From: Halopseudomonas xinjiangensis
Lineage (GTDB): Bacteria; Pseudomonadota; Gammaproteobacteria; Pseudomonadales; Pseudomonadaceae
DNA: 64,000 nucleotides
Reading direction: 5' to 3'
Assembly: GCA_011050525.1 (NCBI GenBank)
Contig: DRFO01000030.1
Coordinates: forward strand, 124,001-188,000
Shown here: piece after piece, positions 1 through 64,000 of the stretch
How the letters are laid out: each line of letters opens with the position of its first letter
Position numbering within the stretch: the stretch's first letter is position 1
Notes under the pieces: generated by a model
What the model was told of the DNA's origin: nothing
The model's input: only the letters and a program-made list of their open reading frames with translations
Databases searched by the model: none
Translations under genes and position numbers: made by a program

Positions 1-1
1 G

Positions 2-67
2 GCTTCCTATATCCACCTGTACCTGCCAGGTAACCCCCAGGCGGCGGCGGCATTGTTCCGGCCATGA
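2..67 (+). CDS. cobB: Partial: C-terminal end of cobyrinic acid a,c-diamide synthase (CobB)
   Basis: Only the last 21 codons are in the window, read in the frame starting at base 2 and ending in TGA at 65-67. The encoded tail (ASYIHLYLPGNP followed by alanines) resembles the usual CobB C-terminus, and the stop overlaps the bluB ATG in an ATGA junction. CobB amidates the a and c side chains of cobyrinic acid using glutamine and ATP. The call leans on position just before bluB/cobD in Pseudomonas cobalamin operons, because too little protein is present to see catalytic motifs. Confidence 0.7.
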   Translation, partial: ASYIHLYLPGNPQAAAALFRP

Positions 68-714
68 TTGATCAGCGCTTTTCAGAGGCAGAAAGGGCTG
101 CCGTGTATCGGGTCATTCGTGAGCGCCGCGACATGCGTCATTTCAGCGGGGGGCGAGTGCCCGCAGAAGCGCTCGGGCGGCTGCTGCAAGCCGCGCACCA
201 CGCCCCCAGTGTTGGCTTGATGCAGCCCTGGCGATTCATTCAGATCACACGCCCGGCACTACGCAACAGCATTCATGGGTTGGTGGAGAACGAGCGGCGG
301 CTGACGGCCGAAGCGCTAGGTGAGCGTGCCGATGAATTCATGCGTCTTAAGGTTGAGGGCATACTGACCTGTGCCGAACTGCTGATAGCGGCCCTGCCGG
401 ACGGGCGTGACGCCCATATATTTGGTCGCCGCACCCTACCTGAAATGGATCTCGCCTCGTTGTCCTGTGCGATTCAGAACCTGTGGCTTGCGGCGCGCGC
501 CGAGGGGCTTGGGACGGGCTGGGTTTCATTGTTCGATCCCGATGAACTGGCAAAGCTACTGAAGCTGCCAACGGGAGCCAGGCCGGTGGCGGTGCTCTGT
601 CTTGGCCCGGTAACAGCATTTTATGACAAGCCCATGTTGGTCGATGAAGGTTGGACAACACCCCAGCCGTTATCTGAGCTGTTGTTCACTGACCAATGGG
701 GATGCACGACATGA
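64..714 (+). CDS. bluB: 5,6-dimethylbenzimidazole synthase (BluB)
   Basis: 216-residue nitroreductase-fold protein. BluB cleaves reduced FMN with oxygen to make 5,6-dimethylbenzimidazole, the lower axial ligand of B12. The N-terminal RRDMRHF segment (about residues 21-27) and the HHAPSVGLMQPWRF block (about 45-58) are characteristic of the family, where they contact flavin phosphate and isoalloxazine. Length matches the family. The ATG overlaps the cobB stop (ATGA) and its own stop overlaps the next gene, so it is translated within the cob operon. Its presence implies that this organism makes DMB itself, aerobically. Confidence 0.93.
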   Translation: MIDQRFSEAERAAVYRVIRERRDMRHFSGGRVPAEALGRLLQAAHHAPSVGLMQPWRFIQITRPALRNSIHGLVENERRLTAEALGERADEFMRLKVEGILTCAELLIAALPDGRDAHIFGRRTLPEMDLASLSCAIQNLWLAARAEGLGTGWVSLFDPDELAKLLKLPTGARPVAVLCLGPVTAFYDKPMLVDEGWTTPQPLSELLFTDQWGCTT

Positions 715-1508
715 AAGGCCCGCAGCGCATTGTTTGCCTGTCTACCGAAACCTGTGAGGTGTTGTATCGGCTGGGCGAGCAGAACCGTATCGTCGGTATT
801 TCGGGCTTTACCGTGCATCCACCCCAGGCGCGCAGAGAGAAACCCAAGGTTTCAGCGTTCACCAGCGCAAATACCGAGAAGATTCTTGCTCTCAAGCCCG
901 ACCTGGTGCTCGGCTATTGTGATCTGCAGGCTGATATCGCCGCTGAGCTGGCTCGCGAAGGGCTGGAAGTGCACCTGTTCAACCAGCGGGACGTAGCAGG
1001 CATCCTGCGCATGATTGAGACGCTAGGCGCATTGGTGAACGCCAGTGACCAAGCTGTCGGCCTGGTCGATCAGCTCGAGCGCACCCTGCAAAGCGCGCGT
1101 CTGCAGAGCGAGGCGCTGGCGTTTCATCCCAAAATCTACTTCGAGGAATGGAACGAGCCGATGATCTCTGGCATTCGCTGGGTCAGTGAGCTTATTGAGA
1201 TTGCCGGCGGGCAAGACTGCTTTGCCGAACTGAGCCATTTTCCAAAGGCGCGGCAGCGTTACATCACCGACCCTGACGACGTCATCCGGCGCGCCCCCGA
1301 CATGATCATCGGCTCATGGTGCGGCAAGCGCTTTCGTCCCGAACTGGTTCGTCAGCGCCCCGGCTGGGAGCTAATCCCGGCGGTAGCGGATAACCGCCTG
1401 TATGAAATCAAATCCGCGGATATTCTCCAGCCCGGCGTATCGGCCCTTACGATTGGTCTGCATCAGCTGCGCGCCTTGATTCATCGGTACGTAGAGCAGG
1501 CTGAATGA
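711..1508 (+). CDS. BtuF-like cobalamin-binding protein without signal peptide
   Basis: Periplasmic-binding-protein fold of the BtuF/FhuD type (PF01497-like): an N-terminal [16 protein letters not shown] strand-helix, the KPDLVLGY element near residue 60, and a C-terminal lobe. BtuF normally captures B12 in the periplasm for the BtuCD transporter. Here I see no signal peptide or lipobox: from the ATG at 711 (ATGA overlap with the bluB stop) the protein starts directly with the first beta strand. An upstream ATG at 696 adds only MGMHD and has no good ribosome site. Inside a biosynthetic operon, a cytoplasmic corrinoid-binding role is a plausible inference. Confidence 0.8.
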
Positions 1509-2413
1509 GCGCTGCGCTGATGGTCGCGGCGATATTGCTGGACTGGTTATTCGGTGAGCCGAAGCGCTGGCACCCCCTGGTTGGGTTCGGCCAGATCGCC
1601 TGCTGGCTGGAATTACGCCTGAACAGGCCTATGGCTTGGCCGCGCTGTCGCGGCTTGCTTGCCTGGTGCGCCGCGGTATTGCCGTTCACGCTATTGGCCT
1701 GGTTGCTGGCCTTGTTGCCCGGTATCGGGTGGATGATGGAACTGGCATGCCTGTATGCAGCGATTGGTTTGCGCAGCCTGACCGACCATGCGCAGCCGAT
1801 CGCTCAGGCATTGAAGGCGGGCAATCTGGTTCGGGCGCGAGAGCTGGTGGGGCGAATCGTCAGCCGTCAGACATCCGAGCTGAGCGGAGCAGGCATTGCC
1901 GGGGCCGCGACCGAGTCAGTCCTGGAAAATGGCAGTGACGCCGTGTTTGCCGCGCTGTTCTGGTTTGCGTTGATGGGCGCGCCGGGGGTCGTGTTGTACC
2001 GCCTGGCCAATACGCTTGATGCGATGTGGGGCTATCGCAACGCACGGTTTTTACTTTTTGGTCGCGCCGCAGCCCGTATTGATGATGGTTTGAATTATCT
2101 GCCAGCACGGTTGGTTGCGCTGACCTACGCACTATGCGGTAGAACCAGTGCGGCGTTAACTAGCTGGCGCAGCCAGGCTCCGCTCTGGGATAGCCCCAAT
2201 GCGGGACCGGTCATGGCGTCAGGCGCCGGGGCTCTGCGCGTCACGCTGGGTGGTCCTGCGGTTTACCACGGTGCTATTCATGAGCGGCCCCTGCTTGGGG
2301 CTGGCCCGGAAGCCACAGGTGATGATATAGAGCGTGCCCTCAGGCTGGTACGTACTGGCGTGGCCCTGTGGCTGCTGGCCAGCTTGGTGCTAGCGGGAGT
2401 CTGGCATGCTTGA
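1505..2413 (+). CDS. cobD: Adenosylcobinamide-phosphate synthase (CobD/CbiB)
   Basis: 302-residue integral membrane protein that attaches the aminopropanol (phosphate) arm to adenosylcobyric acid. The N-terminus [24 protein letters not shown] is the classic CbiB start (D-x-x-x-GEP...HP-x-x-x-G), and several hydrophobic helices follow. The segment [12 protein letters not shown] and the late [12 protein letters not shown] block are also conserved in the family. ATG at 1505 overlaps the upstream stop by four bases, and the gene overlaps cobC by eight, so translation is coupled. The substrate comes from CobQ and the aminopropanol arm from CobC, both encoded just downstream. Confidence 0.94.
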
Positions 2414-3410
2414 GCACGGAGGGCGGTTACGTCAGGCAGCAAAAACCTATGCTATTGCGCTGAGCGACTGGCTCGACCTTTCCACTGGCCTTGCTCCGTA
2501 TGGATGGCCGCTTCCGGCCATCCCGGTTGAGTCTTGGATGCGCTTGCCCGAATCCAACGACGGCCTGGAAGAGGCGGCTAAAAACTATTACCACGCCGCT
2601 AACGTACTGCCGGTGGCCGGGTCGCAAGCCGCTATTCAGGCATTACCGACACTTTTTTCCAACCGCCGCGTCGGCATAATTGAGCCGTGCTATGCCGAAC
2701 ACCGCCGGGCATGGTCTGGCGCAGGTCATACGGTGGTTGCGCTCAATCAGGCGGATGTTGCGCAGCAACTGCACCGCCTTGATGTTGTAGTGGTGGTGAA
2801 TCCGAACAATCCCACCGGTCGGCTGATCGGGCGCGAAGTGCTGTTGCAATGGCAGGAAACGCTGGCTAGCAAGGGCGGTCATTTGATTGTTGACGAGGCC
2901 TTCGGCGACCTGACGCCCAGCCACAGTCTGGCTGCATTCAGTGATCGCGTCGGCCTGGTCGTCCTGCGCTCGCTGGGCAAGTTTTTTGGTTTGGGCGGTG
3001 CGCGGCTGGGTTTTGTACTCGCGCAGGCAAGCCTGCTGCGCACGCTGGCCGAGAACATCGGCCCCTGGACTGTGAGTGGACCAACCCGGCTGATAGGCAC
3101 AGCCGTGTTGCAAGATACCGATACGCAAAGCCTATGGCGCTTGCGCATGGAGCGCGACGCACGACGGCTCGCAGAGCTGTTGTGCAGGCACGGCTTGCAG
3201 CCGGCCGGCGGCTGCGATCTGTTTCAGTGGACGCCCCATGATCGGGCTTTCCAAATTCATCATGCCCTGGCGCAGCGCGGAATCCTCACGCGCCTGTTTC
3301 AGGAGCCGCCGGCCTTGCGTATCGGCTTGCCCCATGGCGAAGCGGCGTGGTCAAGGCTTGAGCATGCGCTTTGCGAAGTGATGGGGGAGGTGCCGCAATG
3401 CCCACGCTGA
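2406..3410 (+). CDS. cobC: L-threonine-O-3-phosphate decarboxylase (CobC)
   Basis: 334-residue fold-type I PLP enzyme of the histidinol-phosphate aminotransferase family. It decarboxylates threonine phosphate to (R)-1-aminopropan-2-yl phosphate, used by CobD. The [10 protein letters not shown] block (about 123-132), the DEAFGDL aspartate that pairs with the cofactor, and the Schiff-base lysine in [16 protein letters not shown] (Lys192) are all visible. Start ATG at 2406 lies inside the end of cobD. The name cobC follows Pseudomonas denitrificans usage and should not be confused with the phosphatase CobC of enterics encoded at 6422. Confidence 0.93.
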
Positions 3411-4855
3411 TGATTCAAGGCACCACGTCGGATGCTGGTAAAAGCACCCTGGTGACGGCGCTTTGCCGTTGGCTAGTGCGCCGTGGCGTGCAGGTGGCCC
3501 CGTTCAAGCCGCAGAACATGGCGCTCAACTCGGCCGTTACCGTGGACGCTGGTGAGATAGGCCGCGCCCAGGCAGTGCAGGCTGAGGCTGCAGGTCTGGC
3601 GCCGCATACGGATATGAATCCGGTGTTGCTCAAACCCAACACTGACACCGGCGCTCAGGTAATTATTCATGGTCATGCGGTGGGCTGCATGGATGCGGTT
3701 GCCTATCACGCCTACAAGCCCGTGGCAATGGAGGCCGTTATTGCCTCGCATCGACGGCTGGCGGATGCATATCAAGTTGTGCTGGTTGAAGGGGCCGGAT
3801 CTCCAGCCGAGATCAATTTGCGAGACGGTGATATAGCGAATATGGGTTTTGCCGAAGCGGTGGATTGCCCTGTATTGCTGATCGCCGATATCGACAAGGG
3901 AGGTGTTCTGGCTCATCTGGTAGGCACGCTGGAATTGCTGTCACCAAGCGAACAGGCGCGTATCAAAGGGTTCGTCATTAACCGTTTCCGAGGCGATATC
4001 GCCTTGCTGCAGCCTGGCATCGACTGGCTGGAACAACGCACGGCGAAGCCGGTACTAGGTGTGCTCCCTTATGTCCACGACCTGCATATTGAGGCAGAAG
4101 ACGCGGTTAACGCCCGCCAGCAGAGCAAGGCTGTAGATGCGCTTAAGGTAGTAGTCCCGCTACTGCCACGCATCAGCAACCACACCGATTTTGACCCGCT
4201 GCGTTTGCACCCGCAGGTGGACCTGCGGTTTGTCCGTGTGGGACAAGCCATCCCTCCTGCTGACCTGATAATCCTGCCAGGGTCAAAAAGCGTGCGCGCC
4301 GACCTGGCGTTTTTGCGGCAACAAGGATGGGACGAAGCGATTACCAGGCATCTGCGTTACGGAGGCAAGTTGCTGGGCATTTGCGGCGGTTTGCAAATGC
4401 TGGGCAAACGAGTTGATGATCCGCTGGGACTGGAAGGCCATCCAGGCTCTAGCGAGGGGTTGGGGCTTCTGGATTTCGCCACGACGCTTGAGGCGCGCAA
4501 ACAGCTGGCCAACGTCAAAGGCACACTGGTACATGGGCAGGCGCAGGTCACTGGCTACGAAATTCATGCAGGCGTCAGCACCGGTCCGGCGCTGGCGCAT
4601 CCGTTCGCGGTACTCGATCACGGCCGTGCGGATGGAGCAATCAGTCTCGATCAGCAAATAGCCGGCACCTACCTTCACGGTCTGTTCGAATCTGCAGCAG
4701 CGAGCGAGGCTTTGCTACGGTGGGCCGGTTTGAGCGAAGTACAAGGGTTCGACTATGCCGCGCTACGAGCGCGGGATATCGACCGCCTTGCTGATCTGGT
4801 CGAAAACCATCTTGATGTTAACAAATTACTACAGATCTGCGAGGTAACCAGTTGA
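3398..4855 (+). CDS. cobQ: Cobyric acid synthase (CobQ)
   Basis: 485-residue amidotransferase that amidates side chains b, d, e and g of adenosylcobyrinic acid a,c-diamide. The N-terminal dethiobiotin-synthetase-like ATPase carries [10 protein letters not shown] (about residues 6-15); the C-terminal class I glutaminase has [11 protein letters not shown] with nucleophile Cys329 and the YLHGLF histidine late in the chain. I chose the ATG at 3398 because GGGGGAGG lies seven bases upstream; the upstream TTG at 3371 would add nine non-family residues. It overlaps the cobC end by 13 bases and its TGA overlaps the next start. Confidence 0.96.
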
Positions 4856-5373
4856 TCGATTTAGTATTAGGGGGCGCCAGATCCGGGAAAAGCCGCCTCG
4901 CTGAGCGCCTGGCTTTAACATCCGGTATGGCTGTCACCTACATCGCCACCAGCCAGGCGTTGGACGCCGAGATGGCTCAACGAATCACAGTGCATAGAGA
5001 ACGCCGTCCGGCGCATTGGGATTTGATCGAAGAGCCCCTGGCGCTCGCCGACGCCTTGCGTGCGGCTGCCGCCAGCGACCGCTGCGTGTTGGTCGACTGT
5101 CTAACTCTATGGTTGACCAATCTGCTGCTGGAACGGGATCAGCAACGCCTGGGTCGGGAGCGGCAATTGCTTATGGAATGCCTGGGCACATTGCCTGGCC
5201 GTATCATTCTGGTCAGCAACGAAACGGGTATGGGTGTGGTTCCCCTGGGCGAGCTGAGCCGCCGATACGTCGATGAGGCCGGCTGTCTTCACCAAGCGCT
5301 GGCCGAATGCAGTGAAAGAGTCTTGTTCTGTGTGGCGGGACTGCCGATGGCACTCAAGGGGGAACTGCCATAA
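4852..5373 (+). CDS. cobU: Bifunctional adenosylcobinamide kinase / guanylyltransferase (CobU/CobP)
   Basis: 173 residues, normal for the family. It phosphorylates adenosylcobinamide and transfers GMP to give adenosyl-GDP-cobinamide. The very N-terminal P-loop [11 protein letters not shown], the [12 protein letters not shown] segment, the HRERRP segment (GMP-accepting His in the enteric enzyme) and the LTLWLTNLL region fit CobU. Start is TTG at 4852 in a TTGA overlap with the cobQ stop; GAGG at 4841-4844 is correctly spaced, so the non-ATG start is convincing. Confidence 0.94.
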
Positions 5374-5423
5374 TCAAACAATGGTGGGAAGAGCCGGTAG
5401 CCAAGCCGGATGAAGGCATTGGC

Positions 5424-6425
5424 GTGGACGCGACTACCCGTCAACGGCAGTTGACCAAGCCACCCGGTTCACTGGGCGAGCTTGAGCGCCTTGCGGTACA
5501 GCTTGCGAGCATGCAGAAACGCCAAACGCCCAGGGTCGAGCGGATATGCATCACGTTATTTGCCGGAGATCATGGCGTCGTAGAAGAGGGCGTATCGGCG
5601 TTTCCACAGTCGGTGACGGGCCAGATGTTGCGCAACTTCGCGTCGGGTGGGGCAGCGATCAGCGTGCTCGCCAGAGAGCTGAGCGCCACCTTAAAAGTGA
5701 TAGATCTCGGCCTTGCAGAAGCAATCGCGCCGCTGCAAGGCGTGACGCATCTGAACATTGCCCGTGGAACGGCTAATTTTACTCGGAAGGCTGCGATGAC
5801 TGTGGCGCAGTTTGTCCAGGCTATGGACGCCGGTCATCATGCAGCGCATGAAGCCTCGATACAGCAAAGCGACCTGTTCATTGGTGGCGAAATGGGCATC
5901 GGCAACAGCACCAGTGCATGTGCCTTGGCCAGCGTGCTGCTTCAGGTTCCGCCGGGTCAGCTGGTGGGTCCGGGCACGGGGCTCGACGTGGGGGGAGTGC
6001 AGCATAAGCTTGGCGTCGTACAAACTGGGATCGAGTTGCACAGGGGATGTTGCGACTCGCCAGTCGACGCGCTGACTCGCCTGGGCGGCCTGGAGATTGC
6101 TGCGCTTTGCGGCTCTTACATAGCCGCTGCGCAGCTGGGCTTGCCGATACTGGTGGACGGTTACATAAGTTCGGTCGCCGCGCTGTGCGCGACGCGCATC
6201 AGCCCCGGAACCAGGGCTTGGATGCTGTTCGGTCATCGCAGTGCAGAGCCTGGCCACGCCCTGGTACTGCAGGCACTGGATGCGTCCCCCTTGCTGGATC
6301 TGGGCATGCGGTTGGGTGAGGGCAGCGGTGCCGCCGTCGCCGTACCGTTATTGCGTGCAGCCTGCGCTTTGCACAACCAGATGGCGACCTTTGCTGAGGC
6401 GGCTGTGTCCGCAAAGCAATCGTGA
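5424..6425 (+). CDS. cobT: Nicotinate-nucleotide--DMB phosphoribosyltransferase (CobT); true start probably upstream at about 5370
   Basis: Activates DMB to alpha-ribazole phosphate using nicotinate mononucleotide. Family blocks include QLTKPPGSLG near the start, FAGDHGV, GEMGIGNST and the late LGEGSGAA segment holding the catalytic glutamate. The first ordinary start codon in frame is GTG 5424, but the frame stays open upstream and encodes KQWWEEP, matching the WW motif at CobT N-termini. No ATG, GTG or TTG precedes that motif after the cobU stop. A strong Shine-Dalgarno (AAGGGGGA, 5356-5363) sits 6-9 bases before ATA 5370 and ATC 5373, so non-canonical initiation there (about 18 extra residues) is my inference. 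Confidence 0.93.
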   Translation: MDATTRQRQLTKPPGSLGELERLAVQLASMQKRQTPRVERICITLFAGDHGVVEEGVSAFPQSVTGQMLRNFASGGAAISVLARELSATLKVIDLGLAEAIAPLQGVTHLNIARGTANFTRKAAMTVAQFVQAMDAGHHAAHEASIQQSDLFIGGEMGIGNSTSACALASVLLQVPPGQLVGPGTGLDVGGVQHKLGVVQTGIELHRGCCDSPVDALTRLGGLEIAALCGSYIAAAQLGLPILVDGYISSVAALCATRISPGTRAWMLFGHRSAEPGHALVLQALDASPLLDLGMRLGEGSGAAVAVPLLRAACALHNQMATFAEAAVSAKQS

Positions 6426-6994
6426 GCGTGACCATCGATTTGCTGCGTCATGGTGAAACAGAGCAGGGCGGCGGGTTTCGCGGCAGTATCGATGATCCGC
6501 TCACTGCCTACGGTTGGGAGCAGATGCATACGAGCTGCCAGCGTGCAGATCCGTGGCAGGGCGTCATCAGCTCGCCATTGCAGCGTTGCGCCGCATTTGC
6601 TGAAAAACTGGCTACCGCACGTGCCCTTCCACTCGAACACGTAGCAGCGCTGCAAGAACTGCATTTTGGTGACTGGGAAGGCCGTCATCCGCGCGATCTG
6701 ATGATCGAGCACGCTGAGCTGCTGGGCAAGTTCTGGGCTGATCCCTACGCGTTTACTCCGCCCGCAGGCGAACATCTACTAGCCTTTGAGAAAAGGGTTC
6801 TTGGGGCCGTTGACCTGCTGGCAGAGCGGTATGCCAACCAGCGTCTGCTGGTCGTAACGCATGGGGGTGTCATCCGCCTTCTGCTCGCCCGGGCCAGACA
6901 ATTGCCGCGACGGGACTTGCTCCAGGTCGAGGTCAACCACGCTCAACGGTTTACCCTGTGTTGCGAATCTGCTGGACGAATCACGGAGGTGTGA
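6422..6994 (+). CDS. Alpha-ribazole-5'-phosphate phosphatase, histidine phosphatase family
   Basis: 190-residue phosphoglycerate-mutase-like phosphatase. LLRHGETEQ (His9-Arg-His region, RHGE motif at about residues 8-12), the HFGDWEGRHP signature of the CobC/PhoE subgroup and the late VVTHGGVIRLLL histidine form the active site. In this operon it most likely dephosphorylates alpha-ribazole phosphate or adenosylcobalamin phosphate, the last or next-to-last step of B12 assembly. Start is GTG at 6422 in a GTGA overlap with the cobT stop; a second GTG two codons later is possible. Confidence 0.88.
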   Translation: MSVTIDLLRHGETEQGGGFRGSIDDPLTAYGWEQMHTSCQRADPWQGVISSPLQRCAAFAEKLATARALPLEHVAALQELHFGDWEGRHPRDLMIEHAELLGKFWADPYAFTPPAGEHLLAFEKRVLGAVDLLAERYANQRLLVVTHGGVIRLLLARARQLPRRDLLQVEVNHAQRFTLCCESAGRITEV

Positions 6995-7734
6995 TGAGCC
7001 TGTTTCCATTGTTGGTAGCGCTGCAGTTTCTGACTCGCCTTCCGGTGCTGCTTTCACGTATGCCTACGCCAGATGAGAGCGGCCGTTCTTTGCTCTGGTA
7101 TCCCACGGTGGGGTTAGCGCTGGGGGCATTTCTGGTATTGCTTCAGGACCCGCTCAACCACCTCTCGCCATCATTGCAGGCTGCTTTGTTGCTGAGCTTC
7201 TGGGTCTGGATTTCCGGCGGGCTCCACCTCGATGGGCTGGCCGATATGACTGACGCCTGGGTCGGTGGCCATGGAGATTCTGAGCGTACCCTGGCAATAA
7301 TGAAAGATCCCAATTGCGGCCCCATGGGTGTGCTTTCACTGGTACTTGTTCTGTTGGTCAAATTTGCGGCCCTGGCCAGCTTGGTCGCAGTGGAACAGTG
7401 GATTGGCTTGCTGCTGGCCCCTTGGCTAGGAAGATGGGTTTTACCCCTGCTGCTGTATTCAACGCGCTACGTACGCGCTGGGGGGATGGGGCAGGTTATG
7501 GTGGAAAACATGCCTCGTTTCTGGTTGCCTGCGATTTTGCTCCTGCACGGTCTGGCAATGCTGGCAGTGGGTATGCAGGGCGCGTTGGCGATCCTATGCA
7601 TATGCGTGTTGGGCTGGTGTTGGCGACGGGTGCTGATACGCCGTCTTGGCGGGACGACTGGCGATACTGCAGGGGCTCTGGTGGAAATCAGTGAATGTCT
7701 GGTTTTGGTTATGCTGGCTTTTCTAACCGCCTGA
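6994..7734 (+). CDS. cobS: Adenosylcobinamide-GDP ribazoletransferase / cobalamin synthase (CobS/CobV)
   Basis: 246-residue polytopic membrane protein that joins adenosyl-GDP-cobinamide with alpha-ribazole. The FLTRLPV motif close to the N-terminus, the GGLHLDGLADMTDAW acidic motif (about 65-79) and MKDPNCGPMGVL (about 95-106) are the family signatures. ATG at 6994 overlaps the previous TGA (TGATG) with GGAGG at 6985-6989, so I rejected the longer form starting at 6958. It is the last gene of the operon. Confidence 0.95.
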   Translation: MSLFPLLVALQFLTRLPVLLSRMPTPDESGRSLLWYPTVGLALGAFLVLLQDPLNHLSPSLQAALLLSFWVWISGGLHLDGLADMTDAWVGGHGDSERTLAIMKDPNCGPMGVLSLVLVLLVKFAALASLVAVEQWIGLLLAPWLGRWVLPLLLYSTRYVRAGGMGQVMVENMPRFWLPAILLLHGLAMLAVGMQGALAILCICVLGWCWRRVLIRRLGGTTGDTAGALVEISECLVLVMLAFLTA

Positions 7735-7842
7735 CGACCTTTGAACTTTTTCGATTCGCCTTCATCTGATTGTAATGTAACGACAATAATGTAATGACAC
7801 GGCCGTTTCATGGTCGCTCAATAATAATCAGAGGAAGGTGTA

Positions 7843-7923
7843 ATGAACGAATATGTTGAAGAGTTGATCGAGCAGCGCGCCCAGGAATGGGATCAGGATG
7901 TTGAGGACGCCGAAGAGATGTAA
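7843..7923 (+). CDS. 26-residue acidic small protein, unknown function
   Basis: Open frame of 26 codons encoding a very acidic, probably helical peptide (MNEYVEELIEQR...DAEEM) with one Trp and no hydrophobic membrane stretch. Support for translation is a strong purine-rich ribosome site (AGAGGAAGG) four to seven bases before the ATG and a stop codon that falls exactly inside a rho-independent terminator stem, giving a compact stand-alone transcription unit. I do not recognise a family. It could also be a leader-type peptide or the coding part of a dual-function small RNA. Confidence 0.55.
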   Translation: MNEYVEELIEQRAQEWDQDVEDAEEM

Positions 7924-7944
7924 GCTCTTCGAGCGTCTTTTTTG
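7906..7944 (+). terminator. Rho-independent terminator overlapping the 26-codon ORF end
   Basis: GACGCCGAAGAG (7906-7917) pairs with CTCTTCGAGCGTC (7925-7937), twelve pairs with one bulge and a seven-base loop, followed by a run of six to seven T. The TAA stop of the small ORF is in the loop. It would also end read-through from the cob operon and separates it from the convergent AraC gene. Confidence 0.85.
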
Positions 7945-7957
7945 ATTTATTCCTGCT

Positions 7958-8983
7958 TTAGTGGTTGTCCGAATTTGCCTGCCGTTGCTGCCGACGGAAA
8001 GTCCCCGGCGGATTCCCTGTCCAGCGCTTGAACGCCCGTTGAAATGCCTCTGGTGATGAAAAGCCCAGCAAAAAGGCTATTTCGCCCAATGCCAGTTCCG
8101 TGTCCCTGATATAGCTCACCGCCAGATCCCTTCGGGTGTCGTCGATAATGTCTTGAAAGCGTGTGTTGTCTTCCAACTTCAGGCGTCGGCGCAATGTCCA
8201 GGATGGCTGCCCCAGTGTCCGGGCCACCTCGGTCAAAGTCGGCAGTTTGCGATGCAGCTGTGGCGATACGATTTCTTCGACTTTTTCACGCAAGCGCCGA
8301 TGCCGATCCAGCTGGGCCAACTGCTCGTCACACAGTTGCGTCAGGTGCGAAAATGTTGCGGGTGCGCTTTGCACCAGCGCCAGCTCAAGGCTTCCGGTCT
8401 GCCAGATGAGCTGATTTTGTTGCTGGCCGAAGAGAACCGGGCACTGGAAAACGCGTTCATATTCGCCGACATAGTCCGGCGCCGGGAACTCGATATGAAC
8501 CTCGCGCAGCTGGGCTTTGCCGGCGGTCAGCTGTCGGCCCAGATGCGCTCGCGACGACAGCGCTGAATCGACTACAAAGAGGTTGAAGGCGTTGTAAGGG
8601 CTGATGGAGTAGAAGCTCACCGCCGGGGCGTTGATGCTTGAATGGCCTCGATAGTTCTGGCTGGACAACCTCTCGTAACGTACCAGCGTCGCAAATGCTG
8701 CGCCCAGTGACGGGGCGCATTGCGCCGCCACACCGGCCAGGCCCAGATGGCTGGGCTGGCTGTGCAAGCCCATCAACAGGCCGACGGCGGGGTTTCCGGT
8801 ATAACGGATCGCGGCGTTGCCCAGGCGCATGAAGCGGGGAATGCTGATGCGAGCCTGGCTGGTGCCGAGCAGTTGCGCGCTTAAGCCGAAACGGTCGAGC
8901 AATACCCTTGGGTCTTTGCCGAGCTGCTGGACCGTGTCGATCAGGCTGTACAGATAGCCTACTGAAATATCTCCCAGCTTCAT
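7958..8983 (-). CDS. AraC-family transcriptional regulator next to fadH
   Basis: 341-residue regulator with an N-terminal arabinose-binding-like sensor domain of the OruR/PF12625 type (about 15-200) and a C-terminal double helix-turn-helix (about 235-330) containing the typical ALGEIAFLLGFSSPEAFQRAFKRWTG second helix-turn-helix region. I chose ATG 8983 because GGAG lies five bases upstream; GTG 8989 would add two residues. It is divergent from fadH across a 184-base region with a strong palindrome, so it likely controls fadH and itself, perhaps in response to an unsaturated fatty acid or its CoA ester; the ligand is inference. Confidence 0.88.
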   Translation of the reverse strand: MKLGDISVGYLYSLIDTVQQLGKDPRVLLDRFGLSAQLLGTSQARISIPRFMRLGNAAIRYTGNPAVGLLMGLHSQPSHLGLAGVAAQCAPSLGAAFATLVRYERLSSQNYRGHSSINAPAVSFYSISPYNAFNLFVVDSALSSRAHLGRQLTAGKAQLREVHIEFPAPDYVGEYERVFQCPVLFGQQQNQLIWQTGSLELALVQSAPATFSHLTQLCDEQLAQLDRHRRLREKVEEIVSPQLHRKLPTLTEVARTLGQPSWTLRRRLKLEDNTRFQDIIDDTRRDLAVSYIRDTELALGEIAFLLGFSSPEAFQRAFKRWTGNPPGTFRRQQRQANSDNH

Positions 8984-9033
8984 GAGCACTCCGCTTCAGG
9001 GCGAGACAAGATTGTAAGAAAGAGTTATAGAAA

Positions 9034-9058
9034 TGTCACTCAAGGTGATTGAGCGACA
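9034..9058. promoter_or_regulatory. Palindromic operator candidate between araC-type gene and fadH
   Basis: TGTCACTCAA at 9034-9043 and TTGAGCGACA at 9049-9058 form an inverted repeat matching at nine of ten positions with a five-base spacer. It lies in the divergent promoter region and is the best symmetric element there. Perfect-dyad sites are more typical of TetR or Crp-like regulators than of AraC proteins, which often bind direct repeats, so the binding protein may be a different one. Confidence 0.55.
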
Positions 9059-9107
9059 ACGCGGCTGCGCCTATCTTCAGCTCACACGTTTCGTGGCAGG
9101 CCCCGGT

Positions 9108-9134
9108 ACGCCGGCCGCCGGATCGCCGGCCGCC
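9108..9134. repeat. Short GC-rich direct repeat in the fadH leader
   Basis: CGCCGGCCGCCG occurs at 9108-9119 and again at 9123-9134, separated by three bases. Each copy contains the self-complementary CGGCCG, so the transcript could fold into alternative hairpins just upstream of the fadH ribosome site. Function unknown; it may be a simple slippage repeat. Confidence 0.6.
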
Positions 9135-9164
9135 GAAACGCCTTCTGATGAGTTGACGGAGTAA

Positions 9165-11204
<2,040 letters not shown>

Positions 11205-11210
11205 GCGGCG

Positions 11211-11240
11211 TAAGGGCCCTGCGGGGCCCATTTCTTATCC
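11211..11240 (+). terminator. Probable terminator after fadH
   Basis: GGGCCC (11214-11219), four-base loop, GGGCCC (11224-11229), then ATTTCTTA. Outer bases TAAG can pair further with the T-rich tail. The stem is short but very GC-rich; the T tract is interrupted. Confidence 0.6.
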
Positions 11241-11369
11241 CTGCCAAATCCGTCACACCTGCGACCAGCTCTTGTGATCTAAAATTTGCGCCGCTGGACA
11301 ACCATTCGGAAAAAAGCGCAAAGTTGGGAAACAAAGACCCATGCTCAAGGGACTTGGCGGAGATACGTA

Positions 11370-12212
11370 ATGACAGCAGCAAAGCCCTTGCTGACCGAAG
11401 CAGTGATGTTTTTTTCCGAGCGCGGTATATGCAAGGAAGTACTTTATGCCGAATTCGAGGCCCTGCTCGATGGTCTGGTAGCGACTCCCGAATTTGCGGA
11501 TGAAACCATCGAAGCAGTATTTCTACAGATCAACCATCGCCTGCACGTACGGGCGGCAGTGTTCTTCACCCTTGATTTTGACCTGGACGGGTACGTCAAC
11601 CGGCTCTGGAACATGCCGTTGCGCACGCTGGCTGAAAAGGCCGGCCGGGGACCAGACATGGGTGGTGGCCCCATCCGTCTGGTCTGTCTCGGTTTTACCT
11701 CGCAGCCCGAGTATCGCCCTCATCTCTGGAAGCCCGGGCAGCGCCATGGCAGAGCTGATCTGGCCCGGGTCAAGGATGCCGTTCGGCGCAACGCCCTGGG
11801 CATCGTCCGCGAAGATGAGGACGCGCTCGGTGTGATTGTGGCAGAGCGTCTTCAGATCGCGGCGGAAGATGCCTGGTACGGTGGCGGCAACACCCTTTCC
11901 GATGCCCGCCTGGCCTCCAATGAGGAAACTGAGAAAGCCGCACTGGAACAAATGCAGCGCGAACGCGATGAGCTGGCGAAAAAAGTTACGGTATATGCGC
12001 AGCAGATAGCGGCATTCCAAGAGCAGTTAAAGGCTTTTCAGAAGATGAAGGCAATGGAGCTCGACCGTCTCAAACTAGAGCATGCAGATCACCTTGGCGT
12101 CATCCAGGGCGAACTGCTGGATATCAAGCACGAGCTGGCCAGCCAGCAGAAGATCAACGCTGCGCTCAAGCGCGACCTGCAGAAGGTTCAAAGCCGTACG
12201 TCTATAGAGTAA
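11370..12212 (+). CDS. Conserved hypothetical coiled-coil protein
   Basis: 280 residues. The first two thirds look globular and contain a GFTSQPEYRPHLW segment and repeated acidic stretches; residues about 195-275 are a continuous charged heptad-like region (EKAALEQMQRERDELAKKV onward) typical of a coiled coil. No signal peptide or membrane segment. ATG 11370 was chosen because GGCGGAGA precedes it and the upstream part of the frame (from 11286) overlaps non-coding-looking sequence. It ends tail-to-tail with the DUF1853 gene, overlapping by 11 bases. From memory an uncharacterised gene sits at this position beside nadK in other pseudomonads; I know no function. Confidence 0.75.
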   Translation: MTAAKPLLTEAVMFFSERGICKEVLYAEFEALLDGLVATPEFADETIEAVFLQINHRLHVRAAVFFTLDFDLDGYVNRLWNMPLRTLAEKAGRGPDMGGGPIRLVCLGFTSQPEYRPHLWKPGQRHGRADLARVKDAVRRNALGIVREDEDALGVIVAERLQIAAEDAWYGGGNTLSDARLASNEETEKAALEQMQRERDELAKKVTVYAQQIAAFQEQLKAFQKMKAMELDRLKLEHADHLGVIQGELLDIKHELASQQKINAALKRDLQKVQSRTSIE

Positions 12213-13125
12213 CCGGCAACTCGCCTGGCCAGTGGTCGGGCATGCAGAGGAGTCGTTGCGTCGTCAGCGGATCGTATATTTCTGGGACGTCGCGGCGAAC
12301 CAGCATTAATGGACGGTTCTCGATGGCGCTGAATCTGGCCATCTCTTTCAGGTGCGCAATGCCTGCTGGTCCCGTGCCGATCAGAGGGGGAGGCATCAGC
12401 CACTGTTTGTGCGGCAGCGCTATCCATTCAGCACCGTCCAATGTATTTAGCTCGGCGTGGCGACACCATCTGTTCAGGGTGGCCGGTGCGAGGCTATCTA
12501 CCGCTGGCGGCATTTCTCGATCCAATGGAAGAAATAACTGACCCTGCAGCCAGGCACACGACAGGTCGGGTATCGGGTAGCGCTCCCGCGCCAGCTCCAG
12601 TTTCGAGGCCAGAGACAATTGATGATTCAGCAGCCGATCAATCTTTGAAGCCATCTGATCACGCGGATCAGGCCCCCACCAGGCTGAATGCGGACTGAAT
12701 GACTTCCCGGCAACGGCGTATTCCGGTTGCCCAACATAAAACTTTATCGCCAGCTCCAGATGAACAACCGCTCCGTCTGGCGTCTCTAGAAGCAGGTCAA
12801 GTTCACCCATGGTGATGCCGTGCTGGTAGAGCGTGATGTTGCGGCCGAGCATGCGTACGTCGGGGGCCAGTGTGAGCAGGGCGTGCCATAGCCTTTCATA
12901 ATAGCTGCCCAGTCGACGATCCCTGGACTCAGGAACAAGGCGCTGCAATTCAACCGGATCGGTTTCCAATTGTTTAAGTGTGTGTGTGAGCTTTTCGGGG
13001 TCCTGTCTTAACACCGAGCCGGCCAGGGGATCGCGAACCGGCAGAATGCCTGGCGTGAGGAGGGGAGGCGCCAGCGCGACCCACACCAGATCACGAACCA
13101 AAGGGTGGTTGAACTGCTCGAACAT
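12202..13125 (-). CDS. DUF1853 family protein, possible PD-(D/E)XK nuclease fold
   Basis: 307 residues from ATG 13125, beginning FEQFNHPLVRDLVW, with LGSYYERLWHALL (about 73-85) and GELDLLLETPDGAVVHLELAIKFYVG (about 105-130). The spacing of GELD, a hydrophobic strand and E-x-x-IK is what a PD-(D/E)XK nuclease core would give, so a nucleic-acid role is possible; this is inference. The frame extends to 13539 but upstream sequence overlaps nadK on the other strand. It is divergent from nadK and overlaps the end of the preceding convergent gene by 11 bases. Confidence 0.8.
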   Translation of the reverse strand: MFEQFNHPLVRDLVWVALAPPLLTPGILPVRDPLAGSVLRQDPEKLTHTLKQLETDPVELQRLVPESRDRRLGSYYERLWHALLTLAPDVRMLGRNITLYQHGITMGELDLLLETPDGAVVHLELAIKFYVGQPEYAVAGKSFSPHSAWWGPDPRDQMASKIDRLLNHQLSLASKLELARERYPIPDLSCAWLQGQLFLPLDREMPPAVDSLAPATLNRWCRHAELNTLDGAEWIALPHKQWLMPPPLIGTGPAGIAHLKEMARFSAIENRPLMLVRRDVPEIYDPLTTQRLLCMPDHWPGELPVTL

Positions 13126-13231
13126 GGGTAGTCCCCATTTGCCAGCGCAGCGCCGGCTGCGGATAATCAAGTGCTGCGTGGCAGTGTTACGCATGTGCGG
13201 GTATCTCACAAGTCGACACAGAGAGAGTGGT

Positions 13232-14116
13232 ATGGAGCAATTCCGCAATATTGGATTGATCGGGCGTCTCGGTAGCGGCCGGGTAGTGGACACGCTCAAA
13301 CGCTTGAAGCGCTTTCTGCTTGATAACGGACACTCGGTGATTCTGGAGGATTCGGTGGCCGACCTGCTGCCGGGCCACCAGTTGCAGGTCTGTTCACGCA
13401 AGATGATGGGCGAGATCTGCGACCTGGTCATCGTGGTCGGTGGTGACGGAAGTTTGCTGGGCGCTGCGAGAGCGCTGTGTCGATACAACGTTCCGGTACT
13501 TGGAGTAAACCGGGGCGGGCTGGGCTTTCTGACCGACATATCGCCGGATGAGCTGGAGAGTAGAGTTGGGGAAGTCCTGGCAGGGCGTTACATGGTGGAA
13601 AACCGCTTTCTGCTGGATGCCTATGTGCGCCGGAATGACGAACAGCTCGGCACCAGCGAAGCCCTGAACGATGTGGTCCTGCATCCGGGTAAATCGGCCA
13701 GGATGATTGAATTCGAGCTGTATATCGATGGACAGTTCGTTTACAGCCAGAAGTCGGATGGCCTGATCGTGGCTACGCCTACAGGCTCTACGGCCTACGC
13801 ATTGTCTGCCGGCGGGCCGATCATGCATCCCAAGCTGGACGCTGTGGTGCTGGTGCCGATGTTTCCGCACACGCTGTCCAGCCGCCCGATCGTGGTTGAC
13901 GGAAACAGCGAACTGAAAATCATCGTGTCGTCCCAGAGCGGTATCTATCCGCAGATCAGCTGTGATGGCCAGGTTCATATCGCCTGCGCACCGGGTGACA
14001 CCATCACCATTCGCAAAAAACCACAGAAGCTGCGGCTGCTGCATCCGCTGGATCACAACTTCTATGAGATCTGCCGCAACAAGCTCGGCTGGTCCAGCCG
14101 ATTGACGGAGCAATGA
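13232..14116 (+). CDS. nadK: NAD kinase (NadK)
   Basis: 294 residues. Phosphorylates NAD to NADP, the only route to NADP in the cell. Visible motifs: VVGGDGSLLGAAR (GGDG at 70-73), NRGGLGFLTDI, the NDVVLH element, and DGLIVATPTGSTAYALSAGGP. ATG 13232 follows GAGAGAGTGG; the longer frame from 12980 runs through the divergent DUF1853 gene and is rejected. The stop overlaps the next start (ATGA), making a two-gene or longer operon with the phosphatase and rhomboid genes. Confidence 0.97.
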   Translation: MEQFRNIGLIGRLGSGRVVDTLKRLKRFLLDNGHSVILEDSVADLLPGHQLQVCSRKMMGEICDLVIVVGGDGSLLGAARALCRYNVPVLGVNRGGLGFLTDISPDELESRVGEVLAGRYMVENRFLLDAYVRRNDEQLGTSEALNDVVLHPGKSARMIEFELYIDGQFVYSQKSDGLIVATPTGSTAYALSAGGPIMHPKLDAVVLVPMFPHTLSSRPIVVDGNSELKIIVSSQSGIYPQISCDGQVHIACAPGDTITIRKKPQKLRLLHPLDHNFYEICRNKLGWSSRLTEQ

Positions 14117-15087
14117 GGATGCAGGGGCAGGAAGGGCACACAGGCTACGACGTTATTGGTGATATTCACGGCTGCGCCCACACTCTGACCCTGTTACTCG
14201 ACCGCCTCGGCTATCGCCAGCAGAACGGAGTCTGGCGGCACCCTTCACGGCAGGCATTGTTCCTGGGGGATATCATTGATCGTGGTCCACGTATTCGCGA
14301 GGCTCTGCATCTCGTGCGGGACATGGTCGAGGCGGGCACCGCACGCTGCATCATGGGTAATCACGAGTTCAATGCGCTGGGCTGGTCCACGCCTGCACCT
14401 GCAGGGAGCGGACGGGCTTTTGTTCGTGAGCACACGGAACGCAACCTGCGTCAGGTAAACGATACGCTCGACCAGTTCGCGGCCTGGCCGGATGAGTGGA
14501 GCTCTTTTCTGGACTGGTTTTATACCCTGCCCCTGTTCCTTGATATGGGCGATTTTCGAATGGTACACGCCTGCTGGGATCACGGATTGATCGACGCGTT
14601 TCTGGCCCAATACCCCGACGGCTGTCTGGATATTGATTTTCTTCACGCGTCGGTAGAGCCGGGCAGCTTCGCCGAACAGGTGCAGGACCGATTGCTGCGC
14701 GGAACCGGCATGCGATTGCCCCATGGTCTGTCTATGACCAGCAAGGATGGGCTGCGCAGATCGTTTTTTCGCACCAAGTTCTGGGAAGAAGATCCTCAGA
14801 CGTACGGCGACATCCAGTTCCAGCCAGACCCGCTGCCTGACCACATCGCTGCGCGCCCACTGACCGACAGGCAAAAAGCCGAGTTGCTGATCTACGGTCT
14901 TGATGAGCCGATTCTGTTCGTTGGGCATTACTGGCAGCAGGGCAAGCCCAGCCCGATCCGACCCAATCTCGCCTGTTTGGATTACAGCGCCGTCAAGTTC
15001 GGCAAGATGGTTGCTTACAGATGGAGTGGTGAGCACCGTCTTGATCGAAATAATTTCGTCTGGGTCGAAGTGCCCAGGCTGGACTGA
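14113..15087 (+). CDS. Calcineurin-like metallophosphoesterase
   Basis: 324-residue phosphoesterase of the PPP/bis(5'-nucleosyl)tetraphosphatase type. Metal-ligand motifs GDIHGCAHT (about 17-25), LGDIIDRGP (about 52-60) and MGNHEFN (about 79-85) are intact; a late GHYW may provide the final histidine. Substrate cannot be read from sequence; nucleotide or protein phosphates are possible. ATG 14113 overlaps the nadK stop, with GGAG upstream; a second ATG two codons later is possible. Same gene order (nadK-phosphatase-rhomboid) occurs in P. aeruginosa as I recall. Confidence 0.88.
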   Translation: MRMQGQEGHTGYDVIGDIHGCAHTLTLLLDRLGYRQQNGVWRHPSRQALFLGDIIDRGPRIREALHLVRDMVEAGTARCIMGNHEFNALGWSTPAPAGSGRAFVREHTERNLRQVNDTLDQFAAWPDEWSSFLDWFYTLPLFLDMGDFRMVHACWDHGLIDAFLAQYPDGCLDIDFLHASVEPGSFAEQVQDRLLRGTGMRLPHGLSMTSKDGLRRSFFRTKFWEEDPQTYGDIQFQPDPLPDHIAARPLTDRQKAELLIYGLDEPILFVGHYWQQGKPSPIRPNLACLDYSAVKFGKMVAYRWSGEHRLDRNNFVWVEVPRLD

Positions 15088-15094
15088 GGTGACG

Positions 15095-15922
15095 ATGTAT
15101 CGTGCAATGAATTGTCCGCTGGATGAAGATCTCAGCAAACTCGCCAGGTTTCTCCGCAGCCACGGCGTTGTCCATAGAATAACGGAGGAGGGCGGTCGCC
15201 AGGTGGTATGGACGGTAGACGAAAGCGACGCGCAGGTCGTACAGAACATCTACGCTGAAGGCGTGCCTGAAGTGGTCGATGACCGGAGTGCAGCGGCACG
15301 TTCCGGCAGCGGCTGGCAAACCAGGCTCAGGCAGGTTCCGGTAACCCTCGCGGTGCTGGTCCTGACAGGTTTGGCCGCCGTCTATACGGGGCTGGGCAGT
15401 CGCCCTGAAGCTATCGTTGATTTCACCTTCACCCCGCTCGCGCCGAACGGCTTTCTCGCGCCAGAGATAGACATGAGCCAGTGGTGGCGGCTGGTCACGC
15501 CAATATTTCTGCATTTCAGCCTCATGCACGTGGCGTTCAACGCCTTGTGGTTCTGGGAACTCGGGCGTCGTATAGAACTGCGTTCCGGAGGCTTGTGGTT
15601 GCTCGGTCTCATTGTGCTCTTTGCGTTAAGCTCCAATACCGCCCAATGGCTCGCTAGCGGCAATGGATTGTTTGGCGGCATGTCCGGTGTGGTGTACGGC
15701 TTGCTGGGTTATTGCTGGCTTTACCAGTGGGTCGCGCCCAACGTGCATTTCGAGCTGCCCAAGGGTGTGGTAATCCTCATGCTGGTATGGCTGCTGCTCG
15801 GTGTGTCGGGCTTGATTACTCTGTTAGGCCTGGGCGCCATCGCCAACGCTGCGCATATTGGTGGTTTGGTGGCGGGCTGCATTGTCGGCGCCGTCGCCGG
15901 AGCTCTGCAGCGCAACCGTTGA
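15095..15922 (+). CDS. Rhomboid family intramembrane serine protease (GlpG-like)
   Basis: 275 residues: a soluble cytoplasmic N-terminal domain (1 to about 75) then about six membrane helices. The catalytic dyad is visible as Ser197 in GGMSGVVYG and His254 in NAAHIGGL; the HVAFNALWFWELG loop provides the oxyanion-hole asparagine. Rhomboids cleave membrane proteins within or next to their transmembrane segments. ATG 15095 has GAGGT four bases upstream; the frame from 14900 runs inside the phosphatase and is rejected. Confidence 0.93.
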   Translation: MYRAMNCPLDEDLSKLARFLRSHGVVHRITEEGGRQVVWTVDESDAQVVQNIYAEGVPEVVDDRSAAARSGSGWQTRLRQVPVTLAVLVLTGLAAVYTGLGSRPEAIVDFTFTPLAPNGFLAPEIDMSQWWRLVTPIFLHFSLMHVAFNALWFWELGRRIELRSGGLWLLGLIVLFALSSNTAQWLASGNGLFGGMSGVVYGLLGYCWLYQWVAPNVHFELPKGVVILMLVWLLLGVSGLITLLGLGAIANAAHIGGLVAGCIVGAVAGALQRNR

Positions 15923-15969
15923 ACGCGTTACAATGCCCATTAACTGATCGCCTGTTCGCTGGAGTCAAT

Positions 15970-16236
15970 ATGAGTACTTTTCATGAAATGCTTCGTACCA
16001 TCACCCCTGAGGTGTATACCAGCCTCAAGCTGGCGGTCGAAATCGGCAAATGGTCGGATGGACGCAAGCTCACCCAGGAGCAGAAGGAACTCTGTCTGCA
16101 AGCCATGATTGCCTGGGAAAAGGATAATCTGCCCGAGGAACAACGCACGGGTTACATGGGCCCGCAGAACTGCAAATCCGAAGCGAAGGCGGTACCCAAT
16201 ATATTGTTTTCCACCGGTTCGGAAACACTGCACTGA
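15970..16236 (+). CDS. DUF1315 (YeaC-like) small protein
   Basis: 88 residues, hydrophilic, no signal peptide. MLRTITPEVYTSLKLAVEIGKWSDGRKL and the WEKDNLPEEQRTGYM segment match the YeaC/DUF1315 family, which has no assigned role. ATG 15970 is preceded by GGAG. The TGA overlaps the ATG of the following DUF2797 gene, so the two are translationally coupled; they precede pepN as in other pseudomonads. Confidence 0.88.
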   Translation: MSTFHEMLRTITPEVYTSLKLAVEIGKWSDGRKLTQEQKELCLQAMIAWEKDNLPEEQRTGYMGPQNCKSEAKAVPNILFSTGSETLH

Positions 16237-17078
16237 TGCCCTTGTTGTCTGCCGAGGGCACAGTCAGGAAAATGATCGGTGAGTTGCGGGAGGGTGATAA
16301 CACCGTTCAGTACAGCCTGCCGGTGGGTTCGGAGACGATCGCCTTGAATGCCTGTCTTGGCAGGACCGTGCGGCTTGAGGCGCTGGGTGATATCTACTGC
16401 GTTCACTGTGCCCGCCGTACCAAGACCAGCTTCAGCCAGGGCTATTGTTACCCGTGTTTTACCAAGCTGCCCCAGTGCGACCTGTGCATCATGAGCCCGG
16501 AGCGCTGCCATTATGACCAGGGAACATGCCGTGACCCGGCGTGGGGCGAGCAGTTCTGCATGAGCGACCATATTGTCTATCTGGCCAACTCCTCCGGCGC
16601 CAAGGTAGGTATAACGCGTGCCACGCAGTTGCCGACTCGCTGGATCGATCAGGGTGCCAGCCAGGCCCTTCCCATCATGCGTGTGTCCCTGCGCCGCCAT
16701 TCAGGACTGGTGGAGGATCTTCTGCGCAGGCAAGTGGGTGACAAGACCAATTGGCGCGCATTATTGCGGGGCGTACCTGATCCGCTGAACCTGACCGAAC
16801 TGCGTGACACCCTGTTGAGCGGCGCACGGGAGGGCATGGATGCGTTGCATCTTGAGCACGGCCTGCAAGCCTTTCAGCCATTGGCCGAAGCGGAGGTAAT
16901 GGAGATCCGTTACCCGGTGCTGGAATATAGCCCAAAGCCAAAGTCAGCCAATCTGGCGAAGGAGCCTGTTCTGGAGGGCACTCTGCTGGGCATCAAAGGT
17001 CAATATCTGCTACTGGATACCGCGGTAATCAATATTCGCAAGTACACGGGCTACAATGTGGCGTTTACCGTTCACTAG
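16236..17078 (+). CDS. DUF2797 zinc-ribbon-like protein
   Basis: 280 residues. Paired cysteines CVHC (about 51-54), CYPC (about 69-72), CDLC (about 79-82) and a fourth cysteine group suggest bound zinc. The HIVYLANSSGAKVGITR segment (about 111-127) resembles a GIY-YIG-like core strand with VYLA...KVGIT, and R/W/D residues follow, so a nuclease-like fold is possible but unproven. The ATG overlaps the DUF1315 stop and lacks its own strong ribosome site, consistent with coupling. Confidence 0.82.
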   Translation: MPLLSAEGTVRKMIGELREGDNTVQYSLPVGSETIALNACLGRTVRLEALGDIYCVHCARRTKTSFSQGYCYPCFTKLPQCDLCIMSPERCHYDQGTCRDPAWGEQFCMSDHIVYLANSSGAKVGITRATQLPTRWIDQGASQALPIMRVSLRRHSGLVEDLLRRQVGDKTNWRALLRGVPDPLNLTELRDTLLSGAREGMDALHLEHGLQAFQPLAEAEVMEIRYPVLEYSPKPKSANLAKEPVLEGTLLGIKGQYLLLDTAVINIRKYTGYNVAFTVH

Positions 17079-17102
17079 GCCCTATCTCACCAGGACACCG
17101 CC

Positions 17103-19754
17103 ATGCGTACCGAACAACCGAAGACCATCTATCTCAAGGATTATCAGCAGCCCGACTACTGGATAGATGAAACGCACCTCACTTTCGAGCTGTTCGATGA
17201 CCATGCGCTGGTTCATAGCCGCCTGCTGGTTCGGGTGAATGAAGACAAGGCGCATTCCTCAGCGCCGCCCCTGGTGCTGGATGGTCAGCAGCTCGAGTTG
17301 CTATCGATAGCCGTTGATGACCAGGCTCTGAACCAGGACGACTATCAAGTGGATGCGGATACGCTGACCCTGCACCGTCCGACTCAGCAGTTCGATCTGT
17401 CCATCACTACCCGCATCAAGCCAAGGCAGAACACTGCCCTGGAAGGTCTGTATCAGTCCGGTGAGATGTTCTGTACGCAGTGCGAGGCGGAGGGGTTTCG
17501 CAAGATTACCTATTACCTGGATCGTCCGGATGTGATGAGCCGCTTCACTACTACGGTGATTGCCGCGCGGGGCGAATACCCGGTTCTGCTGTCCAATGGC
17601 AATCCCATCGCCTCAGGTGATCACGAAGGTGGCCGCCATTGGGTTACCTGGGAAGACCCGTTCCCCAAGCCCGCCTACCTGTTTGCCCTGGTAGCGGGCG
17701 ATCTTTGCGTAATCAGCGACAGCTTCATCACAATGAGTGGTCGCGAAATTGACCTGCGCATTTACGTAGAACCGGAAAATCGCGAGCAATGTGATCACGC
17801 GATGGACAGTCTCAAGCGCTCGATGCGCTGGGATGAAGAGGTCTACGGGCGTGAGTACGACCTTGATATCTTCATGATCGTGGCAGTGAACGACTTCAAC
17901 ATGGGCGCCATGGAAAACAAGGGCCTCAATATATTCAACTCCAGTTGTGTGCTGGCTCACCCCGATACTGCGACGGACCTGGCCTTCCAGCGAGTGGAAG
18001 CGGTGGTTGCACACGAGTATTTCCATAACTGGTCAGGTAACCGGGTGACCTGTCGTGACTGGTTCCAGCTGTCGCTGAAGGAAGGCTTCACGGTTTTTCG
18101 CGATTCCGAATTTTCGGCGGACATGAACTCAGCGACCGTCAAACGCATTGAAGATGTGACGTTCCTTCGGTCCAACCAGTTCGCCGAAGATGCTGGCCCG
18201 ATGGCTCACCCGGTGCGGCCCGATTCGTTTATTGAAATTTCCAACTTCTATACGCTGACGGTGTATGAAAAGGGCTCTGAAGTCGTGCGTATGCTACATA
18301 CCATGCTGGGAGCTGAAGGCTTTCGCAAGGGCACTGACCTATATTTCGAGCGGCATGACGGCCAGGCCGTCACCTGCGATGACTTCATCGCCGCCCTGGA
18401 AGAGGCCAATGGAGCGGATCTTGCGCAGTTCAAACGTTGGTACAGTCAGGGCGGCACGCCGCGACTGGTTATAAAAAGCGAGTACGATGCGTCGGCCAGC
18501 ACCTTCAGCCTGCATTTCAGTCAAAGCTGCCCGCCGACCCCAGGTCAGCCAGAAAAACTGCCTATGGTGATTCCGGTCAGAATGGCTCTGCTGGACGCAA
18601 CGGGGCGCGAGCTGCCCTTGAAGGTGGCGGGGGAGGCGGAGCCCAGAGGCACTGAAACGGTGATCGTGCTGACTGAGGCCGAGCAGGTATTCACCTTTGA
18701 AGGTATTGCGCAGGAGCCTTTGCCTTCTCTGCTGCGTGGTTTTTCCGCACCGGTCAAGATGAGCTATCCCTATTCCCGGGATGACCGAGTGTTTTTGGCC
18801 AAGCATGATCCCGACGGCTTCAATCGCTGGGAAGCAGCCCAGAGCCTGGCGGTCGAAGTGTTGCAGGGGCTGGTGGCTATCCATCAGGCAGGCAGGCCGC
18901 TTAGGCTGGATTTGCGCTTGCTGGATGTTCATCGCACCGCACTCGCCGATCCGGATCTGGATCCGGCGATGGTTGCGGAAATCTTGCGCCTACCCTCGGA
19001 ATCCTACCTGGTGGAGTTGGCCGACATCGCCGACGTGGACAGTATTCATCGGGTGCGCGAATGGGTGCGCCTGGAACTGGCCAATGCCATGAGCGATGAG
19101 ATGTGGGCTGTGTTCCGGCGCCTTGACGTGCCGTCGGCCTATAGCCCTGACGCTGACGCCATGGCCAGGCGCAGCTTGAAGAACACGCTGCTGGGTTATG
19201 TGATGGAAACCGGTTCGGCTGAAGCGCTTTCGGCCTGCGTCAGGCAATTCGTCGAAGCCAATAACATGACGGATCGCCAAGCAGCGCTGGTAGCGCTGGT
19301 CAATTCGTCCCATGAAGAACAGAAAAAAGCGGCACTGCATGATTTTGCCGAGCGCTGGGCTGCTTACCCGCTGGTCATGGATCAGTGGTTCAGTATTCAG
19401 GCTGGCTGTTCATTGGCTGGCGGACTGGAGCGGGTACAGGCACTGCAGGAACATGCGGCTTTCACATTGCGCAATCCAAACAAGATCCGCGCGCTATATG
19501 GTGCCTTCGCCAATCAGAATCTGATCAATTTCCATCGTAAGGACGGGGCAGGGTACCGCTTTTTGGCCGATCAGATAATGATCCTCAACGGACTGAACCC
19601 GCAGATTGCCTCGCGCTTGCTCACGCCGCTGACGCGGTGGCGCAAATACGATGAGCAGCGCCAGGTTTTGATGAAAGTCGAACTGGGACGCATCATGCAG
19701 CATCCGGACCTGTCTCCCGATGTTTATGAAGTGGTCAGCAAATCTCTGGCTTAA
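17103..19754 (+). CDS. pepN: Aminopeptidase N (PepN), M1 family
   Basis: 883 residues, normal for the proteobacterial cytosolic enzyme. Removes N-terminal residues from peptides during protein turnover. The exopeptidase motif MGAMENKG lies near residue 266 and the zinc site HEYFHNWSGNR near 303, with the third ligand glutamate in LKEGFTVFRD about 20 residues later. Start ATG 17103 follows AGGA. It closes the block that began with nadK; a hairpin follows the stop. Confidence 0.97.
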   Translation: MRTEQPKTIYLKDYQQPDYWIDETHLTFELFDDHALVHSRLLVRVNEDKAHSSAPPLVLDGQQLELLSIAVDDQALNQDDYQVDADTLTLHRPTQQFDLSITTRIKPRQNTALEGLYQSGEMFCTQCEAEGFRKITYYLDRPDVMSRFTTTVIAARGEYPVLLSNGNPIASGDHEGGRHWVTWEDPFPKPAYLFALVAGDLCVISDSFITMSGREIDLRIYVEPENREQCDHAMDSLKRSMRWDEEVYGREYDLDIFMIVAVNDFNMGAMENKGLNIFNSSCVLAHPDTATDLAFQRVEAVVAHEYFHNWSGNRVTCRDWFQLSLKEGFTVFRDSEFSADMNSATVKRIEDVTFLRSNQFAEDAGPMAHPVRPDSFIEISNFYTLTVYEKGSEVVRMLHTMLGAEGFRKGTDLYFERHDGQAVTCDDFIAALEEANGADLAQFKRWYSQGGTPRLVIKSEYDASASTFSLHFSQSCPPTPGQPEKLPMVIPVRMALLDATGRELPLKVAGEAEPRGTETVIVLTEAEQVFTFEGIAQEPLPSLLRGFSAPVKMSYPYSRDDRVFLAKHDPDGFNRWEAAQSLAVEVLQGLVAIHQAGRPLRLDLRLLDVHRTALADPDLDPAMVAEILRLPSESYLVELADIADVDSIHRVREWVRLELANAMSDEMWAVFRRLDVPSAYSPDADAMARRSLKNTLLGYVMETGSAEALSACVRQFVEANNMTDRQAALVALVNSSHEEQKKAALHDFAERWAAYPLVMDQWFSIQAGCSLAGGLERVQALQEHAAFTLRNPNKIRALYGAFANQNLINFHRKDGAGYRFLADQIMILNGLNPQIASRLLTPLTRWRKYDEQRQVLMKVELGRIMQHPDLSPDVYEVVSKSLA

Positions 19755-19763
19755 CCGCCAGAG
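19744..19763 (+). terminator. Hairpin at the pepN stop codon
   Basis: CTCTGGC (19744-19750), loop TTAACC holding the TAA stop, GCCAGAG (19757-19763). Seven perfect pairs but no T run afterwards, so it may slow exonucleases or act with Rho rather than terminate on its own. Confidence 0.4.
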
Positions 19764-19886
19764 TACTGGTTCACAGCGATTACAAATTATTACCTGGCGC
19801 CGATGGTGTCGTTTGGTGTTTCCCTCTAATATGATCCGCGCCCCGCATCCAGGCGGGGGCATCCTATAACAATAAAGGGGGTTGGT

Positions 19887-21017
19887 ATGCGTGAGCCCAT
19901 CGAGCGGCGCGCTTCATTCTTTGATCGGGCGAGCCTTGCCAGCCAGCCTTGCAAAGGTCACAAGCACACTTTCATTCGTCCGTTTGTCAACGCATTCGGA
20001 TTGTCTTTGGTATTGGCTTCATTTACCGGGACAGCGGCCTTTGCCCAGTCTACGGATTACACCACTCTGCCCGCGGTCATGTCTCCCCAGGCCAGCACGG
20101 CTTTGCTGATCGACGCCGCGCAAGCCGGTGATCGTCTGGTTGCGGTTGGGTCTCGAGGCCACATCGTTTACTCCGATGATCAGGGTCTGAGCTGGAGTCA
20201 GGCGGCGGTACCTACTCGCCAATTATTAAGTGCCGTGTATTTTGTCGATGATCAGCACGGCTGGGCAGTGGGCCACGATTCGCTGATCCTGCATACCAAG
20301 GACGGCGGCCTGAACTGGGTTATCCAGTATCGCGATCCAGCTCTTGAAGAGGAGAGGGATGAAGAGGGTCTGGGTCTTCTTGAACGTCCCCTTATGGACG
20401 TATGGTTTCGTGATGCCAAGACCGGTTTCGCTGTTGGCGCTTACGGTCTGATGCTGCGCACCGATGATGGCGGCGCCACTTGGGAAGACCGCAGCAGTGA
20501 CATCGACAATCCGGACGGCTTCCATTACAACGCGCTGACCACGGTCCGCGATGCCGGTCTGTTCCTGGTGGGGGAGATGGGAACAATGTATCGGTCGCCG
20601 GACTTTGGTGAGACCTGGGAAACCTTGCAGGAGCTGCCCTACGATGGCTCCTGGTTCGGTACTTCCGGGACCCTGCAGCCAAATGTCGTCCTGGCTTGGG
20701 GCCTGCGTGGAAACGTGTTTCGTTCGGATAACTTCGGGGATAGCTGGGAACAGGTCGAGCTGATGACCCCCCGAAACGGCCCGCTTGAGTCAACCCTTTC
20801 CGGCGGCGGCCTTTCCAAAGATGGCAAGCTGACCGTGGTCGGGGTAGGCGGTGTGGTTGCTACCAGCGAAGATGCCGGCCGTACGTTCTCTGTTGCGATT
20901 CGTCCGGACCGCGTGGCGTTGGCCTCGGCGGAGGTTCTGGATGGCGGTCAGCTTCTGCTTCTGGGCCAGAACGGCGCAGTCAAGGCTACCGCAAATGGTC
21001 TGCCACTAAATCAATAA
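19887..21017 (+). CDS. Exported YCF48/BNR beta-propeller protein, copy 1
   Basis: 376 residues. A long basic N-region, hydrophobic core (about 38-50) and AFA cleavage site near residue 53 indicate Sec export. The mature protein has repeated propeller blades with Asp-box-like turns: YSDDQGLSW, HTKDGGLNW, RTDDGGATW, RSPDFGETW, RSDNFGDSW and TSEDAGRTF. This is the YCF48 / photosystem II stability factor HCF136-like family, often encoded beside RND exporters. ATG 19887 follows AAAGGGGG. The gene is 24 bases upstream of the RND gene and closely resembles the protein at 23622. A periplasmic partner or assembly factor for the exporter is inference. Confidence 0.88.
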   Translation: MREPIERRASFFDRASLASQPCKGHKHTFIRPFVNAFGLSLVLASFTGTAAFAQSTDYTTLPAVMSPQASTALLIDAAQAGDRLVAVGSRGHIVYSDDQGLSWSQAAVPTRQLLSAVYFVDDQHGWAVGHDSLILHTKDGGLNWVIQYRDPALEEERDEEGLGLLERPLMDVWFRDAKTGFAVGAYGLMLRTDDGGATWEDRSSDIDNPDGFHYNALTTVRDAGLFLVGEMGTMYRSPDFGETWETLQELPYDGSWFGTSGTLQPNVVLAWGLRGNVFRSDNFGDSWEQVELMTPRNGPLESTLSGGGLSKDGKLTVVGVGGVVATSEDAGRTFSVAIRPDRVALASAEVLDGGQLLLLGQNGAVKATANGLPLNQ

Positions 21018-21041
21018 TAATTACACGCCAGGAGAATCTGG

Positions 21042-23426
21042 ATGTCACAAGACAATTTCGATAATGAAGACGCTACCTTCATGGAGCGGTTGGTTTTCAA
21101 CAACCGCTTGACGGTGGTGGTACTGTTTCTTCTCATCACGGTATTTCTTGGTTATCACGCCCTTCAAATCAGGCCTGATACCAGTTTCGAGAAGATGATT
21201 CCGCTCGAACACCCCTACATTGTCAACATGATTGAGCACCAGGATGACCTTGCAAGTCTTGGCAACTCGATCCGCATTGCGGTAGCGATTGAAGATGGCG
21301 ACATCTTTTCCACTGAGTATATGGAAACGCTGAAGCGCATCAACGACGAGGTGTTCTTCCTTCCGGGTGTGAACCGGTCGGGGCTGCGGTCGCTATGGAC
21401 ACCCAACGTGCGCTGGACCGAGGTAACGGAGTACGGCTTCGATGGCGGGCCGGTAGCCAACCGTCCGGCCTATCTCACCGAGGACGATCTGGAAGAGCTG
21501 CGTATCAATGTGCTCAAGTCCGGGGAAATTGGCCGTCTGGTAGCAAACAACTTCAAGTCGACCATCATTGAAGTGCCGCTTCAGGAATACTATCCCAACC
21601 CTGAAAACCAGGGTGAGCTGATCCGCCTGGATTATGGACAATTTTCCCGTTTGCTCGAGGAAAAGATCCGTGATGAGTTCGAAGGCGAGAATCCCAACAT
21701 CAGCGTGCATATTGTCGGGTTCGCCAAGAAAGTCGGTGATCTGATCGAAGGCCTGGGGGCGGTTGTAGCCTTTTTCGGTGTTGCGTTCATCATTACGCTT
21801 TTGCTGCTGCTGTGGTTTACAAGCTGTGTACGCTCCACCTTTTCCGTGCTGGCGACCACCGTTATTGCCGTTATCTGGCAGCTTGGCTTGATCCGGCTGG
21901 TCGGGTTCGGTCTGGATCCTTACTCGATGCTGGTTCCGTTCCTGATCTTTGCCATCGGTATTTCCCATGGTGTGCAGAAGATCAACGGTATTGCGTTGCA
22001 GTCCAGCGATGCGGATACAGCACTACTGGCGGCGCGGCGGACCTTCCGTCAGCTGTTTTTGCCGGGCATGATCGCGATTCTGGCTGATGCGGTTGGTTTT
22101 ATTACCCTGCTGGTGCTGGATATCGGCGTTATTCATGAGCTGGCAATTGGTGCTTCGATCGGTGTGGGTGTGATTGTTTTTACCAACCTGATCATGTTGC
22201 CGGTGACTATTTCCTACCTGGGCATCAGCAAGAAGGCGATAGCGCGTAGCAAGGCAGATGCGGTGCGTGAGCATCCGTTCTGGAGGACCATGGCGTATGT
22301 GGCGCACCCCAAGGTGGCGCCTCTGATCGTGGTCATTGCCGTCGTCACAGGCACAGGTGCATTTTTCTACCAGAAGAACAACCTGGAAATAGGTGACCTT
22401 GACCCGGGTGCTCCTGAGCTGCGTCCTGACTCGCGCTATAACCAGGACAATGATTTCATCATCGACAACTATTCCACGAGCTCCGATGTTCTGGTGGTCA
22501 TGGTCGAAACGCCTCCCGAAATGTGCTCGTCGTATGAAACATTGGAGGCGATCGATCAGCTTCAATGGCGCATGAATAACTTGCCTGGGGTTCAGTCAGC
22601 GGTGTCGCTGGTGACAGTAGCCAAGCAGGTGATCATGGGCAACAACGAGGGCAATCTGAAGTGGCAGGCCCTGTCGCGCAATCAGGACAACCTGAACAAC
22701 GCGATCAGCCGTGCCCCGGAGGGGATGTTCAACAGCTCTTGCTCGCTGGCTCCGGTACTGGTTTACCTCAATGACCACAAGGCCGACACACTGACCCGCG
22801 CTACTGAAGCCGTGGAAGAGTTCGCCGAGGAATACAATACTGAAAACCTCCAGTTCAAACTGGCTGCGGGGAATGCCGGTATCGAGGCAGCTACCAACGA
22901 GGTTATCGCCAAGTCGGAGCTTACCATTCTGGTACTGGTGTACGTCTGGGTAGGTATCATGTGCTTCTTTACCTTCCGCTCGCTCCCGGCGACCATCTGC
23001 GTTGTGCTGCCGCTGGTTCTGACATCGGTATTCGGTAATGCATTGATGGCTTTCCTGGGCATCGGCATGAAGGTGGCGACGCTTCCGGTGATCGCTCTGG
23101 GTGTAGGGGTCGGTGTGGACTATGGTATTTACATCTATAGTCGTCTGGAGACCTTCCTTCGCCAGGGGCTGCCTTTGCAGGAAGCCTATTACGAGACCCT
23201 ACGCTCGACAGGTAAAGCGGTATTGTTTACTGGTCTGTGCCTGGCTATCGGCGTAGCGACGTGGATTTTCTCCGCCATCAAGTTCCAGGCGGACATGGGT
23301 CTGATGCTGACGTTCATGTTCATCGTGAACATGTTCGGCGCCATGCTGTTGCTTCCAGCACTGGCAAGGTTCCTGATTGATCCAGCCAAAATTCGCGCCA
23401 AAACGGCCTCCAAACTGCAACACTGA
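21042..23426 (+). CDS. RND superfamily exporter, HAE3/MMPL type, copy 1
   Basis: 794 residues with the RND pattern: one N-terminal helix (about 25-45), a large periplasmic loop (RPDTSFEKMIPLEHP and onward), five helices (about 230-400), a further helix near 435, a second periplasmic loop (DPGAPELRPDSRYN) and a final helix cluster (about 625-785) with GVGVDYGIYIYSRLE. Such HAE3/MMPL proteins move lipids or other hydrophobic compounds using proton motive force. SD AGGAGAAT precedes ATG 21042. There is no periplasmic adaptor or outer-membrane channel gene nearby; the BNR protein is the only partner. A terminator follows. Confidence 0.9.
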   Translation: MSQDNFDNEDATFMERLVFNNRLTVVVLFLLITVFLGYHALQIRPDTSFEKMIPLEHPYIVNMIEHQDDLASLGNSIRIAVAIEDGDIFSTEYMETLKRINDEVFFLPGVNRSGLRSLWTPNVRWTEVTEYGFDGGPVANRPAYLTEDDLEELRINVLKSGEIGRLVANNFKSTIIEVPLQEYYPNPENQGELIRLDYGQFSRLLEEKIRDEFEGENPNISVHIVGFAKKVGDLIEGLGAVVAFFGVAFIITLLLLLWFTSCVRSTFSVLATTVIAVIWQLGLIRLVGFGLDPYSMLVPFLIFAIGISHGVQKINGIALQSSDADTALLAARRTFRQLFLPGMIAILADAVGFITLLVLDIGVIHELAIGASIGVGVIVFTNLIMLPVTISYLGISKKAIARSKADAVREHPFWRTMAYVAHPKVAPLIVVIAVVTGTGAFFYQKNNLEIGDLDPGAPELRPDSRYNQDNDFIIDNYSTSSDVLVVMVETPPEMCSSYETLEAIDQLQWRMNNLPGVQSAVSLVTVAKQVIMGNNEGNLKWQALSRNQDNLNNAISRAPEGMFNSSCSLAPVLVYLNDHKADTLTRATEAVEEFAEEYNTENLQFKLAAGNAGIEAATNEVIAKSELTILVLVYVWVGIMCFFTFRSLPATICVVLPLVLTSVFGNALMAFLGIGMKVATLPVIALGVGVGVDYGIYIYSRLETFLRQGLPLQEAYYETLRSTGKAVLFTGLCLAIGVATWIFSAIKFQADMGLMLTFMFIVNMFGAMLLLPALARFLIDPAKIRAKTASKLQH

Positions 23427-23433
23427 TAGTCAA

Positions 23434-23467
23434 GCAAGCCCCGCCCCGCGCGGGGCTTGCTGTTTTT
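23434..23467 (+). terminator. Rho-independent terminator after first propeller/RND unit
   Basis: GCAAGCCCCGC pairs with GCGGGGCTTGC around a short loop, followed by TGTTTTT. It separates the two copies of the unit, so each is probably transcribed independently. Confidence 0.85.
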
Positions 23468-23540
23468 CTGCCCCGTTCTTCCTGCTGTTTTTCTTTCCCT
23501 TTATCATTTTCCTGATTAACAAAAGATAACCCCTGTCCGG

Positions 23541-23570
23541 TTGGCAGCCCTTGTTAAAGGCCGTTAGTAT
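23541..23570 (+). promoter_or_regulatory. Candidate sigma70-like promoter of second propeller/RND unit
   Basis: TTGGCA (23541-23546), 18-base spacer, TAGTAT (23565-23570), about 50 bases before the start at 23622 and after a strong terminator. This is a reasonable match by eye only; other spacings are possible in this AT-richer stretch. Confidence 0.4.
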
Positions 23571-23621
23571 TAAAAATCATGCCATTTGGCAGGTCTTAAT
23601 AAGAACAAGGGGGAATGGTCT

Positions 23622-24758
23622 ATGCGTATGCCTATCGATTGGCGTGCCCCATCCGTAGAAAAGGCGAGCAATATGTACCAGCCTGGCAGTGGTTCCACAC
23701 TATCTTTCCCGCGAAAGCTTATCTCGGTGATTGGACTGTCCGCAGCGATGGTCTGCGTTCCGGCTGCTCAGGTTTTCGCACAGGATGCCACGGAGTATGA
23801 GGATACTCGCTCAGCCGTCATGTCTCCTTTGGCGAGTCTGGCTTTGTTGATTGACGTCGTGAAAGCCGGTGATCGCCTTGTAGCTGTCGGCTCGCGGGGT
23901 CATATCGTTTACTCGGACGACCAGGGCGCATCGTGGCAGCAGGCCGATGTCCCCACTCGGCAGATGCTCACAGCCGTCAATTTCATCAATGCCAACGAAG
24001 GATGGGCGGTTGGTCATGATTCTCTGATTTTGCATACCACCGATGGGGGCGAGAGCTGGACCATTCAGTACCGTGATCCCGCGCTTCAAGAGGAAATCGA
24101 CGAGCAAGGGCCTGGCCTGCTTGAGCGCCCGTTGATGGATGTCTGGTTCCGCGACGCCAACACCGGTTTCGCCGTGGGTGCGTACGGCTTGATGCTGCGT
24201 ACTGAAGATGGCGGTGAAACCTGGAATGAAGTTGATGATGTCGATAACCCTAACGGCTTTCATTACAACGCGATCGCTCCGATTGAAGGGGCTGGGCTTT
24301 TCCTGGTAGGCGAAATGGGCACTGTCTATCGTTCGCCTGATTACGGCGACACCTGGGAAACCCTTACTGACGTGCCCTATGACGGTTCATGGTTTGGGGT
24401 GACTGGTACGGGCGATACTGGGGTCGTTCTAGCCTGGGGCCTGCGTGGCAACATGTTTCGCTCCGAGGATTTTGGCGACACCTGGCGACAGATTGAGTTA
24501 ACGGCGCCGGATGGCGATCCGCTGGAATCGACGCTGTTTGGTGGTGGGGCTTCCGCAGATGGCCAGGAAATCGTAGTCGTTGGCGTAGGCGGAATCGTCG
24601 CTGTGAGTGAGGATCGCGGTCGTTCATTCTCAGTGGCGGTGCGTCCGGATCGGGCAGCTCTGGCATCGGCGACGGTACTGGAAAATGGTCAATTGCTTCT
24701 GGTTGGTCAGCGTGGAGTGGTGAAAGCGGCCGAAAACGGCCTGCCTGCAAACCGCTAA
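23622..24758 (+). CDS. Exported YCF48/BNR beta-propeller protein, copy 2
   Basis: 378 residues from ATG 23622, which has AAGGGGGA seven bases upstream (the frame also opens at 23586 without a site). Signal peptide with cleavage near VFA-QD, about residue 53. The mature chain is nearly colinear with the copy at 19887: GDRLVAVGSRGHIVYSDDQG, GWAVGHDSLILHT, LLERPLMDVWFRDA and FHYNA are shared, and the same Asp-box turns recur (HTTDGGESW, RTEDGGETW, RSPDYGDTW, RSEDFGDTW, VSEDRGRSF). Differences cluster in the signal peptide and loops, which points to an old duplication rather than a recent one. Confidence 0.88.
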   Translation: MRMPIDWRAPSVEKASNMYQPGSGSTLSFPRKLISVIGLSAAMVCVPAAQVFAQDATEYEDTRSAVMSPLASLALLIDVVKAGDRLVAVGSRGHIVYSDDQGASWQQADVPTRQMLTAVNFINANEGWAVGHDSLILHTTDGGESWTIQYRDPALQEEIDEQGPGLLERPLMDVWFRDANTGFAVGAYGLMLRTEDGGETWNEVDDVDNPNGFHYNAIAPIEGAGLFLVGEMGTVYRSPDYGDTWETLTDVPYDGSWFGVTGTGDTGVVLAWGLRGNMFRSEDFGDTWRQIELTAPDGDPLESTLFGGGASADGQEIVVVGVGGIVAVSEDRGRSFSVAVRPDRAALASATVLENGQLLLVGQRGVVKAAENGLPANR

Positions 24759-24782
24759 TAGTCTTACACCAGGAGAATCTGG

Positions 24783-27128
24783 ATGTCGAAACATCATCAG
24801 GAAGTCGCTCCGCTAGTGGAGCGTCTGATATTCAACAATCGCATTGTTGTGCTCTTTGTCTTCGCGTTACTGACGGTTTTCTTTGGTTATCAGGCGGCGC
24901 AGGTCCGACCTGATACCAGTTTCGAGAAGATGATCCCCCTCGAGCATCCTTATATTGTCAATATGCTCGAACACCAGAACGATATGGACAATCTAGGTAA
25001 CTCGATTCGGATCGCCGTCGCTATCGAGGACGGTGATATCTTTTCAGCCGAGTACATGGAAACCCTCAAACGCATCAATGATGAGGTATTTTTCCTGCCG
25101 GGCGTGGACCGCTCGAGCCTGCGCTCGTTATGGACGCCCAACGTCCGCTGGACGGAGGTCACGGAATACGGCTTCGACGGTGGCCCGGTGGCGAATCGTC
25201 CGGCTTATGTCACCGAGGATGACCTTGAGGAGCTGCGTGAGAATATCCTCAAGTCTGGTGAGATCGGCCGCCTGGTAGCGAACAACTTCAAATCGACAAT
25301 TATCGAAGTACCCCTGCAGGAATCCTATCCCAATCCGGAAAACCAGAGCGAGCAGATCAACCTCGACTATGGTGAATTCTCCCGGCAACTGGAGGAGAAG
25401 ATACGCAACGAGTTTGAGAACGAGAACATCAATATTCATATCGTTGGGTTTGCCAAGAAGGTCGGTGACCTGATCGAAGGCATCATCAAGGTAATCATGT
25501 TTTTCGGGGCAGCCCTGTTGATTACCTTCGTGTTGCTGTTGATGTTTACCCGCTGCCTGAAAAGTTCGATAACCACGCTTCTTTGTTCGGTTATTGCGGT
25601 AGTTTGGCAGTTGGGCTTGCTGCGCACGCTCGGGTTTGGGTTGGATCCCTATTCGATCCTGGTCCCGTTTCTGGTGTTCGCCATCGGTATTTCACACGGT
25701 GTGCAGATCATCAACGGCATGGCAATCGAGTATGCAGGTGCTGAAGACGCCAACACAGCCGCCCGTCGCGCCTTTCGAGCGCTGTATATTCCGGGCATCG
25801 TCGCGCTGGTTTCAGACGCCGTCGGTTTCGTGACCTTGCTGTTGATCGAAATCGAGGTGATACGGGAGTTGGGTATCGCGGCATCGGTCGGCGTGGGTGT
25901 CATCATTCTCACCAACCTGATTCTGCTGCCGATCCTGATGTCCTATATTGGCATTGGGCGCCGTGCCATTGAGCGTAATCGCGATCTGGCATCGCGTCCC
26001 CAGAAGCTGTGGCTGGGCGTAGCCAAATTTGCCCATCCGTCAGTGGCGCCTATTTCGGTGGGACTGGCTATTCTGGCGTTTGCCTTCGGTATCTATTACG
26101 GCAAGAACGTCGAGATTGGGGATCTGGACCCGGGCGCACCGGAATTGCGGGCTGATTCCCGGTACAACCTGGATAACGACTTCATCATCCGCAATTACTC
26201 GACCAGTTCCGACGTGCTGGTGGTAATGGTAAGCACTCCGCCTGAAATGTGTTCGAGTTACGAAACCATGGAGGCGATAGACCAACTGCAGTGGCGCATG
26301 AACAACGTGCCAGGTGTGCAGTCGGCGGTGTCGATGGTGAGCGTGGCCAAGCAGGTTCTCATGGGGAACAACGAAGGCAATCTCAAATGGCAGACATTGT
26401 CGCGCAACCAGGACAACCTGAATAACGCCATCAGCCGCGCGCCACAGGGGATGTTCAACGCCCAGTGCTCCCTGGCTCCGGTCATGCTGTTTCTCAACGA
26501 CCACAAGGCTGACACGCTGCAGCGCGCGACCGCTGAGGTGGAGGCCTTTGCCGAGGAGTACAACACTGAAAATCTGGAGTTCAAGCTGGCGGCGGGTAAC
26601 GCCGGTATCGAAGCGGCTACCAACGACGTGATCGAAGCGTCGCAGACCAAGATGCTGCTGACTGTATATGCGGTGGTGATCTTTATGTGTCTGATTACCT
26701 TCCGCTCGATCCGGGCCGTGCTGTGTATCATCATCCCGCTAGCGCTGACGTCGGTGCTGGCGAATGCGTTGATGGCCTTCCTCGGTATTGGTGTGAAGGT
26801 GGCGACGTTGCCGGTGATTGCTTTGGGTGTTGGTATCGGGGTCGATTACGGTATCTACATCTACAGCCGTCTGGAAAGCTATCTGCGTCAGGGATTGCCG
26901 CTTCAGGAAGCCTATTACGAAACGCTGAAAACCACGGGCAAGGCGGTTACCTTTACCGGCTTCACCCTGGCTATCGGTGTGGCTACCTGGATTTTCTCAG
27001 CGATCAAGTTCCAGGCTGACATGGGAATCCTGCTGACCTTCATGTTCCTGTGGAACATGTTCGGGGCGCTTTGGTTGCTACCTGCCTTGGCGCGCTTCCT
27101 GATTCGCCCGGAAAAACTGCGCGACTGA
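24783..27128 (+). CDS. RND superfamily exporter, HAE3/MMPL type, copy 2
   Basis: 781 residues and same topology as the protein at 21042. Long identical stretches include RPDTSFEKMIPLEHPYIVNM, YNTENL and FKLAAGNAGIEAATN, together with GVDYGIYIYSRLE; the membrane helices are more divergent. The ribosome-site context CCAGGAGAATCTGGATGTC is the same in both copies, so the intergenic spacer was duplicated too. It may handle a related but distinct hydrophobic substrate, or work with the first copy; neither can be decided from sequence. A bidirectional terminator follows. Confidence 0.9.
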   Translation: MSKHHQEVAPLVERLIFNNRIVVLFVFALLTVFFGYQAAQVRPDTSFEKMIPLEHPYIVNMLEHQNDMDNLGNSIRIAVAIEDGDIFSAEYMETLKRINDEVFFLPGVDRSSLRSLWTPNVRWTEVTEYGFDGGPVANRPAYVTEDDLEELRENILKSGEIGRLVANNFKSTIIEVPLQESYPNPENQSEQINLDYGEFSRQLEEKIRNEFENENINIHIVGFAKKVGDLIEGIIKVIMFFGAALLITFVLLLMFTRCLKSSITTLLCSVIAVVWQLGLLRTLGFGLDPYSILVPFLVFAIGISHGVQIINGMAIEYAGAEDANTAARRAFRALYIPGIVALVSDAVGFVTLLLIEIEVIRELGIAASVGVGVIILTNLILLPILMSYIGIGRRAIERNRDLASRPQKLWLGVAKFAHPSVAPISVGLAILAFAFGIYYGKNVEIGDLDPGAPELRADSRYNLDNDFIIRNYSTSSDVLVVMVSTPPEMCSSYETMEAIDQLQWRMNNVPGVQSAVSMVSVAKQVLMGNNEGNLKWQTLSRNQDNLNNAISRAPQGMFNAQCSLAPVMLFLNDHKADTLQRATAEVEAFAEEYNTENLEFKLAAGNAGIEAATNDVIEASQTKMLLTVYAVVIFMCLITFRSIRAVLCIIIPLALTSVLANALMAFLGIGVKVATLPVIALGVGIGVDYGIYIYSRLESYLRQGLPLQEAYYETLKTTGKAVTFTGFTLAIGVATWIFSAIKFQADMGILLTFMFLWNMFGALWLLPALARFLIRPEKLRD

Positions 27129-27143
27129 ACGCAGTTACCTACT

Positions 27144-27172
27144 AAAAAGGCGCTCCGTGGAGCGCCTTTTTT
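27144..27172. terminator. Bidirectional terminator between RND copy 2 and SDR gene
   Basis: AAAAAGGCGCTCC, two-base loop, GGAGCGCCTTTTTT: eight strong GC-rich pairs extended by A/T pairs, with a T run on either strand. It serves the convergent genes ending at 27128 and 27185. Confidence 0.92.
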
Positions 27173-27184
27173 ATGCCGCGAGGC

Positions 27185-28201
27185 TTAACGGCGCTGTTTA
27201 AGCACCTTGGCGATGATTGCAATTGCACCGACCGCTCCCGCTGCAGACAGCGCCGCCGCCCTGGGATGTTGCGATGCCTTTACATATAGGCTGTTATTCA
27301 GCACCCGCCCCGGATAATTGCCGTGTACGCGGCCGTCGCCCGCTTTGCCCACATCCGCGTTATGGATGGCACCGTCTGGATGCCTGTCTGGCCGCCCGCT
27401 CTGCACCAGATCATAGATAAAGCTGCGACTAATCTTATCGGTAAAGGCGGGAGCGAGCTGCGCCATGCGGGTAAACATCTTCGAGTTTCCGATGTAGACG
27501 TCCCGTTGCGGATGCGCTGCGGCGTGGAGAATGCTTTGTGCGACGACCTCAGGGGTATACACCGGTGGCGGAAAGGTTGGCGCGCTGCTCAGATAGCTTT
27601 TCGAATGATCGTTGAACAGGGTGTCGATGGCAGGCGGCCGAACCAGGGTGACTGACACCGGCGACCCTGATTTTTGCAGTTCTATGCGCAAGGCATCAGT
27701 CATGGCTTTCACCGCATGCTTGCTCGCGCTGTAGCTGGAATGAAAGGGCATGGCTACGGCAGATTCCACGCTTCCAAGGTTGATAAGTGCTCCGCCTTTG
27801 TCGCGCAGATGCCTTGTTGCGATGGTGGAGCCGTAGAGGGTGCCCCAGAAGTTGGTCTGCATGACGCGGGCGTGATCCTCGTCACTGACTTGATCCATCC
27901 TTCCCCATACGGCGACGCCTGCGTTGTTGATCCAGGTATCGAAGCCGCCGAAGCGTTTGATCGTTTCACTGGCGACGCGCTCAAGATCTTCACGCTTGCC
28001 GACATCCGCCACTACATGCATAACGGCGTCGCCTGCCTTCAGATTTCGTTCTATTTCGGTAAGCGCTTCTTCGTTGCGGGCGACCAGGGTGAGCCTGGCG
28101 CCTGCCTTGCTTGCCGCCTTGGCCGTCGCCAGGCCGATTCCACTGGACGCGCCGGTAATTACAATAACCTGCTGGTTCAAGGGTTTCAGGGACAGTTTCA
28201 T
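27185..28201 (-). CDS. Short-chain dehydrogenase/reductase with C-terminal hydrophobic tail
   Basis: 338 residues. Classical SDR core: cofactor motif TGASSGIG (about 17-24), NNAG-type motif INNAGVAVWG (about 92-101), catalytic YSASKHAVKAM (Tyr about 156, Lys about 160). The family usually has about 250 residues; here a C-terminal extension ends in an alanine-rich hydrophobic helix AAGAVGAIAIIAKVL plus KQRR, which looks like a membrane anchor. GGAGG lies upstream of ATG 28201. Substrate unknown; an NAD(P)-dependent alcohol/ketone conversion on a hydrophobic substrate is plausible. Confidence 0.88.
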   Translation of the reverse strand: MKLSLKPLNQQVIVITGASSGIGLATAKAASKAGARLTLVARNEEALTEIERNLKAGDAVMHVVADVGKREDLERVASETIKRFGGFDTWINNAGVAVWGRMDQVSDEDHARVMQTNFWGTLYGSTIATRHLRDKGGALINLGSVESAVAMPFHSSYSASKHAVKAMTDALRIELQKSGSPVSVTLVRPPAIDTLFNDHSKSYLSSAPTFPPPVYTPEVVAQSILHAAAHPQRDVYIGNSKMFTRMAQLAPAFTDKISRSFIYDLVQSGRPDRHPDGAIHNADVGKAGDGRVHGNYPGRVLNNSLYVKASQHPRAAALSAAGAVGAIAIIAKVLKQRR

Positions 28202-28311
28202 TGGACCTCCATTGATTGCCGACGAACCGGCATGTTATGAGCCTCCTAAGTAGAAGCTCACACAGCCGGGCGGTTCCGGAGAAGAGACGAATGGTCGAAG
28301 CAGCTAGTACG

Positions 28312-29985
28312 TCATACGTCGGGGTACAGGCTCGCCAGTTGCTCAGGCGGCGCTTCACTGGCTTTCTTGCGGGTTTGTATAGCTACCCGCACTGCTCGCC
28401 AGAGCGGTTTGCCGCGCCATGGGGTATCGCAGTGCCCAAACAGACAGGCATTCAGATTGTCTAGTGCTTCCGATAACTCGGGATGGCGCGGCGCAAGCCC
28501 GACCAAACCGTCCGGATCCTGTTGTCGAGCCCAGGCCTCCAACGCTCTTCTTGCCTCCCCAGGGTGGTTGCCGCGGCAGGCTGCCTGCAGATCGCCCAAC
28601 GGGTTGCCCTGAATCTCGTCATCGAGATTTTCCTGCTCCTCGGGAAGGACCCTATCGGTGAGGGCGCGCCTGGCTCGGTGCAGCAACAGCAACGAGAAAC
28701 CAAGCGCTAGGCTGAGCAGCACACTTGATACTTGCCACGGCCAGACTGCAGGGTACTGTTGGGGTTCGACGCGCCCACTAATAACTGTTTCAGGCAGGCT
28801 GCTGGTAAAATTCTGATCACTGCTCACATTGAGCGTAACGGCATCCAGGCGGGCGGTTTGCAGGCTATCCAGCTGAGTATCCCACCAGTGCACTTCTACG
28901 GCGGGCAGCTGGTAGGAGCCTTCTGACTGGGCGACGAGCGCCACACTGTCCTGACGTAAACCCCGGACGCCACTATCCCTGGTTTTGTTTTCCAGCTTGG
29001 GCTGGTCTGCATAGAGCCTTAGGCGTTGTGCGGTCTGATCCGGGAGACTGTGCAGCACGGGCAACTGACTGGCGCTCAATCCTTCCGCCTCAAGGGTCAG
29101 AGTGCGGGTTAACGGTTCTCCGCTCAGCAGGTCGATTCCTGGGTCAGGTTGCCATTGTTGGCTCAGGTTTACCTGGCTGGCGGGAATCCATGGGGCTCCG
29201 GATGGGTAGTTCTCCGGGATAGGCTGTACCTCTAGAATAATGCTGGGCGAGCGTACCTGAACCACTTTGCCGGTTCGGGCAGAGAAGCGTGCCGAGGGGT
29301 CCCGTGCCTGAAGAATCGTCGCGCTGAACAGTTGGGAGGGGATTTCAAGATCGCCGCTTTGCTGGGCAAATACCGCATACCTGACCTCTATCACACCGTG
29401 CCGCACGCCATTGATGAGTCGTTCGTAATGCTGTGGCGAACCCAGGCTTTCGACTCGCGCATTGGGGATTTCCAGCCCGCTGAGCGTGGAGTCATCGTAT
29501 AGCGAAACCGAGTGGTAGACCCTCAGGGTCAACAATACCTGAGCCTGTACGTAGGGCGTCTCCGTGTCCACCTCGCTATCAATGAATACGGGCCCCATTT
29601 GCGCAACGGTGTCCTGTGCCGCCTGGGATGCCGAAAGAACCTCAAGGCTGATGGGCTTGCTCTGCATTTCCTCCAGGCGCACCGGGGGTATCACCACAAA
29701 GCCGGTTCGCTTCGGCGACAGGGTAATTATCCAGCGGGTTACCGGTTGCGCACGTCCGTCCAGTTTGCTGATCAGGCTGAGCTGCCTGCTACCCTGGATT
29801 TCAAAATGCTCTTCCAGAGGCGTGAAATCGGGCCGAGCAAAACGGCTGGCCGCTGCACTTTCCAATGTAAATTCCAGCGTTTCGCCTTCGACCAGCCGAG
29901 TGCGGTCGACGCTGGCTTCAAGGTCCGCATGGGCCAGGGTCGGGCAGAGCAAAAGAACCAGGTAAAGGAGAAAAGGTCTGGTCAT
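28312..29985 (-). CDS. batD: BatD-like protein (oxygen tolerance / DUF7939-type)
   Basis: 557 residues: signal peptide (cleavage about AHA-DL, residue 20), a large periplasmic region of Ig-like beta domains (VDRTRLVEGETLEFTLE at the start; further domains to about 390), one transmembrane helix (about 420-437), and a cytoplasmic alpha-helical tail. This is the BatD arrangement. It is the last gene of the moxR-bat operon; the ATG overlaps the batB stop by four bases. Bat proteins are thought to act with MoxR ATPases in envelope or metalloprotein maturation; the exact role is not established. Confidence 0.88.
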   Translation of the reverse strand: MTRPFLLYLVLLLCPTLAHADLEASVDRTRLVEGETLEFTLESAAASRFARPDFTPLEEHFEIQGSRQLSLISKLDGRAQPVTRWIITLSPKRTGFVVIPPVRLEEMQSKPISLEVLSASQAAQDTVAQMGPVFIDSEVDTETPYVQAQVLLTLRVYHSVSLYDDSTLSGLEIPNARVESLGSPQHYERLINGVRHGVIEVRYAVFAQQSGDLEIPSQLFSATILQARDPSARFSARTGKVVQVRSPSIILEVQPIPENYPSGAPWIPASQVNLSQQWQPDPGIDLLSGEPLTRTLTLEAEGLSASQLPVLHSLPDQTAQRLRLYADQPKLENKTRDSGVRGLRQDSVALVAQSEGSYQLPAVEVHWWDTQLDSLQTARLDAVTLNVSSDQNFTSSLPETVISGRVEPQQYPAVWPWQVSSVLLSLALGFSLLLLHRARRALTDRVLPEEQENLDDEIQGNPLGDLQAACRGNHPGEARRALEAWARQQDPDGLVGLAPRHPELSEALDNLNACLFGHCDTPWRGKPLWRAVRVAIQTRKKASEAPPEQLASLYPDV

Positions 29986-31769
29986 TCCTGCGCACCATCT
30001 TGTTGACGTAGATGCTGATAGAGAAACTTGCGCCGCAGCAGCTCGGCCGGATCATCGGGTATGTCTTCAAGCCACTGCTGCATGGACAGCTGCTGCTCCC
30101 GCTGCTCGTTTGGCGTCAATTCATCCAGTGCTATGCCGTCACGCTCGGGCTCCTGATCCATGGCGCCTTGCTGTTCGGTCTGGCTGTCCATTGCGGTATC
30201 CCCGCTGGCGGCAGAGGGAGGCGAATTGCTCCCATTGGCTGGCCCAGTGTCGGCGTTTTGTTCTTCACTTTCCTGCATGGGCTGATCTTCGCCGTCCGTC
30301 TGCGTCTGCGTCTGCGTCTCGGGTTGGTCGTCGGGAGCGGTTGCATCATTCTCTGCACTGGCCGCAGGCTCCGCTGATTCGGCCTGCTGATTTTTCTTCT
30401 GTTCTTCCAGCCACTCTTCTACGCGCCGCCGATTATGTCGTGCGCCCTGGTGATTAGGCGCACGCGTCAGCGCCTGTTCAAAGGCTTCCAGGGATTCATC
30501 GTAACGTCCAATCATTGCCAGGGAGGTACCGTAGTTGAAGTGATGGTCCGGATTGTCCGGGTCCTGGCTTATCAGCTTCGCGTAAGCCTCGCTGGCAGCT
30601 TCATGGTTGCCTGACTGATACCAGGCCCAGCCACGCCATGCCGGATCTTCGAAAAGCGCGGCAGCTTCCGCCGGCTTGTCTTGCCGCAAAAGCTCAGCTG
30701 CTTGCTGGTCCGGCCGCTGCCATAGATCGTCCCAGGCGGCTTCGGCAGGTGCAGGCAGCAACGCGAGGCAGCAAAGCAAACCCAGCCAGCCACGCCGGGC
30801 TCCCAGGGCAGCCAGAGGCAACAACAGCAGGACCAGCCAGTGGCCTTTGTCCTGAAACGAAAGCTGTCGTTCGGCGGCGACCGATATCGATGTTCGATTG
30901 TTCTGAAGCAGGTGATGCAGATCGCTGTCATCCAGTGTCAGCCCATGGTATCCGGACCCATTTCGACGAGCCACACCGGCCAGGGCCTGGCTGTCGAGTC
31001 GGGCCAGCAGGATCCGGCCCTCGGCGTCGCGCATGAATTCACCCTCGGCGAGCGCAACGGGTGATCCGCTGGCCGTGCCTATTCCCAGGATATTCAGTTG
31101 GGGACCGAGCAGGCGTGCATGCTCTTCCAGCGCCTCGAGATCAGCCCCTTCAGCGCCGCTGGTCATCAGCAGAATCTGGGCGCTGCGCTTGGGTAACTGG
31201 CTGATCATGTGGCTGGCCAGGGTCAGCGCCTGAGCCACATCGCGGCCTGGGTTGGGCATGATGGCTGGCTCCAGTGCACCCAGCAGATTAGCGAGCGTAG
31301 TGTGGTCCGTGCTCAATGGCGTCACACGGTGAGCACTTCCGGCATAGGCGACCAACGCGATGTGATAGTCGTCGGGGAGCGCCAGGATGTCACGGACCTT
31401 GCGCTTGGCACGTTCGAGCCGGTTCGGGCTGATATCCTCGGCGAGCATGTTGTGCGAGACGTCCAGCGCAACCACGATGGCGGATTGCTCGATCCGAGCG
31501 GTATCCATGTCAGCCTCCCATGCCGGCCCGGCGAGAGCCAGCGCTGCCAGCGACCAGCAGCAGCCCAGCAATGCGTAGCGATAGAGGCCGGCGCCGTGCT
31601 CATTACGTTGTAACAGCCAGTGGCTCATCCTTACTGGCAGTAGCGCTTCCCAGCCCGAGCGACGATGCATTCGCTGATAGAGGAACCAGCACAATCCCCA
31701 GGCCGGAATCAGCGCCAGTAACCAGACCGGGCGTAGAAAGGTGAACCCCGGGAAAACGTCAAACCACAT
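29982..31769 (-). CDS. BatB-BatC fusion: VWA domain plus TPR membrane protein
   Basis: 595 residues from ATG 31769 (SD GGGAGG). N-terminal two helices (about 10-30, 63-80), VWA domain (about 95-290), another pair of hydrophobic segments (about 310-345) with an AEAAW-type boundary, TPR repeats (about 395-450, e.g. HFNYGTSLAMIGRYDESLEAFEQAL) and a long Glu/Gln/Thr-rich tail ending near the membrane-distal C-terminus. In many bacteria batB and batC are separate. The VWA metal site reads D103-V-S-H-N107 instead of DxSxS, so the third MIDAS residue of the first motif is changed. The operon neighbours overlap on both sides. Confidence 0.87.
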   Translation of the reverse strand: MWFDVFPGFTFLRPVWLLALIPAWGLCWFLYQRMHRRSGWEALLPVRMSHWLLQRNEHGAGLYRYALLGCCWSLAALALAGPAWEADMDTARIEQSAIVVALDVSHNMLAEDISPNRLERAKRKVRDILALPDDYHIALVAYAGSAHRVTPLSTDHTTLANLLGALEPAIMPNPGRDVAQALTLASHMISQLPKRSAQILLMTSGAEGADLEALEEHARLLGPQLNILGIGTASGSPVALAEGEFMRDAEGRILLARLDSQALAGVARRNGSGYHGLTLDDSDLHHLLQNNRTSISVAAERQLSFQDKGHWLVLLLLPLAALGARRGWLGLLCCLALLPAPAEAAWDDLWQRPDQQAAELLRQDKPAEAAALFEDPAWRGWAWYQSGNHEAASEAYAKLISQDPDNPDHHFNYGTSLAMIGRYDESLEAFEQALTRAPNHQGARHNRRRVEEWLEEQKKNQQAESAEPAASAENDATAPDDQPETQTQTQTDGEDQPMQESEEQNADTGPANGSNSPPSAASGDTAMDSQTEQQGAMDQEPERDGIALDELTPNEQREQQLSMQQWLEDIPDDPAELLRRKFLYQHLRQQDGAQE

Positions 31770-32748
31770 AGCGCCTCCCTTGCCAACTGGCAAAGCCCAT
31801 GGTCATCAGCAGGGCCAGGCCCAACGGGTAAGGATACAGCGGCTCCATCCGGTGCCGTCGGCCGCTTTCGCGCAGCGCTGGCTCCAGTTCGTCCATGCGC
31901 TGATAAATCGCTTCGAAACTATCCGCGTCGCGAGCCCGGAAATACTCGCCCCCGGTAAGCAGGGCGATTTCCTTGAGGGTTCCTTCGTCGAGATCGGTTG
32001 ATGGGTCGACTTCTCTGCTCATCAGGCTGCTGCTATCGGCGGCGGGGAGATTTTCGGCGCCGATCCCGATGCTGAAAATGCGGATGCCGTGGGTAGCGGC
32101 GAGCCGCGCCGCCTGCACGGGGCTGATACGTCCGGCATTGCTTGCTCCGTCAGTCACCAGCAGCAGAACCCGCTGGTCGGCAGGTCGGTCCTCGAGCCGC
32201 TTTATCGCCAGGCCGATAGCGTCGCCGATGGAGGTTGTGCGCCCGGCGAGCCCGGTGAAGGATTCCTCCAGCCAGATCTTCACGCTTTCCCGGTCATGTG
32301 TCAGGGGCGCCTGTATATAGGCCTGCGAGCCGAAGAGTATCAAGCCTAGACGGTCTCCGTGCCGCCGGTCGATAAAGTCGCCAAGCATCTTCTTGACCAG
32401 CGTCAGGCGTTCAACTTCTTCTCCATCCAGGCGCATGTCCCGAAATTCCATGCTGCCGGACAGGTCGATGGCCAACATCATATCCCTGCCGGTAATGCTC
32501 ATCGGTAGCGGTTCGCCTAGCCACTGAGGTCGGGCGGCGGCGGTAATCAACAAGAGCCAGACGAACATGAACAGCCAACTGGTATTGCTGGATTCCGCTA
32601 CCGGTTGTGCCGGGCGGATGCGCTCCAGACGCTGCAGAAAGCTGACCTGCAGCGCAGGCGAGCCGCCGCGCGCTGAGGGCACGAGTCTGCGAACCAGCCA
32701 GGGTAGCGGTAGTAGAAGAAAGGCCGCGAGCCACTGAAACTCAAACAT
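31759..32748 (-). CDS. batA: BatA-like VWA domain membrane protein
   Basis: 329 residues: N-terminal helices (about 5-20 and 58-72), VWA domain (about 88-280) with intact MIDAS AIDLSGS (Asp95, Ser97, Ser99), GRTTSIGDAI threonine motif and VTDGASN aspartate, and a C-terminal helix (about 308-322). This contrasts with the altered site in the adjacent BatB. Start 32748 overlaps the preceding DUF4381 end, and its stop overlaps batB by 11 bases. Probably metal-dependent adhesion to partner proteins in the inner membrane. Confidence 0.92.
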   Translation of the reverse strand: MFEFQWLAAFLLLPLPWLVRRLVPSARGGSPALQVSFLQRLERIRPAQPVAESSNTSWLFMFVWLLLITAAARPQWLGEPLPMSITGRDMMLAIDLSGSMEFRDMRLDGEEVERLTLVKKMLGDFIDRRHGDRLGLILFGSQAYIQAPLTHDRESVKIWLEESFTGLAGRTTSIGDAIGLAIKRLEDRPADQRVLLLVTDGASNAGRISPVQAARLAATHGIRIFSIGIGAENLPAADSSSLMSREVDPSTDLDEGTLKEIALLTGGEYFRARDADSFEAIYQRMDELEPALRESGRRHRMEPLYPYPLGLALLMTMGFASWQGRRYVV

Positions 32749-33202
32749 GATTGTGGCGCATCCAGCGAGTCATCTCTCGCTTCAGGGCATGCCGCTGCGC
32801 CCCGGTAAGCTTGATCGCCGGACGATAAAGCGCTGAGCCCAGCGGCTGCAATACCGTGCGCTGAGGTTTTGGGTAGCGTCTGCAGAGATAGTCCAGCCAT
32901 ACCTCGCCGTGCAGTCTGGTGGCGGCTTCCTGCCCTTGGCGTTTGAGCAGCCTTTTGATCAATGAATTCATGGCGGTGAGCCATTCCCTGTCGGGCAATT
33001 GATCGTCGATCACCTCCAGTGCGGCGCGGGATTTCTGCTGCGAGAGATTGTGGCGTCTGACTATCCGTATCAGCCAGGGCATTAACAGCAGCATCACCAC
33101 AAGCGCAGCGGCGACCATCCACCAGCCAGGCGCCAACGGCCACCAGGGAACCGGTGGGGGAGGGCTCGGCTGAATCAGCAGCCCCTGCAAGGTTTCGTTC
33201 AT
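32741..33202 (-). CDS. DUF4381 membrane protein of the moxR-bat operon
   Basis: 153 residues: proline-rich start (PSPPPPVPWWPLAPGWW), a single transmembrane helix (about 30-50), then a basic cytoplasmic helical domain (RLHGEVWLDYLCRRYPKP). This matches DUF4381, found between DUF58 and VWA genes in proteobacterial mox/bat clusters. ATGA overlap with the DUF58 stop and overlap with batA indicate coupled translation. Function not known; likely a structural part of the complex. Confidence 0.85.
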   Translation of the reverse strand: MNETLQGLLIQPSPPPPVPWWPLAPGWWMVAAALVVMLLLMPWLIRIVRRHNLSQQKSRAALEVIDDQLPDREWLTAMNSLIKRLLKRQGQEAATRLHGEVWLDYLCRRYPKPQRTVLQPLGSALYRPAIKLTGAQRHALKREMTRWMRHNHV

Positions 33203-34152
33203 GATGTGGCCCTGGCTGAGCGATGGCCAAGCATGCTACGCAGCTGGTCCACCGCCGGCTGGCTGGTTACCAGCTCGTTGAGCCCACAGCGCAATCGTCT
33301 GGCCAGGCGTTGCCAGGCCTGTTGCTGGGCGATGAACTGCTGTCGGTAAGCTTCCCTAAGCTCCGGTTCGCGCGTATCCAGCGTGAGCTTGAGATCGTTC
33401 TGCACAAAATCCAGTTCGCCGTAGGCGGGGAGTTCAGCATCCAGCGGGTCATGTACGGGAAGCAGTATCAGGTCGTTGTGGGCAGCCAGGGGAATCAGCA
33501 GTGACTGGTTCATGTGTTCTACGGCGGCGTGGTCGCAGAGCATATAAATGATGCTGCCTGGTCTGATGATCTCTCGGCTGTGTCGCAACGCGAGATTCAA
33601 GGGTTCGGACTGTTCGGAAATAGCCTCGCCGCCGCCCGCTTGCAGAGCATGGTTGGCGTCGATCAACAATCGGAACAGCTGGAGAATTGCCTGGCGGCTG
33701 CGACGGGGACGCACCTCATGGCACTGTTCCCGGGTAAAAATCAGCCCTCCGACGCGGTCACTGTGCGACAGAGCGGTCCAGGCGATCAATGCGCAAGCCT
33801 CCGCTGCCAGCACGGATTTGAAACTGTAGCGGCTGCCCAGGAACAACCGATTGCTTTGCTCGCAAATGATAAAGACGGGGCGTTCCCGCTCCTCATTGAA
33901 GACCTTGGTATGCACCTTCTGAGTGCGTGCGGTTACCCGCCAATCGATGCTGCGAATGTCATCGCCGGGTTGATAGGCCCTGACCTGATCAAAATCAACA
34001 CCGCGCCCGCGCAGGCGCGAATACTGGCGTCCGGTCTGCCGGCTGGTGCGCATCGGTCGGCTGAACAGCGGAAGCTCCTGACAATGCCGGCGGGCTTCGA
34101 GCAGACACTCAAGCGTCACCTGGACAAGCGGATCGTTACTGCCTGGGATCAT
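33199..34152 (-). CDS. DUF58 domain protein
   Basis: 317 residues. The family signature RGVDFDQVRAYQPGDDIRSIDWRVTAR (about 48-75) is intact, followed by a VWA-like fold with FIICEQSNRLFLGS in place of a classical MIDAS. Soluble here, without the N-terminal helices seen in some homologues. Two bases separate it from the moxR stop. Expected to be the adaptor between the MoxR ATPase and the BatA/BatB membrane proteins (inference from conserved neighbourhood). Confidence 0.9.
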   Translation of the reverse strand: MIPGSNDPLVQVTLECLLEARRHCQELPLFSRPMRTSRQTGRQYSRLRGRGVDFDQVRAYQPGDDIRSIDWRVTARTQKVHTKVFNEERERPVFIICEQSNRLFLGSRYSFKSVLAAEACALIAWTALSHSDRVGGLIFTREQCHEVRPRRSRQAILQLFRLLIDANHALQAGGGEAISEQSEPLNLALRHSREIIRPGSIIYMLCDHAAVEHMNQSLLIPLAAHNDLILLPVHDPLDAELPAYGELDFVQNDLKLTLDTREPELREAYRQQFIAQQQAWQRLARRLRCGLNELVTSQPAVDQLRSMLGHRSARATS

Positions 34153-34154
34153 CT

Positions 34155-35114
34155 TCAGACCACTGCGACGGATTCGAGCAGCAGGGCGATGGCACGGTCC
34201 GCATCGACGCCGGCCGCTTCAGCTTCGAAGCTGAGCATCAGGCGATGGCGCAGAACGTCATGGATAATGGCCTGCACATCCTCCGGACTGACGAAGTCCC
34301 GGCCAGCCAGCCAGGCATGGGCTCGGGCGCAACGATCCAGCGCTATGGTGCCCCTCGGACTGGCGCCCAGCTGTAGCCATTCGGCTAGTTGCGGGTTGTA
34401 CATCTCGGGCCGCCGGGTCGCCATGATCAGCTGAATCAGGTATTCCTCGACCGCCTCGGCCATGAACAGGTCAAGCACTTCCTGGCGAGCGGCAAAAATG
34501 GTTTCCTGGCTCAAGCGTTCTGCCATGCTCGGTTCAATGCCACGTGCCTCTCCCCGGGCCAGTTGCAGTATCTGGCGTTCGAGCGCGGCGTCTGGAAAGC
34601 CGATACGCACATGCATGAGAAACCGGTCGAGCTGGGCTTCCGGCAGGGGATAAGTGCCCTCCTGTTCGATCGGGTTCTGGGTCGCCATCACCATGAACAG
34701 CTCGGGCAGCGGATAGGTTTGCCGGCCAATACTGACCTGTCGTTCCGCCATGGCCTCAAGCAGTGCAGACTGGACCTTGGCGGGGGCACGGTTTATTTCA
34801 TCGGCGAGCACAAGGTGGTGAAAGATAGGCCCTTGCTGGAAGCTGAAGCTGGCCGTTTCAGGGCGGTAAATCTCGGTGCCGGTGATATCGGCGGGGAGCA
34901 GGTCGGGGGTGAACTGCACCCGGTGGAAATCCGCCTCGATGCCTTCGGACAGTACCTTGATCGCCTTGGTCTTGGCCAGTCCGGGAGCGCCCTCCACCAG
35001 AACGTGCCCACCAGCCAGGAGACAGATAAGCATCCGGTCGATCAGCTGTTCCTGTCCGAAAATCTGCTCGCCCATGAAGGTCTTGAGTTTTAGCAGCGAA
35101 TCAAGGTGCGTCAT
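34155..35114 (-). CDS. MoxR-family AAA+ ATPase
   Basis: 319 residues. Walker A GAPGLAKTKAI (about 40-50), Walker B LADEINRAPAK (about 105-115), sensor 1 MATQNPIEQEGTYPLPEAQLDRF (about 140-162) and the C-terminal lid with SPRGTIAL are characteristic. MoxR ATPases act as chaperones with VWA partners. It is the first gene of the minus-strand operon ending with batD, so the promoter should lie in 35115-35300, shared with divergent gdhB. The ribosome site before ATG 35114 is weak. Confidence 0.93.
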   Translation of the reverse strand: MTHLDSLLKLKTFMGEQIFGQEQLIDRMLICLLAGGHVLVEGAPGLAKTKAIKVLSEGIEADFHRVQFTPDLLPADITGTEIYRPETASFSFQQGPIFHHLVLADEINRAPAKVQSALLEAMAERQVSIGRQTYPLPELFMVMATQNPIEQEGTYPLPEAQLDRFLMHVRIGFPDAALERQILQLARGEARGIEPSMAERLSQETIFAARQEVLDLFMAEAVEEYLIQLIMATRRPEMYNPQLAEWLQLGASPRGTIALDRCARAHAWLAGRDFVSPEDVQAIIHDVLRHRLMLSFEAEAAGVDADRAIALLLESVAVV

Positions 35115-35300
35115 ACATGATGTCCATAAATACGAGGGATATTCCTTGTAACCGTCACTTTACCGAAAACCCTTTGGTCTAGACTAACTTCGGAGGAACT
35201 ATTTTATAGTCATTGCATCAGTGACTGCACCCGCTGCTATTGCTTCTCAACCTTATACGCCTCATTTGAGTCGACTGTGCGATCGCCAACCGGAGGAACC

Positions 35301-38300
35301 ATGGCATTTATCATGGCCAACAGTAAGTATGAATTTCTTGAGATACTGCAGAATCGTCTGCAGAAACATGTTGAGCCGACCGAGAAAGGCGATATCGCAC
35401 GTTTCAACCAGCAATTCTTCGGCATCGTTCCCCTGGAAGAGCTTTCCGACCGGCATGATTCGGATCTGCTTGGATGTACCTTGTCATTCTGGCGCTTCTT
35501 CCAGCAGTTCGACGGCATGGAACAGAAGATCCGCGTGTTTAACCCTGAGACTCAGCAGCATGGCTGGGAGTCAACCCATTCGGTAGTAGAAATACTACAC
35601 AGGGATTCGCCTTTTCTGGTGGATTCGGTGCGGATGGAACTGAAGCGCCAGGGGCACATGATCCATACCCTGCAAAACAGTGTGATGCAGGTGGAGCGAG
35701 ACGGGCAAGGCCAACTGATAGCGGTACACGATCCGGTTCAGAAATCCGCAGCTGCCTGTCCGGAATCGGTCATGTTTATTGAGATCGACCGCTGCTCCAG
35801 TTCGAGGGAGCTCAGAGCGGTGCAATCGGGGCTGGTGGACGCGCTTGCCCACGTCCGGGCAGCGGTGGGCGATTTCCCTGCCATGACTCAGCGTCTGAGG
35901 AACGTCGTAGAAGGCCTGAACGGGGAGACACAGCCGTTTTTCAGTGTCGAAGAGCGTGAGGAGGCAAAGGCGTTCCTCGAGTGGTTGCTGGCCGACCATT
36001 TTACCTTTCTTGGTTATGAGTGCTTTTCCATCCGGGAAGGCCTTCCTTCAGGCCGCCTGGGCATTCAGGGTGAGCAGAGTCTTGGTGTGTCGGCACACAA
36101 TCCACTGGATGACATTACCGATGGACTGCCCGAGGAGGTGCTCGGATATCTTCAGGCGCCGGTATTGCTTTCATTTGCCAAGGCGTCGCGCTTCAGCCGG
36201 GTGCATCGTCCCGCTTATCCGGATTACGTGTCGGTACGGGAAGTCAATGAGCAGGGCGAGGTGCTCGCCGAGCATCGGTTCATGGGTCTGTATACTTCCC
36301 GGGTTTATACCGATAGCGTGAACAACATTCCGCATTTGCGGCGCAAGGTGGAGCAGCTCAGGAGCGAAGTGGGGCTGAACCCGGAAAGTCACCTGGGCAA
36401 GGACCTGGACCGGGTTTTACAGGTGTTGCCTCGGGATGATCTGTTTCAAATGTCGCGGGAGCTGCTGCGTGACACGGTGGTGAGTATCGTGCAGATGCAG
36501 GAGCGGGCCCGTATCCGGCTTTTTCTGCGTCGCGGTAACTACGGGCGCTTCTACTATTGCCTGGCTTATGTTCCCCGGGATATCTATTCCACGGATATTC
36601 GCATGAAGATCCAGCGAGTTCTGATGGATCGTCTGCAATCTACCGAGTGCGAATTCTGGACCTACTTCTCCGAATCGGTACTTACCCGAACCCAGTTCAT
36701 CCTTAGGGTCGACCCTACCAAAATCCAGGAAATAGACCACGTGAAAATCGAGCAGGACGTCATTCAGGCGTGTCGAAGCTGGCACGACGATTTCAACGAT
36801 CGCCTGCACGATAGTCTCGGTGAGGCCGGCGCGACCGAAGCCTGGTCCGATTTCGGCGGCAGCTTTCCGGCAGGTTACAGCGAGCGCTTCACTACCGCTT
36901 CGGCGGTGGTGGATCTCAAGCATCTGCTTGCTTTGAATCAGGAAAATCCGCTGGGTATGAGCTTCTATCAGCCGCTGACGCAGAAGACCGGTGTGCTGCA
37001 CTGCAAGCTTTATCATGTGGATCAGCCCTTACCGCTCTCGGACGTCATGCCGATACTGGAGAACCTGGGGCTGCGTGTTATGGGCGAATTCCCCTTTTCC
37101 ATCGAGCGCGCCGATGGCAAAACGTTCTGGATACATGACTTCGAATTTACCTACGCACTGGATAGTGGTCAGGATATTCAGGAGGTCAACCAGCTATTCC
37201 GTGACGCCTTCATCACTGTATGGCGAGGTCAGGCGGAGAACGACGCCTTCAACCGGTTGGTGCTGCTGTCCAGCATGTCCTGGCGTGATGTGGCGCTGCT
37301 GCGCACCTACGCGCGCTATATCAAGCAGATCCGTATGGGTTTCGAGCTGCCGTACCTGGCGAATACCCTGGTGGCTCATGCCCCGGTGGCAAGGGAGCTG
37401 GTGAGACTGTTCAAAACCCGTTTCTACCTGGCGCGCAAATCATCCGCAGCGGAGTTGGAAGAAAAGCTCGAGCAGGCCATTATCTCCGCGCTCGAGGGCG
37501 TCGCTGTGCTCAATGAGGATCGGATATTGAGGCGTTACCTTGACCTGATCAAGGCGACCCTGCGCACCAACTTCTATCAGAACGATTCTAGCGGCCAGCC
37601 CAAGGATTACATCAGCATCAAGCTGGACCCGCAGCGCATTCCCGAGCTGCCGTTACCGCGCCCAATGTACGAAGTATACGTCTACTCGCCACGCTTCGAA
37701 GGGGTGCACCTGCGCGGAGGCAAGGTCGCTCGAGGTGGACTGCGCTGGTCGGACCGGGAAGAGGATTACCGGACCGAGGTGCTGGGCCTGGTCAAGGCGC
37801 AGCAGGTAAAGAACGCGGTGATCGTGCCGGTCGGGGCCAAGGGTGGCTTTGTTCCCCGACGCTTGCCCGTGGGCGGTACCCGCGACGAAGTGCAGCAGGA
37901 GGCTATTGCGTGCTATCGACTGTTCATTCAAGGGCTTCTGGACCTGACTGACAACCTGGTCGATGGCGTGGTGGTGCCTCCGTCACAGGTCGTCCGCCAC
38001 GATGAGGATGATCCTTACCTGGTGGTGGCCGCCGATAAGGGCACTGCCACTTTTTCCGATATCGCTAATGGCATTGCTGCCGATTACGATTTCTGGCTGG
38101 GCGATGCCTTTGCGTCGGGAGGCTCGGCGGGATACGACCACAAGCAAATGGGCATTACTGCCAAAGGCGCCTGGGTGTCAGTGCAACGTCACTTCCGAGA
38201 GCTGGGCCTGAATATTCAGGAAGAATCCGTTACGGTGCTGGGCATTGGGGATATGGGTGGCGACGTTTTCGGCAATGGCATGCTGCTGTCGCGCAAGCTG

Positions 38301-40142
38301 AAGCTGGTGGCCGCATTCAATCATATGCATATATTCATTGATCCGGATCCGGACCCTGAAGCCAGTTTTATCGAGCGCGAACGATTGTTCAACCTGCCAC
38401 GGTCAAGCTGGAGTGATTACGACCGCGGTCTCATTTCTACAGGCGGCGGCATTTTCGAGCGCAGCCTGAAACGCATTGCTCTTACATCCGAAATGAAAAC
38501 GTTGTTCGATATTCAGGACGACAGTCTTACACCCGCGGAGCTGATTCATCAATTGCTCAAGGCGCCGGTTGACCTGATATGGAATGGTGGTATCGGAACC
38601 TACGTCAAAAGCGCAGCTGAAAGCCATGCAGACGCAGGCGATAAAGCTAACGACGCGCTGCGGGTAAATGGGGTAGACCTTCGTTGCAAGGTAATAGGCG
38701 AGGGCGGCAATCTGGGCATGACCCAGCGCTCACGCATTGAGTACAGCCTGAACGGCGGCGCGGTTAATACGGACTTTATCGACAACGCGGGCGGGGTTGA
38801 CTGCTCCGACCACGAAGTCAATATCAAGATACTGCTCAACGAGGTGGTCGTTGCCCAGGATATGACGGGCAAGCAGCGCAATAGCCTGCTTGCCAGCATG
38901 ACTGAGCAGGTAGCCGATCTGGTGTTGGCGAACAACTACAAGCAGACCCAGGCGATCAGTCTGGCTGAACGCCAGGCCAGAAAATCAATGGGCGAGTACC
39001 GGCGGTTTATCAGCGCCATGGAAAGTAACGGCAAGCTCAGCCGATCTCTGGAATTCATTCCCGAGGACGAACTTCTGGCTGATCGATCGGCACAAGGCAA
39101 CGGGCTGACCCGCGCCGAGTTGTCTGTTCTGATCTCCTATTCCAAGGCGGACCTGAAGGAAACACTGGCGGCGTCGGCTGTTCCGGAGGATGAGTATCTG
39201 GCCCGAGAGCTGGAGACGGCATTTCCTGACATGCTGGTCAGGAAACATGGTCCGGCTCTGGCAGAACACCGCTTGCGCCGGGAGATTATTGCCACGCAGT
39301 TGGCCAATGATCTGGTTAACCACATGGGTATTACCTTTCTGCGGCGCCTGGAACAGTCTACGGGGGCACAGGCTGGAGACATCGCCAAAGTCTATGTGGT
39401 CGCCCGGGATATTTTCCGTCTCAAATCACAGTTCGCTGAAATTGAACATCTCGATTACCAGGTACCGGCCGACGTGCAATACCAGTTGATGGACGACCTG
39501 ATGCGTCTGGGCCGACGCGCCACACGCTGGTTTATCCGCAATCGCCGGCTGGACCTGAATGCCGCGCAGGAAGTGGCGCATTTCGCACCCCGCATAGAAG
39601 CCCTGTCCAAGCAGTTCGATAGTCTCGTCGAAGGGCCGGTGAGAGCGCAGTGGGAGTCGAAGTACAATGATTACGTCGGATCAGGCGTGCCGGAAAACAT
39701 CGCCAGATCGATTGCCGCGACCGGTCACTTTTACACGATGCTGGGCATCATAGAGGCGGCAGACGCTACCGGGCAGCCGACTGAACGGGTCGCCCATGTG
39801 TTTTTTGCGTTGGGGAGCGAGTTGCAATTGCCTTGGTTTGGCCAGTTGGTAACCAATCTCTCGGTCGAAAACCACTGGCAAGCGCTCGCCCGCGAAAGCT
39901 ATCGTGACGATCTGGATTGGCAGGTGCGAACCATGACAGTTTCGGCATTGCAGATGGGCGGAACCGAGTTGACGGTGGAGGAAATCGTCAGCGTCTGGCT
40001 GGAACGCAACATGCTTCTGGTGCAGCGCTGGCGTGCCATGCTGCTTGATCTGAAAAGTACTGGTATAGGGGATTACCCAATGGTGTCGGTGGCTATGCGA
40101 GAATTGACGGATCTGGCGCAGAACGCCCGCCACCCCAGTTGA
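35301..40142 (+). CDS. gdhB: NAD-specific glutamate dehydrogenase, large type (GdhB)
   Basis: 1613 residues, the 180-kDa class of NAD-dependent glutamate dehydrogenases; oxidatively deaminates glutamate to 2-oxoglutarate for catabolism. N-terminal ACT-like regulatory segments (1 to about 700), then the catalytic core with LRGGKVARGGLRWSDR, VIVPVGAKGGFVPRR (active-site lysine region, about residue 848), VLGIGDMGGDVFGNGM (NAD-binding, about 981) and IGEGGNLGMTQ (about 1132). ATG 35301 follows CGGAGGAACC; the upstream in-frame start at 35277 lies in the ribosome-site region. Single gene, divergent from moxR. Confidence 0.97.
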   Translation: MAFIMANSKYEFLEILQNRLQKHVEPTEKGDIARFNQQFFGIVPLEELSDRHDSDLLGCTLSFWRFFQQFDGMEQKIRVFNPETQQHGWESTHSVVEILHRDSPFLVDSVRMELKRQGHMIHTLQNSVMQVERDGQGQLIAVHDPVQKSAAACPESVMFIEIDRCSSSRELRAVQSGLVDALAHVRAAVGDFPAMTQRLRNVVEGLNGETQPFFSVEEREEAKAFLEWLLADHFTFLGYECFSIREGLPSGRLGIQGEQSLGVSAHNPLDDITDGLPEEVLGYLQAPVLLSFAKASRFSRVHRPAYPDYVSVREVNEQGEVLAEHRFMGLYTSRVYTDSVNNIPHLRRKVEQLRSEVGLNPESHLGKDLDRVLQVLPRDDLFQMSRELLRDTVVSIVQMQERARIRLFLRRGNYGRFYYCLAYVPRDIYSTDIRMKIQRVLMDRLQSTECEFWTYFSESVLTRTQFILRVDPTKIQEIDHVKIEQDVIQACRSWHDDFNDRLHDSLGEAGATEAWSDFGGSFPAGYSERFTTASAVVDLKHLLALNQENPLGMSFYQPLTQKTGVLHCKLYHVDQPLPLSDVMPILENLGLRVMGEFPFSIERADGKTFWIHDFEFTYALDSGQDIQEVNQLFRDAFITVWRGQAENDAFNRLVLLSSMSWRDVALLRTYARYIKQIRMGFELPYLANTLVAHAPVARELVRLFKTRFYLARKSSAAELEEKLEQAIISALEGVAVLNEDRILRRYLDLIKATLRTNFYQNDSSGQPKDYISIKLDPQRIPELPLPRPMYEVYVYSPRFEGVHLRGGKVARGGLRWSDREEDYRTEVLGLVKAQQVKNAVIVPVGAKGGFVPRRLPVGGTRDEVQQEAIACYRLFIQGLLDLTDNLVDGVVVPPSQVVRHDEDDPYLVVAADKGTATFSDIANGIAADYDFWLGDAFASGGSAGYDHKQMGITAKGAWVSVQRHFRELGLNIQEESVTVLGIGDMGGDVFGNGMLLSRKLKLVAAFNHMHIFIDPDPDPEASFIERERLFNLPRSSWSDYDRGLISTGGGIFERSLKRIALTSEMKTLFDIQDDSLTPAELIHQLLKAPVDLIWNGGIGTYVKSAAESHADAGDKANDALRVNGVDLRCKVIGEGGNLGMTQRSRIEYSLNGGAVNTDFIDNAGGVDCSDHEVNIKILLNEVVVAQDMTGKQRNSLLASMTEQVADLVLANNYKQTQAISLAERQARKSMGEYRRFISAMESNGKLSRSLEFIPEDELLADRSAQGNGLTRAELSVLISYSKADLKETLAASAVPEDEYLARELETAFPDMLVRKHGPALAEHRLRREIIATQLANDLVNHMGITFLRRLEQSTGAQAGDIAKVYVVARDIFRLKSQFAEIEHLDYQVPADVQYQLMDDLMRLGRRATRWFIRNRRLDLNAAQEVAHFAPRIEALSKQFDSLVEGPVRAQWESKYNDYVGSGVPENIARSIAATGHFYTMLGIIEAADATGQPTERVAHVFFALGSELQLPWFGQLVTNLSVENHWQALARESYRDDLDWQVRTMTVSALQMGGTELTVEEIVSVWLERNMLLVQRWRAMLLDLKSTGIGDYPMVSVAMRELTDLAQNARHPS

Positions 40143-40150
40143 GATGACAA

Positions 40151-40375
40151 ATGCAGCAACTGATTTTTGATTTGTCGCTACCCGCGGAACGTTACCTTGC
40201 GTGGTACCGTGGCAGCGCCAAGCGGGTATCGATGCTCAGCCGGGATGGGCGGCGGATCAGTCTGCCTGCCCATCACCTAAGGCCCTTTCTCACCCATCAG
40301 GGCATTTACGGCAGTTTTGTCATGAGCTTCACAGCGGATGGCAAGCTGTTGTCGTTGGAGCGTCTTGCTCCCTGA
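40151..40375 (+). CDS. DUF2835 family small protein
   Basis: 74 residues: MQQLIFDLSLPAERYLAWYRGSA start, RRISLPAHHLRPFLTHQGIYGSF middle and the KLLSLERL end are the DUF2835 pattern. Soluble and basic, with no signal. The gene starts eight bases after the gdhB stop, so it is probably co-transcribed with gdhB, and precedes pyrD by 45 bases. Function unknown. Confidence 0.85.
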   Translation: MQQLIFDLSLPAERYLAWYRGSAKRVSMLSRDGRRISLPAHHLRPFLTHQGIYGSFVMSFTADGKLLSLERLAP

Positions 40376-40420
40376 ACCGGTATACTCTGCGCCGTCATTC
40401 GCTTATCAAGGTCTCCCGCC

Positions 40421-41449
40421 ATGTACTCCACCCTGCGCTCTGTGCTGTTTCGTTTGCCCGCCGAGACTTCCCATGACTTGGCGCTAGATGCAATCGGAGC
40501 GGCAGGCCGTCTCAATCTGGCTGGCCAGTTGGCCCGTCCGGTACCGGCTCAGCCTGTTGAAGTGATGGGGCTTACATTTGACAACCCCGTTGGGTTGGCG
40601 GCTGGGCTGGACAAGAATGCGGTAGCGGTAGACGGGATGGCAGCGCTGGGTTTCGGGTTTCTGGAGGTCGGTACCGTCACACCGAGACCCCAGCCAGGAA
40701 ATCCCAAACCACGAATGTTCCGCCTACCTGAACAGCAAGCCATCATCAATCGCATGGGCTTCAACAATCAGGGCGTTGACGCCTTGCTCGAGCGCTTGGG
40801 CCATGTGCGTCACAAAGGCGTGCTGGGTATCAATATCGGTAAGAACGCTGCCACCCCCGTTGAGCGCGCCGTGGACGATTATCTTTACTGTCTGCGCAAG
40901 GTCTATTCTCGCGCCAGCTACGTCACCGTCAACTTGTCTTCACCGAATACTCCCGGTTTGCGTACCCTGCAGTACGGGGACACCCTGAAAGAGTTGCTGG
41001 GACAGATCAAGGCATGCCAGCTGTTGCTTAGCCAGGAGCAGGACCGTTACGTGCCGATAGCCATCAAGATTGCTCCGGACATGACGCCAGAGGAGTTGAC
41101 CCTTGTCGCTGGAACCCTGGTGGAGCAGGGCATGGACGGGGTGATCGCCACCAATACCACCCTTGATCGCGCGGCTGTTAACGGACTGGAGCATGCGGAG
41201 GAAGCTGGCGGGCTGTCAGGCGGCCCCTTGACCAAAACTTCTACAGAGGTCATTCGTGTGCTGGCTGAAACGTTGAACGGCCGACTGCCGATTATTGGGG
41301 TGGGGGGAATACTGACCGGCGCCGACGCGGCTGAGAAAATAGCGGCCGGGGCAAAACTGGTCCAGCTGTACAGCGGCTTTATCTACCGCGGCCCCGAATT
41401 GATCGGTGAGTGTGCGGATGCCATTGCAGCGATGGACAGTGGTAGGTAG
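40421..41449 (+). CDS. pyrD: Dihydroorotate dehydrogenase, quinone-dependent class 2 (PyrD)
   Basis: 342 residues. Oxidises dihydroorotate to orotate at the inner membrane in pyrimidine synthesis. The N-terminal amphipathic helical extension ([17 protein letters not shown]) marks class 2; [11 protein letters not shown] carries the catalytic serine (about 175), [12 protein letters not shown] and [13 protein letters not shown] bind FMN. ATG 40421. Three successive hairpins follow the stop before convergent rmf. Confidence 0.97.
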
Positions 41450-41470
41450 AGCCTGATTGGCCCCCTGGTT

Positions 41471-41529
41471 GGCCCCCGCGCTGCGGGGGCCGGTTGGGCC
41501 TTGAAGGCCCGGCGCTCTGAAGAAGCGCC
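41471..41529. terminator. Three consecutive hairpins between pyrD and rmf
   Basis: GGCCCCCGC-gct-GCGGGGGCC (41471-41491), GGGCC-ttgaa-GGCCC (41496-41510) and GGCGCT-ctgaaga-AGCGCC (41511-41529) lie side by side. None has a proper T tract, so they are likely mRNA 3'-end stabilisers or a weak bidirectional terminator for the two convergent genes. Confidence 0.6.
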
Positions 41530-41552
41530 CAGGGAAATTCTCTATCGGGGTG

Positions 41553-41768
41553 TTAGCCTACAGCGTGCATCTCGTTTAACCGGTGCACGCCTGATATGCC
41601 CTTGAAGCCGGCCCAGTGGTCGGCCCGGCCTTCACGCCAGCCATTGATCCAGTTCTGTCGTGTGCTAGCGTTGTTGAAGGGGCAGGAATCTTGGGATTTG
41701 CCATGAACACCATTCTGATAACCGCGTAGAAATGCTCGGTCCATCGGATCACGCTTAAGTCTTCTCAT
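41553..41768 (-). CDS. rmf: Ribosome modulation factor (Rmf)
   Basis: 71 residues, highly basic. MRRLKRDPMDRAFLRGYQNGVHGKSQDSCPF and the WINGWREGRADHW segment are typical of Rmf, which pairs 70S ribosomes into inactive 100S dimers in stationary phase. ATG 41768 has no strong Shine-Dalgarno directly upstream; instead the leader holds stable hairpins (next entries), consistent with post-transcriptional control. Confidence 0.94.
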   Translation of the reverse strand: MRRLKRDPMDRAFLRGYQNGVHGKSQDSCPFNNASTRQNWINGWREGRADHWAGFKGISGVHRLNEMHAVG

Positions 41769-41797
41769 AAGGTAGAGCCCTCATTTGATATGACAAA

Positions 41798-41875
41798 CCC
41801 GGCTCAGGGTTGCCCCAAACCGGGAATCGGCACACGGGGAAATGCCCAGTGTGCCCATGAACCGATCCGGGAGAC
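41798..41875 (-). ncRNA. Structured 5' leader of rmf (rmf RNA motif candidate)
   Basis: On the minus strand, 30-105 bases before the rmf ATG, two stem-loops form: GGCACAC / GTGTGCC at 41829-41855, extended inside by GGG/CCC and outside by ATCGG / CCGAT, and CCCGG...CCGGG at 41798-41824 with an inner GGG/CCC pairing. A conserved RNA structure upstream of rmf, the rmf motif, is described for Pseudomonas (established knowledge). I infer that this is it from position and hairpin number, not from alignment. Confidence 0.55.
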
Positions 41876-41954
41876 CGGCTACATGTTCGGTAGCGCCGTG
41901 CGATCTATCTCACTGTTGTACCTTACTGAAAGCGTGTGCCCAAAGAACCAATTG

Positions 41955-41988
41955 GCATACCCGGCGAGCTTTTTAAAGCCGGGTATGC
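41955..41988. promoter_or_regulatory. Perfect 11-bp inverted repeat in the rlmKL leader
   Basis: GCATACCCGGC (41955-41965), 12-base AT-rich loop, GCCGGGTATGC (41978-41988), ending 34 bases before the rlmKL ATG. It could be an RNA hairpin in the leader or an operator. No T run follows, so it is not a simple terminator on the plus strand. On the minus strand it would lie upstream of the rmf leader, near the rmf promoter. Confidence 0.6.
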
Positions 41989-42022
41989 AACAAAACTGAA
42001 ACAGATTCTGGAAATCAATAAG

Positions 42023-44296
42023 ATGCGTAAGACCTTTGAATTTTTCGTCACCTGCCCGAAAGGTATCGAAAGCCTGCTGCTCGACGAACTCCAGAGTCTG
42101 GGGGCAGAATCCCCACGGGAAACCGTGGCAGGCGTGCATGTTCAGGGCGATCTGGAGTTGGGATATCGGGTATGCCTGTGGTCCCGGTTGGCGAATCGGG
42201 TGTTGCTGGTCCTTGACCGATTTGGCGTGGCTGATGCCCAGGGCCTTTACGACGGCGTGGCGCGCATTGACTGGGCTGAGCATATGAGCCCGGATGGCAG
42301 CCTGGCGGTGGATTTCACCGGGGTATTGCCGGGAGTGGACAATACCCACTTCGGGTCGCTCAAGGTGAAGGACGCGATCGTGGATTGCCTGCGTCAGCCT
42401 GATGGCAGTCGTCCTTCGGTCGACAAGATCAGCCCGCATCTGCGCATCAACGTCTTTTGCCGCAGCAGTGAGGCTCAGCTGGCCATCGATCTGTCCGGCA
42501 ACAGTCTTCACCAGCGCGGTTATCGCTTGCAGCAGGGCGCTGCGCCCCTCAAGGAAAACCTCGCTGCGGCCATATTGATCAGGGCGGGCTGGCCGCAACT
42601 GGCAGCACAAGGGCAGGCCCTGGCCGACCCTATGTGCGGGTCTGGTACCTTCCTTGTGGAAGCGGCTCTGATGGCTGCGGATGTGGCGCCCAACCTGCAC
42701 AGGGCGCACTGGGGTTTCAGCCAATGGCGCCAGCACCAGCCGACCGTCTGGGACGCGCTGCTGCAAACCGCGCAAACCCGTGCTGCGGCAGGGCTGGCGA
42801 AAACGCCGGCGTGGATTCGAGGCTACGAAGCCGATCCGCGCCTGCTGCAACCGCTGCGTAACAACATCCAGCGCGCCGGTCTCACCGAGTGGGTCAAGGT
42901 TTACCAGGGCGAACTGGCGACCTTTGCCCCAAGTCCGGACCGCGGCCAGACCGGTCTGATCGTCTGCAACCCGCCTTACGGGGAGCGCCTGGGCGACGCG
43001 GCAAGCCTGGTTTATCTGTATCAGAAGCTTGGCGAAGTATTGCGAGAACAGTGCCTCGGCTGGCAGGCCGCGATTTTCACCGGCAATCCAGATCTGGGCA
43101 AACGCATGGGAATACGCAGCCACAAGCAGTATTCGCTGTTTAACGGAGCCATCCCCTGCAAGCTGTTGATGATGGACTTGATGCCCGAACGTTTTGTGAC
43201 CGGGGCGAACGAACCCCGGCGCACAGGCCAGCCCAGCGCTTTATCATCCAACCCGCAGCCTGATCAGACCGAGTCTGACAACCAACAGAAACAAGTTAGT
43301 CCAGAGAACAGTGGGCAGGGGGCGCCACGCTCTGCAGAAAGTTCTGCCGCCCAGGCGCGACTGAGCGAGTCGTCCCAGATGTTCGCTAACCGGCTGAAGA
43401 AGAACGTGAAGAATATGGGTAAGTGGGCCCGACAGCAGGGCATCAGTTGCTACCGCGTGTACGATGCTGACATGCCTGAATTTGCCGTAGCGATTGATTT
43501 ATATGGCGACTGGGCTCATGTGCAGGAATACGCGGCGCCAGCGACCATCAGCGAGGACAAGGCCCAGGCGCGCCTGCAGGATGTACTGGTAGCCTTGCCC
43601 GATGTTCTGGGCATTCCCTCCAGTCAGGTGGTGCTCAAACAGCGGCTGAAGCAGGCAGGCAAACAGCAGTATCAGCGCATGGACCGGCGCGGACAGTTCA
43701 TGACCGTGCAGGAAGGACAGGTAAAGCTACTGGTCAATCTTACCGACTATCTGGACACCGGTCTGTTTCTTGACCATCGCCCGCTTAGGCTGCGTCTTGC
43801 TTCGGAAGCGCGGGGCAAGCGCTTCCTTAATCTGTTCTGTTATACCGCCAGCGCCAGCGTGCATGCAGCGGTAGCCGGTGCGCGTAAAACCACTAGTGTA
43901 GATCTGTCGAAAACCTATCTGGACTGGGCGCGCCGCAATCTGTCGCTGAACGGCTTGTCGGATCTGCATGAGCTGGTTCAGGCGGATGTGATGCAGTGGC
44001 TGGAGACGGACGGAGGAGAATACGACCTGATTTTCATTGATCCGCCGACGTTTTCCAACTCCAAACGATTGGAGGAGGTTTTCGATGTGCAGCGAGATCA
44101 TGTGCATCTGCTTGATCTGGCAATGGCGCGGCTGGCACCGGGCGGTACGCTGTACTTTTCCAACAATTTCCGACGGTTCCGTCTGGACCGGGCACTGGAA
44201 GCGAGCTACAAGGTCGAAGACATCTCTGCAGCGACCCTTGATAGGGATTTTCAGCGCAACAGCAAAATCCATCGAACATGGCGCATCAGCCGTTGA
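42023..44296 (+). CDS. rlmL: Fused 23S rRNA methyltransferase RlmL-RlmK
   Basis: 757 residues. N-terminal THUMP region and RlmL domain (G2445 N2-methylation) with MCGSGTFLVEAAL (about 205) and VCNPPYGERLGD (about 315); C-terminal RlmK domain (G2069 N7-methylation) with LNLFCYTASASVHAA (about 605) and IDPPTFSNSKR (about 672). ATG 42023 matches the usual start (RKTFEFFVTCPKG); the frame opens at 41936 but that part is the leader hairpin. A Ser/Gln/Pro-rich linker of about 60 residues (391-454) joins the domains, making the protein longer than the E. coli enzyme (about 702). Confidence 0.96.
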   Translation: MRKTFEFFVTCPKGIESLLLDELQSLGAESPRETVAGVHVQGDLELGYRVCLWSRLANRVLLVLDRFGVADAQGLYDGVARIDWAEHMSPDGSLAVDFTGVLPGVDNTHFGSLKVKDAIVDCLRQPDGSRPSVDKISPHLRINVFCRSSEAQLAIDLSGNSLHQRGYRLQQGAAPLKENLAAAILIRAGWPQLAAQGQALADPMCGSGTFLVEAALMAADVAPNLHRAHWGFSQWRQHQPTVWDALLQTAQTRAAAGLAKTPAWIRGYEADPRLLQPLRNNIQRAGLTEWVKVYQGELATFAPSPDRGQTGLIVCNPPYGERLGDAASLVYLYQKLGEVLREQCLGWQAAIFTGNPDLGKRMGIRSHKQYSLFNGAIPCKLLMMDLMPERFVTGANEPRRTGQPSALSSNPQPDQTESDNQQKQVSPENSGQGAPRSAESSAAQARLSESSQMFANRLKKNVKNMGKWARQQGISCYRVYDADMPEFAVAIDLYGDWAHVQEYAAPATISEDKAQARLQDVLVALPDVLGIPSSQVVLKQRLKQAGKQQYQRMDRRGQFMTVQEGQVKLLVNLTDYLDTGLFLDHRPLRLRLASEARGKRFLNLFCYTASASVHAAVAGARKTTSVDLSKTYLDWARRNLSLNGLSDLHELVQADVMQWLETDGGEYDLIFIDPPTFSNSKRLEEVFDVQRDHVHLLDLAMARLAPGGTLYFSNNFRRFRLDRALEASYKVEDISAATLDRDFQRNSKIHRTWRISR

Positions 44297-44349
44297 GCTG
44301 ATGCGCCATGCCGCTTCCCCCTTCCAGGATTTTCCAGAAGGGGAGGCGG
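44278..44349. terminator. Two stacked stem-loops between rlmKL and dacB
   Basis: ATGGCGCATCAGC (44278-44290) pairs perfectly with GCTGATGCGCCAT (44297-44309), the loop containing the rlmKL stop. CCGCTTCCCCCTTC (44311-44324) then pairs with GAAGGGGAGGCGG (44337-44349) with small mismatches. Both genes end here on opposite strands, so this is a bidirectional 3'-end structure even without long T runs. Confidence 0.7.
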
Positions 44350-44350
44350 G

Positions 44351-45823
44351 TTAGCGACTGGTAGCGATATCGGTCGGGGCCCGGCGATAAACATCCTTGA
44401 GCACCAGATCGAGCGCCTCGCGACTGGCGCCTGCCGACGCATGATTGACAATCGCCGTCACCGCCCAGCTTTGCCCATTGGCGTCCCGGGTAATGCCGGC
44501 AATCGCACGGACTCCACGCAATGACCCAGTCTTGATATGTGCCTGCCCAACCATGTCGGTATTGCGCAGCCGTCTTCTCATGGTGCCGTCCATCGCGGCC
44601 AGTGGCATTGAAGCTATGAACTCGGACGCATAGGGGCTGGCCCAGGCCTGTTGCAGCAGCTGCGCCATATCCCGGGCAGTAATACGTTCAATGCGAGACA
44701 GACCCGAACCGTTGTCTAGCACCAGCCCGTCAGGCTGGAGGCCTTTTTCCGTCAGCCATTTGTTGATCGTCCGGGTTGCTGCCTTATGGTCATCGATGTC
44801 TACCGAGCTCCGATTTTCCCGGCCTATGGTCAGAAACAGCTGTCTGGCCATGGTGTTGTTGCTGAACTTGTTGATATCGCGCACTACGCTGACCAGGTCC
44901 GGGGAGGTGCTGCGGGCCAGCAGCCTGGCATTGGACGGAGCCATGCCGAGTCGCGTGTCCCCTACGATGGTACCTCCCATCTCCTGCCAAAGAGCTCTTA
45001 TCATTCCGCCGGTATAGGTCTGGGAATCCAGCGCGGACAGATAGCGCTGAGCCGAGCATCCCTGATGCAGAGCCCCGGTCAGTGTAATCTGCGCGTGGGT
45101 CCCGCTGTCCTTGACTGAATAGGCCACATTCGGCCACGGGCAGGATTTTACCGCAGGCAGTATTTTGAGTTGATTGTTTACCGTGACTTCTGCGAGCGGC
45201 GGTTCCAGATGAGTGCGCACCTTGTCGCCTTCGGCAAAGCTGCTCAGCGTAAGCAGCTTGAGGTTGGTCAGCAGCGGGTCCGGCTCAACCAGGAAAGGAC
45301 GCGTCGGATCATTGCCGTCGTCCTTGAACGGCGCGGCATCCAGCGGCATCCGCAGGTCGCCGGGCTCCAGAACAAGATTGCCGCGCACAACATGCACACC
45401 GGCTGTACGCAACTCCCGCAGCATCAGCCATACACGCTCCATTGTCAGCTTCGGATCGCCGCTGCCACTGAATACCAGATCGCCCTGCAGCTCGCCATTG
45501 CGCACCGGACCGGTGCCATAGAAATCCGACTGCCACTGGTAAGTCGGGCCCAGAAGTTCAAGGGCGGCATAGGTGGTAACCAGTTTCATTGTGGAAGCTG
45601 GATTGAATACCTGGTCAGCGTTAACGAACTGGGACATGCCTTGTCCCTCAAGCGGTATGACGGCGAGTGAAAAAGCCTGGGCTGGTACTCTGGCCGAGGC
45701 CAGAGCCGAGCTGATCTGCGAAGGCAGCTTGCCCACATCCGCCGCAAGGGCTGCAACGGGCATCATGATAATCCCCACTGCCGGTATCAGGCAGCGGAGT
45801 GAAATTTTGAGAGAGTTGAGCAT
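44351..45823 (-). CDS. dacB: D-alanyl-D-alanine carboxypeptidase/endopeptidase, PBP4 type (DacB)
   Basis: 490 residues from ATG 45823 (GGAG about ten bases upstream); the frame extends to 45907 but those residues lack a site. Signal peptide cleaved near ALA-AD (about 28). Penicillin-binding motifs: PASTMK (Ser77, Lys80), SNN in KFSNNTMARQ, and HIKTGSL. The insert domain between motif 1 and 2 is that of class C PBP4. It trims peptidoglycan cross-links, and in Pseudomonas inactive dacB is linked to AmpC induction (family knowledge). Confidence 0.95.
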   Translation of the reverse strand: MLNSLKISLRCLIPAVGIIMMPVAALAADVGKLPSQISSALASARVPAQAFSLAVIPLEGQGMSQFVNADQVFNPASTMKLVTTYAALELLGPTYQWQSDFYGTGPVRNGELQGDLVFSGSGDPKLTMERVWLMLRELRTAGVHVVRGNLVLEPGDLRMPLDAAPFKDDGNDPTRPFLVEPDPLLTNLKLLTLSSFAEGDKVRTHLEPPLAEVTVNNQLKILPAVKSCPWPNVAYSVKDSGTHAQITLTGALHQGCSAQRYLSALDSQTYTGGMIRALWQEMGGTIVGDTRLGMAPSNARLLARSTSPDLVSVVRDINKFSNNTMARQLFLTIGRENRSSVDIDDHKAATRTINKWLTEKGLQPDGLVLDNGSGLSRIERITARDMAQLLQQAWASPYASEFIASMPLAAMDGTMRRRLRNTDMVGQAHIKTGSLRGVRAIAGITRDANGQSWAVTAIVNHASAGASREALDLVLKDVYRRAPTDIATSR

Positions 45824-45946
45824 TAAATAATTACTCCGGGTGCAACGAGTAGCGAAGGCGTATTCCCCTGCTTTGCTGTCAGGGTGTTGTAGTGAGGTCA
45901 TCATCACTTAATAAAAGTGCGCCGCCAAGAAGAAAGCGATTGACGG

Positions 45947-47098
45947 TTAATTCTGACGTCGTTTATTTGACAGACGCTTCAGGCGCAGGGTCGAATACGT
46001 TATCAATCCCACCCCTGGAAGCAATACCAGGCTGATCAAAAGGCTGATCCAGACGCTTTGGGTTCGGATGCGATACGCCCCGGCCATTAGCTCGTCGGTG
46101 GGGATCAGCAATGCCAGATAGGTATCGGCTATATGCTGGAGGGTCAGTTTTTTCTGCAGCACCAGCCACTGACGACCTTCGAGCACCATGGTGGTTTCGC
46201 GCTCCATCAGGTAGCCATCCTCTGCCAGAGTAGCCAGCAGCGTACTGCCTAGTTCATTGAAGGTTTTCAAGCGTAGCTCGCTGCCATGAGCCGTGTTCAT
46301 GATGCGCCTGGCGTCCTGATAGGCGAGCACGGTGCCCTGATCGTCATAAAGCAGCAACTCCGACGCAGCGGTTGCGCCATGACCGGCAAGGATCGTTGAA
46401 AGCCGGTTAAGAGTAATGTCAGCGCCAATAACCGTGCGATCGCCTGCCGAACGCGCCACGGTAGTGCCGAACTCGCTGGTGCTGAAAAAAACGTAGGGTT
46501 TGGTGATGATATGCGTGTCGCTGTTTGTCGCAGCCTGATACCAGCCGCGCTGACGCGGATCGAAACCCGTGTCAGTCTGGGGCCGTGTTTCCAATAGTTT
46601 CAAATTTTGATCGTAAAAAAGGTGCAATGTTTCCCCTGATGTCGCTTGGTTGTCTATATGCCACACCATCCACATCGCTGCGTCCGGCACGTCGAAGCGC
46701 TCGCGCATCTGGGTTTCATGAAGCGGCCGCATCAACAACAGATCACCGTCTTGCCAGCCAGCATAAATGGCGTTGAGATGAGGTTGGCCCGTTAGCACCT
46801 GGGAAAATTTTTCCAGATAAACGAGTCGCTGAGTCAGGTTTAGAGCAGCGTCGAACGGCTCCAGAGCGAGCAGATTCAAAGCTTGGATGGGTGCGCGGTA
46901 GGTGTGGATGAGGCTTTGCTGGACGCGTTGCGCCGCACCGGCGAGCAATACGTTTCCTGAATCAACGATAATCCTGCTGTGTTGCTGATACTGCAGCGCT
47001 GCCAGCAGAAGACTGGTTGCCAGCAGAATAACCACACCCAGCAATAACAAGACCCAGGAGGGAAGGGTAGATTGTGGAGGTGGGGACCTGCTGCTCAT
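45947..47098 (-). CDS. Orphan membrane-anchored double-Cache sensor domain protein
   Basis: 383 residues: N-terminal transmembrane helix (about 12-35), an extracytoplasmic region (about 40-340) with the dCache landmarks FDPRQRGWYQAA (about 180) and VIGADITLNRLSTIL (about 230), and a second transmembrane helix (about 347-370), ending a few residues later in a basic tail. Cache domains sense small molecules, normally feeding a HAMP, kinase, GGDEF, cyclase or chemotaxis module; none is fused here or encoded next to it. ATG 47098 has AGGA. It lies 37 bases after tatD on the same strand. Confidence 0.8.
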   Translation of the reverse strand: MSSRSPPPQSTLPSWVLLLLGVVILLATSLLLAALQYQQHSRIIVDSGNVLLAGAAQRVQQSLIHTYRAPIQALNLLALEPFDAALNLTQRLVYLEKFSQVLTGQPHLNAIYAGWQDGDLLLMRPLHETQMRERFDVPDAAMWMVWHIDNQATSGETLHLFYDQNLKLLETRPQTDTGFDPRQRGWYQAATNSDTHIITKPYVFFSTSEFGTTVARSAGDRTVIGADITLNRLSTILAGHGATAASELLLYDDQGTVLAYQDARRIMNTAHGSELRLKTFNELGSTLLATLAEDGYLMERETTMVLEGRQWLVLQKKLTLQHIADTYLALLIPTDELMAGAYRIRTQSVWISLLISLVLLPGVGLITYSTLRLKRLSNKRRQN

Positions 47099-47135
47099 AC
47101 TCGTTCCTGGAGCCGGAGTTAGTCCTGAATATAGA

Positions 47136-47936
47136 CTATGCGCAGAAAATCGGCAGATTGAAAAAGGCCCTGGCGGTAGCTGTAGTGTGGTCAGCCAGCT
47201 CCTCAAGGGTTTCATTCCGGCAATGGGCTACGGTCTGCGCCACCTCGGTGATGAAGGCTGGCTCATTACGGCGATTCCTTGGTTTTGGATTGAGGGTGCG
47301 TGGCAGCAACCAGGGCGCGTCGGTCTCAAGCATCAGCCGTCCGGATGGCACTTCAGCCACCAGCGCCTGGATAGGGGTGCCCCGTCGTTCATCGCAGATC
47401 CAGCCAGTAATGCCAATGTGCAGGTCCAGATCCAGATAGCGGTAGAGAGCTTCCCGGTCGGCGGTGAAACAATGAACAACCGCTGCGGGCAGTCGGTCGC
47501 GCCAGTGTTTCAATATGTCGATGAGCGTTTTGCTGGCATCACGCTCATGCAGAAACACCGGATAGCCGAGCTCTGCTGCGATCTCGAGCTGATCTTCCAG
47601 GGCTTTTATTTGCTGAGGGCGGGGAGAAAAGTCCCTATTGAAGTCCAGACCGCATTCGCCGATGGCTTTTACACAGTCGGCCTGGGCAAGAAGGCGCAAA
47701 TCCTTTGCCTGTTCGTTTGACCAGTTACGGGCTTCATGGGGATGCATGCCGGCGGTGCAGAACAGTCGTTCGGGGGATTGGGCACACAGGGCCTGAACCT
47801 CCGAACACCCCTCGATAGAGGTGACAGTCAACACCATTTGGCTGATGTTGGCTGCCCAGGCTCTATCGAGTACCGAATCACGGTCCTTATCAAAGGCGGC
47901 GTCAGACAGATTGACGCCGATATCGATCCATTCCAC
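47136..47936 (-). CDS. tatD: TatD-family metal-dependent hydrolase/DNase
   Basis: 266 residues, TIM-barrel amidohydrolase-like. Family motifs: IDIGVNLSD start, TAGMHPHEA, AIGECGLDFNRDF, FLHERDA, VHCFTAD and LETDAPWL, providing the two-metal histidine/aspartate/glutamate ligands. TatD enzymes are 3'-5' exonucleases and may also act in D-aminoacyl-tRNA or DNA repair pathways. The gene starts nine bases after the helicase stop on the same strand, so may be co-transcribed with it and the Cache gene. Confidence 0.92.
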   Translation of the reverse strand: MEWIDIGVNLSDAAFDKDRDSVLDRAWAANISQMVLTVTSIEGCSEVQALCAQSPERLFCTAGMHPHEARNWSNEQAKDLRLLAQADCVKAIGECGLDFNRDFSPRPQQIKALEDQLEIAAELGYPVFLHERDASKTLIDILKHWRDRLPAAVVHCFTADREALYRYLDLDLHIGITGWICDERRGTPIQALVAEVPSGRLMLETDAPWLLPRTLNPKPRNRRNEPAFITEVAQTVAHCRNETLEELADHTTATARAFFNLPIFCA

Positions 47937-47945
47937 GACCGAAGT

Positions 47946-49661
47946 CTAGACGCTTCGGGGCGGACGCGGAGCGCGGGGCTTGCTGGGAAAATCCTTCTTC
48001 GGCCCCTTGCTGCGAGGAGGACGATCCGGGCGCTCTACTTCACCTGCTGGCAATGGCCAGGCACGGATCTGCAGCGCTACACCATTGATTTCGATGCTGG
48101 CCAGCTTGCCGAGTGTGGCATCGTCCATTTGTGGTAGATAGACGCCGGTATGCTCGGTGAACATCTTGATATGACCGATTTGCTGACGCTGCAGACGACC
48201 ATGCTTGACCAGCGCATCAACCAGCGGCTTGGGCATCAGGCCGTTGGCGCGCCCGCCCTGCACCTTGTAGCGTACCAGACCACTGTCCCGATCATCGCTG
48301 GTGTCACGGCGCGGCGGAGCAGCGGGCAAGTCGGCAACGGGTTCAACAAGAGTCTTGGCGCTGGGCAAAATCGCCAGCAAGCTCGCCGCCAGCTCATGGG
48401 GTTCCATGTTGGTCAGTTCAAGCAGATCGTTGACCAGTTGCTGCTGCAGCGCGCCGGTAGCATCCCGGGCGGTGTTCAGGCGGGTCGCAAGCTTGGCCAG
48501 ACGCCCGGTGCGTACCGCATCGGCGCTCGGCAGAGCTTGTGATTCGATCTTCTGACCTGTGGCTTTTTCCAGCACATGCAGGAGGCGCCGTTCGCGCGGA
48601 GTGGCGAACAGAATCGCCGTTCCAGAGCGGCCCGCACGACCGGTACGGCCAATACGATGTACGTAGGATTCGCTGTCATGCGGCACGTCGTAATTGAGTA
48701 CGTGGGAAATGCGCTCCACGTCCAGGCCGCGAGCGGCTACGTCGGTCGCTACCACAATATCCAGCAGGCCGCGCTTGAGCCGGTCGACGACCTGCTCACG
48801 CAATTGCTGGCTCAAATCGCCATTCAGGGCCGCTGCGGCAAAGCCGCGGGCTTCCAGGCGTTCGGCCAATTCCATGCTGGCGGTCTTGGTCCGGACGAAG
48901 ACGATCATGGCCTCGACCGGCTCGACTTCGAGCAGGCGGGTCATGGCATCGAGCTTGTGGTGGTTGGACACTTCCCAGACTTTCTGAGTAATGGTGTCCA
49001 GACTGCTGCTTACGCCGCTGTGCAGGCGAATTTCCTTTGGTTCGCGCATGTGCTTGCGGGCAACCGTGCGAACGCCAGCAGGCATAGTGGCGGAAAAAAG
49101 CGCCTTCTGCGTTTCAGCGGGTACTTTTTCGAAGACCGCATCCAGGTCGTCGGCAAAGCCCATCTTGAGCATCTCATCCGCCTCGTCCAGCACCAGGAAG
49201 CGCATATTTTCAAACTTGATGCTGCCGCGACGCATGTGGTCTGTCAGACGGCCTGGTGTAGCTACCACGACGTGTGCGCCGCGCTCCAGTGCCTTGAACT
49301 GCGGAGCAAAGGCAGAACCGCCATACAAGGCTAGTACCGAAAAGCCGCGCATGTTCTGAGCATAGCGCTGGAACGCTTCGGCAACCTGCAAGGCCAGCTC
49401 ACGGGTTGGTGTCAGGATCAGCGCCTGGGTAGCACGAATACTCACATCGATGCCTGCCAGAACCGGTAAGGCAAATGCAGCAGTCTTGCCGGTGCCGGTC
49501 TGGGCCAAGCCAAGCAGATCGTCACCAGCCAAAAGGGTAGGTATTGCCTCAGCCTGGATAGGGGAGGGTGTTTCATAACCGAGGCTATTCAAAGCCTCAA
49601 GGAGCGGTGCAGGCAAGCCAAGATCGGCAAACTGCGGTGCCGCCGGAGCGGTATCGGACAT
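47946..49661 (-). CDS. deaD: DEAD-box RNA helicase with DbpA-type RNA-binding domain
   Basis: 571 residues. Q motif (FADLGLPAPLLEALNSLGYETPSPIQ), Walker A AQTGTGKT (about 53-60), PTRELALQ, TPGRL, VLDEADEML (about 155), SAT, ARGLDVERI and HRIGRTGRAGR are all intact. The C-terminus (about 475-550) is a DbpA/CsdA RNA-binding domain followed by a basic tail RPPRSKGPKKDF. It remodels RNA or ribosomal precursors. ATG 49661; the frame from 49739 lacks a good start. CsdA/DeaD versus DbpA assignment is less certain than the family. Confidence 0.9.
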   Translation of the reverse strand: MSDTAPAAPQFADLGLPAPLLEALNSLGYETPSPIQAEAIPTLLAGDDLLGLAQTGTGKTAAFALPVLAGIDVSIRATQALILTPTRELALQVAEAFQRYAQNMRGFSVLALYGGSAFAPQFKALERGAHVVVATPGRLTDHMRRGSIKFENMRFLVLDEADEMLKMGFADDLDAVFEKVPAETQKALFSATMPAGVRTVARKHMREPKEIRLHSGVSSSLDTITQKVWEVSNHHKLDAMTRLLEVEPVEAMIVFVRTKTASMELAERLEARGFAAAALNGDLSQQLREQVVDRLKRGLLDIVVATDVAARGLDVERISHVLNYDVPHDSESYVHRIGRTGRAGRSGTAILFATPRERRLLHVLEKATGQKIESQALPSADAVRTGRLAKLATRLNTARDATGALQQQLVNDLLELTNMEPHELAASLLAILPSAKTLVEPVADLPAAPPRRDTSDDRDSGLVRYKVQGGRANGLMPKPLVDALVKHGRLQRQQIGHIKMFTEHTGVYLPQMDDATLGKLASIEINGVALQIRAWPLPAGEVERPDRPPRSKGPKKDFPSKPRAPRPPRSV

Positions 49662-49802
49662 ACGAGAAGTGAACCTTGGGGAATAATTAGATCGAATAGT
49701 ATACGCGCAATGCGAAGAAATTGCCGCAACGTTTTTCATTAGCTAGTGATGCGCCCGCCTGGCTGTCAGGCTGGCATCTCAGATGGTATCGGAGGACTGT
49801 AT

Positions 49803-50762
49803 ATGGGACGCCTTGTGGAAGGTACGTGGCACGATGAATGGTACGACACCAAAAGCACCGGCGGAGCCTTTGTACGTGAGGACGCCGGCTTTCGCAACAA
49901 GGTCGAGACAGGCGGTCGGTTTGCGCCCGAATCGGGGCGCTACCATCTTTACGTATCTCTGGCGTGTCCATGGGCGCACCGCACGTTGATATTTCGTCGC
50001 CTCAAGCAACTTCAGCCGCATATTGGCGTGTCGGTGGTCGAACCACCCATGCTGGAGGAGGGTTGGACCTACGACCCGCCGGAGCCTCTCTACGGTTTCA
50101 CCCGGCATTACGAGCTCTACACCAAGGCGAAGGCTGATTATTCCGGCCGGGTGACTGTGCCGGTGTTATGGGATACGAAGGAGCGAACCATAGTCAATAA
50201 TGAATCGGCCGAGATTATCAGACTGTTCAACAGCGCCTTCGACGGGCTTACGGGTAATACGGACGACTACTATCCGCAAGACCTTCGGCAGGAAATCGAC
50301 AGCATTAACGACCGGGTTTATCACAAGATCAACAACGGTGTTTACAAAGCCGGTTTTGCTACCAGCCAGGACGCTTATGAGGAGGCCTGTGAGCAGCTGT
50401 TCATGGCACTGGACTGGGTAGAAACCATGCTTGATGAAAGGCGGTATCTGGCCGGCGATCGCATCACCGAGGCAGACTGGCGCTTATTCACTACCCTGGT
50501 GCGTTTTGACCCGGTATACCATGGGCATTTCAAGTGCAATATCCGCCGGATCGAGGATTATCCGAATATGGCCGGCTATTTGCGTGAGCTCTATCAGATA
50601 CCGGGTATCGCCAAGACGGTGAATCTGGACCATATCAAACAACACTATTACTACAGTCACGGCACCATAAACCCGACCCGGATCATCCCGCTGGGAGAAG
50701 GTATGGATCTCAATCTGCCGCACGGGCGGGGCGAGCAATTGGCCAGTTGGCTGGGGCTGTAG
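49803..50762 (+). CDS. yqjG: Glutathionyl-hydroquinone reductase (YqjG/Xi-class GST)
   Basis: 319 residues. The catalytic cysteine motif LACPWAHRT (Cys55), the NNESAEIIRLFN glutathione-binding segment and FDPVYHGHFKCN are characteristic of Xi-class glutathione transferases that reduce glutathionyl-hydroquinones. ATG 49803 has GGAGGA seven bases upstream; the open frame starting at 49746 is the leader. It is divergent from the helicase with 141 bases between. It is likely cytoplasmic and part of quinone or redox housekeeping. Confidence 0.94.
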   Translation: MGRLVEGTWHDEWYDTKSTGGAFVREDAGFRNKVETGGRFAPESGRYHLYVSLACPWAHRTLIFRRLKQLQPHIGVSVVEPPMLEEGWTYDPPEPLYGFTRHYELYTKAKADYSGRVTVPVLWDTKERTIVNNESAEIIRLFNSAFDGLTGNTDDYYPQDLRQEIDSINDRVYHKINNGVYKAGFATSQDAYEEACEQLFMALDWVETMLDERRYLAGDRITEADWRLFTTLVRFDPVYHGHFKCNIRRIEDYPNMAGYLRELYQIPGIAKTVNLDHIKQHYYYSHGTINPTRIIPLGEGMDLNLPHGRGEQLASWLGL

Positions 50763-50889
50763 AGGACTTAAATCGCTTTAGGCCTGGTGCGTCCTGGAAA
50801 CGTGGCCGCACCACCGTGGAATAACGCTTTTTAAGCTTGCGCAGCATGCGCGGGCTAGGGACGAGGCCACATAGAGGCCCCGCGCAGGC

Positions 50890-51387
50890 TTATGGGTAAT
50901 CGATAGCGGTAATCCAGTACAGCCGCTCTCCGGCTGGGGCGACGACGGCAATTTCATCGTCTACGGATTTGCCGAGCAAAGCGCGGGCCATGGGACTGTC
51001 GATGCTGATGTGTTGTTGTTTGGGATCAATTTCATCCGAGCCCACGATACGCACCTGCAGGCGCTTGCCGTCTTCGTCTTCCAGATCGACCCAGGCGCTG
51101 AAGAATACCTTGCTCGGGTCGGACGGCGGTTGATCGACTACCTTGAGGTTCTCCAGCCGTTTGCGTAAAAAGCGCACGCGGCTGTCTATCTCGCGCAGCA
51201 TCTTCTTGCCGTAGATATATTCGGCGTTTTCAGAACGATCTCCCAGTGCGGCTGCCTCGCTGACGGCTTGGGTCACGGCCGGCCTTTTGACATGCCAGAG
51301 TTCATGCAGCTCAGCACGCAGGCGTTGTGCCCCGGTCTCCGTAATCAGCGGCGTCCCCTCAGAGCGGGGCGGTCGATAGCGGCTCAC
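50890..51387 (-). CDS. greB: Transcript cleavage factor GreB
   Basis: 165 residues: N-terminal coiled-coil hairpin (about 10-80; ALGDRSENAEYIYGKK carries the acidic tip used in the polymerase channel) and C-terminal FKBP-like domain (DSPMARALLGKSVDDEI). The initial RPPRSEGTPLIT resembles GreB rather than GreA. Start is GTG at 51387, only three bases after the stop of the upstream ABC permease gene, so it shares the transcript. Rescues backtracked RNA polymerase. Confidence 0.94.
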   Translation of the reverse strand: MSRYRPPRSEGTPLITETGAQRLRAELHELWHVKRPAVTQAVSEAAALGDRSENAEYIYGKKMLREIDSRVRFLRKRLENLKVVDQPPSDPSKVFFSAWVDLEDEDGKRLQVRIVGSDEIDPKQQHISIDSPMARALLGKSVDDEIAVVAPAGERLYWITAIDYP

Positions 51388-51390
51388 TGT

Positions 51391-53895
51391 TCAGGTGCCC
51401 TGATTGATGAGCCGCATAGGACTCTGGTTGACTACGGCCCGGGTTCCCAGCGCGCCGGCCAGGCCGATGAGCAGTGCACCGGCTAGCGGCACCAGAAGCC
51501 AGAACAGGTAATGTGGAGCCCAGTCGAGATCCATCGCGAATCGATAGAGCAGCCAGGTAATCAGTTCTGCCGCTGCTATGGCCAGCAAACCAGCCAGCGC
51601 TCCGAGCAGGGCGAACTCCAGACGGTTGGCCCGCCGCAAAAGCTTTTTCCGAGCACCGAGTGTTCTCAACAAGGCGCCCTCATAGAGTCTTTCATCGAGC
51701 GTGGACTGCAGCGAGGCAAATAACACTGCGAACCCGGCCAGCAGCACGAACACCAGAACGTACTCAACCGCCAGCGTCACCTGAGCGAGAATGCTGCGGA
51801 TCTGTTCCAGGATGGCTTCCACTTCCAGCAGCGTCATGGCTGGAAACGCCTGGGCCAGCTCGCGAAGCTCTTCCCTTTTCTCCGAAGACAGGTTGAAGCT
51901 GGTGAGAATGGTGGTAGGCACGTCATTCAGCGTGCCCGGAGAGAACACCATGTAAAAGTTGGGCGTGAAGTTGTCCCATTCCACTTCCCGTATGCTGCTT
52001 ACGCTCGCTTCAAGCTGCGTTCCAGCAATAACGAAGGTCAGCACGTCACCCAACTGCACCCCCATGTTGTCGGCTAGTTCGGCTTCGATCGACACCATGG
52101 GGGTCTCCAGGTCGGACATTGCATTCCACCACCGACCTTCGCGTAATGTATTGTCTGCCGCCAGATCCGCTGACCAGGTCAGACTCAAGTCACGGTTGAT
52201 GGCCCGATCAGCCTGGGTATCCTTGGTCACCAGTTCGCGTACGGGTTGCCCGTTGACCTCGGTCAGACGGCCAGGGGTGACTGGATAAAGCGGGGCTGGG
52301 GTTGCTCCTATTTCATCCAGCTTGGCACGAAAGGCCTGTTCTTCAGCAGGAAGAATATTCAGTGCAAAATGATTGGGGGTGTCTTCCGGTAGCTGGGCGC
52401 TCCAGGTGTCCAGCAGCTCGGTCCGCAGTATCAGGATCACTACCATGGACATCAGAATCAGGCCAAACGAGAGGATTTGGCCCGCCGCGGTGGCCGGCTG
52501 TTTGAGCAGTTGTCCACTGCCCAGACGCCAGGCCAGGCTGGCATTGCGCAAGCGACCGCCGACCAGACGCAGCAGACTCCAGGCTATCAGTCCCAACAAT
52601 AGAACCGCACCGGCTCCCCCGAAGACCACCGCGACGGTTATCTGCAAATTGCCGGTGAACTGCCACATCAGGAGGCTCAATGCGGTCAAGGCCAGTCCAT
52701 AGATGATCCATCCGCTACTTGGCAGTGGCGCCAGATCACGACGCAGCACACGCAGCGGCGATACCTTTCCAAGCCGTATCAAGGGCGGCAGGGCAAACCC
52801 CGCCAGCCCGACCAGTCCTGTCGCTGTGCCTACCAACAAAGGGCTCAGCCCCACGCCCGGCAGATTGGGCGGAAGCAGGTCGCTAAGCAGCTGCACCAGC
52901 CCCCACTGCATGATCCAGCCGAGAAACAGGCCGATCAAAGTGGCGAACATACCGAGAAACGCCAGTTGGATAAGGAAGATGCTCATCACGCGGCGCCGAC
53001 TGGCACCCAGACAGCGGAGCAGAGCACTGGTATCGAAATGTCGGTTGGCAAAGCGACCGGCCGAGAGGGCAACCGCAACGCCCGATAGCACCACAGCGGC
53101 AATGCTCGATATGCCCAGAAACTGGCTGGCTCGGTCCAGCGCACTGCCGATCTGCCGGTTGTCGTCCGAGACGGTGGTCAGACGCTGATTGTCGGCGAGC
53201 CGTGGTTCGATCCACTGACGAAAGCCGGTCTGCTGGCCCTCATCACCGCTAAGCAGCAGCCGATACCGCACCCGGCTGCCTGGCTGGATGATGCCGGACG
53301 CCTCAAGGTCGTGCAGATTCATCAGGACTCGCGGAGTAAGGGAATAGAAATCTCCGGCTCGGTCCGGTTCATGGGTCAGCAGCGCGCTGACAACGAAGCG
53401 GCTCAAGCCGACCTCCAGCGTGCTACCCGGCTCTATCCCAAGCAGCGTCAACAATCTTGGCTCTATCCATATCTCTCCCCTCGGCGGGATAGCCGTCACC
53501 ACGCGCTCTTCCCCGAACAGATTACCGGCGATACGGACTTCACCCCGTAGCGGGTAACCTGGTCCCACCGCCTTGACGCTGGAAAGCTGCATATCGTCAT
53601 CACTGATCATGACGCTGGAGAACTCGACAACATCGGTGTACGCAAGTCCCCGGCGCTGCGCTTCTTGCAGAAACTCGGCGGGCAGGACGGCGCGCGAAGA
53701 AATGACCATATCCGCGCCCATGAATTCCGCTGCCCGGCTGACCATCCCCCGTTGCAGCCGATCGGTGAAGAAGCTGATCGCTGTGCTGACCAGGACAGCG
53801 ATTATCAAGGCGAAAACCAGCACTCGCAGCTCGCCGGCCTTCCACTCCCTTGCCAGGAGTCGGGTGGCCAGGGGCAGGGAACTGGCGCCGCTCAC
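51391..53895 (-). CDS. ABC transporter permease, YbbP-like (FtsX/MacB family)
   Basis: 834 residues from GTG 53895, in a GTGA overlap with the ATPase stop; TTG 53946 would extend into the ATPase gene. Topology: one N-terminal helix (about 22-42), a large periplasmic domain, three helices (about 260-380), a central pair (about 400-450), a second periplasmic domain and three C-terminal helices, ten in all, the YbbP/lipoprotein-releasing type. With the YbbA-like ATPase and tesA divergent, this matches the ybbAP-tesA arrangement; the substrate is not known, and a lysophospholipid or toxin role is proposed for homologues. Confidence 0.88.
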   Translation of the reverse strand: MSGASSLPLATRLLAREWKAGELRVLVFALIIAVLVSTAISFFTDRLQRGMVSRAAEFMGADMVISSRAVLPAEFLQEAQRRGLAYTDVVEFSSVMISDDDMQLSSVKAVGPGYPLRGEVRIAGNLFGEERVVTAIPPRGEIWIEPRLLTLLGIEPGSTLEVGLSRFVVSALLTHEPDRAGDFYSLTPRVLMNLHDLEASGIIQPGSRVRYRLLLSGDEGQQTGFRQWIEPRLADNQRLTTVSDDNRQIGSALDRASQFLGISSIAAVVLSGVAVALSAGRFANRHFDTSALLRCLGASRRRVMSIFLIQLAFLGMFATLIGLFLGWIMQWGLVQLLSDLLPPNLPGVGLSPLLVGTATGLVGLAGFALPPLIRLGKVSPLRVLRRDLAPLPSSGWIIYGLALTALSLLMWQFTGNLQITVAVVFGGAGAVLLLGLIAWSLLRLVGGRLRNASLAWRLGSGQLLKQPATAAGQILSFGLILMSMVVILILRTELLDTWSAQLPEDTPNHFALNILPAEEQAFRAKLDEIGATPAPLYPVTPGRLTEVNGQPVRELVTKDTQADRAINRDLSLTWSADLAADNTLREGRWWNAMSDLETPMVSIEAELADNMGVQLGDVLTFVIAGTQLEASVSSIREVEWDNFTPNFYMVFSPGTLNDVPTTILTSFNLSSEKREELRELAQAFPAMTLLEVEAILEQIRSILAQVTLAVEYVLVFVLLAGFAVLFASLQSTLDERLYEGALLRTLGARKKLLRRANRLEFALLGALAGLLAIAAAELITWLLYRFAMDLDWAPHYLFWLLVPLAGALLIGLAGALGTRAVVNQSPMRLINQGT

Positions 53896-54572
53896 AGGGC
53901 TGGTTCCAATAGTCGGCCCGCTTCGAGATGCAACGCGGACGCGCAACGTTCTGCCAGCCGGGCATCATGGGTAACCATCACTAGCGTGGTGCCCTGTTCA
54001 CGGTTGAGTTCAAACAGCAGATCGGTAATGCGCTGCCCGGTAGCGGCGTCCAGGTTTCCGGTAGGTTCGTCTGCAAACATAATATCCGGCTCGCTGGCAA
54101 AGGCGCGGGCGATGGCGACCCGCTGCTGCTCACCGCCGGAAAGCTGACGCGGATAATGAGTGACGCGCGGCGCCAGCCCAACGCGACTCAGCAGTTCGCT
54201 GGCCCTGGCCCGCGCGTCGCTACGGCCATGCAGCTCCAGAGGCAGCATGACGTTCTCCAGCGCGGTCAGGCTGCCCAGCAACTGGAATGACTGGAACACG
54301 AAGCCGACATGTTCTGCGCGTAGAGCTGCCCGCTGATCCTCATCCAGTTTAGTCAAGGACTTGCCAGCCAGTTCGACCTCTCCGTGGGTGGGCAGGTCCA
54401 GGCCCGCCAGCAAGCTCAGCAGTGTGGATTTTCCCGAGCCAGAAGCACCTACTATCGCCACGCTGCTTCCCCGTTCGATACGCAGGCTGACGTCATCCAG
54501 GATGGTTAACTCTGCTTCCGAGGTACTCACTACTTTGCTAAGGTGAGTGGCGATGATCACGCTATCCGACAT
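53892..54572 (-). CDS. ABC transporter ATP-binding protein, YbbA-like
   Basis: 226 residues. Walker A GASGSGKST (about 43-51), Q-loop FQSFQLL, signature LSGGEQQRVAIARA (about 145-158), Walker B DIMFADEPTGNLD (about 165-177) and the switch histidine in VMVTHDARLA. The EPTGNLD motif places it in the MacB/LolD/YbbA group of ATPases that pair with FtsX-like permeases. ATG 54572 is chosen by family alignment (MSDSVIIATHLSKVV); the frame opens further upstream through tesA. Only 12 bases separate its start from tesA on the other strand. Confidence 0.93.
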   Translation of the reverse strand: MSDSVIIATHLSKVVSTSEAELTILDDVSLRIERGSSVAIVGASGSGKSTLLSLLAGLDLPTHGEVELAGKSLTKLDEDQRAALRAEHVGFVFQSFQLLGSLTALENVMLPLELHGRSDARARASELLSRVGLAPRVTHYPRQLSGGEQQRVAIARAFASEPDIMFADEPTGNLDAATGQRITDLLFELNREQGTTLVMVTHDARLAERCASALHLEAGRLLEPAL

Positions 54573-54584
54573 GGTAAATGCCCT

Positions 54585-55202
54585 ATGAATTTGCTGAAGA
54601 AGTGCCTTGCAATCTGCTCGTTGTGTCTGATGGCGTTGCCAGCAGGAGCCCAGAGCATACTCGTGGTTGGAGATAGTATCAGCGCCGCTTTTGGTCTGGG
54701 AATTGAAGAAGGCTGGGTGAACCTGCTCCAGGAACGAATCGATGTGGAAAATTATCCGCATGAGGTGATCAATGCCTCGGTCAGCGGTGATACGACCGCA
54801 GGGGGGTTGGCCCGCCTGCCACGGCTGCTGGAGCGCCATCAGCCGGAGTTGGTGATAGTGGAATTGGGGGGTAACGATGGGCTGCGCGCGCTCTCCCCGG
54901 ACAATATGCAACAGAATCTTTCTGCGATGGTCGAGCAGTCCCAGGAAGCCGGCGCGGACGTTATTCTCCTGGGGATGCGTATACCGCCCAACTACGGTTT
55001 GCGCTACACCCAGGCCTTCGAACAGGCCTTTATCGAGGTAAGCGAAGAGCATGGGGTGCCTTTGCTGCCCTTTTTACTGGAAAATGTCGCCGAAGACCCG
55101 GCGCTGATGCAGTCGGACCGAATTCATCCTACTGCACAAGCGCAGCCCATCCTTCTGGATACGGCCTGGCCGGTCATCAGGGCGTGGCTGGATGAGCAGT
55201 AA
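54585..55202 (+). CDS. tesA: Acyl-CoA thioesterase I / lysophospholipase / arylesterase (TesA)
   Basis: 205 residues, exported SGNH hydrolase. Signal peptide (about 1-22, AGA-QS). Block I VVGDSISAAFG (Ser31 nucleophile), block II SVSGDTTAGG, block III GGNDGLR and block V DRIHPTAQAQ (Asp, His) are present. Periplasmic esterase for lipids. ATG 54585; a longer frame from 54543 is antisense to the ATPase start. Divergent from ybbAP-like genes with a 12-base gap, so both promoters must lie within the neighbouring coding sequences or overlap completely. Confidence 0.95.
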   Translation: MNLLKKCLAICSLCLMALPAGAQSILVVGDSISAAFGLGIEEGWVNLLQERIDVENYPHEVINASVSGDTTAGGLARLPRLLERHQPELVIVELGGNDGLRALSPDNMQQNLSAMVEQSQEAGADVILLGMRIPPNYGLRYTQAFEQAFIEVSEEHGVPLLPFLLENVAEDPALMQSDRIHPTAQAQPILLDTAWPVIRAWLDEQ

Positions 55203-55229
55203 TCCGAGTAAACATGAGGAGCGGGCAGG

Positions 55230-55574
55230 GTGACCCTATCGTGGATGGTCAGACGCTGGTGCGTGGTGGAACAGGACGAACAGCAAGATCTGTTCGTGGG
55301 AGACCCGTGGCACATGCACCTGGTGGACATCACCATGCGCCTGGATGTGCCGCGCGAGCGCACCCTGTGCGGGGATTTCTTGCCGTCTCGCCCGGTTTAC
55401 CGGGAACTGGAACGTCTCCAGTTGAAAGTGCTGTGCCCCGATTGTCTGGCTTTGGCACGGAGTCTGCGCGGAGGTAAGCGGCCGACCGCAATGCCACCGA
55501 AATCAGAGCACGGCGAATCCGGACAGTTCGATCTGTACGATGCGGGCAGGAATGTCAGTCATGATTCGTTGTAG
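55230..55574 (+). CDS. Hypothetical protein with CxxC motif upstream of L,D-transpeptidase
   Basis: 114 residues, soluble, no signal. Contains DLFVGDPWHMHLVDITMRLDVPRERTLCGDFLP and, near residue 70, LCPDCLALARSLR; with an earlier cysteine this could be a small metal-binding site. The C-terminal third is hydrophilic and probably disordered. GTG start 55230 has AGGAG nine bases upstream; ATG 55245 is an alternative. It overlaps the L,D-transpeptidase start by about 14 bases, so translation is coupled. No function is known to me. Confidence 0.7.
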   Translation: MTLSWMVRRWCVVEQDEQQDLFVGDPWHMHLVDITMRLDVPRERTLCGDFLPSRPVYRELERLQLKVLCPDCLALARSLRGGKRPTAMPPKSEHGESGQFDLYDAGRNVSHDSL

Positions 55575-56484
55575 ACCGCTTTTCAATGTCGTTTTTTCAG
55601 CGCTCGCCGGCGTCAGCGGCCTGTGTCTGGCCGCGAAATACGATATTGCGTCAGAGCAATCGATGGTCGGCTCTGCTTACTCGGTCGAAGCCGCCTATGA
55701 AGACACCTTTGCCGATCTTGGCGAAGCTCACGGCTTTGGCCATCTTGAGATGATAGCGGCGAATCCGGGGGTCGATCCCTGGTTGCCAGGCGAGGGTACC
55801 CAGGTTCTCATGCCTGCCCATCATGTCCTTCCGAACATCCCCCGGGAGGGAGTGGTCATCAACCTGCCGGAGTACCGGCTTTACTACTATCCTCCTGGAG
55901 AAGGGCAAGTCGTCACCTATCCGGTGGGCATAGGCCGGCAGGGCTGGTCCTCGCCTATAGGCGAAACGCGTGTCGCCCGCAAGGAGGCCAACCCGTCCTG
56001 GTATCCCCCTGAATCCATCCGCGAAGAACATGCGGCGCAAGGAGATTTCCTGCCCGCGGTCGTGCCCCCCGGACCGGATAATCCGATGGGTCCTTACAAG
56101 ATGAACCTGGCCATGAGCGGCTACGTCATCCATGGAACCAACAAGCACTTCGGCATCGGCATGCGGGTGAGTCACGGGTGTTTTCGAATGCGCAATGAAG
56201 ACATTACCGAACTGTTTCCACAGGTTCCGATAGGCACCTCAGTGGTGATAGTCAACCAGCCGTTCAAGCTTGGCGTTCAGGATGGCGAGTTATACCTCGA
56301 GGCCCATACGCCACTGGACGAGCAAGGATTGCCTTCGACGCTGGACAGACAGGCTGCGCTTCAGACGCTGCTGCAACAGCACAGCGACCTGATCAAGGGT
56401 TTCCAGCTGGACTGGAAGCAGATCAGGGACGTGGTGTATGCCCAGCAGGGGATTCCACAAGTGATAGGAACGTTAGTTCGATAG
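55561..56484 (+). CDS. L,D-transpeptidase (YkuD domain)
   Basis: 307 residues from ATG 55561 (AGGA ten bases upstream; ATGs at 55540 and 55552 are alternatives). Signal peptide to about CLA, residue 22-24. A LysM-like segment (about 35-80, ending VDPWLPGEGTQVLMP) precedes the YkuD domain with YVIHGTNKHFGIGMRVSHGCFRM, where Cys207 is the nucleophile, and a long C-terminal extension. Likely periplasmic, forming 3-3 cross-links or attaching protein to peptidoglycan. Its nearness to oprI, whose product carries a C-terminal lysine for such attachment, makes the latter an attractive inference. Confidence 0.92.
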   Translation: MIRCRPLFNVVFSALAGVSGLCLAAKYDIASEQSMVGSAYSVEAAYEDTFADLGEAHGFGHLEMIAANPGVDPWLPGEGTQVLMPAHHVLPNIPREGVVINLPEYRLYYYPPGEGQVVTYPVGIGRQGWSSPIGETRVARKEANPSWYPPESIREEHAAQGDFLPAVVPPGPDNPMGPYKMNLAMSGYVIHGTNKHFGIGMRVSHGCFRMRNEDITELFPQVPIGTSVVIVNQPFKLGVQDGELYLEAHTPLDEQGLPSTLDRQAALQTLLQQHSDLIKGFQLDWKQIRDVVYAQQGIPQVIGTLVR

Positions 56485-56491
56485 GACCGCT

Positions 56492-56530
56492 CCGGCAGCA
56501 GATTTGCTATGTCTGGCCAGCCACTGCCGG
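56492..56530. terminator. Inverted repeat between L,D-transpeptidase gene and oprI
   Basis: CCGGCAG (56492-56498) and CTGCCGG (56524-56530) pair across 25 bases, with TGGCCA inside forming a second small stem. It lies between convergent ends, without clear T runs. Probable bidirectional 3' structure, stability modest. Confidence 0.4.
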
Positions 56531-56540
56531 AAGCTGCCGA

Positions 56541-56798
56541 TTACTTGCGGGCGGCCCTGTCGAGCATGCGCAGAGCTCGTTCGTTGGCTTCGTCCGCGGT
56601 CCTCTGGGCACGCTGAGCAGCTGCCATCGCTTCCTCAGCCTTGCGATAGGCTTCATCTGCGCGCGCCTGCGCACTGGCAACAGCCCGCTCGCTGGCGTCC
56701 AGGCGGGAGTAGGTTTCTTCCTGCTGCTGGGTGTTGGCGCAACCGGCGGCGAGCAGAGCAGTGAGAGCGACAGCAGACAAAGGCAATACTGATTTCAT
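56541..56798 (-). CDS. oprI: Major outer membrane lipoprotein OprI
   Basis: 85 residues. Lipoprotein signal peptide with lipobox LLAAGC (Cys20), then a continuous alanine-rich heptad helix ([25 protein letters not shown]) ending AARK, whose C-terminal lysine is the usual attachment point to peptidoglycan. OprI is typically 83 residues. It forms trimeric helices tying outer membrane to wall. SD GAGGAT precedes ATG 56798. It is a hallmark of Pseudomonas and close relatives. An AGCAGC...GCTGCT inverted repeat lies about 65 bases upstream, near the expected promoter. Confidence 0.95.
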
Positions 56799-56947
56799 GT
56801 GAATATCCTCGGTGATTGTAAAGGTTCCATCGAAATGGCCTGTTGATTTTAGCAGCTATCCAAAAGGCTGCTCACCTCGCCGTTGGGCTTTGCGGTTATG
56901 GTGGATATACAGCGGTGTGAATGCCCCTTGTTGGCGTTTGTAATGCG

Positions 56948-56984
56948 AATAACGCGCGGTTATGGTATTTGGAGCATCAATACC
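56948..56984. promoter_or_regulatory. Two inverted repeats upstream of the GntP-family permease
   Basis: ATAAC-gcgcg-GTTAT (56949-56963) and GGTATT-tggagcatc-AATACC (56964-56984) lie back to back, the second ending 20 bases before the ATG at 57005. They may be operators of a GntR-like or other regulator of the permease; no regulator gene is adjacent. Confidence 0.45.
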
Positions 56985-57004
56985 AACAATAAGGAATGCT
57001 TCAT

Positions 57005-58402
57005 ATGCTTGGCAATCTAGGCTTGCTGGCAGGACTCGCTCTTCTCATCTTTCTGGCGCTGCGCGGAGTTAATATTTTTATTGCTTCGCTAGTCTGTTCG
57101 CTGGTTGTCGCTGTGACCAATGGTTTGCTTATTCCGCGGACATTGCTGGAGCATTATCCCTTCGGCTCGCTAGGCGCATTCAGCTTCGCCGGGCGTTTTT
57201 TCCTGCTGTTTCTCTGCGGCGCCATCTTTGGCAAGGCTATGGCGACAAGCCAGGCTGCCAAAAGTATAGCCCTGGCCATCACGCGCAGCCTGGGGGTCAG
57301 ACATACGCTGCTGGTCGGCATGGTTGTTTGCGCGCTGCTGACCTATGGCGGTGTGGTGGTCTTCGTCGTGGTGTTCACCATGTACCCCCTGGGTATCACG
57401 CTTATGCGTGAAGCCAACCTGCCCAAGCGACTCTGGGCTGCGGCTACCTCGGTGGGCGCGGGTACCTTTACCATGACGGCCTTGCCTGGAACGCCGTCTA
57501 TCCACAACGTGATTTCGGCAAGTGCACTGGGAACCGATCTTTTTGCCGGCGGCTGGATCGGCATTTTCGCCGCATTGATCATGGCTGGCTTGGGCATGTG
57601 GTATGTAGAGCACAGCTGGAAGGTCGCCCGCGCCAATGGCGAGGGTTTCGTCGAAAACGCCCAGGATCGTCGTATGGAGCAGTTGATCGGCGATCCGAGT
57701 GACGCTCCGCCTTGGTACCTCGCCATCATTCCATTGGTTACGGTTCTGGGAGTAATCATGGTGCCGCGCCTGCTGATCGCAGTAGGCGACTGGGGTGCTG
57801 AAAGCCTGATGGCTCGTGCACTGGCGTTTAGCCAGGCGCAGTCGATCATATGGCCGAGCATGGCGCTGATCATCGGTTCGCTGGCCTGTGTGGTCCTGTT
57901 TCCGAGCATGCGCAGAAAAATATCCCAGGTGTTTGGCCAGGGCGCAGAGGACTCCATCATGCCGCTGTTCAACACCGCGGCAGTCATAGGCTTTGGCGGC
58001 GTGGTTACCCAGACCCTGGGCTTCAGTCAATTCGCGCAATGGATGCTGAATGCCGATCTACCCCCTCTGCTGTCGATCTTTGCCTCTGCCAGCGTGGTTT
58101 CAGCTATCGTGGGGTCTGCTTCTGGCGGCCTGCAGATCTTCATGCAGACACTGGCGCCGCAGTACCTGGAGATGGGCGTCGAGCCGGAAATATTGCACCG
58201 TATAGCCGCTATTGCGTCGGGTGGTCTGGATTCGCTACCGCATTGCGGTGCGGTTATCGCGACCTTCATGATCATGGGGCTGACTCACAGGGAAGCATAC
58301 AAGGATATGTTTGCGGTCACCGTGGCTGTTCCGGTAATAGCCTGTCTGGCCTCTATCGCGCTGCTGATGCTGATGGGGGTCGGCGTGAACCCCTCGGTCT
58401 GA
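57005..58402 (+). CDS. GntP-family permease (gluconate / hydroxybutyrate symporter type)
   Basis: 465 residues, about 12 hydrophobic segments. GntP-type motifs: FFLLFLCGAIFGKAM, TYGGVVVFVVVFTMYPL, TMTALPGTPSIHNVISA and GSASGGLQIFMQTLAP. The family imports gluconate, idonate or related acids; some members carry beta-hydroxybutyrate. Specificity cannot be read here. ATG 57005 is preferred (AAGGA nine bases upstream) over 56996, which would directly abut the site. It stands alone between oprI and a small GNAT gene. Confidence 0.88.
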   Translation: MLGNLGLLAGLALLIFLALRGVNIFIASLVCSLVVAVTNGLLIPRTLLEHYPFGSLGAFSFAGRFFLLFLCGAIFGKAMATSQAAKSIALAITRSLGVRHTLLVGMVVCALLTYGGVVVFVVVFTMYPLGITLMREANLPKRLWAAATSVGAGTFTMTALPGTPSIHNVISASALGTDLFAGGWIGIFAALIMAGLGMWYVEHSWKVARANGEGFVENAQDRRMEQLIGDPSDAPPWYLAIIPLVTVLGVIMVPRLLIAVGDWGAESLMARALAFSQAQSIIWPSMALIIGSLACVVLFPSMRRKISQVFGQGAEDSIMPLFNTAAVIGFGGVVTQTLGFSQFAQWMLNADLPPLLSIFASASVVSAIVGSASGGLQIFMQTLAPQYLEMGVEPEILHRIAAIASGGLDSLPHCGAVIATFMIMGLTHREAYKDMFAVTVAVPVIACLASIALLMLMGVGVNPSV

Positions 58403-58505
58403 CGGTCGGGGTAGTAAATAACTGAAATATGCGGAATTAATCTCGCGCAGAGCTGTCAATCGTAATTCGCGGTTGTACGAAACGATCTGCCAGGAGTTTA
58501 TAACA

Positions 58506-58793
58506 ATGAGCGTCAACGCCCGCATCGTGCACGACCCGGAAAACAAGCAATTCTATGTCGTGATAGATGGCGCTCGTGCCTATCTGGCGTATATGGATCT
58601 TGGCAAGCAAACCCTGGATATATACCGGACTTACGTTCCAGACATCCTTCGCGGCCAGGGCGTTGCCGCCAAACTTACGGAACATGCGTTGCAGTTCGCC
58701 CGAATCAAGGGTTATACGGTCATTCCATCCTGTTCCTACGTGGAACGTTACATGGAACGGCAAGCCGGCGCTGCGGAGCGGGCCAAGGGCTGA
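58506..58793 (+). CDS. Small GNAT-like N-acetyltransferase (YjdJ/PF14542 type)
   Basis: 95 residues. The minimal GNAT core of this subfamily: YVVIDGARAYLAYMD strand region, YVPDILRGQGVAAKLTEHAL with the acetyl-CoA pyrophosphate loop RGQGVA (about 50-55), and VIPSCSYVERYM near the end, the cysteine being typical. Substrate unknown. SD CAGGAG before ATG 58506. Followed by a strong terminator. Confidence 0.88.
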   Translation: MSVNARIVHDPENKQFYVVIDGARAYLAYMDLGKQTLDIYRTYVPDILRGQGVAAKLTEHALQFARIKGYTVIPSCSYVERYMERQAGAAERAKG

Positions 58794-58807
58794 GCCTCGA
58801 CGTTCCA

Positions 58808-58835
58808 CAAAAAAACCCGCCGAAGCGGGTTTTTC
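58808..58835. terminator. Bidirectional terminator between GNAT gene and DAHP synthase
   Basis: AAAAAAACCCGC, four-base loop, GCGGGTTTTT: ten or more pairs including A/T flanks, T run on both strands. It ends both convergent genes. Confidence 0.95.
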
Positions 58836-58849
58836 TAGGCTTGCACAAT

Positions 58850-59929
58850 CTATTCGCCGCGCCGGCCTGGCAGCACATCCTTGAGCTTCTGATGCATGCT
58901 GCGAACGCTCTTGACCGTTGTGTCCCAATCAATACAGGCATCGGTAATGGAAACACCATATTGCAGCTGCGACAGATCACTGGTTACCGACTGGTTGCCC
59001 CAGCCAATATGACTTTCAACCATCAGACCGATAATCGACTTGTTGCCTTCGAGAATTTGGTTGGCGACATTGTCCATGACCAGAGGCTGCAGGCCCGGAT
59101 CCTTGTTGGAATTGGCGTGGCTGCAGTCAACCATCACGTTGGGCGCAATGCCCGCCTTCTCCAATTCTTTTTCACATAGTGCGACACTGACCGAATCATA
59201 GTTGGGTTTGCCATTGCCGCCGCGCAGCACAACGTGCCCGTACTGGTTGCCCTTGGTTGTCACTATCGACACCTGCCCTTGCTGGTTTATACCGAGGAAG
59301 CGGTGCGGGTTCGATACGGACTGCAATGCGTTGATGGCAACCGCCAGCCCTCCGTCGGTGCCATTCTTGAAGCCGACAGCAGAAGACAGGCCGGAGGACA
59401 TTTCCCGGTGAGTCTGTGACTCGGTTGTACGTGCCCCAATGGCAGACCAGGTTATCAGGTCTTGCAGATATTGCGGCGAGATCGGATCCAGGGCTTCGGT
59501 TGCCGTTGGCAAGCCCATCTCGGACAGGTCGCGCAGCAACTGACGGCCAATATGCAACCCGTCTTCGATCTTGAATGAGTCATCCAGATAAGGGTCATTG
59601 ATCAGGCCTTTCCAGCCCACGGTGGTGCGGGGCTTTTCAAAGTACACGCGCATGACCAGATAAAGGGTGTCGCCAACTTCCGCGGCGAGTTCCTTGAGGC
59701 GACCGGCATAATCCTTGGCCGCTTCGATGTCGTGAATCGAGCAAGGGCCGATCACAATAAACAGCCGGTGATCCTTTCCGTCGAGAATGTCGCGAATCAC
59801 CTGGCGGCCTTCCACCACAGTTTTCTGAGCGGCCTCAGTCAGTGGTATCTTGGCTTTCAGTTGATCGGGTGTGATCAATACTTCGTTGGAAGCAACGTTC
59901 AAATCATCAATAGGTAAATCGGCCATCAT
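58850..59929 (-). CDS. aroF: 3-deoxy-7-phosphoheptulonate synthase, class I (AroF/AroG type)
   Basis: 359 residues, class I-alpha DAHP synthase, first step of the shikimate pathway from PEP and erythrose-4-phosphate. IVIGPCSIHD (about 58-67), RVYFEKPRTTVGWKG (about 93-107), GFKNGTDG and MVDCSHANSNKD are the metal and substrate motifs. Feedback type (Tyr, Phe or Trp) cannot be read with confidence. ATG 59929 or the next codon, 59926, could start; GGGA lies just upstream. A CTGCC-aattg-GGCAG inverted repeat (59952-59966) precedes it. Confidence 0.95.
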   Translation of the reverse strand: MMADLPIDDLNVASNEVLITPDQLKAKIPLTEAAQKTVVEGRQVIRDILDGKDHRLFIVIGPCSIHDIEAAKDYAGRLKELAAEVGDTLYLVMRVYFEKPRTTVGWKGLINDPYLDDSFKIEDGLHIGRQLLRDLSEMGLPTATEALDPISPQYLQDLITWSAIGARTTESQTHREMSSGLSSAVGFKNGTDGGLAVAINALQSVSNPHRFLGINQQGQVSIVTTKGNQYGHVVLRGGNGKPNYDSVSVALCEKELEKAGIAPNVMVDCSHANSNKDPGLQPLVMDNVANQILEGNKSIIGLMVESHIGWGNQSVTSDLSQLQYGVSITDACIDWDTTVKSVRSMHQKLKDVLPGRRGE

Positions 59930-60143
59930 CTATCCCAACAAGTCATATAGACTGCCAATTGGGCAGCCAGAATCAATAGTGATACACAGCTTAATCAAGG
60001 TTGAAGGCCGAGGCTAGCCCGGCGTCCGGCTATTACTGCTATTAAACGACTCAATCGGTCGGCTATCAGAGGGTGATGGCCGGTTTGTCGCATTGATGAC
60101 TTTCTCGGGCCCTTTGCTCTATTACTATAACCTGCACCGCTTA

Positions 60144-60158
60144 GACCTCCCTGAGGTC
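60144..60158 (+). promoter_or_regulatory. Inverted repeat in the leader of the panE-like gene
   Basis: GACCTC, three bases, GAGGTC, twenty bases before the start at 60179 and downstream of an AT-rich TATAAC segment that could be a -10 element. The element is short and its role unknown. Confidence 0.35.
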
Positions 60159-60178
60159 ACCTGACAAACGAGGAATTT

Positions 60179-61132
60179 ATGCAACAGAGCAAACCGCGCA
60201 TTGGAATAATCGGCACTGGAGCCATTGGCGGATTCTACGGCCTGATGCTGGCTAAAGGCGGGCATGACGTGCATTTTCTGCTGCGCAGCGAATACAAGGA
60301 CGTGGCGGAGAAGGGTATTACTATCGACAGCATGGTGCACGGCCAACTGACTCTCAATCCGGTGCAGGCTTACCGCGACGTGGCCGATATGCCTGCCTGT
60401 GACTGGCTACTGGTCGGCGCCAAATCCACCACCAATCCCGAGCTGGCCCCGGTCATTGCCCAGGCGGCAGCGGACGGTGCCAAGGTCATCCTGTTGCAGA
60501 ATGGCCTGAATAACGAGCAGCACCTGCGGCCATTGCTGCCTGACACCATTCATCTGATAGGCGGCCTGTGCTACGTATGTCTGTTCCGCGAGGCCCCTGG
60601 CGTCGTCAAGCATCAGGCTAACGGTCTGATTGATCTGGGTTACCACTCCGGTCCTGCCGACGAGCAAGGCGCCACGGCAATTATTGCCGAAGCAGCTGAA
60701 CTGTTTAAAAGCGCTGGTATTGCCGCGCGGACCATGGCCAACGTCGATGCGGCACGCTGGCAGAAATTGGTCTGGAACGCAGCGTTCAACGGTGTGCATG
60801 TGCTTTTGAACGAGGGCACTGAAGGGCTTTTGGCGAACCCGTCAAGCCGCAAGCTCATCAGCGACCTGATGGCCGAGGTGGTCGCCGCTGCACAAGCCTG
60901 CGGTCATGAAATGCCCGCCGATTATCCAGAGAAACTGCTCGCCGCAACGCGGCAAATGCCAGATTATTATGCGAGCATGTATCACGACTGGTTGCACAAG
61001 CGTCCGATGGAACTGGACAGCTTGTATGGCGAGGCCCTGCGTCTAGCCGCTGCGGCGGGCTGCCGCATGCCGAAAACCGAGGCATTGCTGGATATGCTGC
61101 AGTTCATTCAAGACGGTTACCTGGCCAAATAA
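60179..61132 (+). CDS. Ketopantoate reductase-family protein (PanE-like)
   Basis: 317 residues. N-terminal Rossmann motif IGIIGTGAIGGFYG (about 8-21), the LLVGAKSTTN segment (about 79-88) and the WQKLVWNAAFN catalytic-lysine helix (about 195-205) match 2-dehydropantoate 2-reductase; ketopantoate is reduced with NADPH for coenzyme A synthesis. Pseudomonads often carry several PanE paralogues, so the in vivo substrate is uncertain. SD GAGGAA before ATG 60179. The next gene follows after 11 bases. Confidence 0.85.
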   Translation: MQQSKPRIGIIGTGAIGGFYGLMLAKGGHDVHFLLRSEYKDVAEKGITIDSMVHGQLTLNPVQAYRDVADMPACDWLLVGAKSTTNPELAPVIAQAAADGAKVILLQNGLNNEQHLRPLLPDTIHLIGGLCYVCLFREAPGVVKHQANGLIDLGYHSGPADEQGATAIIAEAAELFKSAGIAARTMANVDAARWQKLVWNAAFNGVHVLLNEGTEGLLANPSSRKLISDLMAEVVAAAQACGHEMPADYPEKLLAATRQMPDYYASMYHDWLHKRPMELDSLYGEALRLAAAAGCRMPKTEALLDMLQFIQDGYLAK

Positions 61133-61143
61133 AAGGAAAGAAC

Positions 61144-62049
61144 ATGCCCGTCCTGCTTGGCGACAAACTGGTGATCGGAATCTCATCTCGAGCGCTGTTC
61201 GATCTTGACGAGAGCCATCAGGTTTACGAGCGGGAAGGGCTGGAGGCCTATCGTCAGTATCAGATAGCGCGAGAGGACACGCCGCTGGAGCGAGGCGAAG
61301 CCTTCGGGCTGGTGGAAAAACTGTTACGCATCAATTCACTGCTTGAGGGCGACACCCGGGTAGAAGTTGTGCTGCTTTCGCGTAACAGCGCTGACACGGG
61401 TTTGCGGGTGTTCAATTCCATCCAGCATTATCAACTAGGCATCACCCGGGCAGCTTTTGCCGGGGGACGCAGTCCGTTTACCTACATTCCCGCGTTTGGC
61501 TGTCATCTGTTTCTGTCTACGCATGCCGAGGATGTTCGCAGTACGCTCGACGCCGGGTTCGCTGCCGCGACTATTCTGCCCTCCGGCAAGCGCAGGGAAA
61601 CCCGCGACGACCTGCGCATCGCCTTTGACGGAGACGCTGTCCTGTTCTCCGATGAGTCCGAGCAGGTCTTTCAGCGGGAAGGTCTTGCAGCATTCCAGGC
61701 CAGCGAGCTGGCCGCCGCTCGACAACCCCTGGGCGGCGGGCCGTTCAAGCCATTTCTGGCTGCCTTGAATCGCATCCAGACCGAATTCCCCACCATGGAA
61801 TGTCCGATTCGCACTGCGCTTTTCACGGCGCGTAGCGCTCCGGCCCACGAGCGCGTGATCCGAACGCTGCGCGAGTGGAACATTCGTCTGGATGAATCCC
61901 TATTCCTTGGTGGGCTGGATAAATCTGCGTTCCTGCGCGCCTTTGGTGCCGATCTGTTCTTTGATGATCAGGAAGGGCATTGCCAGCGTGCGGTCGGCTT
62001 TGTTCCCACCGGTCACGTGCCCCATGGCATAAGCAACATCAAAACCTGA
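61144..62049 (+). CDS. 5'-nucleotidase, cytosolic NT5C1-like family
   Basis: 301 residues. GISSRALFDLDESHQVYEREG (N-terminal DLD pair), VVLLSRNSADTGLRVFNSI, FDGDAVLFSDESEQVFQREG (about 162-181) and LGGLDKSAFLRAFGADLFFDDQ (about 260-281) are the bacterial relatives of cytosolic 5'-nucleotidase 1 (PF06189-like, HAD-type fold). The nucleophile region is less canonical than in classical HAD enzymes. Likely dephosphorylates nucleoside monophosphates. It is co-transcribed with the PanE-like gene, with AAAGGAAAG as its ribosome site. Confidence 0.88.
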   Translation: MPVLLGDKLVIGISSRALFDLDESHQVYEREGLEAYRQYQIAREDTPLERGEAFGLVEKLLRINSLLEGDTRVEVVLLSRNSADTGLRVFNSIQHYQLGITRAAFAGGRSPFTYIPAFGCHLFLSTHAEDVRSTLDAGFAAATILPSGKRRETRDDLRIAFDGDAVLFSDESEQVFQREGLAAFQASELAAARQPLGGGPFKPFLAALNRIQTEFPTMECPIRTALFTARSAPAHERVIRTLREWNIRLDESLFLGGLDKSAFLRAFGADLFFDDQEGHCQRAVGFVPTGHVPHGISNIKT

Positions 62050-62134
62050 CGGTAATGGCACCTGCCGACCAGTGGTGGCACCTTTCGTCAAAGATCTAGC
62101 CAACGAGTTAACTTCTGGTCTAACCTGAATCCTG

Positions 62135-63167
<1,033 letters not shown>

Positions 63168-63193
63168 CACACGGCCGCCAACTGCCGGATGAT

Positions 63194-63928
63194 TTAAGTC
63201 CTGGCGATTAGATTGCCGGCGTGCAGGCCGCATTCCTTCTGAGTCGCTTCTTCCCACCACCAGCGCCCTTCACGCTCGTGCTGGTTAGGCAGAACGGCGC
63301 GGGTGCAAGGCTCGCAGCCGATGCTCACGAACCCTCGCTCATGCAAATTGTTGTAAGGGATTTCCAGCATGCGGATGTAGTTCCAGACCTCTTCGCTACT
63401 GTAGTTGGCCAATGGATTGAACTTGACCAGAGCCTTCCCTGGTCCGCTGAAACTGGCGTCTGCTTCGATAACCGGCACGCTGCTGCGGGTGCCGGGGCTT
63501 TGATCGCGCCGCTGACCGGTAATCCAGGCGTCCACGCTAGCCAACTTTCGACGTAGCGGTTCGATCTTCCGAATTCCGCAGCACTCGCCATGGCCGCTTG
63601 TGTAGAAATCAAACAGACCTTTTTTCTTCACGTAGGCGTCAAGCACATCGCGATCGGGGGAGAGCACCTCCAACTCAATGTTGTAGTGTTTACGCACCTG
63701 TTCCAGAAAGCGGTAGGTTTCAGCATGCAGGCGACCAGTGTCCAGGGTAAACACCTTGATGGCAGGGTTTATCTTCCAGGCCATGTCGAGCACCACGATG
63801 TCATCGGCACCGCTAAAGGACAGCCAAAGGTCATCAAAATGATCCATGGCGAGCTTCAGAATCTGCTGCGGCGATTTGCCGGCGTATTCCTCCGCCAGGG
63901 TTGTGATATCAAGGTCTTCGAGTGGCAT
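63194..63928 (-). CDS. cysH: Adenylyl-sulfate (APS) reductase, iron-sulfur type (CysH)
   Basis: 244 residues from ATG 63928 with AAGGAG upstream; the frame continues to 63991 without a start signal. The cysteine pairs Cys116-Cys117 (HGECCGIRK) and Cys205-Cys208 (GCEPCTR) bind a 4Fe-4S cluster, which distinguishes APS reductases from the enteric PAPS reductase. [13 protein letters not shown] (about 37-49) is the nucleotide pyrophosphate loop. Reduces APS to sulfite in cysteine synthesis; the usual C-terminal catalytic ECGLH motif (Cys near 237) is present. Confidence 0.95.
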
Positions 63929-64000
63929 CCGGCTTCTCCTTTCTGCGAGCTGGCGCTTTTTTGGGCGGCCAGTTTCGCGAAAGTCTAACAAAGCCGCTTT

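Follow-up and report, generated by a model that had tools for sequence, protein, structure and literature searches.

A tandem pair of YCF48–RND units in Halopseudomonas xinjiangensis: a putative reduced exporter with different genealogies for its periplasmic and membrane parts

How are a propeller and proteins of the DUF1302 and DUF1329 families fitted onto HAE3 pumps? This question is addressed by a locus of Halopseudomonas xinjiangensis in which a YCF48-type propeller gene and an RND gene stand side by side twice in tandem. The locus lies in the window analysed here, a 64,000-nucleotide stretch of contig DRFO01000030.1. According to the available part of one paper, AmeABCD of Castellaniella defragrans is a four-gene HAE3 exporter of apolar monoterpenes in which the COG4447/YCF48-type protein AmeC adjoins the HAE3 RND AmeD, as is the case in the window (PMC6394551). 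Compared with AmeABCD as described there, the window locus has no AmeA- or AmeB-type genes, its C–D pair is doubled, and the periplasmic and membrane parts of its RNDs appear to have different genealogies. On balance, we lean towards the view that the locus encodes a reduced and duplicated AmeABCD-type exporter with two RND engines, a common propeller and outer-membrane route, and converted periplasmic halves.

The two units and their protein families

The locus is anchored by its conserved upstream neighbour pepN (17103..19754, forward strand, like the four genes of the two units), which encodes an M1 aminopeptidase and is not part of the exporter. Unit A (19887-23426) consists of yA (19887..21017), an open reading frame for an exported YCF48/Asp-box propeller of 376 residues (PSII_BNR, 4.1e-24), a 24-nt gap with a ribosome site (21018..21041) and rA (21042..23426), which encodes an HAE3/MMPL-type RND of 794 residues (MMPL, 4.8e-25). 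Unit B (23622-27128) repeats this order with the exported YCF48/Asp-box propeller yB (23622..24758; 378 residues; PSII_BNR, 2.6e-25), a 24-nt gap with the same ribosome site (24759..24782) and the HAE3/MMPL-type RND rB (24783..27128; 781 residues; MMPL, 7.1e-35). Both signal peptides were judged by eye, and a TTG at 23586 is also open upstream as an alternative start of yB. In each unit 24 nt lie between the propeller stop codon and the ATG of the RND, and 19 nt over the ribosome site and start are identical between the units. The adjacent units of like order, spacing and ribosome-site sequence described in the initial annotation are borne out by reading frames, profiles and identity. The annotation also gave each unit its own terminator. 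For unit A a hairpin scan of the region found a terminator-like site (23433..23461, forward strand), the strongest by G-C pairs; 11 such sites were found in the region versus 7.1 in shuffles. For unit B a probable bidirectional terminator (27144..27172) was seen by eye and is not listed by the scan.

The propellers are 66.9% identical over 375 aligned residues and the RNDs 74.0% identical over 781. A codon-by-codon alignment of the units, proposed earlier as a way to date the duplication, found the same codon at only 39% of identical residues in the propellers and 50% in the RNDs, and the duplication is therefore old. The proposal of a true tandem duplication that left two paralogues with diverged membrane helices is supported.

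Pfam profiles over their cut-offs at the locus are PSII_BNR (YCF48), twice, and MMPL, twice. Both propellers have Asp-box repeats and belong with YCF48-like proteins; they score below the PRK13684 equivalog cut-off and are therefore not photosystem YCF48 proper. The photosystem II assembly factors YCF48 and HCF136 also belong to this propeller family, of which 2xbg, 5oj5 and 8am5 are solved relatives, but the window propellers differ in being paired with RNDs. The best NCBIfam model for both rA and rB is HAE3 (TIGR00921), with a score below its cut-off in both. The predicted model of rA has two periplasmic domains and long helices, and its best fold matches are MmpL4, MmpL5 and MmpL3, with HpnN (5khn) at rank 32. 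Both RNDs are placed among the HAE3/MMPL-type transporters, which are defined by an MMPL domain, 12 TM helices and two periplasmic domains that lie between TM1-2 and TM7-8; the profile evidence covers both proteins and the fold evidence rA. At the positions of the charged relay residues, Asp-Tyr in TM10 (D693-Y694 in rA) and Ser-His in TM4 (S308-H309 in rA) are found in 37/37 rows; other MMPL pumps generally have Asp-Tyr at the TM4 position. K313, present in rA and the outgroup, is Ile in 18/18 rB.

Gene content across the genus

The exported propeller had been named as the only local partner of the RNDs, and a profile search agrees, as no DUF1302 or DUF1329 was found at the window locus. The two families are also absent from the cassette in 24/24 Halopseudomonas-group loci, some of which are short. 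The adjacent pair of AmeC type (YCF48) and AmeD type (HAE3 RND) is present, and by analogy the locus is filed here as a reduced relative of AmeABCD-type exporters, not a full member, with a putative role in the export of hydrophobic compounds. Relatives of the window locus resemble AmeABCD, as far as that system is described in the source available, in having DUF1302 (AmeA type) and DUF1329 (AmeB type) upstream. In several of them (L053, L054, L070, L072 and L073) these genes lie between pepN and the propeller gene, which suggests that the outer-membrane parts were lost secondarily from the window locus. Loss in cis alone does not explain the duplication, because the non-duplicated relatives L055, L063 and L069 also have no DUF1302 or DUF1329 there. 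Elsewhere the window genome has 7 DUF1302 and 10 DUF1329 matches, and three more YCF48–RND pairs, each adjoining DUF1302-DUF1329. Relocation of the cis DUF1329 gene was considered and set aside as less likely; 0/10 of the window-genome matches fall in the pepN-linked cis clade of the tree, so loss is likelier than moving. The cis clade also holds one gene type of the genus g4 that is sited elsewhere in its genome (L297, L298).

Both copies of the DUF1302-DUF1329 cassette C39 fall in one Halopseudomonas clade (in a quick tree with several open forks, where the genus g4 is represented by 2 genomes only), so this cassette too was duplicated on the Halopseudomonas lineage. Counted by a DUF1329 identity of at least 73%, there are 1 to 4 C39-type copies per genome. 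Their apparent confinement to the genus (19/19 genomes versus 0/129) was set aside in favour of the tree, because it depends in part on where the cut-off is drawn: the closest match in g4 falls just short of it, with 61% identity and an E-value of 8.5e-196. The idea that rA and rB each pair in trans with one of the two C39 cassettes was also rejected, since the copies do not track RND number. DUF1302 of C2 type, defined by at least 68% identity to the C2 protein (the remaining full-length matches reach at most 62%), occurs in 16/22 rA-bearing genomes and in 0/15 others, of which 2 have no A/B match and 1 is cut. This link with rA is a lead; it comprises 2 to 4 independent contrasts only, which puts significance out of reach.

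Are both pairs kept together? The pair count was taken in 37 genomes of the genus. The order propeller–RND–propeller–RND occurs in 12/37, and retention of both pairs, from which the initial annotation had argued, is not the rule. The first propeller is lost and both RNDs are kept in 8/37, rA is followed by one propeller in 1/37, only one propeller and rB are present in 12/37, and the locus is cut or has no A/B match in 4/37. In the genome with rA alone (G026), the propeller groups with the propeller between the RNDs of G034. One propeller can go with two RNDs. Wherever an RND gene of the genus is full-length, its frame is open throughout. Among these counts is the evidence on a complex containing both rA and rB, whose periplasmic domains would be alike from packing together. 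MdtBC is a hetero-oligomeric RND pump, and adjacent genes, similar periplasmic domains and diverged membrane helices would suit such an arrangement here. Against it, rB occurs without rA in at least 12/37 genomes and rA without rB in one, which is otherwise 99% complete, and the history of rA takes 4 changes on the pepN tree. That tree has 33/37 genomes, without G024 and G027 (stretch without pepN) and G025 and G029 (no stretch). The two paralogues are thus not always found together in the 37 genomes, as an MdtBC-like pump would have them. A shared complex as the explanation of the locus is quite improbable; an obligate hetero-oligomer is unlikely because the RND copies occur apart and one propeller can go with two RNDs, and an optional one is possible.

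Periplasmic and membrane parts of the RNDs

Do rA and rB have one history over their whole length? The comparison comprised the 18 genomes with both RNDs at full length and 5 outgroup RNDs; of the 22 rA-bearing genomes, G001, G024 and G031 have split or cut genes and G026 has no rB. A column was called diagnostic at a minimum of 16/18 A, 16/18 B and 4/5 outgroup sequences. The periplasmic domains of rA (domain 1, residues 46-232, 21177..21737; domain 2, residues 447-616, 22380..22889) correspond to 24912..25466 and 26106..26615 in rB, the latter carried over from rA through the alignment (all on the forward strand), and each appears to share its genealogy with its counterpart. In the periplasmic part 35 diagnostic columns are derived and common to A and B and 0 separate them, whereas in the membrane part 4 are shared-derived and 52 separate the copies (24 B-derived, 20 A-derived, 8 all different; Fisher p 4e-21, with columns taken as independent). 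The contrast is unchanged when helix borders are taken from AlphaFold and when the cut-offs are tightened or relaxed. Fixed A/B differences number 0/357 in periplasmic columns and 45/437 in the others. Mean tree distances for A-B, A-A and A-outgroup are 0.378, 0.356 and 1.617 in the periplasmic part and 1.882, 0.325 and 1.204 in the membrane part. The membrane-part tree has separate A and B clades (support 100/100); for the periplasmic part, a topology that unites all A sequences is not rejected (p 0.237). An insertion at 559, in the periplasmic part, is present in 18/18 A, 18/18 B and 0/5 outgroup RNDs, and one at 446, on the membrane border, in 18/18 A, 0/18 B and 0/5 outgroup RNDs.

The propellers follow the periplasmic pattern, with 15 columns shared-derived by yA and yB and 0 separating them, and tree distances of 0.777 (A-B), 0.627 (A-A) and 1.949 (A-outgroup). 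A tree with all yA together is not rejected (p 0.065). As judged from these comparisons, the membrane part of A has a history distinct from that of B, while the periplasmic domains and propellers of the two have a common one.

Two substrates for rA and rB are possible, because every fixed A/B difference sits outside the periplasmic domains. It is improbable that they work as independent pumps, one per substrate, each with a private propeller matched to it. Each propeller does adjoin its own RND, and the translation spacing is the same in both units, but in 12 genomes 0 fixed A/B differences were found between the propellers, the nine genomes with a lost first propeller or with rA and one propeller have rA without its own, and yA and yB are sisters in an eight-genome clade (support 98/98). 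It is very improbable that the second unit serves dosage only, as two redundant copies whose membrane parts diverged by drift. The loss of rA from at least 12 genomes would suit redundancy. Against drift, TM2-6 and TM8-12 are strongly conserved within each copy (values of 0.09-0.12 for A and 0.03-0.09 for B) and contain 36 fixed A/B differences, and the RND frames stay open.

Was the similarity of the periplasmic domains kept by gene conversion? About 0.43-0.48 of 4-fold sites differ in all four regions, and conversion is not datable from these saturated synonymous sites. Recent conversion in the window genome was rejected; the longest identical run is 26 nt between rA and rB, and none of at least 15 nt was found between yA and yB. 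Identical RND tracts average 31 nt within genomes and 29 nt across genomes, with no long tracts. Unique columns shared within a clade number 2 with seven clades and 3 with six, of which one lies in the membrane part (rates per clade pair are 0.29 versus 0.14 cross-clade with seven clades and 0.50 versus 0.07 with six), and from so few columns ongoing conversion after the radiation is at most a trace. Same-genome A-B similarity exceeded that of shuffled pairings in periplasmic domain 2 (p<0.0002 for amino acids, 0.0008 for 4-fold sites); the corresponding values were 0.25 and 0.005 in domain 1, 0.22 and 0.18 in TM2-6, and 0.97 and 0.033 in TM8-12. Unlinking branch lengths gained 159.5 log units versus 36-53 in 4 random splits, and the fully unlinked model is 196 BIC units worse, hence not preferred.

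Some of these results would suit an account without conversion, in which the periplasmic domains and propeller changed in a single-copy ancestor, duplication came just before the radiation and a burst of membrane change followed. It gives the same column pattern, and the slight trace of later conversion and the BIC are on its side. We consider it rather unlikely, since the ratio of periplasmic to membrane distance is 1.1 to 1.5 in A-A, B-B, out-out, A-out and B-out comparisons and 0.20 in A-B. It needs a nearly frozen membrane part before duplication (a trunk of 0.071, where the periplasmic part has 1.115), and each copy would then have had to gain about 0.75 changes per site shortly afterwards. 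This account differs from the explanation preferred here in the conversion step only.

In that preferred explanation the exporter is a reduced and duplicated one, descended from a locus whose order was probably pepN-DUF1302-DUF1329-YCF48-RND, as is present in relatives. Toward Halopseudomonas, DUF1302 and DUF1329 would have left the locus, and the YCF48–RND remainder would have duplicated in tandem to give a pair of inner-membrane engines that differ in their transmembrane helices and probably handle two classes of lipophilic compounds or use two modes of energy or substrate coupling. An interchangeable propeller may dock on the periplasmic domains of either engine and pass cargo to DUF1302 and DUF1329 proteins encoded elsewhere, by analogy with AmeABCD and with PP_2018, PP_2019, PP_0765 and PP_0766 of P. 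putida. The periplasmic domains and propellers would have evolved in concert, probably through gene conversion on the genus stem before the radiation, because the periplasmic partners were common to both engines and each engine had to stay compatible with them; conversions of membrane parts would not have been retained. More tentatively, there may be a common docking face, with a swapped propeller and unlinked outer-membrane cassettes, and conversion limited to the propeller gene and two segments within the RND gene.

Contact was also looked for in evolutionary rates, at the 37 loci where pepN is accompanied by a complete pair. A separate set of in-frame pairs comprised 37/38, omitting L045, which is close to L046. 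Propeller rates covary with the periplasmic part (partial r 0.31) and the membrane part (0.43). With the membrane part controlled, the periplasmic value is 0.10 and not significant, and the propeller–membrane value stays at 0.32, which would fit a private match of propeller and RND. A rate tie specific to the periplasmic domains was thus not found, membrane covariation being no weaker, and docking on these domains is therefore not supported by the rates. A fused model reached a pTM of 0.64, with no interface readable.

Known systems and significance

We take PP_2018/PP_2019 of P. putida to be the pepN-linked YCF48–RND orthologue. The available part of one study reports a predicted contact between PP_2018 and PP_2019 and a joint Tween-20 phenotype with PP_0765/PP_0766 (PMC10866462). 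As in the system proposed here, a periplasmic protein and a multidrug-efflux-type transporter are split from DUF1302 and DUF1329; unlike the window, P. putida is described there with a single pair and no tandem. A 'nanopod' cluster of an anaerobic benzene degrader, a hydrocarbon mover by prediction only, combines a porin-like protein, DUF1329, a YCF48-related protein and an MMPL transporter; as far as that source describes it, the cluster differs from the window in being complete, single-copy and from another phylum (PMC13101534). MmpL3, in complex with TtfA and the seven-bladed propeller MSMEG_5308, resembles the window locus as an MMPL-fold pump with an accessory propeller, but in the account available host and cargo are different and there is no tandem (PMC6593404). 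The HpnN hopanoid transporters are, like rA and rB, of the HAE3 branch of RND, and are said, in the part of the source available, to function without periplasmic or outer-membrane partners, unlike the window (PMC6394551). A narrow search of open-licence literature found no report of a tandem YCF48–RND pair, nor of an RND pump in which concerted evolution is limited to certain domains.

The locus may be regarded as a natural chimera experiment, in which the periplasmic and membrane halves of one transporter have separate histories, and some natural strains combine a single propeller with two engines. The prediction is that compatibility with partners is set by the periplasmic half, and substrate or coupling by the membrane half; residues for a test are indicated. 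If this is true, compatibility would be kept by the periplasmic modules while the membrane engines specialise.

The tandem locus and the age of the duplication

The window contig (C30) belongs to a genome of 3.97 Mb that is 92% complete. Its RND proteins are 83-90% identical over their full length to those of named close relatives from Halopseudomonas, some of them listed under Pseudomonas or among unclassified MAGs, and the window sequence thus groups with Halopseudomonas. Unit A consists of yA (19887-21017), an exported YCF48/Asp-box propeller, and rA (21042-23426), an MMPL/HAE3-type RND; unit B consists of their counterparts yB (23622-24758) and rB (24783-27128). The units share a gap length of 24 nt between propeller and RND and 19 identical nt around the start codon. 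On the minus strand, 28312-32748 holds BatD and adjacent ORFs that presumably make up an ordinary Bat operon.

In the RND tree, 13 first copies form one clade and 13 second copies form another. At a threshold of E 1e-250 or better, 118 of 148 family genomes have a relative (19 of the window's genus, 99 of other genera). RNDs paired by adjacent position occur only in the window's genus (0/99 in other genera, where 10 genomes have a far-off second match), therefore the duplication most likely arose on the line to this genus.

Different histories of the periplasmic and membrane parts

When rA and rB of 18 genomes were compared with five outgroup RNDs, fixed A/B differences were found in 0 of 357 periplasmic columns and in 45 of 437 others, one being a C-terminal gap. 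Diagnostic periplasmic columns comprise 35 that are shared-derived and none that separates A from B; those of the membrane parts comprise 4 shared, 24 B-derived, 20 A-derived and 8 all different. With helix borders from an AlphaFold model, at three cut-offs, shared:separating counts were 34:0, 17:0 and 48:1 for the periplasmic part versus 4:57, 2:35 and 10:75 for the membrane part. Divided by the divergence between ingroup and outgroup, A-B divergence in 24-residue windows is 0.2-0.7 within the periplasmic domains, 0.75-0.9 at the domain edges and 0.8-2.0 in the membrane parts. Mean tree distances (A-A, B-B, A-B, A-outgroup) are 0.356, 0.246, 0.378 and 1.617 for the periplasmic and 0.325, 0.166, 1.882 and 1.204 for the membrane part. 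An insertion at 559 is common to all A and all B proteins; another, at 446, is found in A alone. The propeller shows the same pattern as the periplasmic domains, with 15 shared-derived columns, no separating column and no fixed A/B difference in 12 genomes, and distances of 0.627, 0.626, 0.777 and 1.949 in the same order. With or without conversion, A and B have a single history in their periplasmic halves and separate histories in their membrane halves.

The outgroup-to-crown stem is long in both parts (periplasmic about 1.1, membrane about 0.8), but A and B have nearly all of it in common in the periplasmic part versus about 9% in the membrane part. Repeated conversion of the propeller and periplasmic segments along this stem would produce the mosaic at steady rates. 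Alternatively, a periplasmic burst could have preceded the duplication and a membrane burst followed it, with no conversion. Signs of later conversion are few, a single A clade is not rejected by tree tests (p 0.237 for the periplasmic part, p 0.065 for the propeller), and BIC does not favour fully unlinked branch lengths, all of which speaks against conversion. Against the two bursts stands the periplasmic:membrane distance ratio, which is 1.1 to 1.5 for A-A, B-B, outgroup-outgroup, A-outgroup and B-outgroup and departs to 0.2 only for A-B. The gain from unlinking lengths was 159.5 versus 36-53 in four random splits (the run reached its time limit before a fifth), and synonymous sites are saturated. 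Conversion is moderately favoured, and the two-burst account is a less probable but serious alternative. Since that account departs solely at the conversion step, the best explanation and its rivals are not mutually exclusive.

Gene loss across Halopseudomonas

The order y-r-y-r at the pepN-anchored locus was found in 12 of 37 genus genomes and r-y-r, in which the first propeller is lost, in 8 (one of each divided among contigs). Another 12 have y-r with rB alone. Contig ends interrupt the locus in two (G024, G027), and two (G025, G029) have no A/B match. The sole case of rA and one propeller (r-y) without rB is G026 (L141, G026 C26:85000-104500, 9877-13520). All full-length frames are open. 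At loci L035 and L039 the yA position holds a short stretch that keeps the old start region, without a propeller; about 250 bases remain before rA (4930-5225 and 4920-5220, respectively). A pepN tree covering 33 of the 37 genomes requires four changes for rA and places r-y-r in two separate groups, a four-genome group (91/94) and another within a 100/100 clade. The survey and the tree thus show that one propeller can accompany two RNDs and that neither RND needs the other. Besides the genealogy, gene loss is shown directly, as is the fact that rA, in r-y-r and r-y genomes, runs with its own propeller gone.

A putative reduced AmeABCD-type exporter

Taken part by part, the component families are already known. 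The window genome has five YCF48-RND pairs; DUF1302 and DUF1329 adjoin three others (C17, C35, C31), but a search of the genome placed neither beside units A and B. Both are absent from 24/24 Halopseudomonas-group loci and from several other relatives' loci, e.g. L055, L063 and L069. The order pepN-DUF1302-DUF1329-YCF48-RND occurs in P. benzenivorans, P. segetis and three Endozoicomonadaceae loci (Pfam check of L053), and without pepN in betaproteobacterial and other relatives; in L056, L057, L074 and L075 DUF1329 alone was found between pepN and the propeller. The pepN-linked order is probably the ancestral form of the locus. This DUF1302-DUF1329-YCF48-RND order is the AmeABCD arrangement of Castellaniella (PMC6394551). 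Units A and B, whose locus lacks the DUF1302 and DUF1329 genes of such cassettes, are classed as a variant of the AmeABCD kind, both reduced and duplicated. The MmpL3 accessory propeller is a functional parallel only (PMC6593404). The pepN-linked DUF1329 proteins belong to a clade (98) that contains none of the ten of the window genome. Another genus, g4 (G039 C191, G055 C15), resembles P. benzenivorans in that DUF1329 is encoded about 1.3 kb upstream of the RND gene and on its strand.

The window genome carries unlinked DUF1302-DUF1329 cassettes instead. That on C39 has two tandem AraC-regulator/DUF1302/DUF1329 units (L161, G000 C39:42000-60000, 4830-14712), each with the regulator divergent. 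This tandem, present in most genus genomes, is a second duplication within the same kind of machine. DUF1329 of the C39 type (73% identity or more) is present in 37/37 genus genomes, in 1 to 4 copies. One Halopseudomonas clade (100) holds both C39 copies of the window genome, and beside it stands one gene from each of two g4 genomes; the C39 cassette would therefore likewise have been duplicated on the Halopseudomonas line. On C2 a LuxR-type regulator adjoins DUF1302-DUF1329 (L162, G000 C2:8000-20000, 1229-7195), and this DUF1302 type is found in 16/22 genus genomes with rA and 0/15 others. The cluster on C31, in the order YCF48-RND-DUF1302-DUF1329 (L034, G000 C31:46000-62000, 1197-13431), adjoins a phenol-hydroxylase-type monooxygenase and an XylR-type activator and is perhaps a transporter of aromatic compounds. 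A split system has precedent in P. putida, where PMC10866462 reports a Tween-20 phenotype common to PP_0765 (DUF1302), PP_0766 (DUF1329), PP_2018 and PP_2019, and predicts binding between the last two.

Both rA and rB keep the conserved TM4 Ser-His and TM10 Asp-Tyr, so both should be driven pumps. Most of the fixed A/B differences fall in TM2-6 (21) and TM8-12 (15). Lys313, for example, four residues past the TM4 His, is present in 18/18 rA and 5/5 outgroup proteins and is Ile in 18/18 rB. Two results count against a mechanism with two engines: by rate covariation the propeller is not tied to the periplasmic domains in particular as its partner and if anything goes with the membrane part, and a fused model (mean pLDDT 80, pTM 0.64) yielded no readable propeller-RND interface. 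Binding, direction, substrates and trans partners of the exporter are what we infer: rA and rB would be two engines, unlike in substrate or coupling, that may work with a common propeller and common outer-membrane partners.
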